This document shows positions 1-33,772 of a stretch of DNA of 33,772 bases, in pieces. The position numbers were made by a program, and so were the translations under genes. The notes beneath the pieces were generated by a model, which ran no database searches, was not told the DNA's origin, and saw nothing but the letters and a program-made list of their open reading frames with translations. Source of the DNA: a virus; the IMG/VR virus record IMGVR_UViG_3300030109_000584, positions 1 to 33,772 of that record, one strand, 5' to 3'. Position 1 is the stretch's first letter; every line of letters starts with the position of its first letter.

Positions 1-13
1 AGTCTTTATAGTC

Positions 14-33
14 TGTGGATAACCTGTGGATAA
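14..33 (-). promoter_or_regulatory. Tandem pair of DnaA-box sequences
   Basis: TGTGGATAA occurs at 14-22 and again at 25-33. Its reverse complement, TTATCCACA, is the classical high-affinity DnaA box. The two copies are perfect, on the same strand and 11 bp apart, so on about the same face of the helix. Binding by the host initiator DnaA is inferred from the consensus match; T7-like replication does not normally need DnaA, so a regulatory or fortuitous role remains possible. Confidence 0.55.
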
Positions 34-143
34 CTTTATAGATTAGATAGCCTTTAAAATCTAGGGAAAGCCACTCAAAGATTATAAAATTTATCTAGTT
101 TATGGAATCTTTGAAGTTTTAAAGGGCGGGATTTATACAGCAA

Positions 144-165
144 AAGTGTCATACAAGTGTCATAC
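144..165 (+). repeat. Tandem 11-bp direct repeat (2 copies)
   Basis: AAGTGTCATAC is present twice back to back (144-154 and 155-165) without mismatch. The 11-bp period equals the spacing of the DnaA boxes upstream. Such iterons often bind a replication or transcription protein; the binder is unknown. Confidence 0.6.
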
Positions 166-254
166 TTCACAGCCCTTATAATACATTATAACCACCCTTT
201 ATAATCCATTCTCGTACTTTATAGCTGTACAATTTTTATACAGTACCACCTCTG

Positions 255-277
255 AAACCCTTATAAACAAAGGGTTT
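255..277. other. Stem-loop in the upstream control region
   Basis: AAACCCTT (255-262) can pair with AAGGGTTT (270-277) around a 7-base loop. It is followed by TATAAAG rather than a T-tract, so it is not an ordinary intrinsic terminator. It may be an operator-like palindrome. Confidence 0.4.
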
Positions 278-384
278 ATAAAGTTGTTGCAATTCATTTG
301 CATTTTGGTAATGTGTGTATATGGATATATATAAATTTAAATTAGTCATGGCGTTAGCTATGGCACAACATGGAGTAAAAAATT

Positions 385-585
385 ATGATTGGTTTTGAAG
401 TAACAGAATTAAAAGATTTACCTAAGGGTGAATATTTTAAACTAAGCCCAAGCTCACAGAAAGTTTGGATTAAAGAAGACTATCAAAGGAATATTAAAAA
501 GTATTCTTGTAGTAACGCATTAGACATAAACAATGAAAGATTTTTTAAATCTGAACAAGTTGTTTATGTAAATTTTGAATTTTAA
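385..585 (+). CDS. Small conserved phage protein, unknown function (66 aa)
   Basis: First gene of the left operon. The ATG is preceded by GGAG 9 bases upstream within ACATGGAGTAAA, a leader repeated before later genes. The protein reads ELKDLPKGEYFKL near the N-terminus, then a YxRNxKKYSCSNALDINNERFF core and a beta-type hydrophobic tail. From memory this layout, in which a short KGEYF segment is followed by a K-YSC-DIN-F segment, recurs in small proteins of many phages, none with a known function. No membrane segment or catalytic motif is visible. Confidence 0.75.
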   Translation: MIGFEVTELKDLPKGEYFKLSPSSQKVWIKEDYQRNIKKYSCSNALDINNERFFKSEQVVYVNFEF

Positions 586-599
586 GGAGATAAAATATT

Positions 600-827
600 A
601 TGAAAGACACTTATAACATTACAATTAAATGTGATACAGAAAATGAAAGGGATAAAATATTAAATGCTATTGATACCCTTGCAAAAATAAATAGTGATTA
701 TTTTGATAATGAAAGTATTAATTTAGAAAACATTATTAAATTTGGAAACGATAGTAATGTATATTTTTCAAGAACTAGGAAAGGCTTAGAAAATAATACA
801 TTTGATAAGGAAACAATAGTAATATAA
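600..827 (+). CDS. Hypothetical early phage protein (75 aa)
   Basis: Starts 14 bases after the previous stop, with AAGGAG ahead of the ATG. It is a soluble, Asn/Asp/Lys-rich protein with a predicted helical stretch (residues 12-30, NERDKILNAIDTLAKINSDY) and a C-terminal half that could be beta-rich. No family recognised. It is the last gene before a stem-loop at 836-879, so it probably shares a transcript with the 385-585 gene. Confidence 0.65.
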   Translation: MKDTYNITIKCDTENERDKILNAIDTLAKINSDYFDNESINLENIIKFGNDSNVYFSRTRKGLENNTFDKETIVI

Positions 828-835
828 AATAACCT

Positions 836-879
836 CTAACCACCTTAACAAGCTCCTTAACTGGGGCTTTTGGTGGTAG
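836..879 (+). terminator. Nested stem-loop, weak terminator or attenuator
   Basis: An inner hairpin pairs AAGCTCC (850-856) with GGGGCTT (863-869), loop TTAACT, with one G-T pair. It is followed by a short T run (868-871). An outer arm pairs ACCACC (839-844) with GGTGGT (872-877). The shape resembles a phage intrinsic terminator, but the T-tract is short and embedded in the outer arm, so attenuation or processing is equally possible. Confidence 0.45.
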
Positions 880-915
880 AAACTAAATATAATTTAAACA
901 TGGAGTAAATAAATT

Positions 916-1047
916 ATGAAACAATATGCAACATGGGAGCTTAAAAACATGATAAAAGCATTGAGCATGATGTCAGTTTTAAATACTGATGAAGAAAATA
1001 AAAGGCTTGAACAAGCTAAACAAGAACTAAAATCAAGGAGTAAATAA
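916..1047 (+). CDS. Small hypothetical protein (43 aa)
   Basis: The ATG follows a good GGAG site in CATGGAGTAAATAAATT, nearly the same leader used by the first and the next gene. The product is short and charged, with Met-rich helix-forming sequence (KNMIKALSMMSVL) and a basic C-terminal helix. The last codons AGG AGT AAA TAA themselves provide the ribosome site for the next gene at 1051, so the two are translationally linked. No function recognised. Confidence 0.55.
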   Translation: MKQYATWELKNMIKALSMMSVLNTDEENKRLEQAKQELKSRSK

Positions 1048-1050
1048 ATT

Positions 1051-1314
1051 ATGAAAGTAGAAAATATGACAAGCTCACGAGGAAACAAAGTAGCTAATCA
1101 ATTTTTAATAACTGATAACGGGGATGAATATTTCCAAAGTTATAGAAGTATGATAGCTAAAAGGTCAAAAGGTAAAATATACCTTGATGAGTATTATTGG
1201 GATTATTCAGTCACTACAGGAAAATATAGGAATGAATTTCTAGGCGAGGGCATAGCCGATACTAGAAAAAAGATTGCTAGTGGCGAATATATATTAACTA
1301 ATTTAAATAACTAG
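1051..1314 (+). CDS. Conserved phage protein, possibly DUF8033-like (87 aa)
   Basis: Starts 3 bases after the previous stop. The core reads NQFLITDNGDEYFQSYRSMIAKR, then YLDEYYWDYSVTTGKYRNEFLGE and TRKKIASGEY. From memory this FQSY...LDEYYWDYS-TTGKYR-FL signature is shared by many small phage proteins, grouped in Pfam as DUF8033; I could not check that number. Function is unknown. No transmembrane segment is seen. It lies in the block of small genes expected to be expressed early. Confidence 0.75.
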   Translation: MKVENMTSSRGNKVANQFLITDNGDEYFQSYRSMIAKRSKGKIYLDEYYWDYSVTTGKYRNEFLGEGIADTRKKIASGEYILTNLNN

Positions 1315-1323
1315 GGGGCATAA

Positions 1324-1539
1324 ATGAAAATTAATAAACTACCAGATATAGTATGGGGTGAGAATATTTATGGTTTTCAAATACAAACTTTAGGATATGC
1401 AATAGATTTATATTTATGCTTTGATTATCTTACAAAGTTTTATATAAACTATGATAAAGATTTTAAAGACTTAGCAATTAGATTAAGTTTTATTAATATT
1501 GGATTTACAAATTTAAATTTTAACTGGGAGGAATTATGA
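1324..1539 (+). CDS. Hypothetical protein rich in Tyr/Leu/Ile (71 aa)
   Basis: The ATG follows CTAGGGGGCATAA, a G-rich ribosome site. The protein has many aromatic and aliphatic residues (ENIYGFQIQTLGYAIDLYLC) but no clear uninterrupted membrane helix. Its stop overlaps the next start in an ATGA arrangement, which supports both genes. No family recognised. Confidence 0.6.
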   Translation: MKINKLPDIVWGENIYGFQIQTLGYAIDLYLCFDYLTKFYINYDKDFKDLAIRLSFINIGFTNLNFNWEEL

Positions 1540-1697
1540 AAGCTAAATATAATGCAGATTATTATAGTAAAAGAATTGATACTTTAATTTATAGGTTGTA
1601 TACAATATCAGAACAAACTGATATATCAGCTAATTATCAAATTAAACAATTAGAAATTTTACAAAAAGAAATTTATGATAAATTAACAAAAAGATAA
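1536..1697 (+). CDS. Small helical hypothetical protein (53 aa)
   Basis: Its ATG overlaps the stop of the gene before it (ATGA at 1536-1539), with GGGAGGAATT as the ribosome site. The sequence is almost wholly alpha-helical in character, with heptad-like hydrophobic spacing (IDTLIYRLYTI, then YQIKQLEILQKEIYDKL), so a small coiled coil is likely. It is the last gene before the intrinsic terminator at 1725-1751. Confidence 0.6.
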   Translation: MKAKYNADYYSKRIDTLIYRLYTISEQTDISANYQIKQLEILQKEIYDKLTKR

Positions 1698-1724
1698 CCC
1701 CCTAAAAAACTTCAAAAGTTTTAT

Positions 1725-1755
1725 AGCCTGATTAATCTCAGGCTTTTTTTTATTT
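1725..1755 (+). terminator. Rho-independent terminator
   Basis: AGCCTGA (1725-1731) pairs perfectly with TCAGGCT (1738-1744) around the loop TTAATC, followed directly by a run of eight T (1744-1751). This is a textbook intrinsic terminator and closes the first small-gene transcript. Confidence 0.85.
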
Positions 1756-1769
1756 AGTCTGAAAGACTA
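1755..1769. other. Short palindrome downstream of the terminator
   Basis: TAGTCT (1755-1760) and AGACTA (1764-1769) form a perfect 6-bp inverted repeat around GAA. It lies between the terminator and the next promoter and could be a small operator; no binder is known. Confidence 0.35.
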
Positions 1770-1892
1770 CCTTAAACTAATTTTAAGAGCCTACAAGAGC
1801 AATTTAATTAATTACCCTTTTGCTACCCTTATTTAATATCTAACAGTCTTACAAGGCTTTAAAAATAAATAGTAATTATTTTAAAAAAAGAC

Positions 1893-1922
1893 TTGACAAA
1901 TTCTAAATAGCACGGGCATTAT
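1893..1922 (+). promoter_or_regulatory. Sigma70-like promoter of the second small-gene block
   Basis: A perfect TTGACA (1893-1898) is followed after 18 bases by CATTAT (1917-1922), in an AT-rich stretch about 25 bases upstream of the gene at 1949. It sits just after a strong terminator, as expected for a new transcription unit. The -10 is imperfect and alternatives one to two bases away are possible. Confidence 0.6.
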
Positions 1923-1948
1923 ATAGTTTATATAGACATGGAGGTCTT

Positions 1949-2170
1949 ATGATAATTGATAGTAAATATACAAAACAAAAAAGAAAAGAAAAGGAAGAAT
2001 TCATAAAAAAGGTTGATAGCATTTTATCTAATAAAAAACTATCTGACTATGAAAAAGAAATAGACATTAAATGGTTATGTCATTTACCTTTAACTGAACT
2101 TGAAGAAAATATTAGAGTGAACGGGGCAAAGTATGCTTTTAATAAATGTTTAGAGGGAGGTGTCATATGA
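1949..2170 (+). CDS. Hypothetical small protein (73 aa)
   Basis: First gene after the promoter at 1893-1922. The ATG follows ACATGGAGGTCTT, a strong ribosome site. The product is a Lys/Glu-rich helical protein (KQKRKEKEEFIKKVDSILSN, then DYEKEIDIKWLCHLPLTELEENIR). The stop overlaps the next start. No family recognised. Confidence 0.65.
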   Translation: MIIDSKYTKQKRKEKEEFIKKVDSILSNKKLSDYEKEIDIKWLCHLPLTELEENIRVNGAKYAFNKCLEGGVI

Positions 2171-2502
2171 GTGAATTTAATAATACTTTAACTGTAGGAC
2201 AATTAAAAGAAATGATTAAAGATAAGTCAGATGATTATGAAATAGAGTTTTATATTTTTGGGGAAGATGAACGAGGAACTGAAGATATTTGTTTGTTAAA
2301 TCCTAGAGATATTTGCACAGGCGAAGATATAGAAATCGGTTTTGACTTGGCTAAATTTAATAGATATGGATATTATCCAAGAACTATTTATTGTAAAGGG
2401 CATGATGGTTTAATGGATTTAGATAGCATTGAAAAATTAAGACAGGAATGTATACGAGAAAGAAAACATTTCATTAACAATTTAATGGAGGTGTCAGAAT
2501 GA
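2167..2502 (+). CDS. Small phage protein, paralogue of the next gene (111 aa)
   Basis: The start at 2167 is chosen because GAGGGAGG precedes it and it overlaps the previous stop; the frame stays open to an ATG at 2146. The N-terminus reads TLTVGQLKEMIKDKSDDYEIEFYIFGED, which matches the opening TTTVKQLMKQLENINPNAEVRLYIPYD of the following gene. This T-V-x-QL-x8-9-D/N-AE/EI-x-F/L-Y pattern is common in tiny phage proteins. Function is unknown; it probably arose with its neighbour by duplication. Confidence 0.65.
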   Translation: MSEFNNTLTVGQLKEMIKDKSDDYEIEFYIFGEDERGTEDICLLNPRDICTGEDIEIGFDLAKFNRYGYYPRTIYCKGHDGLMDLDSIEKLRQECIRERKHFINNLMEVSE

Positions 2503-2747
2503 CAACAACAGTTAAGCAATTAATGAAACAGTTAGAGAATATAAATCCAAATGCAGAAGTGCGTTTATATATTCCTTACGATATAGAAGAAGACCATAAG
2601 AGAGATTTTGTAACAGGAGAATTTGAAATTATAGAATCTTTTTTAGATTATGATGAGCCTTTTATTGAATTATTTTCATCAAAAGATATACAAAATGAAG
2701 AATGGGTAAAAGATTTAGAGGAGGTAACACATGAGCCAAGTAATTAA
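2499..2747 (+). CDS. Small phage protein, paralogue of the previous gene (82 aa)
   Basis: The ATG overlaps the preceding stop (ATGA), with GGAGG upstream. It shares the N-terminal TVKQL...NPNAEVRLYI layout with the gene at 2167, followed by an acidic middle and tail (EEDHKRD, EELFSSKD). The fold is probably a small alpha/beta domain. No function recognised. Confidence 0.65.
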   Translation: MTTTVKQLMKQLENINPNAEVRLYIPYDIEEDHKRDFVTGEFEIIESFLDYDEPFIELFSSKDIQNEEWVKDLEEVTHEPSN

Positions 2748-2874
2748 AATCTTACCCATGACTACCCTATTGTCTGATATGTTAGAACTATCAAGGCTAG
2801 GGTGGTGTATTGTGGGATTTAAAAAAGACATGGTAGTATTAAAATTTAAGGAGAAAGATGATGTATGCAGATGA
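2731..2874 (+). CDS. Small hypothetical protein (47 aa)
   Basis: ATG at 2731 with GAGGAGG 8 bases upstream, overlapping the end of the previous gene by 17 bases and the start of the next. The product has a hydrophobic middle (ILPMTTLLSDMLELSRLGWCIVGF) that may pack as two short helices or strands. The good ribosome site supports it; nothing else is known. Confidence 0.5.
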   Translation: MSQVIKILPMTTLLSDMLELSRLGWCIVGFKKDMVVLKFKEKDDVCR

Positions 2875-3043
2875 GAAGATGAAAGAAGAATTTTATGATT
2901 GGCTAGATGATTGTCCAGTTCAATGGAGAAGAGGAGAAGTTAATCAAGATTCTATAAGCTATACTTTTATTTGTGATGATGATGAAGACGATACTGACAA
3001 AAGAACAGCTATGTACTATGACAACGATGGAAAAAACATTTAA
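2858..3043 (+). CDS. Acidic small hypothetical protein (61 aa)
   Basis: AAGGAG lies 5 bases before ATGATG, so either of two adjacent ATGs may be used. The protein is strongly acidic, with DDDEDDTDK in the middle, and has two Trp in the first third (YDWLDDCPVQW). Acidic small early phage proteins sometimes mimic DNA, but there is no specific evidence here. Confidence 0.6.
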   Translation: MMYADEKMKEEFYDWLDDCPVQWRRGEVNQDSISYTFICDDDEDDTDKRTAMYYDNDGKNI

Positions 3044-3132
3044 TGGCACAGAAACAAGCACAGCAAAGACCAGTAGATAAAGAACTGGAGAAGAAGAAAA
3101 AGCAACAAGCAAAAGATAGGAGGAATGGTTAG
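3043..3132 (+). CDS. Tiny basic peptide (29 aa)
   Basis: The ATG overlaps the previous stop (TAATG). The product consists almost entirely of Lys, Gln, Arg, Glu and Ala (QKQAQQRPVDKELEKKKKQQ), so it is a highly charged helix. There is no good Shine-Dalgarno site; translation would depend on the coupled upstream gene. It could also be untranslated spacer. Confidence 0.35.
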   Translation: MAQKQAQQRPVDKELEKKKKQQAKDRRNG

Positions 3133-3151
3133 TTGCATAACCTAAATAGAT

Positions 3152-3352
3152 ATGTTAAAATCTTTAAAGACAGAAAGGGATAGAAGAAGAACAAGAAGAA
3201 AACTTTATACTTCTATCTACGAATATAAATCAATGAACATGGAGGAATTTGAAAGACTATATAGAACTCATAAATTTAAAAAGGATTGGGTAGTCTATCA
3301 ATATCCTACAGAAGATAACGAAGATATAATTGTAAGGAGGGTAAAACAATGA
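3152..3352 (+). CDS. Basic hypothetical protein (66 aa)
   Basis: Arg/Lys-rich N-terminus (KTERDRRRTRRKLY), then YEYKSMNMEEFERLYRTHKFKKDWVVYQYP. No obvious ribosome site precedes the first ATG, and an in-frame stop lies 7-9 bases upstream, so the start is either 3152 or the internal ATG at 3236. The basic N-terminus suggests nucleic-acid contact, which is inference only. Confidence 0.5.
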   Translation: MLKSLKTERDRRRTRRKLYTSIYEYKSMNMEEFERLYRTHKFKKDWVVYQYPTEDNEDIIVRRVKQ

Positions 3353-3507
3353 CAAAGGAACTTAGTATAGCAGATAAAGTTAAGATAATAGATGATGTCA
3401 TAACAAGAGAAGTTGAATGGGCAGATGAATCTACAGAAGATTTACAAAATGCTTGGGTTGATGTTAGACATTACATTAATGAGTTTTATAAGGAGATAAA
3501 AACATGA
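3349..3507 (+). CDS. Small acidic helical protein (52 aa)
   Basis: ATG overlaps the preceding gene end, with AAGGAGGG upstream. A helical acidic sequence (ADKVKIIDDVITREVEWADE, then LQNAWVDVRHYINEFY) suggests a small helical bundle. The stop overlaps the next start (ATGA). No family recognised. Confidence 0.6.
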   Translation: MTKELSIADKVKIIDDVITREVEWADESTEDLQNAWVDVRHYINEFYKEIKT

Positions 3508-3692
3508 GTAGCTTACACAACGATATAGTTATAGAGACTATAAGAGATGAGGTGTTACAAGAAAACGAGAACGGAACTCTTGAACATCAAATAATCCTAA
3601 TGGCTATGAACAATGGCTTACACACACTACAAGACCGAGAAGAGATACTAGAACTATTAGTACGAGAAAGGTTTGAGGGGAGGGTAGAATGA
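3504..3692 (+). CDS. Small hypothetical protein (62 aa)
   Basis: Coupled to both neighbours by 4-base overlaps and preceded by AAGGAG. The sequence is helical and acidic (ETIRDEVLQENENGT, then DREEILELLVRERFEG). No family recognised. Confidence 0.6.
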   Translation: MSSLHNDIVIETIRDEVLQENENGTLEHQIILMAMNNGLHTLQDREEILELLVRERFEGRVE

Positions 3693-3838
3693 CATATCAA
3701 GAATGGAATAAATTGAGAAATGTTTTAACTAAACTAACCGATACAGTAGAGTCAAAAGTATGTGATGTAGAAGTATCAGAGGCATTTGATGATGTATGGG
3801 ATTTAGTAGATGAATTAGATACTGAGGAGGTAGCATGA
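3689..3838 (+). CDS. Small acidic helical protein (49 aa)
   Basis: Start overlaps the previous stop, with GGGGAGGG upstream. Helical and acidic, ending VWDLVDELDTEEVA. Its composition and layout resemble the 52-aa product at 3349 (W-x-D-V plus an acidic helix), so it may be a diverged copy. No function recognised. Confidence 0.55.
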   Translation: MTYQEWNKLRNVLTKLTDTVESKVCDVEVSEAFDDVWDLVDELDTEEVA

Positions 3839-4062
3839 GTAGAACATATAACGAATACTATTTTGAAAAGGAAGATGTCGAGGCAACACTTGATAAGATA
3901 GGATTGCTTACACGATTGCTTGGAATAGTTTACAAAGAGCAAGGACTTGATACTATAAAATATTTAGTAGAAAGAAACAGCAACAGGAAATATCTTTGGC
4001 TAGATGATAGCATGATGGAAGATATAATTAATAATATGGAGGATAAACAATATGAAAGTTAA
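3835..4062 (+). CDS. Small hypothetical protein (75 aa)
   Basis: ATGA overlap with the previous gene and GAGGAGG upstream. The product has helical stretches (EKEDVEATLDKIGLLTRLLGIVYKE) and a conserved-looking NRKYLWLDDSMMEDIINNME tail. It overlaps the next gene by 11 bases. No family recognised. Confidence 0.6.
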   Translation: MSRTYNEYYFEKEDVEATLDKIGLLTRLLGIVYKEQGLDTIKYLVERNSNRKYLWLDDSMMEDIINNMEDKQYES

Positions 4063-4288
4063 ACATTTAAAAAATAAAACAACTATAGAACTAACACCCG
4101 AAGAAATGCATGATTGGATTACAAGAGTTAATCAAATTGATAATATGTTAGATAATTATTCAGAAATGAAAGATGTTTATATGTCTGATGTTTGTAATTT
4201 AGATACAATCAAATGGAGAATGACTAACTTATTTAATTTAACATGGAATAGAGATACACATAAATACATTAAAGGAGATAACAAATGA
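4052..4288 (+). CDS. Small hypothetical protein (78 aa)
   Basis: The ATG is preceded by ATGGAGGATAAACAAT, a strong site inside the previous gene. It is soluble and mixed-charge with several Trp (EEMHDWITRVNQIDNML, IKWRMTNLFNLTWNRDT). No recognised motif. The stop overlaps the next start. Confidence 0.6.
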   Translation: MKVKHLKNKTTIELTPEEMHDWITRVNQIDNMLDNYSEMKDVYMSDVCNLDTIKWRMTNLFNLTWNRDTHKYIKGDNK

Positions 4289-4419
4289 AAATAACAGCAT
4301 GGAATTTGGGTATTGTTTGGGAAGATGGAACTGAACAAGCAATAGGAGATGTACCCGATTGGGTAGCCAATAGAGTTGATGAATATTTAAATGAACTGGA
4401 GGAAGAAGATGAGGACTAG
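4285..4419 (+). CDS. Small acidic hypothetical protein (44 aa)
   Basis: Starts with an ATGA overlap and an AAGGAG site. It reads as a short strand-forming N-terminus (ITAWNLGIVWEDGTEQ) and an acidic helix ending EELEEEDED. The end of the gene carries the ribosome site for the next. No family recognised. Confidence 0.55.
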   Translation: MKITAWNLGIVWEDGTEQAIGDVPDWVANRVDEYLNELEEEDED

Positions 4420-4651
4420 CAGATATGTATTGACAGTAGATAAAAACAGCGACCAAGTTCTAAGTCAGCTACACCAGTTGAAAGAACTTAGAAAAAGTGT
4501 TAGTCTAATCAACAGACATACTAAAAGAAAACACTATGTTAAACTTCAAGGCAGATGGGGAAAGAATAATCCCTTGTATGTTAGAAGAAGTTTCCCGTTT
4601 GCATCTTTGGAAGAGGCTAGTAGGTGGGATGTATATGTATACGAGAAATAA
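4409..4651 (+). CDS. Basic hypothetical protein (80 aa)
   Basis: The ATG at 4409 is preferred over the in-frame one at 4391 because CTGGAGGAAGAAG precedes it. The protein is rich in Arg/Lys with aromatic residues (INRHTKRKHYVKLQGRWGKN, VRRSFPFASLEEASRWDVY), consistent with a small nucleic-acid- or protein-binding beta fold. No family recognised. Confidence 0.6.
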   Translation: MRTSRYVLTVDKNSDQVLSQLHQLKELRKSVSLINRHTKRKHYVKLQGRWGKNNPLYVRRSFPFASLEEASRWDVYVYEK

Positions 4652-4653
4652 CT

Positions 4654-4899
4654 ATGAGTAAACCAAAGTATTTACAAGCCCGTTACGACCAAAAGATTGA
4701 GTTTGATTTATCAGAACTTGATATAGATTGGGACAAAGTGATTGACCATTATATAAAGTATAGCGAACTCACAGTTGAGTTTGAAGATGGAGTGGTTAGA
4801 ACTTATGACCCTACTTACAGATTTGAAATAGATTGGAAGTGGGCAGATAGTGAAAAGATTTACGACTCTAATTTTAAAGTAATGGAGGAGGACTTATGA
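4654..4899 (+). CDS. Acidic hypothetical protein (81 aa)
   Basis: The start at 4654 follows the previous stop by two bases; an upstream in-frame ATG at 4624 would overlap the previous gene. The ribosome site is weak (ACGAGAAATAACT), so translation may be coupled. It is acidic and aromatic (FDLSELDIDWDKVIDHYIKY, then FEDGVVRTYDPTYRFEIDWKW). No family recognised. Confidence 0.55.
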   Translation: MSKPKYLQARYDQKIEFDLSELDIDWDKVIDHYIKYSELTVEFEDGVVRTYDPTYRFEIDWKWADSEKIYDSNFKVMEEDL

Positions 4900-5111
4900 C
4901 TTTATATGGTAGAACAGAAGAAGTAGCATTAAGAGATTTTGAAATGCTAAGATTAATATCAGCAGATAACTTACATTACATAGTAAATAAAGTTGAGCAA
5001 AGAGTATTAGATACCGAGGGCATAGATGCTAAAGAGGGTTATATATATCAGACTATGTTAGAAGAGGTTGCTCATGTTTTTGTTAAAGGATTAATTCTGG
5101 ACAAAGCATGA
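4896..5111 (+). CDS. Small helical hypothetical protein (71 aa)
   Basis: ATGA overlap with the gene before it, with GGAGGAG upstream. The sequence is mostly helical (EEVALRDFEMLRLISADNLH, then YQTMLEEVAHVFVKGLILDK). It overlaps the next start. No family recognised. Confidence 0.6.
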   Translation: MTLYGRTEEVALRDFEMLRLISADNLHYIVNKVEQRVLDTEGIDAKEGYIYQTMLEEVAHVFVKGLILDKA

Positions 5112-5302
5112 CACAATATAAAGATTTAGTAGAGCAGAGAAAAGAAGAACTAGCACAGGAAAAATTAGATAAGCAAGTAACTTCTATTGATTGTAGATAT
5201 GCTAATGGTAAGTGGACTAAGATGATTGTTTGTTATGGTAATGGTAAACAAGTTACACAGTACAACGACAAGCGTAAAAAAGATAAGGTAGAATGGCTTT
5301 AA
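5108..5302 (+). CDS. Small charged hypothetical protein (64 aa)
   Basis: Starts with a 4-base overlap but without a strong ribosome site, so coupling is likely. An N-terminal charged helix (DLVEQRKEELAQEKLDKQVT) is followed by a beta-like segment (IDCRYANGKWTKMIVCYGNGK). No family recognised. Confidence 0.55.
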   Translation: MTQYKDLVEQRKEELAQEKLDKQVTSIDCRYANGKWTKMIVCYGNGKQVTQYNDKRKKDKVEWL

Positions 5303-5451
5303 GAATTAAAGTAATACAAAGTATAGAGCATACTAAAAAGTGTACCTCACAAGGCACAGGAGGTCGTTCTAGGCGTATTAAAATATCAATGTCTCACATG
5401 AACAAGAACAAAAAAAGAAGTTATAAAAAATATAGAGGACAAGGAAGATGA
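5293..5451 (+). CDS. Very basic small phage protein (52 aa)
   Basis: Overlaps the previous gene by 10 bases and the next by 4. Nearly a third of the residues are Lys or Arg, with the pattern SIEHTKKCTSQGTGGRSRR, then MNKNKKRSYKKYRGQGR. From memory, short phage proteins ending in MNKNKRRS-KKYRGQG recur in T7-like and related phages; their role is unknown, but nucleic-acid binding is likely from charge. Confidence 0.6.
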   Translation: MALRIKVIQSIEHTKKCTSQGTGGRSRRIKISMSHMNKNKKRSYKKYRGQGR

Positions 5452-5747
5452 AACATAATTTAATGATACAAATAGCTATAGTTGGAATGATGATTTCAAT
5501 GTGGTTTTTAATGAATGAAAAAGTAAATGGTGTCAGCAGACAGATGTATAGTATTAAAGAACAACAAGATTTAATTAGGCAAAAAATTGATTATCTTTAT
5601 AATGATTACAGTTCTTTATCTGATTACTTATCTTATCACGAAGATACCGGACATGATGTAGGGGTAAACGCAGGGTTAGGAGTGCTGACAGGAGATATAA
5701 TAGTTAATGAGGAATTAATAGCAGAAGATGAAAGCGACATTGACTAA
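5448..5747 (+). CDS. Membrane-anchored hypothetical protein (99 aa)
   Basis: Residues 5-21 (LMIQIAIVGMMISMWFLM) form one clear N-terminal transmembrane helix. A helical linker (SRQMYSIKEQQDLIRQKIDYLY) that may be a coiled coil follows, and the C-terminus is acidic (EELIAEDESDID). Probably an inner-membrane protein with its bulk on one side; spanin- or regulator-like architecture is possible but unsupported. The GGACAAGGAAG ribosome site lies in the previous gene. Confidence 0.6.
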   Translation: MKHNLMIQIAIVGMMISMWFLMNEKVNGVSRQMYSIKEQQDLIRQKIDYLYNDYSSLSDYLSYHEDTGHDVGVNAGLGVLTGDIIVNEELIAEDESDID

Positions 5748-5913
5748 AGAAGAATATAGACATTTTACAGAAAGTTTAGTAGTCATTAAAGAGAAAGCAA
5801 ACATTGACATTGCACATACTGTTGAATATAAAGGAGATACTTTTATAGTAGAGATATTAGACAGTATAAATCTTGATGATTTAGATGAGATTTTATTAGG
5901 CACAGATGAATAA
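5728..5913 (+). CDS. Small acidic hypothetical protein (61 aa)
   Basis: Overlaps the previous gene by 20 bases and has only a modest ribosome site (AGCAGAAG). The protein is alpha/beta-like (EEYRHFTESLVVIKEKANID, then YKGDTFIVEILDSINLDDLDEIL). Its coding sequence contains a promoter-like element at 5804-5832, and a second lies at its end (5897-5925). It is the last of the small-gene block. No family recognised. Confidence 0.55.
   Translation: MKATLTKEEYRHFTESLVVIKEKANIDIAHTVEYKGDTFIVEILDSINLDDLDEILLGTDE
5804..5832 (+). promoter_or_regulatory. Sigma70-like promoter inside the 61-aa gene
   Basis: TTGACA (5804-5809), 17-base spacer, TATAAA (5827-5832): eleven of twelve consensus positions at the ideal spacing. 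It would start a transcript about 210 bases upstream of the ssDNA-binding protein gene. Because it is within coding DNA, chance cannot be excluded. Confidence 0.45.
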
Positions 5914-5925
5914 TTCTGTTATAAT
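5897..5925 (+). promoter_or_regulatory. Sigma70-like promoter upstream of the ssDNA-binding protein gene
   Basis: TAGGCA (5897-5902), 17-base spacer, then a perfect TATAAT (5920-5925). The -10 sits in the intergenic gap before the replication genes, so it is a natural middle promoter for the region from 6054 on. Confidence 0.5.
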
Positions 5926-5996
5926 AAATATAATGAGTAACCGACAGCCCTCCTATCTCCATGTATATAGTATGAAGGTTTGGTTAATCCACAACT

Positions 5997-6024
5997 TTGA
6001 GAGTAGTTGGCTCACAACTCTCAA
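5997..6024 (+). promoter_or_regulatory. Leader stem-loop before the ssDNA-binding protein
   Basis: TTGAGAG (5997-6003) pairs perfectly with CTCTCAA (6018-6024), and TTG (6007-6009) can pair with CAA (6015-6017) inside. It lies 30 bases upstream of the start codon, between the promoter and GAAGGAGG, and may stabilise or regulate the leader. There is no T-tract, so it is not a terminator. Confidence 0.4.
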
Positions 6025-6053
6025 CTTAAACTTTAATACCGAAGGAGGTAAAT

Positions 6054-6467
6054 ATGATAGTTGAAGGAACTGGGTATTGGGCAAGTATTAAAACACCGAA
6101 TACCACTTTTGAACCTGTTTATACTATTAACTTAGTAGTAGAACAGAGTGTAGCTGATGACTTTGCGGGTCGTGGACACACTATAAAACAAATGAATGAA
6201 GGACCGGCTTTAGTAATTAAAAGAAAAGTCAATGGTCCTAATGGAATGATACGAAATGCACCAAGATTAATTGATGTTAATAAACAAGACATTAATTTAG
6301 CTGTTGGTAATGGCTCTAAAGTAAGAGTTCAATGTAGTGAATTTGAATGGGAATATGCCGGTAAGTCTGGTAAAAGCCTTGACCTACAAGGTGTTCAAGT
6401 AATAGAGTTAGTAGAATATAAGTCAGAGGATGGCTCTGAATTTTTTGATGACAACGAGGAATTTTAA
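6054..6467 (+). CDS. ssDNA-binding protein, T7 gp2.5-like (137 aa)
   Basis: Binds single-stranded DNA at the replication fork and is expected to contact polymerase and primase-helicase through its tail. The sequence shows an OB-fold-like beta pattern (GYWASIKTPNTTFEPVYTINLVV, then GPALVIKRKVNGPNGMIRNAP and GVQVIELVEYK). It ends in an acidic tail with a final Phe (DGSEFFDDNEEF). That acidic tail with a terminal aromatic is the hallmark of T7 gp2.5, though the protein is shorter than T7 gp2.5 (232 aa). A strong GAAGGAGG site precedes the ATG, consistent with high expression. The family call rests on the tail, strand pattern and position before the primase-helicase and polymerase. Confidence 0.8.
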   Translation: MIVEGTGYWASIKTPNTTFEPVYTINLVVEQSVADDFAGRGHTIKQMNEGPALVIKRKVNGPNGMIRNAPRLIDVNKQDINLAVGNGSKVRVQCSEFEWEYAGKSGKSLDLQGVQVIELVEYKSEDGSEFFDDNEEF

Positions 6468-6469
6468 TT

Positions 6470-6790
6470 ATGATTATAACAATAACACTAGATGATGGAA
6501 CAACTACTACTTGGGATACTAATAATATTACTGATGATAATATCCAAATGGAGGCAAATGTAATTATTAATAAAGTAGGAACTCTAAGTGTAGTATCAGA
6601 AGCATTACAGTTTAGTACTGCTACTCATAGAAATAACTTAGCAATTTTATTGCAAAACAGAGATGAGGCTGTAGTTGATACACCTACAAGTGAATCAGCA
6701 GAAACTCCAACAGAAGATGGTGATGCTACACCGGATGACTCCGAAGAGGGAATGACCGAGGATGATTCTTCCACAGAAGAAGATTCCTAA
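6470..6790 (+). CDS. Protein with long acidic tail, unknown function (106 aa)
   Basis: Starts 2 bases after the ssDNA-binding protein stop, with GAGGAATTTTAATT as the ribosome region, so it is co-translated. Residues 1-68 look like a small folded domain (MIITITLDDGTTTTWDTNNI, then ALQFSTATHRNNLAILLQNRDEA). Residues 69-106 are almost all Glu, Asp, Thr, Ser and Pro, ending EEDS. An acidic tail next to an ssDNA-binding protein might mimic DNA or act as a chaperone tail, but this is inference. No family recognised. Confidence 0.65.
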   Translation: MIITITLDDGTTTTWDTNNITDDNIQMEANVIINKVGTLSVVSEALQFSTATHRNNLAILLQNRDEAVVDTPTSESAETPTEDGDATPDDSEEGMTEDDSSTEEDS

Positions 6791-6798
6791 CCTCTTGC

Positions 6799-7021
6799 TT
6801 GTCTGATTTTCCCTCGGTGAGGAGGTTTGTACAGACTTTAAACAACAAAGCCAAACGCTAGAGTCGATTTTGCTAGTTTTAGAGACCTAAACCAGAAAAC
6901 TAGCAAGTGGCTAGGAAGTGCGACTTTGTAAAATCCTTACCCTCTATTAAATTAGAGTAGACAAGAGATAAGGTTAAGTATGAAACACAAATGAGAACTA
7001 AACCACCATGTGACTAGCCAC
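6799..7021 (+). ncRNA. Structured non-coding stretch ahead of the primase-helicase
   Basis: The 251-base gap has no coding frame but several nested perfect inverted repeats. (a) GTCTG 6801-6805 with CAGAC 6832-6836, enclosing CCTC/GAGG (6812-6815, 6819-6822). (b) ACAAAG 6845-6850 with CTTTGT 6924-6929, enclosing GCCA/TGGC (6850-6853, 6908-6911) and an 11-bp stem TTGCTAGTTTT 6870-6880 with AAAACTAGCAA 6896-6906. (c) CCTTA 6935-6939 with TAAGG 6969-6973, enclosing CTCTA/TAGAG (6942-6946, 6953-6957). GTGGCTAG (6907-6914) can also pair with CTAGCCAC (7014-7021), which would compete with (b) near the ribosome site. It could be a regulatory leader, a phage ncRNA, or a DNA-level structure; no Rfam family was recognised. 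Confidence 0.5.
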
Positions 7022-7041
7022 AATTTATACAGGAGATAGAA

Positions 7042-8703
7042 TTGAACACAACATTTATAAAGCACCACTTACCATGCCCTAAGTGTGGTAGTAGTGATGC
7101 AGTTTCACTTAATGCAAATGGGTCAGCTAAATGTTTTAGTTGTAATGCTTTCATTCCAGACTACGATAAAGCAGATGATATGGGTACAAATGATAGTACT
7201 ATTGTACCCATGAAACAACCTGAAACATCTTTTCTTAATTCATATACAGGAAACTATGCACCTCTTACAGATAGAAACATATCTGAAAAGACAGCTAGAA
7301 AGTTTGGAGTTAAGATAGTCAAAGACCACAATGGTCAAGTCAAACAACACATATATCCATATCATAATGGTAGTGAGATAGTTGCTACCAAGACTAGGTA
7401 TGTTGATAATAAAAACTTCGCATGTAATGGTACATTCCAAGGCACAGGATTATTTGGAGAACAACTATATCGTAACAAAGGTGGCAAGTATCTTACAATA
7501 ACTGAGGGAGAGTGTGATGCAATGGCAGTCTATGAATTGATGCAAGGCAAGTCTAGTGTTGTATCAATTAAACGAGGAGCTTCATCAGCAGTTAAAGATA
7601 TAAGAGAAAGCATTGAGTTTGTTGAGAGCTTTGATAATGTTGTTCTTTGTTTTGATAATGACAAGGCAGGTATAGAAGCATCAAGACAAGTAGCTAGAAT
7701 ACTTAAACCTAGCAAGGCAAAGATAATAAACTTACCCAATGGTTACAAAGATGCTAACGAAATGTTAGCTAAGAAAAAGTTTCAAGAATTTTCTACTGCT
7801 TGGTGGGAAGCTAAGACATACACACCCTCCGGCATTTTAGATTTATCTAGTAAGAAAGATGACTGGCTTAACAGAGAAGTAAAAGAAAGTATTGCTTATC
7901 CTTGGGAAGGATTAAATAAAAAGTTATATGGTATGCGTAAAGGAGAACTTGTTACCCTCACAGGTGGAACAGGTCTTGGTAAGTCTAGTGTGACTAGAGA
8001 ACTTGAGCATCATCTTATTAAGAATACAAAAGATAATGTAGGTATCTTAGCACTTGAAGAAAACTGGTTGCGTACTGCTGATGGTATTGTCTCTATTGAA
8101 GCTAACGATAGGATTTATTTATCTGAGAAGAGAGAGAACTATAGTAACGATGAGTTACAGGATTTGTTTGATAAAGCAATACAAAAAGGTAGAGTGTTTA
8201 TTCATGCACACTTAGGAGCTACAGATATAGATGAAATATTTTCTAAGCTAAGATATATTATTGTTGGATGTGAATGTGATTGGGTAGTAGTAGACCACTT
8301 ACACATGCTTGTTAATGTACTTACCGAAGGGGATGAAAGAAGAGGTATTGATATGTTAATGAACAGACTAAGAAGTCTAGTAGAGGAGACAGGTGTCGGG
8401 ATGATACTTGTTTCTCATCTACGCAGAGCACAAGGAGATAGAGGACACGAGAAAGGTATTGAAGTTTCACTATCTCATCTTAAAGGTTCTCAAGGAATTG
8501 CACAGTTGTCCGATTGTGTGATAGCATTAGAAAGAAATCAACAAGCAGAGAATCCAGATGAAGCAAATATTACAAAAGTTAGAGTACTTAAATCAAGATA
8601 CACAGGGGATACAGGCATGGCATGTAGTTTAAGATATGATATTGATACAGGTAGATTACATGAAGTAACCGATGAGGAGACATTCCATGCAGAAGATTTC
8701 TGA
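7042..8703 (+). CDS. T7 gp4-like primase-helicase (553 aa)
   Basis: Bifunctional replicative enzyme that lays RNA primers and unwinds DNA with a hexameric RecA-type ring. The N-terminal zinc ribbon has C12, C15, C31 and C34 (CPKCG, CFSCN). The TOPRIM primase core shows ITEGECDA (E155, D159) and CFDNDKAG (D205, D207). The helicase domain has Walker A GGTGLGKS (308-315) and Walker B VVVDH (D418), then SHLRRAQG and SHLKGSQGIAQLSD typical of DnaB-like helicases. Length is close to T7 gp4 (566 aa). The start is TTG at 7042, chosen because AGGAGATAGAA precedes it and the next residues begin the zinc domain; a rare start after a structured leader suggests limited translation. It overlaps the polymerase start. 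Confidence 0.95.
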   Translation: MNTTFIKHHLPCPKCGSSDAVSLNANGSAKCFSCNAFIPDYDKADDMGTNDSTIVPMKQPETSFLNSYTGNYAPLTDRNISEKTARKFGVKIVKDHNGQVKQHIYPYHNGSEIVATKTRYVDNKNFACNGTFQGTGLFGEQLYRNKGGKYLTITEGECDAMAVYELMQGKSSVVSIKRGASSAVKDIRESIEFVESFDNVVLCFDNDKAGIEASRQVARILKPSKAKIINLPNGYKDANEMLAKKKFQEFSTAWWEAKTYTPSGILDLSSKKDDWLNREVKESIAYPWEGLNKKLYGMRKGELVTLTGGTGLGKSSVTRELEHHLIKNTKDNVGILALEENWLRTADGIVSIEANDRIYLSEKRENYSNDELQDLFDKAIQKGRVFIHAHLGATDIDEIFSKLRYIIVGCECDWVVVDHLHMLVNVLTEGDERRGIDMLMNRLRSLVEETGVGMILVSHLRRAQGDRGHEKGIEVSLSHLKGSQGIAQLSDCVIALERNQQAENPDEANITKVRVLKSRYTGDTGMACSLRYDIDTGRLHEVTDEETFHAEDF

Positions 8704-10420
8704 AATAGTATTTGATATAGAAACAGATGACTTAGATGCCACTAGAGTTTGGTGTATTGTTGCAAAAGAAGTTGATGGTACAGTTCATAAGTTTTCACCA
8801 AACGAAATAGAAGAAGGACTTAATTTTTTAAGTCAAGCTGAAACTCTTATAGGTCATAACATAATTGGTTTTGATTTACCGGTTCTTCAAAGACTTCATA
8901 ACTTTGAATACAAAGGCAAGATAGTAGATACTCTTGTCATGTCAAGACTTTATAATCCAATTAGAGAAAACGGACACAGCCTTAAAACATGGGGCTATAA
9001 ACTATCATGTCCTAAACAAGAACAACCTGAGTTTGAAAACTATTCTCCACAAATGCTTGACTACTGTGAGCAAGATGTAATCTTAAATGAAACTGTATAT
9101 AAATATTTACTTAACGAAGGTAGAGGATTTAGTAAACAATCTGTTGATTTAGAACATCTAGTTTCTGCAATAATGTTGGAACAAGAGAGGAATGGATTTT
9201 ATTTTAACAGTAAACAAGCAATGCTTTTATTAGCAGAGCTTAGACAAAAGATGGCAGATGTAGAAGATGAAGTACAAAAAACATTTCAACCTAAATTAGT
9301 AGATGACAAACTTGTAACTCCATATATAAAAAAAGATGGTCAGTTAAGTAAGAGAGGATTATCAGATGATGAGTATGATAATATTCTTATGTCTGGTAAT
9401 CACAATCCTTTTATGAGAAGAAAGTTAGTTGACTTTAATCTTGGTAGTAGAAAACAAATAGGAGAATATCTTATTGATTTTGGTTGGCAACCTGAAAGGT
9501 TTACTCCTACTGGTCAACCTATTGTTGATGAGGCTACTCTTAAAAAGATTGAGCATATTAAAGAAGCTAAACTTATAGCTGACTTCTTGTTATATCAAAA
9601 GAGAATAGCACAGGTATCATCATGGATAGATGAATTAAAAGAAGATAGAGTTCATGGTAGAGTTATACCTAATGGAACTATCACAGGTAGAATGACACAT
9701 AGAGGTCCTAATATGGCTCAAGTTCCAAACTTAGGAAGCCCTTATGGTAAGGAGTGTCGTTCTTGTTGGACTGTTCCTGAAGGTTATAGATTAGTTGGTA
9801 TTGATGCTAGTGGTCTTGAGTTAAGAATGTTAGCACACTACATGAATGACATTAATTATATTGAAGAAGTTGTAAACGGAGATATACATTCTACTAATCA
9901 AAAACTAGCAGGGTTACAAACAAGAGACCAAGCTAAAACATTTATATATGCATTGGTCTATGGTGCAGGAGATGCTAAGATAGGTAGCATTATTAATGGC
10001 GATATTAAAAAAGGTAAAGCCTTAAAAGAAAGATTCTTCCGTAACTTACCGGCTCTTAAAAAATTAAGAGACAGAGTACAACAAGCATCTAATCGTGGCT
10101 TTTTAAAAGGCATAGATGGTAGAAGAATACATGTAAGAAGTCAGCATTCAGCACTTAATACTTTATTACAAGGTAGTGGTGCTATAGTTATGAAACAAGC
10201 TATGATTAATTTATATCAAATAATTAAACTAAATACTTTTGATGCTAAGTTTGTTGCAAACATACATGATGAGTGGCAGTTAGAAGTTAAAGAATCTCAA
10301 GCTGATTGTGTAGGTAGGAAAGGTGTAGAGTGTATAGAAAAAGTAACAGAGCAGTTTAATATGAGATGCGATTTAACTGGTCAATATAAAATCGGAGGTG
10401 ATTGGAGTGAAACCCACTAA
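8687..10420 (+). CDS. Family A DNA polymerase, T7 gp5-like (577 aa)
   Basis: Replicative polymerase with proofreading. The 3'-5' exonuclease motifs are intact: FDIETD (D10, E12), HNIIGFDLP (D63) and YCEQD. Polymerase motif A is VGIDASGLELRMLAHYM, motif B is RDQAKTFIYALVYGAG, and motif C is IHDEWQLEV, so catalytic Asp and Lys are present. In motif B the residue equivalent to E. coli Phe762 is Tyr, as in T7. It is shorter than T7 gp5 (704 aa), mainly between exonuclease and palm. The ATG at 8687 is preferred (GAGGAG 8 bases upstream); the frame extends to 8672. It overlaps the helicase by 17 bases. Confidence 0.95.
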   Translation: MQKISEIVFDIETDDLDATRVWCIVAKEVDGTVHKFSPNEIEEGLNFLSQAETLIGHNIIGFDLPVLQRLHNFEYKGKIVDTLVMSRLYNPIRENGHSLKTWGYKLSCPKQEQPEFENYSPQMLDYCEQDVILNETVYKYLLNEGRGFSKQSVDLEHLVSAIMLEQERNGFYFNSKQAMLLLAELRQKMADVEDEVQKTFQPKLVDDKLVTPYIKKDGQLSKRGLSDDEYDNILMSGNHNPFMRRKLVDFNLGSRKQIGEYLIDFGWQPERFTPTGQPIVDEATLKKIEHIKEAKLIADFLLYQKRIAQVSSWIDELKEDRVHGRVIPNGTITGRMTHRGPNMAQVPNLGSPYGKECRSCWTVPEGYRLVGIDASGLELRMLAHYMNDINYIEEVVNGDIHSTNQKLAGLQTRDQAKTFIYALVYGAGDAKIGSIINGDIKKGKALKERFFRNLPALKKLRDRVQQASNRGFLKGIDGRRIHVRSQHSALNTLLQGSGAIVMKQAMINLYQIIKLNTFDAKFVANIHDEWQLEVKESQADCVGRKGVECIEKVTEQFNMRCDLTGQYKIGGDWSETH

Positions 10421-10820
10421 AGAAAACAGAAAGAAGTTTGATATTGATTTGCAATATGGAACTATAAGAGAAGAAAAAATAATTGATATGTTCTTAAACA
10501 AGAAGATAGAAGTTAAATCAGAAAGAGATACATGGATGAAAACAGGTAATATTTGTATTGAATATGAGTCTTATGGTAAACCTTCTGGTATAATAGCAAC
10601 TGAGGCAGACTTCTGGTTTCATAACCTTTGTATTAAAGATGATATTTTTTGTACTCTTATATTTGATGTACCTAAATTAAAACAACTCATGGAAAAATTA
10701 GATTTTAAAAAGTCTGTAAGTGGTGGAGACCACAACGCAAGTAGGTTATGGTTAGTCAGCATACAAAAATTATTTACATCTGATGTATATAAAACATTTA
10801 AAGAGCTAGAAAATGAATAA
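10407..10820 (+). CDS. PD-(D/E)XK nuclease-like protein (137 aa)
   Basis: The GTG at 10407 is chosen because CGGAGG sits 8 bases upstream; an alternative GTG is at 10398. The protein reads DLQYGTIREEKIIDMFLNKKIEVKSE, then KTGNICIEYESYGKPSGI and ATEADFWFH. The E-x10-IEVKSE spacing followed by a strand-rich TGN-CIEYE-SYGKPSG segment resembles small PD-(D/E)XK nucleases of phages. A role in recombination or DNA processing is inferred from the motif and from the two further nuclease genes that follow. It overlaps the next gene by 8 bases. Substrate is unknown. Confidence 0.6.
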   Translation: MKPTKENRKKFDIDLQYGTIREEKIIDMFLNKKIEVKSERDTWMKTGNICIEYESYGKPSGIIATEADFWFHNLCIKDDIFCTLIFDVPKLKQLMEKLDFKKSVSGGDHNASRLWLVSIQKLFTSDVYKTFKELENE

Positions 10821-11607
10821 AACACTTGACAAAACTGAATTAGACAAGTATAATAAGTTTACATCCGAATCAGGACATTGGTATTCTCTTGAGGGAGAAC
10901 CCATGTACACCATCATAGGTGCTAATGGGAAAGAGAGAAACACTACATTAAGAGATGCTAAAAGCATAGGACTTGTTCCTTCTGTTACTACTATTCTTGG
11001 CATGGTTGCTAAACCTGCATTAGAGAACTGGAAGATAACTCAAGCTATAAAATCTGCAGCCACTTTAGACATAGGAGATGAAGAGTCTATGGATTCTTTT
11101 GTGTATAGATGTAAGGCTGATGCTAAACAGATTGGTTCTAAAGCTGCAAAAGAAGGAACTATAATACATGCTCAAATAGAAAAAGGTTTCTTAGGAGAAG
11201 AGAAAACTGCACCTTATAAAATTATACAGTCATGGTTAGATGATAACTTCCCAAAAGAAGATTGGATTGCAGAGGATTCTTTTTGTGCTAATCAAGGTTA
11301 TGGTGGCAAGATAGATTTATATTCTAAGTCAGGAATATTCGTGGACTTTAAAACTAAAGATAACCTTGAAGGTAAAGACCCTGCTAAATTAGTTTATGAT
11401 GAACATGGTATGCAACTTTCCGCTTATGCTCAAGGTTGTAACATAGATGACCCTACAAGAGTTTCTATCTTTGTAGATAGAGCAGATACAAGTTTAGTTC
11501 TTTGTCATATATGGGACACAGAATCACATGAGAAACATAAAGAAATGTTTAATAGTATATTAAAGTATTGGCAACTGGTAAAAAATTATGAGTGGCAAGA
11601 AGTCTAA
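10813..11607 (+). CDS. RecB/Cas4-type PD-(D/E)XK exonuclease (264 aa)
   Basis: Probably degrades host DNA or processes replication ends, as T7 gp6 does. Visible signatures: GHWYSLEGEPMYTIIGANGKERNT, then PSVTTILGMVAKPALENWK, then AAKEGTIIHAQIEKG. The catalytic core GGKIDLYSKSGIFVDFKTKD supplies the Asp and the D-x-K of the PD-(D/E)XK fold, and QLSAYAQG follows. The GT-IH-x-E and Q-x-YAQG motifs are those of the RecB-like nuclease clan. The start overlaps the preceding gene, and the first ATG lacks a strong ribosome site; a second ATG at 10903 has GGGAG but would remove the conserved-looking GHWY segment. A perfect promoter sequence lies inside codons 5-14. Confidence 0.85.
   Translation: MNKTLDKTELDKYNKFTSESGHWYSLEGEPMYTIIGANGKERNTTLRDAKSIGLVPSVTTILGMVAKPALENWKITQAIKSAATLDIGDEESMDSFVYRCKADAKQIGSKAAKEGTIIHAQIEKGFLGEEKTAPYKIIQSWLDDNFPKEDWIAEDSFCANQGYGGKIDLYSKSGIFVDFKTKDNLEGKDPAKLVYDEHGMQLSAYAQGCNIDDPTRVSIFVDRADTSLVLCHIWDTESHEKHKEMFNSILKYWQLVKNYEWQEV
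10826..10854 (+). promoter_or_regulatory. Perfect sigma70 consensus inside the exonuclease gene
   Basis: TTGACA (10826-10831), a 17-base spacer, and TATAAT (10849-10854): all twelve consensus bases at the ideal spacing. It would begin a transcript near 10861 carrying the downstream nucleases, DUF3310 protein and ribonucleotide reductase. It lies within codons of the exonuclease N-terminus, so selection for protein sequence could also have produced it. Confidence 0.5.
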
Positions 11608-11833
11608 ACAGTTAAGAAGAAAAGCAGAACATCTATTGATAGCTTGGTTAAGAACTATGACACCGGATGGAGAAGATAAAACTAAAATAAATGTAAAGAA
11701 CTTACATGAGTTCTTACCAGAACAAACACATATCTTTGCTAATAATAAATTTATGTTAAGTGCTTATAGTTTAAGATGGTTTTACAAACAAGTAAAAAGA
11801 AATCCTGACATACAAGTAAAGAATTTACTTTAA
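11588..11833 (+). CDS. Small conserved phage protein of the nuclease cluster (81 aa)
   Basis: Overlaps the exonuclease gene by 20 bases and abuts endonuclease I with a 1-base overlap. The basic N-terminus KKSKQLRRKAEHLLIAWLRTM is followed by KINVKNLHEFLPEQTHIFAN and SLRWFYKQVKRNPDI. From memory this LRRKAE-LL--WL plus LPEQTH-F-N pattern occurs next to nuclease genes in T7-like marine phages. Its role is unknown; DNA contact is suggested by the basic charge and the neighbours. Confidence 0.7.
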   Translation: MSGKKSKQLRRKAEHLLIAWLRTMTPDGEDKTKINVKNLHEFLPEQTHIFANNKFMLSAYSLRWFYKQVKRNPDIQVKNLL

Positions 11834-12264
11834 TGGCTAGGAAACCTAGGAAACCTAGACCTAAAAAAGTTAATGTACCTAAAGGGTACGATAGCAAATG
11901 GGAATATGATATACATCAATCTGTTTTAAAAGGTTGGGAACATCATAATAAATATATAGATTATATTGTTGAACATAAGTATGAACCGGACTTTATAAAA
12001 GTTATTAATGGTCAAACAATATTACTAGAAGCTAAAGGTAGGTTCTGGGACTATGCTGAATATAGTAAGTATATTTGGATAAGGGAATCTTTAAAAGAAC
12101 AAATAGGAGAATTTGAGTTAGTATTTTTATTTCAAAAACCTTATGCTCCAATGCCACAAGCTAAAAAAAGAAAAGATGGAACTAAGAGAAGTCATGCTGA
12201 ATGGGCAGAGACAAATAACTTTACATGGTATAGTGAAGAAACATTACCAGAGGAATGGAAATGA
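11833..12264 (+). CDS. Endonuclease I, T7 gp3-like Holliday-junction resolvase (143 aa)
   Basis: Cleaves branched DNA before packaging and helps break down host DNA. After a basic tail (MARKPRKPRPKKV) the catalytic pattern is YDSKWEYDIH (Glu), then HKYEPDFI (Asp), then ILLEAKGRFWD (Glu and Lys of E-x-K), the same order as E20, D55, E65 and K67 of T7 endonuclease I. Length is close to the T7 enzyme (149 aa). It sits between exonuclease and DUF3310 genes, as part of a DNA-processing group. Confidence 0.85.
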   Translation: MARKPRKPRPKKVNVPKGYDSKWEYDIHQSVLKGWEHHNKYIDYIVEHKYEPDFIKVINGQTILLEAKGRFWDYAEYSKYIWIRESLKEQIGEFELVFLFQKPYAPMPQAKKRKDGTKRSHAEWAETNNFTWYSEETLPEEWK

Positions 12265-12542
12265 AATATAAATTTAATGAAGATAATATCATACAACAAA
12301 TACAAAGATATGTTGATGGTACATATGAAAGACATTACGCACAAGGAAAGTATCAAGCTACTGATATGATAATAGATGCAGGACATGGTAAAAGTTTTTG
12401 TATGGGTAACATTATGAAGTATGCTATGAGATGTGGTAAAAAAGATGGAACAGATGCAGAAATGGACCTGCTAAAAATAATACATTATGCTATTATAGCC
12501 ATAGCTTTAGAAGATACAGAGTATCATTTAGGAGAAAAATAA
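12261..12542 (+). CDS. DUF3310 protein, T7 gp1.7-like (93 aa)
   Basis: The ATG at 12261 is preferred over 12255 because GAGGA lies too close to the latter. The sequence carries the DUF3310 layout: RHYAQGKYQATDMI, then FCMGNIMKYAMRCGKKDGTDAEMDLLKIIHYAIIA. In T7 the domain occurs in gp1.7, described as a nucleotide kinase-like protein acting on thymidylates, so a role in nucleotide supply fits its place directly upstream of ribonucleotide reductase. Activity is not shown by the sequence. Confidence 0.8.
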   Translation: MKYKFNEDNIIQQIQRYVDGTYERHYAQGKYQATDMIIDAGHGKSFCMGNIMKYAMRCGKKDGTDAEMDLLKIIHYAIIAIALEDTEYHLGEK

Positions 12543-14437
12543 TGGTTGAAGATAAGATAGGAAATAAACCATATTTAGGTATTGTTATAGATTATGATAG
12601 AGAAAAAAACTTTGATAAGTTTAGTATTGATACATTAAAAGATAGATATTTTTGGGATAACGAAACACATGCTCAAGAAGCTTTTGCAAGAGCTTCAGTA
12701 TTTGGAGCAACATTTAAAGGAGAAACAGATTATGAATTGGCTCAAAGACTTTATGATTACAGTTCCCACAGGTGGTTCATGTTTAGCACTCCTATACTTA
12801 GTAACGGGGGAACAACTCGTGGGCTACCTATCTCTTGCTTTCTTAATTATGTACCTGACAGCAGGGATGGTTTATCTGCTCACTTCGATGAAAATATATG
12901 GTTGGCTAGTTCGGGTGGAGGTATCGGTGGATTCTGGGGAGATGTTAGGAGCAATGGGATACCTACTGCTCATGGCAGTCGTTCAACTGGTTCAATTCCA
13001 TTCATGCATGTAGTAGACTCTCAGATGTTAGCCTTTAATCAAGGTACAACTAGGAGAGGTTCTTATGCTGCATACATGGATATATCTCATCCAGAGATAG
13101 AAGAGTTTATAAACATGCGTAAAGAATCTGGTGGAGATATAAACAGAAAGAATTTAAATTTACATAATGGTGTTAATCTTACTGATGCTTTCTTAGATGC
13201 AGTAAAGAATGATGAAGACTGGAGATTGATTGACCCTAAAACTAATGAAGCTGTAAAGGTTATTAACGCTAGAGATTTATGGTGGCAGATAATAAATGCC
13301 CGTGCTGAAACCGGTGAACCTTACATGATTAACATTGATACTTGTAATAAACATTTACCAAAAGAACAAAAAGATTTAGGTTTAAAAATTAATCAAAGTA
13401 ATTTATGTTCAGAGATTACTTTACCAACTGATGAAGAAAGAACAGCAGTATGTTGTTTGTCTTCTGTAAACTTAGAAAACTTTGATAAGTGGTCTAAGGA
13501 TGATAACTTTATAAAAGACTTAATAACTATGCTTGATAATGTATTACAACATTACATTGACAATGCTATAGATACAACTCAACTAGGAGAATATAGTGCA
13601 AATTTTAAACGATTTAAAAATTATGTTAGAGAAGGCAAAGAAGGATATACTAAGTCTGCCTATTCGGCATATAGAGAGAGAAGTCTCGGCTTGGGTGCAA
13701 TGGGGTTTCATGCATATTTACAATCTAGGAACATACCTTTTGAGGGTATTTTCGCAACTGGATTTAACCATAAAGCCTTTACATACATTAAGTCAAAAGC
13801 GAATGCAGCAACTAAAGAACTTGCTGTCGAGAGGGGCGAAGCTCCTGACATCCATGGTTCAGGTCGTAGAAATGCTAACCTCATGGCTATTGCTCCTAAT
13901 GCTAGTAGTGGGATTATATGTAGTGGGACTTCTCCTAGTATTGAGCCTTATAGAGCTAATTGCTATACTCATAAAACTTTATCAGGCAGTTATCAAGTTA
14001 AGAACAAATACTTGGAAAAGCTTTTTAAATCGAAAGGACTGAAAGGTAAGAAGCTAGAGAATCTTTGGAAAGATATATCAGGTAGTGATGGTTCAGTACA
14101 ACATTTAGATATTCTTACTGATACTGAAAAAGAAATATTTAAAACAGCAAATGAAATAAATCAAATATGGATTGTAGAACATGCATATCAAAGACAGCAG
14201 TTTATATGTCAAGCACAATCTGTAAATTTATTTTTTACTTTACCAAAAGCAACAGAGCCTCAAGAAACGCATGATGAATATATGCAATATGTTAATGATG
14301 TTCATTGGTATGGTATGAGTAAATTAAAATCACTCTACTATTTTAGGTCTAACGCAGCTAGAAATGTAGAAAATGTAAACATTAAAGTTCCAAGAATCAA
14401 GTTAGATGATGTGGAATGTATAGCCTGTGAGGGATAA
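12542..14437 (+). CDS. nrdA: Ribonucleotide reductase large subunit, class I (631 aa)
   Basis: Reduces ribonucleoside diphosphates to deoxy forms for phage DNA synthesis. Active-site cysteine C99 lies in GLPISCFLNYVPD. The radical-site motif is NLCSE (N287, C289, E291), and the redox partner cysteine is in AVCCLSSVN (C304/C305). SSGIICSGTSPSIEPY is the phosphate-binding region. The radical-transfer tyrosines are Y599-Y600 (YYFRS), and the C-terminal shuttle pair is C626 and C629 (CIAC). It is shorter than E. coli NrdA (761 aa) because there is no N-terminal ATP-cone, so dATP feedback inhibition is probably lost. AGGAG precedes the start, and it lies with nrdB in one operon. Confidence 0.96.
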   Translation: MVEDKIGNKPYLGIVIDYDREKNFDKFSIDTLKDRYFWDNETHAQEAFARASVFGATFKGETDYELAQRLYDYSSHRWFMFSTPILSNGGTTRGLPISCFLNYVPDSRDGLSAHFDENIWLASSGGGIGGFWGDVRSNGIPTAHGSRSTGSIPFMHVVDSQMLAFNQGTTRRGSYAAYMDISHPEIEEFINMRKESGGDINRKNLNLHNGVNLTDAFLDAVKNDEDWRLIDPKTNEAVKVINARDLWWQIINARAETGEPYMINIDTCNKHLPKEQKDLGLKINQSNLCSEITLPTDEERTAVCCLSSVNLENFDKWSKDDNFIKDLITMLDNVLQHYIDNAIDTTQLGEYSANFKRFKNYVREGKEGYTKSAYSAYRERSLGLGAMGFHAYLQSRNIPFEGIFATGFNHKAFTYIKSKANAATKELAVERGEAPDIHGSGRRNANLMAIAPNASSGIICSGTSPSIEPYRANCYTHKTLSGSYQVKNKYLEKLFKSKGLKGKKLENLWKDISGSDGSVQHLDILTDTEKEIFKTANEINQIWIVEHAYQRQQFICQAQSVNLFFTLPKATEPQETHDEYMQYVNDVHWYGMSKLKSLYYFRSNAARNVENVNIKVPRIKLDDVECIACEG

Positions 14438-14438
14438 C

Positions 14439-14657
14439 ATGATAAAAGAAAACATGTATGATGCTTTATATAATAGGTATGAGGCAAAAAAATCAGAAGC
14501 TTTGTGTAATATTCAAATGTATTTTATAGATGGTGTAGGCGTAGCTGACCACCCTAATACAGTAGATACTGTAGCTAAATTATTTGAAGAATATGCAGAA
14601 GCAACAGAACATTTAAAAATATTAAAGGAGAATAGACATGAGTTTGTTGGGCAATAG
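14439..14657 (+). CDS. Small protein between nrdA and nrdB (72 aa)
   Basis: The ATG at 14439 has GAGGGA upstream; an in-frame GTG at 14427 is less likely. It overlaps nrdB by 20 bases. Helical and mixed-charge: NMYDALYNRYEAKKSEALCN, then DTVAKLFEEYAEATEHLKIL. Not a glutaredoxin or thioredoxin, since no CxxC is present. Position suggests a helper of ribonucleotide reductase or simply a co-expressed gene. No family recognised. Confidence 0.65.
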   Translation: MIKENMYDALYNRYEAKKSEALCNIQMYFIDGVGVADHPNTVDTVAKLFEEYAEATEHLKILKENRHEFVGQ

Positions 14658-15612
14658 AGATTATTATAAACCATTTGAATATCCATGGATGTTTGATTAC
14701 TATGTATTACAAAATCAAATGCATTGGATGCCGGAGTCTGTACCACTACATACAGATGTTAAAGACTGGCAAGATTTAACAGACAAAGAAAAGAATTTAC
14801 TTACACAAATATTTAGATTGTTTACTCAATCAGATGTAGATGTAGGTGCAGGATATATAGATAAGTATATGCCTTTATTTAAGAAACCAGAAGCAAGAAT
14901 GATGATGGGTTCTTTTGCTAATATGGAATCAATACATCAACATGCTTACAGTTTATTACTTGATACAGTTGGAATGCCGGACATAGAATACAAAGCTTTT
15001 GCTGACTATGAAGAGATGTCAGACAAGCATGACTATGTTGGTAACTTTAAACCTAGTAAAGCTAAGAAAGAAACCATAGCAAAAACTCTTGCTGTTTATT
15101 CTGCTTTTACTGAGGGGTTACAATTATTTAGTAGCTTTGCAATTTTGTTAAACTTTCCTAGGTTTGGAAAGATGAAAGGTATGGGACAGATTGTTACTTA
15201 TTCTATTCGTGATGAGTCATTACATGTTGAAGCTATGACTAAACTATTTAGAGAGTTTATCAAAGAAAACATAGAAATATGGACAGATGATTTTAAAAAA
15301 GAACTATATGAAATTTGCAGACAGATGGTAACATTAGAAGATAAGTTTTTAGATTTAGTATTTGAAATGGGAGATATTCAAGGACTAACTAAAAAAGATA
15401 TGTATGCTTACAATAGATATATAGCTGACAGAAGATTATTACAGCTTGGTCTTAAAACTAATTATGACCAAAAAGAAAATCCTCTAGGTTGGATTGATGA
15501 AGTAACTGGTGTTGAACATCAAAATTTCTTTGAAGGTAGAGCAACAACATATATGAAAGCAGGGTTAAGAGGAAGACAAGACAATATAACATTTAGTGAT
15601 TTGAGTGAGTAA
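14638..15612 (+). CDS. nrdB: Ribonucleotide reductase small subunit, class I (324 aa)
   Basis: Houses the di-iron/tyrosyl radical cofactor that activates NrdA. Metal ligands are visible as D66 or D68 (TQSDVDVG), E97 and H100 (MESIHQHAY), E159 (TEGLQLF), E193 and H196 (RDESLHVEA). The E159 to E193 distance of 34 matches E. coli E204 to E238. The radical tyrosine is Y104, 4 residues after H100 as in E. coli (H118, Y122). It is shorter than E. coli NrdB (376 aa), as usual for phages. AAAGGAG precedes the ATG. Confidence 0.96.
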   Translation: MSLLGNRDYYKPFEYPWMFDYYVLQNQMHWMPESVPLHTDVKDWQDLTDKEKNLLTQIFRLFTQSDVDVGAGYIDKYMPLFKKPEARMMMGSFANMESIHQHAYSLLLDTVGMPDIEYKAFADYEEMSDKHDYVGNFKPSKAKKETIAKTLAVYSAFTEGLQLFSSFAILLNFPRFGKMKGMGQIVTYSIRDESLHVEAMTKLFREFIKENIEIWTDDFKKELYEICRQMVTLEDKFLDLVFEMGDIQGLTKKDMYAYNRYIADRRLLQLGLKTNYDQKENPLGWIDEVTGVEHQNFFEGRATTYMKAGLRGRQDNITFSDLSE

Positions 15613-15865
15613 GATATTAAAATCTGAAACTCCGAAAGGAGATTTATCTTGGTATGTAAAATGGATTTCTAGTTTTATTATTGTAACTGCTATGTCTCTA
15701 AGAGGTATAGAAGGTATGCAACTATATGATTTAGTTTTATCTATAATAGGAGTTTCAGGTTGGTTATGTGTAGGATTACTTTGGAAAGATAGAGCACTAA
15801 TTATTTTAAATGCAGTAGGTCTTGTTCTTTTAATAAAAAATTTATTAATAGAATTTATGGTATAA
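15605..15865 (+). CDS. Small membrane protein, possibly DUF6552-like (86 aa)
   Basis: Starts with GTG at 15605 overlapping the nrdB stop; an in-frame stop lies immediately upstream, so no earlier start exists. Three hydrophobic segments are visible: WISSFIIVTAMSLRG, YDLVLSIIGVSGWLCVGLLW and ALIILNAVGLVLLIKNLLIEF. The GWLCVGLLWKDRALI--NAVGL pattern recalls small membrane proteins listed as DUF6552 in marine Rhodobacteraceae and phages; that is from memory. An inner-membrane location is likely; function is unknown. Confidence 0.65.
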   Translation: MSKILKSETPKGDLSWYVKWISSFIIVTAMSLRGIEGMQLYDLVLSIIGVSGWLCVGLLWKDRALIILNAVGLVLLIKNLLIEFMV

Positions 15866-15874
15866 GGATATAAA

Positions 15875-16099
15875 ATGAAAGATAAAGAAGCAACTCTTCT
15901 TGCGTATAAAATATTATACAATAGAGCAGGTAAGCTAATAACAGAGAGAACAATTACAGACATTACAGAATTGAAACCTTACTTTACAGATGAAGAGTAT
16001 GCAACTTTAAAATCTGTATTACGAGAAGGTACTATCAAACTAGATGAAGTACATAATTATATAGAAGCTAATTTAAATGCTAGAAGAATGACAGAATGA
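15875..16099 (+). CDS. Small hypothetical protein upstream of the cyclase (74 aa)
   Basis: AAGGATATAAA precedes the ATG. Soluble alpha-helical sequence (KEATLLAYKILYNRAGKLIT, then FTDEEYATLKSVLREGTIKL). Its stop overlaps the cyclase start, so the two are translationally coupled. No family recognised. Confidence 0.6.
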   Translation: MKDKEATLLAYKILYNRAGKLITERTITDITELKPYFTDEEYATLKSVLREGTIKLDEVHNYIEANLNARRMTE

Positions 16100-17850
16100 A
16101 ATGGGCTAGTCTATTACTAGGTTTATTAACGCTACCTTTATTATTTAACTTCACACCCTTAGAAGTCTTACGACTTAAAACTTTTGATGCTTTTATAGAA
16201 ACACCAGAACCCTCTGGTAACTTTGTAATCTTAAATATCACAGAAGAAGATGTAAGAGAAAGAGGAGGCTATCCTTTTCCTAGACAAGACTTAGCACAAA
16301 TACAAATAGACTTACTTAACAAAGGTGCATTAGGTGTAGGCTGGGTTATTTTATTTCCACAACCAGATAGGTTTGAAGGCGATGAAGTTTTTGCAGAAGC
16401 ATTATCTTATGCTCCTAGTATCTTAGCAATGCCCGAATATGATAATGGTATTTATCCTAAAACACATGGTACTGTTATTCTTGGACCAGATGTAGACTTA
16501 CCTAAAGCTACAGGGTTTTTACAAAACATACCCGAACTTCAAGAGTCTGCTTCTCAAGGTGCTGTGTCTGCACCAGTAGATGTTGATAACCTTGTAAGAA
16601 GATTACCACTACTACAACAAACACCTAATGGTTGGGTTGCTGCTTTTGGTACAGAAGTTTTAAAAGTATTAGTAGGTGGTAAAACTTATCAGATAAAAAC
16701 AAATGACAATGGTATAGAACAAATAAGAGTAAGAGGATTAAATCCAATAAGCACAGATAGTCTTGGTCGTAAATGGATTAGTTGGGTTGATACACCACAA
16801 ACTACACTATCTGAAATGAATGTAGCAAACAAGTTTGTATTCGTAGGTGTTACTGCAAAGGGTGTTATGCCCACTTTAGCGACACCAAATGGGCTACTAG
16901 AGCCTCACAAGATACAGTCTGCCCTTGCAGAAAGTATTTTGATTAACTCTCCGTTCATACCTGACTATAGATTATTCGCTGAATTACTAATATTAACTGT
17001 TTCCGGTCTGCTTATTGCTTTTGTTATAAGTTACTTTGGAATTACATGGGGCTTAGTATTAGCAGGAGTATCTATGTTATCTGTTGGTTCTCTTGGATAT
17101 TACTTTATATCTATTGGTTACTTGATAGATGTAACTTGGTCTTTAATAAGTATGTTATTAATAGGAACTCAACAATTCTATTTAAACTTTAGAACTCAAT
17201 ACAAACTAAGACAACAAATAAAGAAACAGTTTGAACATTACCTTGACCCAAGACAAGTAAAACAATTACAAGATAATCCAGAACTTTTAAAACTTGGTGG
17301 CGAAAGAAGATACTGTACCTTTTTGTTTACAGATGTCAGAGGCTTCACTTCACTATCAGAAAGATTAGAACCAGAACAAGTAACAGATATAATGAACAAA
17401 GCTTTGACTATACAATCAGATGCAGTTAAGAAGTATGGTGGTATGGTTGACAAGTATATAGGCGATGCAATGATGGCAATCTTTAATGCTCCTTTAGATT
17501 TAGATATGCACGAAGACAGAGCAATACTAACAGCTATAGAAATCAAAAAGAAAATGAGAGAAGCAGGACTAGGTATTGATATTGGTATAGGTATTAATAG
17601 TGGAGTTGCTGTTATTGGTAATATGGGTAGCGAAACAAGGTTTGACTTTACAGCTTTAGGAGATGCAGTAAATTTAGCAGCAAGAATGGAGAGTAGTTGT
17701 AAAGAAGTTGGAGAAGATATTGTCATTGCTCAAGGAACAGCAGAGCAAACAGACATAAAATTAGACAGATTAGATGATATTTATGTAAAAGGTAAAGAAA
17801 AACCTATCCAAATCTACACAATATCCGAAAATGCTATGAGAGCTTCTTAG
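16096..17850 (+). CDS. Membrane adenylate cyclase with CHASE2 sensor (584 aa)
   Basis: Predicted to make cAMP in the host cytoplasm in response to an extracytoplasmic cue. Order: N-terminal membrane helix (5-20), CHASE2-type sensor (about 25-285, NFVILNITEEDVRERGGYPFPR near its start), three closely spaced membrane helices (about 295-365), linker, class III cyclase domain (about 405-580). Metal-binding D413 (FTDVRGFT) and D457 (YIGDAMMAIF) are 44 residues apart, as in known cyclases. K453 and T519 (FDFTALGD) are the adenine-selecting pair of class IIIb, and N526 and R530 stabilise the transition state, so the enzyme looks complete and ATP-specific. Last gene of the plus arm, convergent with the curli/FecR operon. 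Confidence 0.93.
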   Translation: MKWASLLLGLLTLPLLFNFTPLEVLRLKTFDAFIETPEPSGNFVILNITEEDVRERGGYPFPRQDLAQIQIDLLNKGALGVGWVILFPQPDRFEGDEVFAEALSYAPSILAMPEYDNGIYPKTHGTVILGPDVDLPKATGFLQNIPELQESASQGAVSAPVDVDNLVRRLPLLQQTPNGWVAAFGTEVLKVLVGGKTYQIKTNDNGIEQIRVRGLNPISTDSLGRKWISWVDTPQTTLSEMNVANKFVFVGVTAKGVMPTLATPNGLLEPHKIQSALAESILINSPFIPDYRLFAELLILTVSGLLIAFVISYFGITWGLVLAGVSMLSVGSLGYYFISIGYLIDVTWSLISMLLIGTQQFYLNFRTQYKLRQQIKKQFEHYLDPRQVKQLQDNPELLKLGGERRYCTFLFTDVRGFTSLSERLEPEQVTDIMNKALTIQSDAVKKYGGMVDKYIGDAMMAIFNAPLDLDMHEDRAILTAIEIKKKMREAGLGIDIGIGINSGVAVIGNMGSETRFDFTALGDAVNLAARMESSCKEVGEDIVIAQGTAEQTDIKLDRLDDIYVKGKEKPIQIYTISENAMRAS

Positions 17851-17941
17851 AAGCCCGTGGTTGAATAATAGATATTTTTGAAGCCAAGGTATTACTTACC
17901 CTCTAACTATTCAATACAGAGCATTGTGGGATGTCGTTTTT
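17851..17941. other. Convergent intergenic region with inverted repeats
   Basis: Lies between the ends of the cyclase (plus) and the 128-aa gene (minus). It contains TTGAATA (17861-17867) with TATTCAA (17908-17914), GGTA/TACC (17889-17900) inside it, a GCTTC/GAAGC hairpin over the cyclase stop (17842-17854), and an AT-rich stem across 17933-17952. A bidirectional terminator is expected here, but none of these has the classic GC stem plus T-tract. Confidence 0.35.
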
Positions 17942-18328
17942 CTAAAAATGACTATAATTATTAATAACTGCATATGTTAAACCTACATTCATAACAGTTA
18001 TATAATTTTTACTACCATTTCTTGCATAAAAAGTACCGACTATAGCTTTTTGTAATAGTAATTCTTTTAACTCTGGTCTATCAGGTAAAAGAATATTAGT
18101 TTCTCTACAGGTGCTACATTTTTTTAAACCTTTATGAGTTGTATAAACATCTAAAACATTAAGAGTCCAAAAAGTTATTAACTGTGCTTTTGTAGGAGGT
18201 TCATTATAGTCTCCTAAATTTAATAGTTTAGTTTCTGGTGGTATATATGCAGCAGGTTGTTCAGGTAATGTTAAATCTAGTTCAGATTGTAAACTAATTC
18301 CAAATAATAATAGACATAAATATTTCAT
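17942..18328 (-). CDS. Small membrane protein of the curli/FecR operon (128 aa)
   Basis: Last gene of the minus-strand operon, starting one base after the FecR stop. It has a signal-like N-terminus (KYLCLLLFGISLQS), a Pro-rich segment (LPEQPAAYIPPETK), and two hydrophobic stretches: ITFWTLNVLDVYTTHKGL (about 51-68) and YITVMNVGLTYAVIN (about 108-122). A CSTC pair (residues 71-74) lies between them. The TLNVLD-YTT--GL...C-E-N-LLPD layout recalls small membrane proteins of the DUF5658 type, a weak resemblance from memory. Its position links it to the FecR/curli group; function is unknown. Confidence 0.6.
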   Translation of the reverse strand: MKYLCLLLFGISLQSELDLTLPEQPAAYIPPETKLLNLGDYNEPPTKAQLITFWTLNVLDVYTTHKGLKKCSTCRETNILLPDRPELKELLLQKAIVGTFYARNGSKNYITVMNVGLTYAVINNYSHF

Positions 18329-18329
18329 T

Positions 18330-19436
18330 TCAATTACCTTGTTTAATTGTTATGGTAGAAGAACCACCACCATTTACTATAATTTGTGTACTCTTTCCAT
18401 TTTGTACAAGTATGACAGTATAAGAACCTGTCTTGTCCAAATCTAATCTTACTGTATCTTCTAATGATTTTAAGAAAGTTATTATATTATCTGTAGCAAA
18501 AGTATTAACCTGAGTATTAGAATCAAATCCCATACTCGTTCCTTTTAAATCTAAGTCAGCTTTCAATAAAGTTTCTGTCTGGTCCAACTCATTTACATCC
18601 TGTATTATGTCTAACAAGTCTTCAAGAAAGTTTACATCTAAATAATTTATATCTAGCTCTGTAAACTCTAAGTCATCTTCTGCAAGATAGTCTACATCTA
18701 AATCATCAAAGTCAAGGAAGTCAGCATCAAGAATATTAGAAACGCTAACTCCATTCTCTCCTTGTACATCTATTTTCTCCTGTGGTGGATTTACTATTAA
18801 CATATTATCAATTAACTCTAAAGTTAAATCTAATATAACCGGTTTAGTAGGTTCTGTTTCAAACATAGAAACTGTAGTAGCTTGATATGGTTTATTGAGA
18901 ATAACTTCTCCCATAGCTGTTGCCACTAATATTTCTCCACTAGGAGTTCCATCTGCTTTTGGTAATAATATAATTAAAGACTCTCCAATCTCATTGACTG
19001 TAATGGTAAAATCTGTACCACGAATAGAAACATTAGCACTCGGAGTTGAGATAGCTATGTTCTCTTTGTTTATATTATTTAACTTGCCAGTAATAAACCT
19101 TGCAGTTCCACTAGCAAATTGTAGAGCCATCTTAGATTTAGATGGGTCAGGGTCATAGATAAATTCATCAATAATTAATTTAGAATGTTCAGTCAATCTA
19201 ACTTGACTGTCATCTTTAAATGTAATACCCAATCTTCCGTTAGAAGTTTGGACATTATCAAAACTGTTTATGTTAAAAGATAAGGCAGCGTTAAAGGTTT
19301 TATCCCTTACAACCCTGCCTGTACCGTTTAGTTCTGTTATATTACCTATATCAACAGCCGACTGCGGTTCCGCCATCGTTCTGAATGACACAGATAGTAC
19401 CACTAGAACCAGTAGACAATATTTTAAGCCAATCAT
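18330..19436 (-). CDS. Exported FecR-domain protein with acidic repeats (368 aa)
   Basis: Periplasmic regulator-like protein. The ATG at 19436 gives a clean signal peptide (MIGLKYCLLVLVVLSVSFRTMA, cut before EPQ); a TTG two codons earlier is an alternative. Residues about 60-165 are a FecR domain: NGRLGITFKDDSQVRLTEHS, FASGTARFITGKL, then ISTPSANVSIRGTDFTITV. Unlike classical FecR there is no N-terminal cytoplasmic anti-sigma part, and no sigma factor gene is nearby. A highly acidic repeat region (FLDFDDLDVDYL, ELDINYLDVNFL; about 235-275) and a C-terminal beta segment (GSYTVILVQNGKSTQIIVNG) follow. FecR domains without an anti-sigma part are also found beside CHASE2-cyclases. It overlaps the curlin gene by 86 bases. 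Confidence 0.85.
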   Translation of the reverse strand: MIGLKYCLLVLVVLSVSFRTMAEPQSAVDIGNITELNGTGRVVRDKTFNAALSFNINSFDNVQTSNGRLGITFKDDSQVRLTEHSKLIIDEFIYDPDPSKSKMALQFASGTARFITGKLNNINKENIAISTPSANVSIRGTDFTITVNEIGESLIILLPKADGTPSGEILVATAMGEVILNKPYQATTVSMFETEPTKPVILDLTLELIDNMLIVNPPQEKIDVQGENGVSVSNILDADFLDFDDLDVDYLAEDDLEFTELDINYLDVNFLEDLLDIIQDVNELDQTETLLKADLDLKGTSMGFDSNTQVNTFATDNIITFLKSLEDTVRLDLDKTGSYTVILVQNGKSTQIIVNGGGSSTITIKQGN

Positions 19437-20064
19437 TATCAAGTGTACTCATTTGATTTATATTAAAAGTTCTGCTGTTACCTGTCTGGTCAAGGTAGAA
19501 GTAACCTCCTGCGTATCCCTGTCCATCAAAGTTTACAGTGTTTGAATCCCCATCAATATCCATGTAGTTAGTAGCACCGTCATAATCTATATCAGCATTA
19601 ATAGTATTGCTATCTCCGTTAATAATCCAGTCTAAATCTGTATTACTAGACATAGAACTTGTAGCTAAATCAAGTGTAAAAGTATTACTAGTACCAGTTA
19701 CATCTACATTAACATCTGAACCATCAGCTCCGTATGTATTAGTAGGGTCAACTTGTATAGTAAAATCATTACTACTTCCATCAAACTCAAAAAAGCCTGT
19801 GAAGTTATCAGCAGTTATATCTCCTAAGAAACTGTTAGTAGAACCTATTTGGTTTATGTCCAGTGTCATAGAAGTTCCGTCTAAATCTAAAGGTGTTAAA
19901 GTTCCGGATACGGAATTTAGTCCACCTATAATATTAGCAGAACCTAATTGCTCTAAATCAAGATTAGCAGTAGCTCCAGATTGTTCAACGTATATCTCAT
20001 TATCCGCTGCATAAGTCATTATAGACATAATCACTAGTGCAGTTAGTATTAATTTGTTATTCAT
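19351..20064 (-). CDS. Secreted curlin-like repeat protein (237 aa)
   Basis: Likely the substrate exported by the CsgG/CsgF pore. It has a signal peptide (residues 1-20, ending MTYAA) then about eight degenerate beta-repeats around a G-x-[ST]-N core: QSGATAN 28, QLGSANI 39, QIGSTNS 72, DGSSNDF 95, TGTSNTF 123, NGDSNTI 149, DGDSNTV 171, QTGNSRT 193. Several repeats are flanked by alternating hydrophobics (LDINQIG, FYLDQTG) as in curlin strand-turn-strand units. The first Gln is kept in about half and replaced by Asp, Thr or Asn in the rest. It is acidic with almost no Lys/Arg in the mature part and ends in a Cys pair (C225, C237). A curlin homologue is the best reading; true amyloid formation is untested. 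Confidence 0.75.
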   Translation of the reverse strand: MNNKLILTALVIMSIMTYAADNEIYVEQSGATANLDLEQLGSANIIGGLNSVSGTLTPLDLDGTSMTLDINQIGSTNSFLGDITADNFTGFFEFDGSSNDFTIQVDPTNTYGADGSDVNVDVTGTSNTFTLDLATSSMSSNTDLDWIINGDSNTINADIDYDGATNYMDIDGDSNTVNFDGQGYAGGYFYLDQTGNSRTFNINQMSTLDNDWLKILSTGSSGTICVIQNDGGTAVGC

Positions 20065-20854
20065 ATTCCCAATAGCCTCTCTCTATTCCTATTTTTATTA
20101 TGTTTAAAACACCTGTCTCTATTGCCTTTTGCAAAGCTATAGAAACACTTTCATTCTCAGCAACACCACCTTCTACTTCTACTAGTTCAGTACCAGTTTC
20201 AATAAAACGAAATATATCCTGAGAAATACTTGTTGATAAAATACTTTTAGAAACTAATGTTTCTGTAAGTACTTCACCAGTTGACACAGATACTAACCTT
20301 AAAGATATAGTAACTGCGTCTTCTCTGTACTGTTTACTAGAACCTATTCCTAGATATCTAGCACCAGCACCTCCAGATTTGAGGTTAGCTTCATAGCTAA
20401 CAACTCCACCCTGAACTAGTAACCCTGCAAATAGCAAAGGTTTCATTTGTTTGTCTTCTTCAAACTCTTGACGAGTGCTTCTAATTAGTTGTCTTTCTTT
20501 TGTTAGGTCATCTAAACCTACTCTTTCTACAACTCTAAAAAATTGTCCACCTGCTGTATGTTTAAAAGCTCTAATTAAAAAAGCTTCAGGTGCTTGTGTA
20601 ATAGCTGTACTAAACAAAGCAAAAGTACTGTTACTTTTTCTTTGCCCTGTTAAGTCTCTAAAACTATTAGGGTATATTGCTATTGTTGGTTTGTTCTTAG
20701 CCGGTGGTAAATTCTTTAACTCTTCTGATTGTAACTCTATTGTAGAAGTAGACTGTATTTTTTTAGTTAATACTAAGTCACTGTTCTCATTTAGAACTGC
20801 ACAACTAGAAAGTAAAAGTACCGATAGGCAAAGAAATCGTTGTAGAATTTCCAT
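20057..20854 (-). CDS. csgG: Curli export pore lipoprotein CsgG (265 aa)
   Basis: CsgG forms the nonameric outer-membrane channel through which curlin subunits leave the cell. Evidence: lipoprotein signal with lipobox LLLSSC (Cys about 18) at the N-terminus, then TIAIYPNSFRDLTGQRKSN, the typical CsgG opening, FFRVVERVGLDDLTKERQLI, LLFAGLLVQGGVVSYEANL, GARYLGIGSSKQYREDAVTISLRLVSVSTGEVL, and a C-terminal helix. Length is close to E. coli CsgG (277 aa). The ATG at 20854 is chosen; a GTG codon immediately upstream would add one residue. The start overlaps csgF by 50 bases and the stop overlaps the curlin start by 8, a tight operon. No export signal other than the lipoprotein one is needed. Confidence 0.92.
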   Translation of the reverse strand: MEILQRFLCLSVLLLSSCAVLNENSDLVLTKKIQSTSTIELQSEELKNLPPAKNKPTIAIYPNSFRDLTGQRKSNSTFALFSTAITQAPEAFLIRAFKHTAGGQFFRVVERVGLDDLTKERQLIRSTRQEFEEDKQMKPLLFAGLLVQGGVVSYEANLKSGGAGARYLGIGSSKQYREDAVTISLRLVSVSTGEVLTETLVSKSILSTSISQDIFRFIETGTELVEVEGGVAENESVSIALQKAIETGVLNIIKIGIERGYWEYE

Positions 20855-21299
20855 CACTGTCCGTTATAATCAAAGTTATTATTCCATCTACAACACTATA
20901 CTCTATAGTATTGCCTTCTAATTCTAATATGCCATTATCTGAAGGTGTCTCTCCAAATAAATTTTCTACTAACTGTCTAGATAACTGTGCGTATATTCTA
21001 GACTCTAAATTCCTTATAAATCTTGCAAGTGTAGTATTTTCTTTGTCTCTTTCTATTTGGTCTTGTAAAGCTTTTATCTCTGCTTTAAGGGCTTCTTTAC
21101 GATTAAACTCTTGATTTTGTATTGTAAGATAATGACTTGAAGTTCCTATACCACTAAAGCTAGGGCTTTTAAATTTAAATACTACTTCATCTGATAGACT
21201 ATCAACAGACCAGAACATAATAAGCATAGTCCAAAAGAACATACAAAACTTACAGTTTCTTATAGTTTTATTACTTTTAAATGTCGGTACTAATTTCAT
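20805..21299 (-). CDS. csgF: Curli accessory factor CsgF (164 aa)
   Basis: CsgF plugs its N-terminus into the CsgG pore and links it to nucleation of fibres at the cell surface. The mature N-terminus reads DEVVFKFKSPSFSG, matching the CsgF signature F-x-F-x-x-P-x-F-x-G that inserts in the pore. A helical stretch with coiled-coil character (KAEIKALQDQIERDKENTTL, ESRIYAQLSRQLVENLFG) and the CsgF-like tail YSVVDGIITLIITDSDGNST follow. The signal sequence (MFFWTMLIMFWSVDSLS) is preceded by a basic n-region if the ATG at 21299 is used, 5 bases after the stop of the small gene upstream; 21242 is an alternative start. E. coli CsgF is 138 aa; this one has a longer helical middle. Confidence 0.85.
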   Translation of the reverse strand: MKLVPTFKSNKTIRNCKFCMFFWTMLIMFWSVDSLSDEVVFKFKSPSFSGIGTSSHYLTIQNQEFNRKEALKAEIKALQDQIERDKENTTLARFIRNLESRIYAQLSRQLVENLFGETPSDNGILELEGNTIEYSVVDGIITLIITDSDGNSTTISLPIGTFTF

Positions 21300-21304
21300 A
21301 TCTT

Positions 21305-21394
21305 TTAAAATAAATTTCCAATTACTAACATAGATAACAACATAAAACCTAATACACAAACTTGAACTATTGAAGCTATTGTAATTTGTGTCAT
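21305..21394 (-). CDS. Tiny single-pass membrane peptide (29 aa)
   Basis: A short frame with AGAGGA about 10 bases ahead of its ATG fills the gap between the 95-aa gene and csgF. The product is one hydrophobic helix: TIASIVQVCVLGFMLLSMLVI (residues 5-25) with no charged residue. It could be a holin-like or phage toxin-like peptide, or a signal-anchor that accompanies the curli genes. Its ribosome site and exact fit in the gap support it, but such a short frame could still be chance. Confidence 0.45.
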   Translation of the reverse strand: MTQITIASIVQVCVLGFMLLSMLVIGNLF

Positions 21395-21416
21395 TGGGTG
21401 TATGTCCTCTATTGTA

Positions 21417-21704
21417 TTAATCTCTTCTTTGGTCTTTTTTTCCATCTGCTCTTGCTATTCTATCTACGTCTACTTGAACTCCTAATACTGTTCTACACAT
21501 AGAGTCTATTCTTATCATATCGTTATCCATCTGTCTTACTCTATCTATCAGTGCAACTATCATACCGTGTTGCACATCTAATTTTTTGTGTACGTCTGCT
21601 ATTAAATGTTGGAATAATTTCCACACCATCCAACCAGCAGCAACTGCAAAAGCTGCAGGAATACCTACAGTCTCTAACAAATCCATAAACTGATTAGCGT
21701 TCAT
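21417..21704 (-). CDS. Small membrane protein, holin-like topology (95 aa)
   Basis: One membrane helix (residues 13-31, VGIPAAFAVAAGWMVWKLF), then a charged amphipathic helix (DVHKKLDVQHGMIVALIDRV...MDNDMIRIDSM) and a basic tail (GKKDQRRD). This single-helix plus coiled-coil layout resembles BhlA/UviB-type holin-like phage proteins. A holin or holin-partner role is inferred; no sequence-level family match can be claimed. Confidence 0.6.
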   Translation of the reverse strand: MNANQFMDLLETVGIPAAFAVAAGWMVWKLFQHLIADVHKKLDVQHGMIVALIDRVRQMDNDMIRIDSMCRTVLGVQVDVDRIARADGKKDQRRD

Positions 21705-22103
21705 TTACTTTTTACCGAAGTCTTTACCTGACTTTGAACTAGAAGTATAAAGCCCAAACCAAGCTGCTCCTGCTCCTACAACAACAGATATTAAACCTGA
21801 TTGCTCCATGCTTGGGTCTACTAAATCCATATACCAAAAGACTACATAGTATAATAAATACATATATACACTAAGAAAAGCTCTAGGTATAAGTCTCCAA
21901 CTATCTATAGCTTGAGCTACAAATATCCATCGTTGATAAGGATTGTCATTTCTTTCATCTTCTAACTCACGTATCCTATCTTTTAAAGCTGACTTCTCAG
22001 ATAATAACGCCATAAATTTATTAAGGTCAATTTCTACCTCGTTTCTATCCATGTCGCCACTAAAGCCACCCATTTGATTGTTCATGTTATTGTTGTTACC
22101 CAT
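21705..22103 (-). CDS. Small membrane protein with two helices (132 aa)
   Basis: N-terminus is Asn/Met-rich (MGNNNNMNNQMGG), then a helical charged part (EIDLNKFMALLSEKSALKDRI). Two hydrophobic segments follow: PRAFLSVYMYLLYYVVFWYM (about 73-92) and GLISVVVGAGAAWFGLYTSS (about 103-122), with a basic end. The VVGAGAAWFGLYT segment is one I recall from small membrane proteins of marine phages. It is flanked by two other membrane proteins with 0-1 base spacing, so a shared role, perhaps in lysis, is plausible. Confidence 0.6.
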   Translation of the reverse strand: MGNNNNMNNQMGGFSGDMDRNEVEIDLNKFMALLSEKSALKDRIRELEDERNDNPYQRWIFVAQAIDSWRLIPRAFLSVYMYLLYYVVFWYMDLVDPSMEQSGLISVVVGAGAAWFGLYTSSSKSGKDFGKK

Positions 22104-22546
22104 TACTTACCTTTAGCTAAACTACCACCAAAATACATACCTATAATAGCTGATACTAAGTTGGTGTCTAATTGCGTTATTACAAGCCCTTGAAAAGTTA
22201 TCCACTCAAATACTTCTCTACCTTCTCTAAAGAATAAAAATCCCGGATTCCAGTTAGTATAACCTACAGTAACAGATACATCAGGATAGTAGACAGCTAC
22301 AAGTTTAGGCAGTAACACAATAGCAAACACAGATGTTAGTGCTATTATTCTTCTTGTCCATGCAAAACCTTTATCTTTTAATCCGTGGTCAAGTGATTGT
22401 TTTTTTGCTTTCATTTCAAACTCGCCACGTGTTATAAGTAGCTTTTGATTTTCAGCTTTAGCTTTACGACTTTCAGCCCACACACTCATAAAGCCACCTA
22501 AGACTGTAGAAGCTAACATAGTTACTATTTCAAAAGGAAATCCCAT
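22103..22546 (-). CDS. Membrane protein with about three helices (147 aa)
   Basis: Hydrophobic segments: FEIVTMLASTVLGGFMSVW (5-23), RRIIALTSVFAIVLLPKLVAVY (65-86) and ITQLDTNLVSAIIGMYFGGSL (123-143). Between the first two is a charged helix (ESRKAKAENQKLLITRGEFE). From memory similar proteins lie near virion genes of marine tailed phages. Its start overlaps the previous stop (TAATG). A role in lysis or virion assembly is inferred only from place. Confidence 0.6.
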   Translation of the reverse strand: MGFPFEIVTMLASTVLGGFMSVWAESRKAKAENQKLLITRGEFEMKAKKQSLDHGLKDKGFAWTRRIIALTSVFAIVLLPKLVAVYYPDVSVTVGYTNWNPGFLFFREGREVFEWITFQGLVITQLDTNLVSAIIGMYFGGSLAKGK

Positions 22547-22683
22547 TATACTATTTGCTCCATTAAATCTTCGTATAGTTTTCTAAAACTTTCTAAGTCC
22601 ATAAAACCTACGCCTTGTGTAAGTTGGTGTAGCCTATAAACATTATAAGCTTTTTCAAGTTGTGCCTCTGTGTAAAGTATCAT
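22546..22683 (-). CDS. Small conserved-looking phage protein (45 aa)
   Basis: The ATG overlaps the stop of the 1475-aa gene (ATGA), and its stop overlaps the next start, which strongly supports translation. The sequence TEAQLEKAYNVYRLHQLTQG, then FMDLESFRKLYEDLMEQIV is a two-helix peptide. From memory short phage proteins with KAYDIYRLHQ--QG--FM-LE-FR are widespread. Function unknown. Confidence 0.65.
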   Translation of the reverse strand: MILYTEAQLEKAYNVYRLHQLTQGVGFMDLESFRKLYEDLMEQIV

Positions 22684-25600
22684 TGTTCAAAAGTACCTTT
22701 ATCTAAATTACGTTGATAAACAGAACTAACCGTATCTACGTAACTTTGGTCAGTAGCATAACCAGCATTTTTAAGTTCTTGTAAATATTCTATATCTGAT
22801 TTAGCATTTAAAGCTTTATTATAATTTCCTGTATTTAAAAAATTTATATAGCCTTTTATATTATCTTCAATAGTATTATATGTTCTAAAATTAGCTACTT
22901 CATCTACTTGTCCTTCTCCATAGTCTTCTTTAGTAGGCATCATTACACCTTTAAAATCTTCTCCTTTTCTTACTTTAACTCCAAAAGTATTATTAAGTTC
23001 TTGAGCTATTTTACTCATACCATATTTGCTTTCTGCTCCTGCTTGTGCGGCTGCCATAGCTGGAAAAGGATGACCACTTTCTTTTAATTTTAAATACATA
23101 TCTCTAACAAAATTATCAGGTTCTTTGTTTATATCAGCGTTTCCTATATATATAAGTTTTCCTTTTTCATTTTTTACAAAGTTACCATCTGCACCTGTTT
23201 TATATTGTTTTTCAGTTTGAGTTTTATATTTTTGCACTAAGTTTCTTATAGTATCAATTATACCTATACCACCTTCATTAAAACCTAGCCTAGTCATTTG
23301 GTCTGAGTAAGGTAGTCCTGTAAAAGGGTCTACTCTATTAGCAGGGTCTTCTTTAGTTTGTGGTACATCGTCTTTGCCTTTTACTAATCCTCCTGTTGCA
23401 TATCCTCTAACAGGGTCATATATTTTATCCGCACCTATAGGTCTATTAGGTTTGTCTTCTATTAATTTTTCTTCTGTTAAAATTTCTGAAGCTCTATTAG
23501 TATAATCTACAAGTTCTGCACCTAAAGGTAATGTTCTTAATCCTGAAACAGCAGCTCCTTCGTAATCTCCTTTTTCAAAATTTCTATAAGTTTTACCAAT
23601 ATTATTATACCATCTATCTAATAATCCAAACAAAGGAGATATAGCAGACGTAGCAGTTCCATATCCTGTACCTGCCCACGTTCCAAATACTCTAGAAAGT
23701 TTTTCAGCCCTCCAATCTATTATACCAGACAGTGCTGCACCTTCTCCCCACCATTTAGCACTAAAATTTTCTGGTTCATTTTTTGCATAATATTCTCTTG
23801 CTGGACTAGCTACAATTTGTGCTTCCCTTAGTCCTCCAAAAATACCTATAGTCCCCAACATTTTAATAGCTAATTTTAAATCTCCATCTTCAACTCTTTT
23901 AATTAATGAGTTCATTTGTGCTACTTTATATTGTGCCCAAGATAAAAATAAACCTGCAGATTTAACTGCTGGATTGTTACTTTGTGCAAAAAATTGTCTA
24001 TTACCGACTCCGGGTAAACCAACATCTCTAATTCGAGCTCTATTACCAGCTTTTACAAGGATTCTTTCTCCTGTTTTATTAGCTAAAGCTTCTTCTACAC
24101 TTTTAAATTTATTTAAAGTTTTTATTTCTTTCATATTAACTGTGTAATAATTTAATTTATTTCTTGTTGCAGAATTAATAGTTGTTTTATTCCCTATTTT
24201 TTTAGCTATATTAAATGTTTCATCTATACCTGTACCAAACGCACCTTTAGCAGCAAAGTTAGTTCCCGGAGCCATTAAATTCATTTTGAAAAATGTTTGA
24301 GTCCAGTCTCCTAGCTTTTCTTGAAATTTTGTAGTAGGTGCTAGTCCAGAAGATATAGCTGCTTCAATATCTTTATTAACTGTAGAAGCTATGTCTCCTT
24401 TAGTCATCCCAAATCTTCCTTTACCACCTATTCTATAAGTATTTGCAATACTATCTTTTTTAGAAGCTGCTGCAAATCCTCTAAATGCAGAATAAACACT
24501 GCTATTTTGAAAAGGCTGTAAAAAATCTCCTAACTGTGGTATAATAGAACGAGGTAACATTGTTGTATTAGATAAAAATGTAAGTAGTGCAAATCCATCT
24601 TTAGCTAAATCACTTTGAAAAGGGTCAGCAGCACTTTTATGTAAAGTTCCAAAGTAAGCATTTACAGTTTTAGAAAGTGTTTTTATTTTGTCTTTGTATT
24701 CACGTTCATTTATTAAGCCTCTTTCATATTTACCACGAATACGAGCATATGTTTTATTTAATAACTCTCCATTTTCTCCAATTTTTCTAGAAAACTCTAC
24801 TCCCTTCGTAGTGTTTCTAATAAAAGCATCTAAAACTTCTTTAATATCTTTTTCTAATATAGGTTCTAAAATTTTTCTAGATTCTAAACTTTTAAAAATT
24901 CTTTCCTTTTGAAAGTTTTTTAATTCTGGTATACCTATAAAGTTTCCAAGTATTCCACTACTTATATTTTCATTTTTAAACATAGTAGTTGTTCCTCTAC
25001 CACTTATGTTTTCTACAATTATTTTAGCAACATCTTTTACATCAGCACTTTTACTTATTTCAGGGTAATAATCTTGTAATTTATTTATTACATTTTTGTC
25101 CCAGTTAGGAAATTCTGCTTTTAAAGCATTTTCAAATATTTTTCTAGCTTCTGTAGGATTAGCAAAAACTTTTTTCTGTGCATACATTTGCGGTAAATCA
25201 TAATTATCAATTTGTTTTACAGTAACTCCAGCATCTTGTACATATTTTAACATTTCTTTTACAAATAATTTTGAATTACCAGCAAGTACATCAATGTTTG
25301 CCATTTCTTTAGTTGAAAATCCTAGTGCTTTAATTTCAGCTCGTGTCATTGTTTTAGTAGCTAATTTACCAGCAGCTATCCTTTGAACATCAGACGCATC
25401 TTGAACAACTTCTGAAACTCTTCTAGAAAAAATTCCGACCATTAAATCCGAAGTTTCTTCGGCAGACATAATTCCTTTATACTTACCATCTAATACCGTA
25501 AATAAATTACGTCCGATTACTTCTAACTCATCACCATGGTTTACTAATCTATTGGCAGTTGTTCCAGAACCTTTAACTTTTAAAAAATTGTGTAACATTC

Positions 25601-27107
25601 TCGCAGATTCATTTTCTATAAGACCAAAAGCTTTTTCTTTCTGACCCTTTAAAAGATAATCTGCATCTTTTACTCTATTATACATTAAACCAAAAGTCAT
25701 ACCGGCACCCATTAAAGTATAATTAATAGTATCGTCTTCATCACCTATAAAAGTTCCTGCTGTAAAACCAACACCTGCACCAAACAACGGTCTGAAGCTT
25801 TCATTTAATACTGTTTTTAATAAATTATCTGTTAGCTCAAAATCTTTAGCTAATATTTTTAATTGACCGTCTACTACTTCTACTTGACCACGTGCAGTTT
25901 TTTGCATTAAATCAAAAAAATCATCTGCTAAAAATTTTTCAGCTTCTTTAGATTTAGTTTTTAAATTTTTTAATTTTGTAGGACTTATTTTGACTTTATT
26001 TTTAATATCTAATTTAGATATTTCTGGAAAATCTAGTTGTCCTGTTGTTACATTAAATTTAGCTTCTATATCTTTTGCATTTTTATAATTTAACATATCG
26101 TTTTTAGCTTTCTTATACATGTTTACAAGTATAGGAGAAGCTTCTAACTCTTCTAATATAACTGGATTTTCTTTTACTAGTTTTTGTATGCCTTTATCTA
26201 AATCATCAATTTCTTTTGTAGTTAAAGTAATAACTTCTTCATCTTTAACAGAACTTTTAACAATAGTATTTGCTTCAGGATTATCTATTTTACCTAAATT
26301 AATTTCATCTCCATCAACAGACCTATATCTATTAGCAACTACAGAGCCTAATAAAGAACTTCCGCCACCTACAGCAGCACCAAATAATACATTATTAGGA
26401 TTAACTTCACCATAAGCAGAATACTCATATAGTGCCATATCTGTAGCACCTATACCTGCACCTACTCCAGTAGCTGTAATCTTACCTAATTTTGCTACTT
26501 TTGCCCAAGGTATAAAGAAAGTAACTGGGTCAGCTATGGCTACACCAACTCTACCTGTTATAGTTGCTGCATCGTTTTCATGCTCTCTAAAACTTGTACC
26601 GTATTTTTCTTCTAAAGTATTAAATATTTTAGTACGTCTTTCTTCTTCAATTTGTTTTATATTATCTTGAAAAGTTTTGTTATTACTTAAAGTAGCTACT
26701 CCAGCTTTTACAGTTCTAAAAAGATTTCCAAGTGTATGACGTTCTAAAGAAGCACCAAGTTCTATTTTTTGTGTAGTAGTGGGTTCTTCATCAGCGATTT
26801 TGTCTTCTACAATAGATGTAGCGTTAAACTTATTTAAAAAATAATTAGAGTCATATTGAGGTTTTTCAGAAACTACAGAATCAGGAATTATTTTTTCTTC
26901 TAACTCAGGAGATTCAAACTTTTCTTTTTTACCTTCATAATTTAAAAGTTCTACATCTTCATCACGAATAAGTTCAGCTATTTGTTGTTCTTGTTTTAAT
27001 CTTTCTTCTTCTTCTCTTTTCTTTTTTTCTTCTTCTGTTTCACCGGGTTCTGCATTAAACTTATTTAAAAAATAATTAGCGTCATATACAGTATTATCAG
27101 TTGACAT
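22680..27107 (-). CDS. Giant internal/ejection protein with C-terminal glucosaminidase (1475 aa)
   Basis: Probably enters the host with the DNA and digests peptidoglycan, comparable to T7 gp16 (1318 aa). The N-terminus has two copies of YD[AS]NYFLNKFNA (residues 8-19 and 85-96) around a Glu/Lys/Arg-rich helix. Hydrophobic segments follow at about 190-260 (VGVAIADPVTFFIPWAKVAK, GAAVGGGSSLLGSVVA). A Gly-rich linker (YATGGLVKGKDD...DPFTGLPYSDQ) leads to a C-terminal GH73/FlgJ-like domain: FPAMAAAQAGAESKYGMSK with the likely catalytic Glu, NNTFGVK, and FRTYNTIEDNIKGYINFL. T7 gp16 has its lytic domain at the N-terminus and of another type, so the arrangement differs. The start follows the 646-aa gene closely. 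Confidence 0.85.
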   Translation of the reverse strand: MSTDNTVYDANYFLNKFNAEPGETEEEKKKREEEERLKQEQQIAELIRDEDVELLNYEGKKEKFESPELEEKIIPDSVVSEKPQYDSNYFLNKFNATSIVEDKIADEEPTTTQKIELGASLERHTLGNLFRTVKAGVATLSNNKTFQDNIKQIEEERRTKIFNTLEEKYGTSFREHENDAATITGRVGVAIADPVTFFIPWAKVAKLGKITATGVGAGIGATDMALYEYSAYGEVNPNNVLFGAAVGGGSSLLGSVVANRYRSVDGDEINLGKIDNPEANTIVKSSVKDEEVITLTTKEIDDLDKGIQKLVKENPVILEELEASPILVNMYKKAKNDMLNYKNAKDIEAKFNVTTGQLDFPEISKLDIKNKVKISPTKLKNLKTKSKEAEKFLADDFFDLMQKTARGQVEVVDGQLKILAKDFELTDNLLKTVLNESFRPLFGAGVGFTAGTFIGDEDDTINYTLMGAGMTFGLMYNRVKDADYLLKGQKEKAFGLIENESARMLHNFLKVKGSGTTANRLVNHGDELEVIGRNLFTVLDGKYKGIMSAEETSDLMVGIFSRRVSEVVQDASDVQRIAAGKLATKTMTRAEIKALGFSTKEMANIDVLAGNSKLFVKEMLKYVQDAGVTVKQIDNYDLPQMYAQKKVFANPTEARKIFENALKAEFPNWDKNVINKLQDYYPEISKSADVKDVAKIIVENISGRGTTTMFKNENISSGILGNFIGIPELKNFQKERIFKSLESRKILEPILEKDIKEVLDAFIRNTTKGVEFSRKIGENGELLNKTYARIRGKYERGLINEREYKDKIKTLSKTVNAYFGTLHKSAADPFQSDLAKDGFALLTFLSNTTMLPRSIIPQLGDFLQPFQNSSVYSAFRGFAAASKKDSIANTYRIGGKGRFGMTKGDIASTVNKDIEAAISSGLAPTTKFQEKLGDWTQTFFKMNLMAPGTNFAAKGAFGTGIDETFNIAKKIGNKTTINSATRNKLNYYTVNMKEIKTLNKFKSVEEALANKTGERILVKAGNRARIRDVGLPGVGNRQFFAQSNNPAVKSAGLFLSWAQYKVAQMNSLIKRVEDGDLKLAIKMLGTIGIFGGLREAQIVASPAREYYAKNEPENFSAKWWGEGAALSGIIDWRAEKLSRVFGTWAGTGYGTATSAISPLFGLLDRWYNNIGKTYRNFEKGDYEGAAVSGLRTLPLGAELVDYTNRASEILTEEKLIEDKPNRPIGADKIYDPVRGYATGGLVKGKDDVPQTKEDPANRVDPFTGLPYSDQMTRLGFNEGGIGIIDTIRNLVQKYKTQTEKQYKTGADGNFVKNEKGKLIYIGNADINKEPDNFVRDMYLKLKESGHPFPAMAAAQAGAESKYGMSKIAQELNNTFGVKVRKGEDFKGVMMPTKEDYGEGQVDEVANFRTYNTIEDNIKGYINFLNTGNYNKALNAKSDIEYLQELKNAGYATDQSYVDTVSSVYQRNLDKGTFEQ
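26824..26856 (-). repeat. 33-bp direct repeat, copy 2 (in the 1475-aa gene)
   Basis: These 33 bases match 27055-27087 with a single mismatch and encode the second NYFLNKFNA motif. Being nearly identical at DNA as well as protein level, the copies look like a recent or gene-converted duplication. Confidence 0.75.
27055..27087 (-). repeat. 33-bp direct repeat, copy 1 (in the 1475-aa gene)
   Basis: Partner of 26824-26856, 231 bp away. It encodes the N-terminal NYFLNKFNA motif at residues 8-19. Confidence 0.75.
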
Positions 27108-27115
27108 AATGCTTC

Positions 27116-29056
27116 CTATGGATTTAAAAATTCTAAAAATTCTTTAATTAATTCAAATTTATCTTCTTTTTTAATTTTATAAGATTTAATTCCTTTTGTT
27201 TCTTCTACCCATTTATTAAATATACTAGAAGTAAAAGAAGAAGTTTCACCACTTAAATATTTTTCAGCTTTTTCAGTCACTCTATTCCTTACAGATTCTT
27301 TATCCATTCCTAGAAGTTTTCCTAAACTAATGCTTTTTTCACCCATTTTTTTTACACCTTCATCCATTCTTCTATTCATTTCTTCAGTAGATAGTCTATC
27401 TGAAGGAGAAAGTAAGGAAGGAGTTTCTTCTAATGTAGTAACTTTTGTATTATCTACTTCTCCACGTTGTTTTATATCTTGTGGTTGAGTAAGGATATCT
27501 ACAAACATATCTGTTAAAGATGCAGACATCTCAGGATACTGAAGTATTATAGCTTTAATGGTGTCTGCTCGGTCTTCTGGAGAAACTTTATGATAATTAG
27601 GGTCTGACATTACTGTGACTTTAAAGTGATTTATAACTTCATCAGGAGTTGTAAATTTATTAATACTATCTTTTTCATTTTTTATATCTTCATCAGTTAA
27701 AACATTATCAATAGAATCTTGAGAAATTTCTAAATCTTTACCTTTAGAATCTGATATAGTTATAGTATCTTTATTTATAATACTATTTAAAAACTCATTT
27801 CTTCTAGTTCTTTTATAAACTCCACGGGCTTCATCAGCACCGAAACCTAATTTACTACGGTCTTTACCTATTTGATAAGTAAAATCTCCAAGTATAACTT
27901 CTTGTAAAGCATCTTCATAAAATTTTAATTTACCTCCATCTGGTAAAGCTAAAGCACCAAGTCCAGTTTTTTCAGTTTCAGCTATGTACATTTTGTATTT
28001 ATAATCTGCGATTGCTAAAGCATCTTGATATACTTGTGCTTTTTGAGTTTCAGTTAAGTAAACATTAGACCCTTTAAATTTGTCGCTTATCTCAAATTGA
28101 TTTAAAAATTCATATACTGTTGTTTCTCCGCCTCCAAGTTTAATTTTAAAATCTTCTTGTTTTAAATTTTCTCTTGGGTTTTCATTTAATTGTGCTATAT
28201 TACTTATTTCTATAAGTTCTTTATCAGGAGTCATTGAAGGAGTAAATTTAGGAACTAGTGCATTTATTTCAAGATTTGTAAGGTTTTGTTTAACACCTAC
28301 TGCTTTCTGTATAGTATTCCAATTAGTCATTGTTTTTTCTACAGAATCAATAAGAGCATCTCTAGTATCATCTTCAATTCCTTCAGGAATCATTGTAACA
28401 TTTCCTTTGTTATCTGTTATAGTGTCACCTTTACTATCTTTTAAAGGAACTAAGTCGGCTGATGGTCTTAAACCAACTTTACCGAATAACCATCCTCCAA
28501 CACTATCTTGTTGATTAATTATATCCACACCTTTTTGAAGTTTATCTAATAAAGGTTTTTGATAAGCTGTTTTTGTTTCTTTATCAGAACTTGTAATATT
28601 TTTAAAATCTGAATAACCTTTTAATTCTTGTCTATAACTTTCTTTATCTTTTAAAAGTTTAGGTTGTATTATTTTATTAAATTCTTGTGGATTATTATTA
28701 TATAAATCTTTATATTCTGGAGATTTTTGATATTGTTCCAGTTTCATACTATCAAAAGCACTTGTCCAGTTTTCTCCTGTTGTAGCATCTTCATACTTAC
28801 CATATTTTTTCAACATAGCACGATGATTAGTTTGCCATTTAACACCCATATCAAACTGATTAGCTCTTTGATTTACTAAACCAATATTACTACTCCAAAA
28901 TTCATTAGCTCTTTTCTCAGCTTTTCTTCTTAACACAGCATTACCTACTTGCACACCTAGCATTACACCTGTAAAAAGTTTAGCTCGTTTTTCTTCTTTT
29001 TTGCGTCTTGATTTTGCTTGACTTAATAGGGATTCTCCTAAAGATTCAATTCCCAT
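27116..29056 (-). CDS. Internal virion protein (646 aa)
   Basis: Large, hydrophilic, mostly helical protein directly upstream of the 1475-aa gene; by size and order it is a candidate counterpart of T7 gp15 (747 aa). The N-terminus is basic (QAKSRRKKEEKRAKLFTGV) followed by a weakly hydrophobic stretch (MLGVQVGNAVL), then long charged regions (FDMGVKWQTNHRAMLKKYGK, KLLKDKESYRQELKGYSDF). No enzyme motif is visible. The assignment as a DNA-ejection or inner-core protein rests on context, not sequence similarity. Confidence 0.6.
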   Translation of the reverse strand: MGIESLGESLLSQAKSRRKKEEKRAKLFTGVMLGVQVGNAVLRRKAEKRANEFWSSNIGLVNQRANQFDMGVKWQTNHRAMLKKYGKYEDATTGENWTSAFDSMKLEQYQKSPEYKDLYNNNPQEFNKIIQPKLLKDKESYRQELKGYSDFKNITSSDKETKTAYQKPLLDKLQKGVDIINQQDSVGGWLFGKVGLRPSADLVPLKDSKGDTITDNKGNVTMIPEGIEDDTRDALIDSVEKTMTNWNTIQKAVGVKQNLTNLEINALVPKFTPSMTPDKELIEISNIAQLNENPRENLKQEDFKIKLGGGETTVYEFLNQFEISDKFKGSNVYLTETQKAQVYQDALAIADYKYKMYIAETEKTGLGALALPDGGKLKFYEDALQEVILGDFTYQIGKDRSKLGFGADEARGVYKRTRRNEFLNSIINKDTITISDSKGKDLEISQDSIDNVLTDEDIKNEKDSINKFTTPDEVINHFKVTVMSDPNYHKVSPEDRADTIKAIILQYPEMSASLTDMFVDILTQPQDIKQRGEVDNTKVTTLEETPSLLSPSDRLSTEEMNRRMDEGVKKMGEKSISLGKLLGMDKESVRNRVTEKAEKYLSGETSSFTSSIFNKWVEETKGIKSYKIKKEDKFELIKEFLEFLNP

Positions 29057-29658
29057 TATACTCCTCCTTTACCTAGTAAACTTTCTGATTGTTCTGGTTT
29101 TTCTAATAAACTTCTTTGTGGTGGAGCTTCAAAGTTTTCAAGTTTTTCTTCTATAGCTTTAGGAAGTGCTCCGCCTTTAGCTTTTGGAACTACTCTTTCT
29201 TGAGCAATTTCCATAGCTTTTTCTATTCCTTCTAATTGTGAATCTGTATCATCATCACCATCTTCATTTTCTTCACCTTCATAAGTAACATAATTATGGA
29301 TACCGGCTTTCTCAGCTAGTCCAATTAACATATACATAACAGGCTCTAATAACAGTACCATTAAATCAGGATTCCACATTCCTTTTTGAAAACCATCTCT
29401 AAGAATTATTTGAGCTACGTTACCTATTGGTAAATCATTTCTTATTAATTCCATAAGAGAATGATATGCTTCAGGTTCTGTAATTTCTAAAAATATAGCA
29501 TCTTGTGCAGGTTGTAGTTCTGTGTACTGCGGTGGTTGCTCCCAAGGAAAAGGACTCTCTGGACTATTAGCTAAAGAAGAACCGGGAATTGGTCTTCCAC
29601 TAGTAGATAAATATTCTAACCCTTCTTGGTCAGGTTGTTGCATTACGTTTTCTTCCAT
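29056..29658 (-). CDS. Conserved marine phage virion-associated protein (200 aa)
   Basis: Acidic protein with TSGRPIPGSSLANSPESPFPWE near the N-terminus, then ITEPEAYHSLMELIRNDLPI, NVAQIILRDGFQKGMWNPDLM and LLLEPVMYMLIGLAEKAGI, and an acidic patch (EEENEDGDDDTDS). I recall the GRPIPG-SL-N-P--P-PWE plus ITEP--Y and GF--G-WNPDLM-LL-EP layout from structural proteins of T4-like cyanophages and other marine phages. It overlaps both neighbours by one base. A scaffold or virion role is likely, with no known activity. Confidence 0.65.
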   Translation of the reverse strand: MEENVMQQPDQEGLEYLSTSGRPIPGSSLANSPESPFPWEQPPQYTELQPAQDAIFLEITEPEAYHSLMELIRNDLPIGNVAQIILRDGFQKGMWNPDLMVLLLEPVMYMLIGLAEKAGIHNYVTYEGEENEDGDDDTDSQLEGIEKAMEIAQERVVPKAKGGALPKAIEEKLENFEAPPQRSLLEKPEQSESLLGKGGV

Positions 29659-30554
29659 TAGTTAGCTCCTTGTCCTTGTAAATAAGACCACCATTCATCA
29701 TCTCCAAATGAAGTGTTTGTTTGTATTGCGTGATTTAAATTAGCATACAATCCTCCACTTTGAGTTAGTGTATTATTTTGAGCAGCTATTGCAGCCATAT
29801 CTACTTCATCATATTTTGTATAAGCATTCTTGGCACCCATGCTTAAAAAGTCTGTAAGAACTTCGTTTGAACCTTGAGTATAATCAACAGGAGGATTAAT
29901 AGCTGTATCTATTCTAGTAGCTACTGAAGTTCCTAATTGTCCTAATGCTTCTTCTTTAATTTTATCTGCAGCTTTTTGATAAAAAGATTTTTCTGCTACA
30001 TCTTTAACAACTGTATCTCCTATCATACTTTCTGGAGTTACATTTTTAACTATTTGTTCTTTTAGTGTTCCTAGTCCTGTATCTTTTAAAGCTGTTTCAA
30101 CAGGAGTAGCTAAATTAAATTCTTTCATATCTGGGGTATTTTTAATAAGGTCAGAAGCATCTGCATTTATTCCAAACATTTCTTGAGCTTTAGTTTTAAC
30201 TTGTTTAAACCCATCACCTATTGCACCTGTTATAGTATCATAAGCACCTTTAATTTTACTAGCTCCCCAATGTACACCTTGCATTAACTTACCAGCTGCT
30301 TTAGAAAACAAATTTGAACTTTTAGCTAATTCACCAGCAACAGTTCCAAAACTTCCCATACTAAAAGCAGTGCCCGTCATGCCTTGCCAAATTGCACCAG
30401 CTGCCCAAGGCATAATAAATCCCATAGCAACTTGTCCCACTATTCCAAGTTTAGCAAAAGGTTTCATAATTTTACCCATTATTTTTTTTAAACCTTTGCC
30501 TATTTTTTTTATACCTTTACCAATTTGTTTTGCTTTTTTTCTTAGCCATCCCAT
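29658..30554 (-). CDS. Virion protein with basic amphipathic N-terminus (298 aa)
   Basis: The first 35 residues are almost all Lys, Ile, Gly and Leu (KKAKQIGKGIKKIGKGLKKI, MGKIMKPFAKL), then a hydrophobic segment (GIVGQVAMGFIMPWAAGAIW). The rest is soluble (MQGVHWGASKIKGAYDTITG, ATRIDTAINPPVDYTQGSNE). A cationic amphipathic helix plus hydrophobic patch suits membrane insertion during DNA ejection, so it may correspond in role to T7 gp14. I recall similar N-termini in marine phage virion proteins. Function is inferred. Confidence 0.6.
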   Translation of the reverse strand: MGWLRKKAKQIGKGIKKIGKGLKKIMGKIMKPFAKLGIVGQVAMGFIMPWAAGAIWQGMTGTAFSMGSFGTVAGELAKSSNLFSKAAGKLMQGVHWGASKIKGAYDTITGAIGDGFKQVKTKAQEMFGINADASDLIKNTPDMKEFNLATPVETALKDTGLGTLKEQIVKNVTPESMIGDTVVKDVAEKSFYQKAADKIKEEALGQLGTSVATRIDTAINPPVDYTQGSNEVLTDFLSMGAKNAYTKYDEVDMAAIAAQNNTLTQSGGLYANLNHAIQTNTSFGDDEWWSYLQGQGAN

Positions 30555-30575
30555 AATATTTTCCTTTTTTTTTAC

Positions 30576-33431
30576 CTATCCACCAAATAATGATTTAATT
30601 AAATTACCAACTGAACTTACGTTACTGCTCCAGTTTTTTGCAGAGCCTCCTTCGTTAGCTATTGCTTGTGCATAAAGTTGAGCTTTTCTATTTTCTTCAT
30701 TTTCACCAGATTGCCAAGCATAGTTAGCTTCATCTCTTAATTGTTGCCATAAAAACGAATTAGCTTGACTAGTCATATTAAATACCATTTCTGCATTTTT
30801 CATTGCTATTTGATTAGCAGCAGCAGTATTAATTGTATTAGCATTTCTTCTCCATGCTATGTTAGATTGTTCAACTGCTTGAGCATTTTGAGTATTCCAC
30901 TGGTCTCTTGCAAACTCTTGTGAAGAATTAAATTGATTAATACCATTTACCATACTAGCATTTGCTTTAGATAAATCAGCATCTACTTGTAACTCTAAAG
31001 CTTTTTTAGCGTTTTCTTGTTGTGTATTAAATTGCTCCATTGCATTTGCTTGTTGAGTATTATTTAATTCTACTTGAGTAGATAAGTTTGCCATAAACTG
31101 ATTAGTTTGATTTTCACTAGCACTATTAAATTGTTTAGATGCGTTATCAGCAGCTTGATTACTTAACAATCTTTGATGCGTTTGTTGAGCTTTCATCATA
31201 CTTGCTTGTTGCTCATTACTAAGATTAGCCATATCCATAGCTAAAAAGTTTTGAGCATTTTGTACAGCTAGTCTTTCTCTTGTAGATAAGTTTGCTAAAT
31301 CCATTGAAGCCATTGCAGTTGCGTTTTGCATAATAGCTTGTTGTTCAGCATTCATATCTGTAAGAGCTACTGTTTGCATAAACTTACTATTAGCTAACTC
31401 TACTTGTTGAGCAGCGTTAAACTTAGTTAAATCCATGTTTGCTTTTGTAGTAGCATTTTGGATAGCTGATTGCTGGTCAACATTAAGTTGAGCCAAATTC
31501 ATTTGACTTGCTATTTGAGCTTGAAGCTGATTAGTTTGCATAGTCTTATTAAGATTTGCAAGTTCTGTTTTTTCAGCGTTACTCATTCTTTCGCTTTCTG
31601 CTAGATTACGAGAAGATAAATTAGCTAGTCTCATTTGTTGCTCATTACTTAAATTAGCAACTTCCATCTGTTGTTTGAATGCAGCGTTCTTAGATAAGAA
31701 GTCTGCTGCAACTTGCATCTCTGCTAATCTTTCTTGGTTTACTGCGGCTTGATTAGCTCCTTCTTGAGCAGCCTCTATTTGAAGATTAACAACTTCCATC
31801 TGCTGTCTATTGCCTAAATTTTGTACAGCTATTTGCTGGTCATTCTGAGACTTTATTACAGCAGCTTGTTGTTGATTTTGCAAGTTAGCCATAGCAGTTT
31901 GTTGCTGTTGGTCAGCACTTTTCATAACTGCTTGTTGATTAAACTGACTCTGCATTGTCTTCATCTGTTGAGACATCTGAGCAGTTTGACTTGCAGCGTC
32001 TTGACGATTTGCCAAGTTCTGCATTCTTATTTGTTGTGTTTGTTGAGCTTGTTGTAAGTTTGCTTGTTGTTGGTTACTTAAATTCTGAGCAGCTCTAGCT
32101 TGTAAAGCTTGTGCATTTCCTTGTGCCATTGGCATAGCACTTTGAATAATAGCGTTAAAGAGTGAGTCTCTACCTACAGTAGAAACACTAAGTCCTCTAG
32201 CAGCCATACCTTGATTAACAGCAGCTACAGCTGGTTTTGCCCATAAAGGGATTTCACCATCTTCCATACCACCTAATAAGCTTTCCATCTGTGCAGATAC
32301 TAAAGCTTCTTGAGGTAAAGCAGCTATTGCTGCAGTAACTACAGGGTCTGGGTCTGTATCTAATTGAGCTGTCATTGTTGCAGGGTCTTCTACAATAGCA
32401 GCAGCTATGTCTTCTGGAATGTCTGCAGTTTCTGCAATCATTGTTGCAGCAGCACCTTGAGCAGCTGTACCTTTTACAGGTCTTTGTTTAGCTGCTTCAT
32501 AACCTACAGTATCAGTAATTTGAGCAGCAACTCCATCTGGTGCAGCTTCTCCTAATATAGTTTCACGTTCTTGTTTTTCAGCATCAGGTGTTGCAGCTAC
32601 AGTTGTATCTTCACCTTCTACTTCATCAACTAAATATGTTCCAGATAGAACATCTTCTACATTTTTAGCTTTTGCAGCTTCTGCTTTTACAGCATCAACA
32701 GTTGCAAATTTAACTTCGGCTGTTATTTCACCTTGTATATCTTCAATAGGTCCTTGACTAACAGTTCCTGTTTTTGCTTCTACATCTACATCTGTACTTA
32801 CTTGTGTTGCATCATAAGTAGAAGTATCTATATCTGTTGGAACATCTGTTTGTGAAACAGTTCCTTGAGCTGCTTCTCCCATAGGTTCTACTTCAGCAGT
32901 TGCAGCTTCTATTTTTTCTCTTTCTGAAATTTGTTTAGTATCAGCATCTGGTCCAACTTCTACTTCTTTAGCCTTTCCTATTTGAGGAACTTCACCGCTT
33001 GATAATTTTTCAGCTTTTTCTTGAGGAGATAAATCTTCCTCATCAGGTGGTGGCGGTGGTGGTGGAGGCGGAGGCGGTGGTGGTGGTGGTACTTTAGGTG
33101 GTGGGTCTTTTTTAGGTGGTGGTCTTTTAAAAGGTGGTCTACTTTTTACAGAAGGGTCAAAAGATATTCCCGGACCTACTGGACCACCTGTTACGGTATC
33201 ATCACCTGATTTACTTTTAGGTTTTGAACCTATGTTTTGAGAACCTGATTTAATAGTAACTCCTTTTCCAAGTTTAGGTCCTTTAAGAACAGAACCAGTA
33301 GGTGTATTATTACCTTTAACATTAGATTTTTTTGATAATGTTTCTAGTTTAGCTTCTGTTGTATGTGGTCCACCGTGTTTATACGATATCCTTTTACCTG
33401 TACTATATCTTTTACGTTTTGATTGTTTCAT
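30576..33431 (-). CDS. Long repeat-rich virion protein with polyproline tract (951 aa)
   Basis: Order: basic N-terminus (KQSKRKRYSTGKR); Pro-rich segment with 15 consecutive Pro (residues 115-129); Ala/Val/Asp/Thr-rich region (about 140-380); a conserved-looking segment (LWAKPAVAAVNQGMAARGL, STVGRDSLFNAIIQSAMP, about 400-430). Next come Gln/Asn/Ala-rich repeats of 22 residues around NL[SA]N-[QR]QQ (about 440-780), then a Trp-containing tail (IAWRRNANTI, FLWQQLRDEANYAWQSG). From memory, the VGRDSLFNAIIQ-AMP...AQNLSNQQQ block is shared with structural proteins of marine phages. The repeats suggest a long rod, a tail or internal fibre. No enzyme motif seen. Confidence 0.7.
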   Translation of the reverse strand: MKQSKRKRYSTGKRISYKHGGPHTTEAKLETLSKKSNVKGNNTPTGSVLKGPKLGKGVTIKSGSQNIGSKPKSKSGDDTVTGGPVGPGISFDPSVKSRPPFKRPPPKKDPPPKVPPPPPPPPPPPPPPPDEEDLSPQEKAEKLSSGEVPQIGKAKEVEVGPDADTKQISEREKIEAATAEVEPMGEAAQGTVSQTDVPTDIDTSTYDATQVSTDVDVEAKTGTVSQGPIEDIQGEITAEVKFATVDAVKAEAAKAKNVEDVLSGTYLVDEVEGEDTTVAATPDAEKQERETILGEAAPDGVAAQITDTVGYEAAKQRPVKGTAAQGAAATMIAETADIPEDIAAAIVEDPATMTAQLDTDPDPVVTAAIAALPQEALVSAQMESLLGGMEDGEIPLWAKPAVAAVNQGMAARGLSVSTVGRDSLFNAIIQSAMPMAQGNAQALQARAAQNLSNQQQANLQQAQQTQQIRMQNLANRQDAASQTAQMSQQMKTMQSQFNQQAVMKSADQQQQTAMANLQNQQQAAVIKSQNDQQIAVQNLGNRQQMEVVNLQIEAAQEGANQAAVNQERLAEMQVAADFLSKNAAFKQQMEVANLSNEQQMRLANLSSRNLAESERMSNAEKTELANLNKTMQTNQLQAQIASQMNLAQLNVDQQSAIQNATTKANMDLTKFNAAQQVELANSKFMQTVALTDMNAEQQAIMQNATAMASMDLANLSTRERLAVQNAQNFLAMDMANLSNEQQASMMKAQQTHQRLLSNQAADNASKQFNSASENQTNQFMANLSTQVELNNTQQANAMEQFNTQQENAKKALELQVDADLSKANASMVNGINQFNSSQEFARDQWNTQNAQAVEQSNIAWRRNANTINTAAANQIAMKNAEMVFNMTSQANSFLWQQLRDEANYAWQSGENEENRKAQLYAQAIANEGGSAKNWSSNVSSVGNLIKSLFGG
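33045..33089 (-). other. Codon run for 15 consecutive prolines
   Basis: Residues 115-129 of the 951-aa protein, encoded by a mix of proline codons, so not a simple trinucleotide slip. Ribosomes normally need EF-P to pass such a tract. Confidence 0.85.
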
Positions 33432-33449
33432 AATCTTTATATACCTATT

Positions 33450-33692
33450 TTACTTTACCTCAAAAAGCTTATCTACTTTTTCATGGAGTTTTTCTAACCT
33501 ATCTATTAATAGATTAAAGTCTTCTTTTAATTCTGTTTTTGTGACATACTCACGTGCCATTTCTTCACGTGTTTTATTTAAGAGTATATCTATGCGTTTG
33601 GCTTCACTAGTATTGCTTTTAATACTATAAAGCACCGGAGCTAACACCAAAGTTATGAAGATGTTCCAAAACAAATATGGTGTTAATTCCAT
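33450..33692 (-). CDS. Small membrane-anchored coiled-coil protein (80 aa)
   Basis: N-terminal hydrophobic helix (residues 5-23, PYLFWNIFITLVLAPVLYSI), then a long charged helix (RIDILLNKTREEMAREYVTK, LLIDRLEKLHEKVDKLFEVK) with heptad spacing, so a single-pass membrane coiled coil. Position is between the partial gene at the right edge and the 951-aa virion gene. Holin/spanin-like or virion-associated roles are possible; none can be assigned. Confidence 0.6.
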   Translation of the reverse strand: MELTPYLFWNIFITLVLAPVLYSIKSNTSEAKRIDILLNKTREEMAREYVTKTELKEDFNLLIDRLEKLHEKVDKLFEVK

Positions 33693-33698
33693 AGCTTA

Positions 33699-33772
33699 TT
33701 AATTTGCTGCGATGTAATCAGTACCAGTTGTAACTGCTGCAACGTGAGTAGTTTTTAAATTACTTGCTGCAC
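33699..33772 (-). CDS. C-terminal end of a gene cut by the window edge
   Basis: An open frame enters from the right edge and ends with TAA at 33699-33701, 7 bases before the 80-aa gene's start. The visible tail is NLKTTHVAAVTTGTDYIAAN, small-residue rich. By place it is probably a virion protein, but the fragment is too short to identify. Confidence 0.55.
   Translation of the reverse strand, partial: AASNLKTTHVAAVTTGTDYIAAN

Follow-up and report, generated by a model that had tools for sequence, protein, structure and literature searches.

The window, by which we mean the whole 33,772-nucleotide stretch of viral DNA analyzed here (positions 1 to 33,772 of IMG/VR record IMGVR_UViG_3300030109_000584), carries a further instance of the published pelagiphage type VIII secretion system (T8SS) module. 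Finding the module is in itself no discovery; what is new is the structure of this copy, in which the gene for a predicted CHASE2 receptor cyclase is flipped relative to the csg genes, and its assembly by recombination. Previous reports described CsgF and CsgG in pelagimyophages (Zaragoza-Solas et al., PMC7029224) and curli genes in phage Melnitz, for which a role in lysis was proposed (Buchholz et al., PMC9004378). Wittmers et al. 2022 (PMC9599517) reported the order CsgF-CsgG-CsgA/B-FecR-(CsgA/B)-adenylate cyclase in podoviruses and myoviruses, as a module that is without CsgE and abundant in the ocean. The window shares this order and the lack of CsgE, CsgC, and CsgD, but contains a single curlin gene, with a 128-aa open reading frame (ORF) replacing the second one, and its cyclase gene is inverted; a co-directional cyclase is usual in the published module, not strictly defining. 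The words CHASE2, opposite, and inverted are absent from the text of PMC9599517. The first-pass annotation of this DNA had allowed that the parts may not be new, and they are indeed in print; the full combination, which it had singled out for study, is published as well (PMC9599517) and is present, annotated, in phages HTVC008M and Melnitz. The module is common in ocean phages, and the window provides a clean, testable member. The strand flip, a recombination breakpoint, and missing host cyclases direct attention to the FecR-CHASE2 cyclase pair, which has been treated in print as an iron regulator and a catabolite-type cyclase.

The source record is linear, 34,133 bases long, and nearly all of it is covered by the window. 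The plus strand contains small ORFs and genes for primase/helicase, DNA polymerase, exonuclease, and both ribonucleotide reductase (RNR) subunits. Large virion-type proteins are encoded on the minus strand, one of them being 1475 aa long and containing a glucosaminidase domain; the csg genes follow, and this arm meets the plus-strand arm at ~17.9 kb. From upstream to downstream, the minus-strand order is three small membrane proteins (22546-21417), CsgF, CsgG, a curlin-like protein, a FecR-domain protein, and the 128-aa ORF. The span initially delimited as an export unit, 18330-21299, proved exact, since 21299 is the likely CsgF ATG and the FecR-domain gene ends at 18330; it also contains this latter gene, which had gone unnamed. 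The adjoining CHASE2/class III cyclase gene (16096-17850, plus strand) had been missed and belongs to the same module as the csg genes. The genes overlap as described at first pass for a minus-strand operon, but a 118-nt gap lies upstream of CsgF. No integrase was found in the window's record or in 11 others, in line with the phage having been called lytic, but the record is only a 34-kb fragment. Terminator and promoter scans gave results at or near chance.

The gene at 20805-21299 (minus strand, ATG start at 21299) encodes a 164-aa CsgF-like secreted pore partner, which matches PF10614 with an E value of 2.3e-16 and carries the pore-insertion motif F-x-F-x-x-P-x-F-x-G as an N-terminal FKFKSPSFSG. 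CsgF from PDB 6L7A aligns weakly and with the N terminus of the phage protein only (E = 0.04). CsgF is kept in 78 IMG/VR loci. The overlapping gene at 20057-20854 (minus strand) encodes a 265-aa CsgG-like outer-membrane channel lipoprotein, residues 51-264 of which match PF03783 (E = 4.8e-50). Its lipobox reads LLSSC, with Cys18 invariant among 10 relatives, and the CsgG profile matches solved CsgG chains (E. coli-type, nonamers) over their whole length (4.6e-63). IMG/VR contains at least 230 stretches with a gene for a related CsgG. Both proteins therefore match the Pfam families to which they had been assigned from the letters, CsgG with the lipobox and CsgF with the pore-entry signature that had been noticed.

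The third gene (19351-20064, minus strand) encodes a secreted curlin-like repeat protein of 237 aa, the predicted export substrate. About eight curlin-like repeats behind a signal peptide had been seen, and we find a signal peptide followed by eight G-x-x-N-type units of ~24 residues, with a spacing of 22-33 residues and a hydrophobic autocorrelation that peaks at 24 residues. The curlin repeat family PF07012, which had been proposed as a check, gave no Pfam match above cut-off in the window's protein; the cut-off is passed by the positional homologue in Melnitz and by the second curlin in both Melnitz and HTVC008M. NCBIfam models for CsgB and CsgA matched weakly (3.5e-4 and 2e-3, respectively), and a profile including the HTVC008M and Melnitz relatives found the solved curlin-repeat protein 8C50 at 6.5e-7. 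An AlphaFold (AF2) model from 39 phage sequences consists of a series of short strands forming beta repeats (pLDDT 71, pTM 0.74). Its best Foldseek matches among viral models are labeled "Curlin associated" (prob 1.00); a fold search of the PDB returned nothing below E 0.001. Strand-turn-strand repeats, a signal peptide, and kinship to known curlins together identify the protein as curlin type.

Taken with the Pfam matches of CsgG and CsgF, the 8C50 profile match supports the initial proposal that this phage has a curli-type unit for exporting a curlin-like substrate. The unit had been called complete, which holds for the core channel, CsgF, and substrate but not for CsgE, which was absent at E <= 1 from all 12 records searched (the window's and eleven others), with the E. 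coli control detected; CsgB, CsgC, and CsgD, also unseen at first pass, were likewise not found. We count the absence of CsgE from 12 records against the export reading. Compared with E. coli csgBAC/csgDEFG, the window shares the CsgG channel, CsgF, and a curlin-type substrate, is without CsgB, C, D, or E, and adds FecR and the CHASE2 cyclase.

The gene set is not a chance assembly, because its members recur together in IMG/VR and dN/dS is 0.06-0.34 over all module genes tested, indicating purifying selection (0.07-0.13 for the group of CsgF and the curlin-like protein). The synteny CsgF-CsgG-curlin-FecR-(128aa)-cyclase is found in IMG/VR loci, in Pelagibacter phage HTVC008M, and in Methylophilales phage Melnitz. 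The latter two have the same order, annotated as CsgF, CsgG, curlin-associated, FecR, and cyclase, but are larger (~141-147 kb) Kyanoviridae with two curlin-repeat proteins; their CsgG proteins are 39-46% identical to that of the window. The nearest isolates are Pelagibacter phages HTVC103P, HTVC104P, and HTVC115P (DNA polymerase 48%, large internal virion protein 25-27%). CsgG was not found in any of these three, and HTVC104P has different small genes at the convergent junction. The nearest isolates and the GC content of 32.5% suggest but do not prove that the host is SAR11. A scan of genome contigs for a bacterial donor gave four contigs only, all resembling phage DNA binned into MAGs, and no donor.

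The plus-strand gene at 16096-17850 encodes a 584-aa protein with a CHASE2 periplasmic sensor (Pfam, 5.1e-26) and a class III nucleotidyl cyclase domain (Guanylate_cyc, 3.5e-20); CyaB 3R5G matches it at 6e-31. All six catalytic residues (D413, K453, D457, D523, N526, and R530) are present, and the full set is intact in 38 of 39 sequences. By these matches, the "AC" of the published module is predicted to be an inner-membrane CHASE2 receptor cyclase of class III with a complete catalytic set. The gene lies opposite to the csg strand, on the RNR strand, and its start joins ORF 15875-16099, which follows the RNR genes, by an ATGA overlap. At least 600 relatives of the cyclase are encoded in IMG/VR. 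At the 159 loci having both cyclase and csg genes, the two are co-directional in 151 and opposite in 8, the latter representing six contigs, with some co-directional contigs likewise counted as two loci. The flip occurs in six contigs besides the window, and a truncated seventh (L137) has the same RNR-ORF74-cyclase arrangement and ends before the csg genes. In a tree of 105 cyclases, the six opposite-strand ones fall within a supported set of nine. The flip thus appears to be an in-place inversion in one small sub-clade.

The gene at 18330-19436 (minus strand) encodes a periplasmic FecR-domain protein of 368 aa (PF04773, E = 5.7e-11), whose gene shares its first 86 nt, at the signal-peptide start, with the curlin gene. 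Its C-terminal tail (L-D-x-D...Y-T-V-I-x-x-Q...S-x-I-x-I-x-Q) resembles ~1.5 curlin repeats. In hhalign the tail aligned with the curlin repeat at E = 0.013 and a probability of 3%, a score reached by none of 200 column shuffles; fragments of the tail had no Pfam match. Structure prediction was poor for the protein (pLDDT 42), with tail strands at ~70. We regard these data as a hint only that the tail may mimic a curlin repeat. An assignment as an iron-signaling regulator was considered and rejected: the protein has a signal peptide, and none of the neighboring module ORFs matched a sigma factor or a TonB receptor. The 128-aa ORF downstream (17942-18328, minus strand) has a likely signal peptide and no family match above cut-off; it is found at 62% in three relatives (L011, L015, and L043), and an ORF of this kind lies between fecR and cyclase in some relatives, not all.

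Sliding DNA identity shifts sharply near 19.1-19.25 kb, around the fecR start. On the csgF-csgG-curlin side, identity to L002-type phages is about 90-100%. For fecR, identity to L130 is 92-100%; for the cyclase/RNR side, it is 96-98% to L137 and 89-98% to L130 except for stretches at 78%. The module of the window is, on this pattern, a recombinant with a breakpoint near the fecR start (19100-19260, no strand assigned). The mature part of FecR thus moved with the cyclase and not with the curlin. Spearman correlations of pairwise distances across 78 genomes are 0.77 for FecR-cyclase, 0.745 for FecR-CsgG, and 0.45 for FecR-curlin, with a bootstrap difference of 0.16-0.46 between the FecR-cyclase and FecR-curlin values. 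FecR also adjoins CHASE2 in 4 of 30 alphaproteobacterial loci, and no FecR neighbor was detected in the remaining 26, for all of which only 1.5-kb flanks were available and several neighbors were cut. The pairing of FecR with CHASE2 is real but not a rule. In the Burkholderia BiofilmReg operon, which regulates biofilm (PMC5192318), a periplasmic FecR-domain protein adjoins a CHASE2 membrane sensor, as here; there, the fusion partner of CHASE2 is a histidine kinase and no curli genes are present, whereas the window has a CHASE2-cyclase.

We give an even chance to the reading that the module is a phage type VIII (curli) secretion system making a late surface amyloid and equipped with an envelope sensor of its own. 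The strand of the virion genes ends with the csg genes, which, because they share it, would be expressed late. Host Sec would export the module proteins, CsgG-CsgF would carry the curlin-like protein out to the surface of the cell, and there it would form a beta-solenoid fibre (amyloid). The fibre may stick infected cells and debris to neighbors, or block competing phages. Clumping was not seen in Melnitz-infected cultures (PMC9004378), which counts against a surface amyloid. FecR and the CHASE2 cyclase could work as a single envelope-sensing unit, monitoring the periplasm or the export process, in place of an iron regulator; in the sub-clade with the flipped gene, the cyclase would be made from the RNR operon, before the csg genes and without depending on them. 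The travel of FecR with the cyclase side in the recombination block counts for such a unit, and the FecR-CsgG correlation, nearly equal to that of FecR-cyclase, counts against it.

A different use of the pore, as a lysis or outer-membrane-permeabilizing device timed by its neighbors, with the curlin-like protein secondary or a plug, was proposed for Melnitz (PMC9004378). We consider it unlikely here, although the CsgE gate is absent and the module follows the three small membrane proteins (21417-22546), of which the 95-aa one weakly matches YvrJ. Those matches fall short of proof, HTVC104P retains a neighboring small protein (147 aa) without csg genes, and a pore alone leaves the conserved CsgF and curlin-like protein, FecR, and the cyclase unexplained. 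The conserved CsgF and secreted curlin substrate are equally unaccounted for if the open channel served to take in cofactors, siderophore-type molecules, or nutrients while infection proceeds (PMC7029224, PMC9599517). Such uptake would suit a channel without a CsgE gate, but FecR here accompanies a CHASE2 cyclase and the module ORFs of the window gave no match to a sigma factor or a TonB receptor, and we hold this proposal to be distinctly improbable.

Alternatively, the FecR-CHASE2 cyclase pair could itself be the selected cargo, its cyclic nucleotide reprogramming the host or blocking a competitor, with the curli genes mainly supplying the signal. The intact catalytic set, the movement of the cyclase as a block with FecR, and, within one clade, its inversion onto the RNR operon fit this idea. 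The equal conservation of CsgG-CsgF-curlin does not, nor does the search for receptors: none of the 12 phage records searched yielded a cNMP-binding protein, and cNMP-binding domains occur in 11 of 147 SAR11-order genomes, many of which may be incomplete, so that, with a SAR11 host, no receptor for the signal is apparent. We judge the cargo idea highly improbable. A host-own class III cyclase was found in none of the 147 sampled genomes; the single genome with such a cyclase has it on a phage-like contig carrying the module, and this contig is also one of three genomic occurrences of CsgG. The missing host cyclase and scarce cNMP-binding domains in the sampled order count against the surface-amyloid reading with its envelope sensor. 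A reading as a closed, phage-encoded circuit seems to us very doubtful: the curlin-mimic tail of FecR would sense unexported or templated periplasmic curlin and switch the CHASE2 cyclase, the product of which would act in a host free of class III cyclases of its own, and in the sub-clade the cyclase would have moved to the earlier replication/RNR operon to be ready before the export machine.

The gene preceding the module has been reported in the literature as a histidine kinase, "sometimes two". In the window this position is occupied by a 95-aa single-transmembrane protein (21417-21704, minus strand), for which we rejected a histidine kinase assignment, as it is too short and no kinase domain was found in 22 members. 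Its commonest weak match is YvrJ (12 of the 22 members, best E = 0.007). HTVC008M has two similar 93-aa ORFs before CsgF, and by position and copy number the reported kinase is probably this ~95-aa protein.

The gene encoding the CHASE2 sensor and class III nucleotidyl cyclase is inverted in one sub-clade, as seen in the window (16096-17850) and the related loci L130-L134, L209 and L137, where it lies on the same strand as the ribonucleotide reductase genes. In other relatives, it is the last gene of the csg strand. A recombination breakpoint joining two phage lineages was located near the start of fecR (window ~19100-19260). The signal-peptide start of fecR overlaps the 3' end of the curlin gene by 86 nt (window 19351-19436), and overlaps of similar length were observed in podovirus-type relatives (L002, L004, and L025). 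In Methylophilales phage Melnitz the two genes share 23 nt, and in Pelagibacter phage HTVC008M they do not overlap.

HTVC008M encodes a second curlin-repeat protein, annotated as hypothetical (L082, 8489-9811), with a PA14 domain N-terminal to the repeats; this domain may be a carbohydrate-binding adhesin tip.

The phage module, whole or partial, was also found on four contigs (L085, L086, L087, and L088) with MAG assignments to Maricaulis, Flavobacteriaceae, Rhodobacteraceae, and Pelagibacter, together with the phage-type 95-aa gene. These contigs are probably phage DNA binned into MAGs.

Elsewhere in the window, a 1475-aa protein (22680-27107) carries a glucosaminidase domain at its C terminus and is distantly matched (25-27%) by a large protein of Pelagibacter phages HTVC103P, HTVC104P, and HTVC115P; it is likely an ejected virion protein. 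Within window 385-6790, one small ORF matched DUF6552 (6.5e-20), one DUF3310, and one, weakly, MtN3/SWEET (9e-4).
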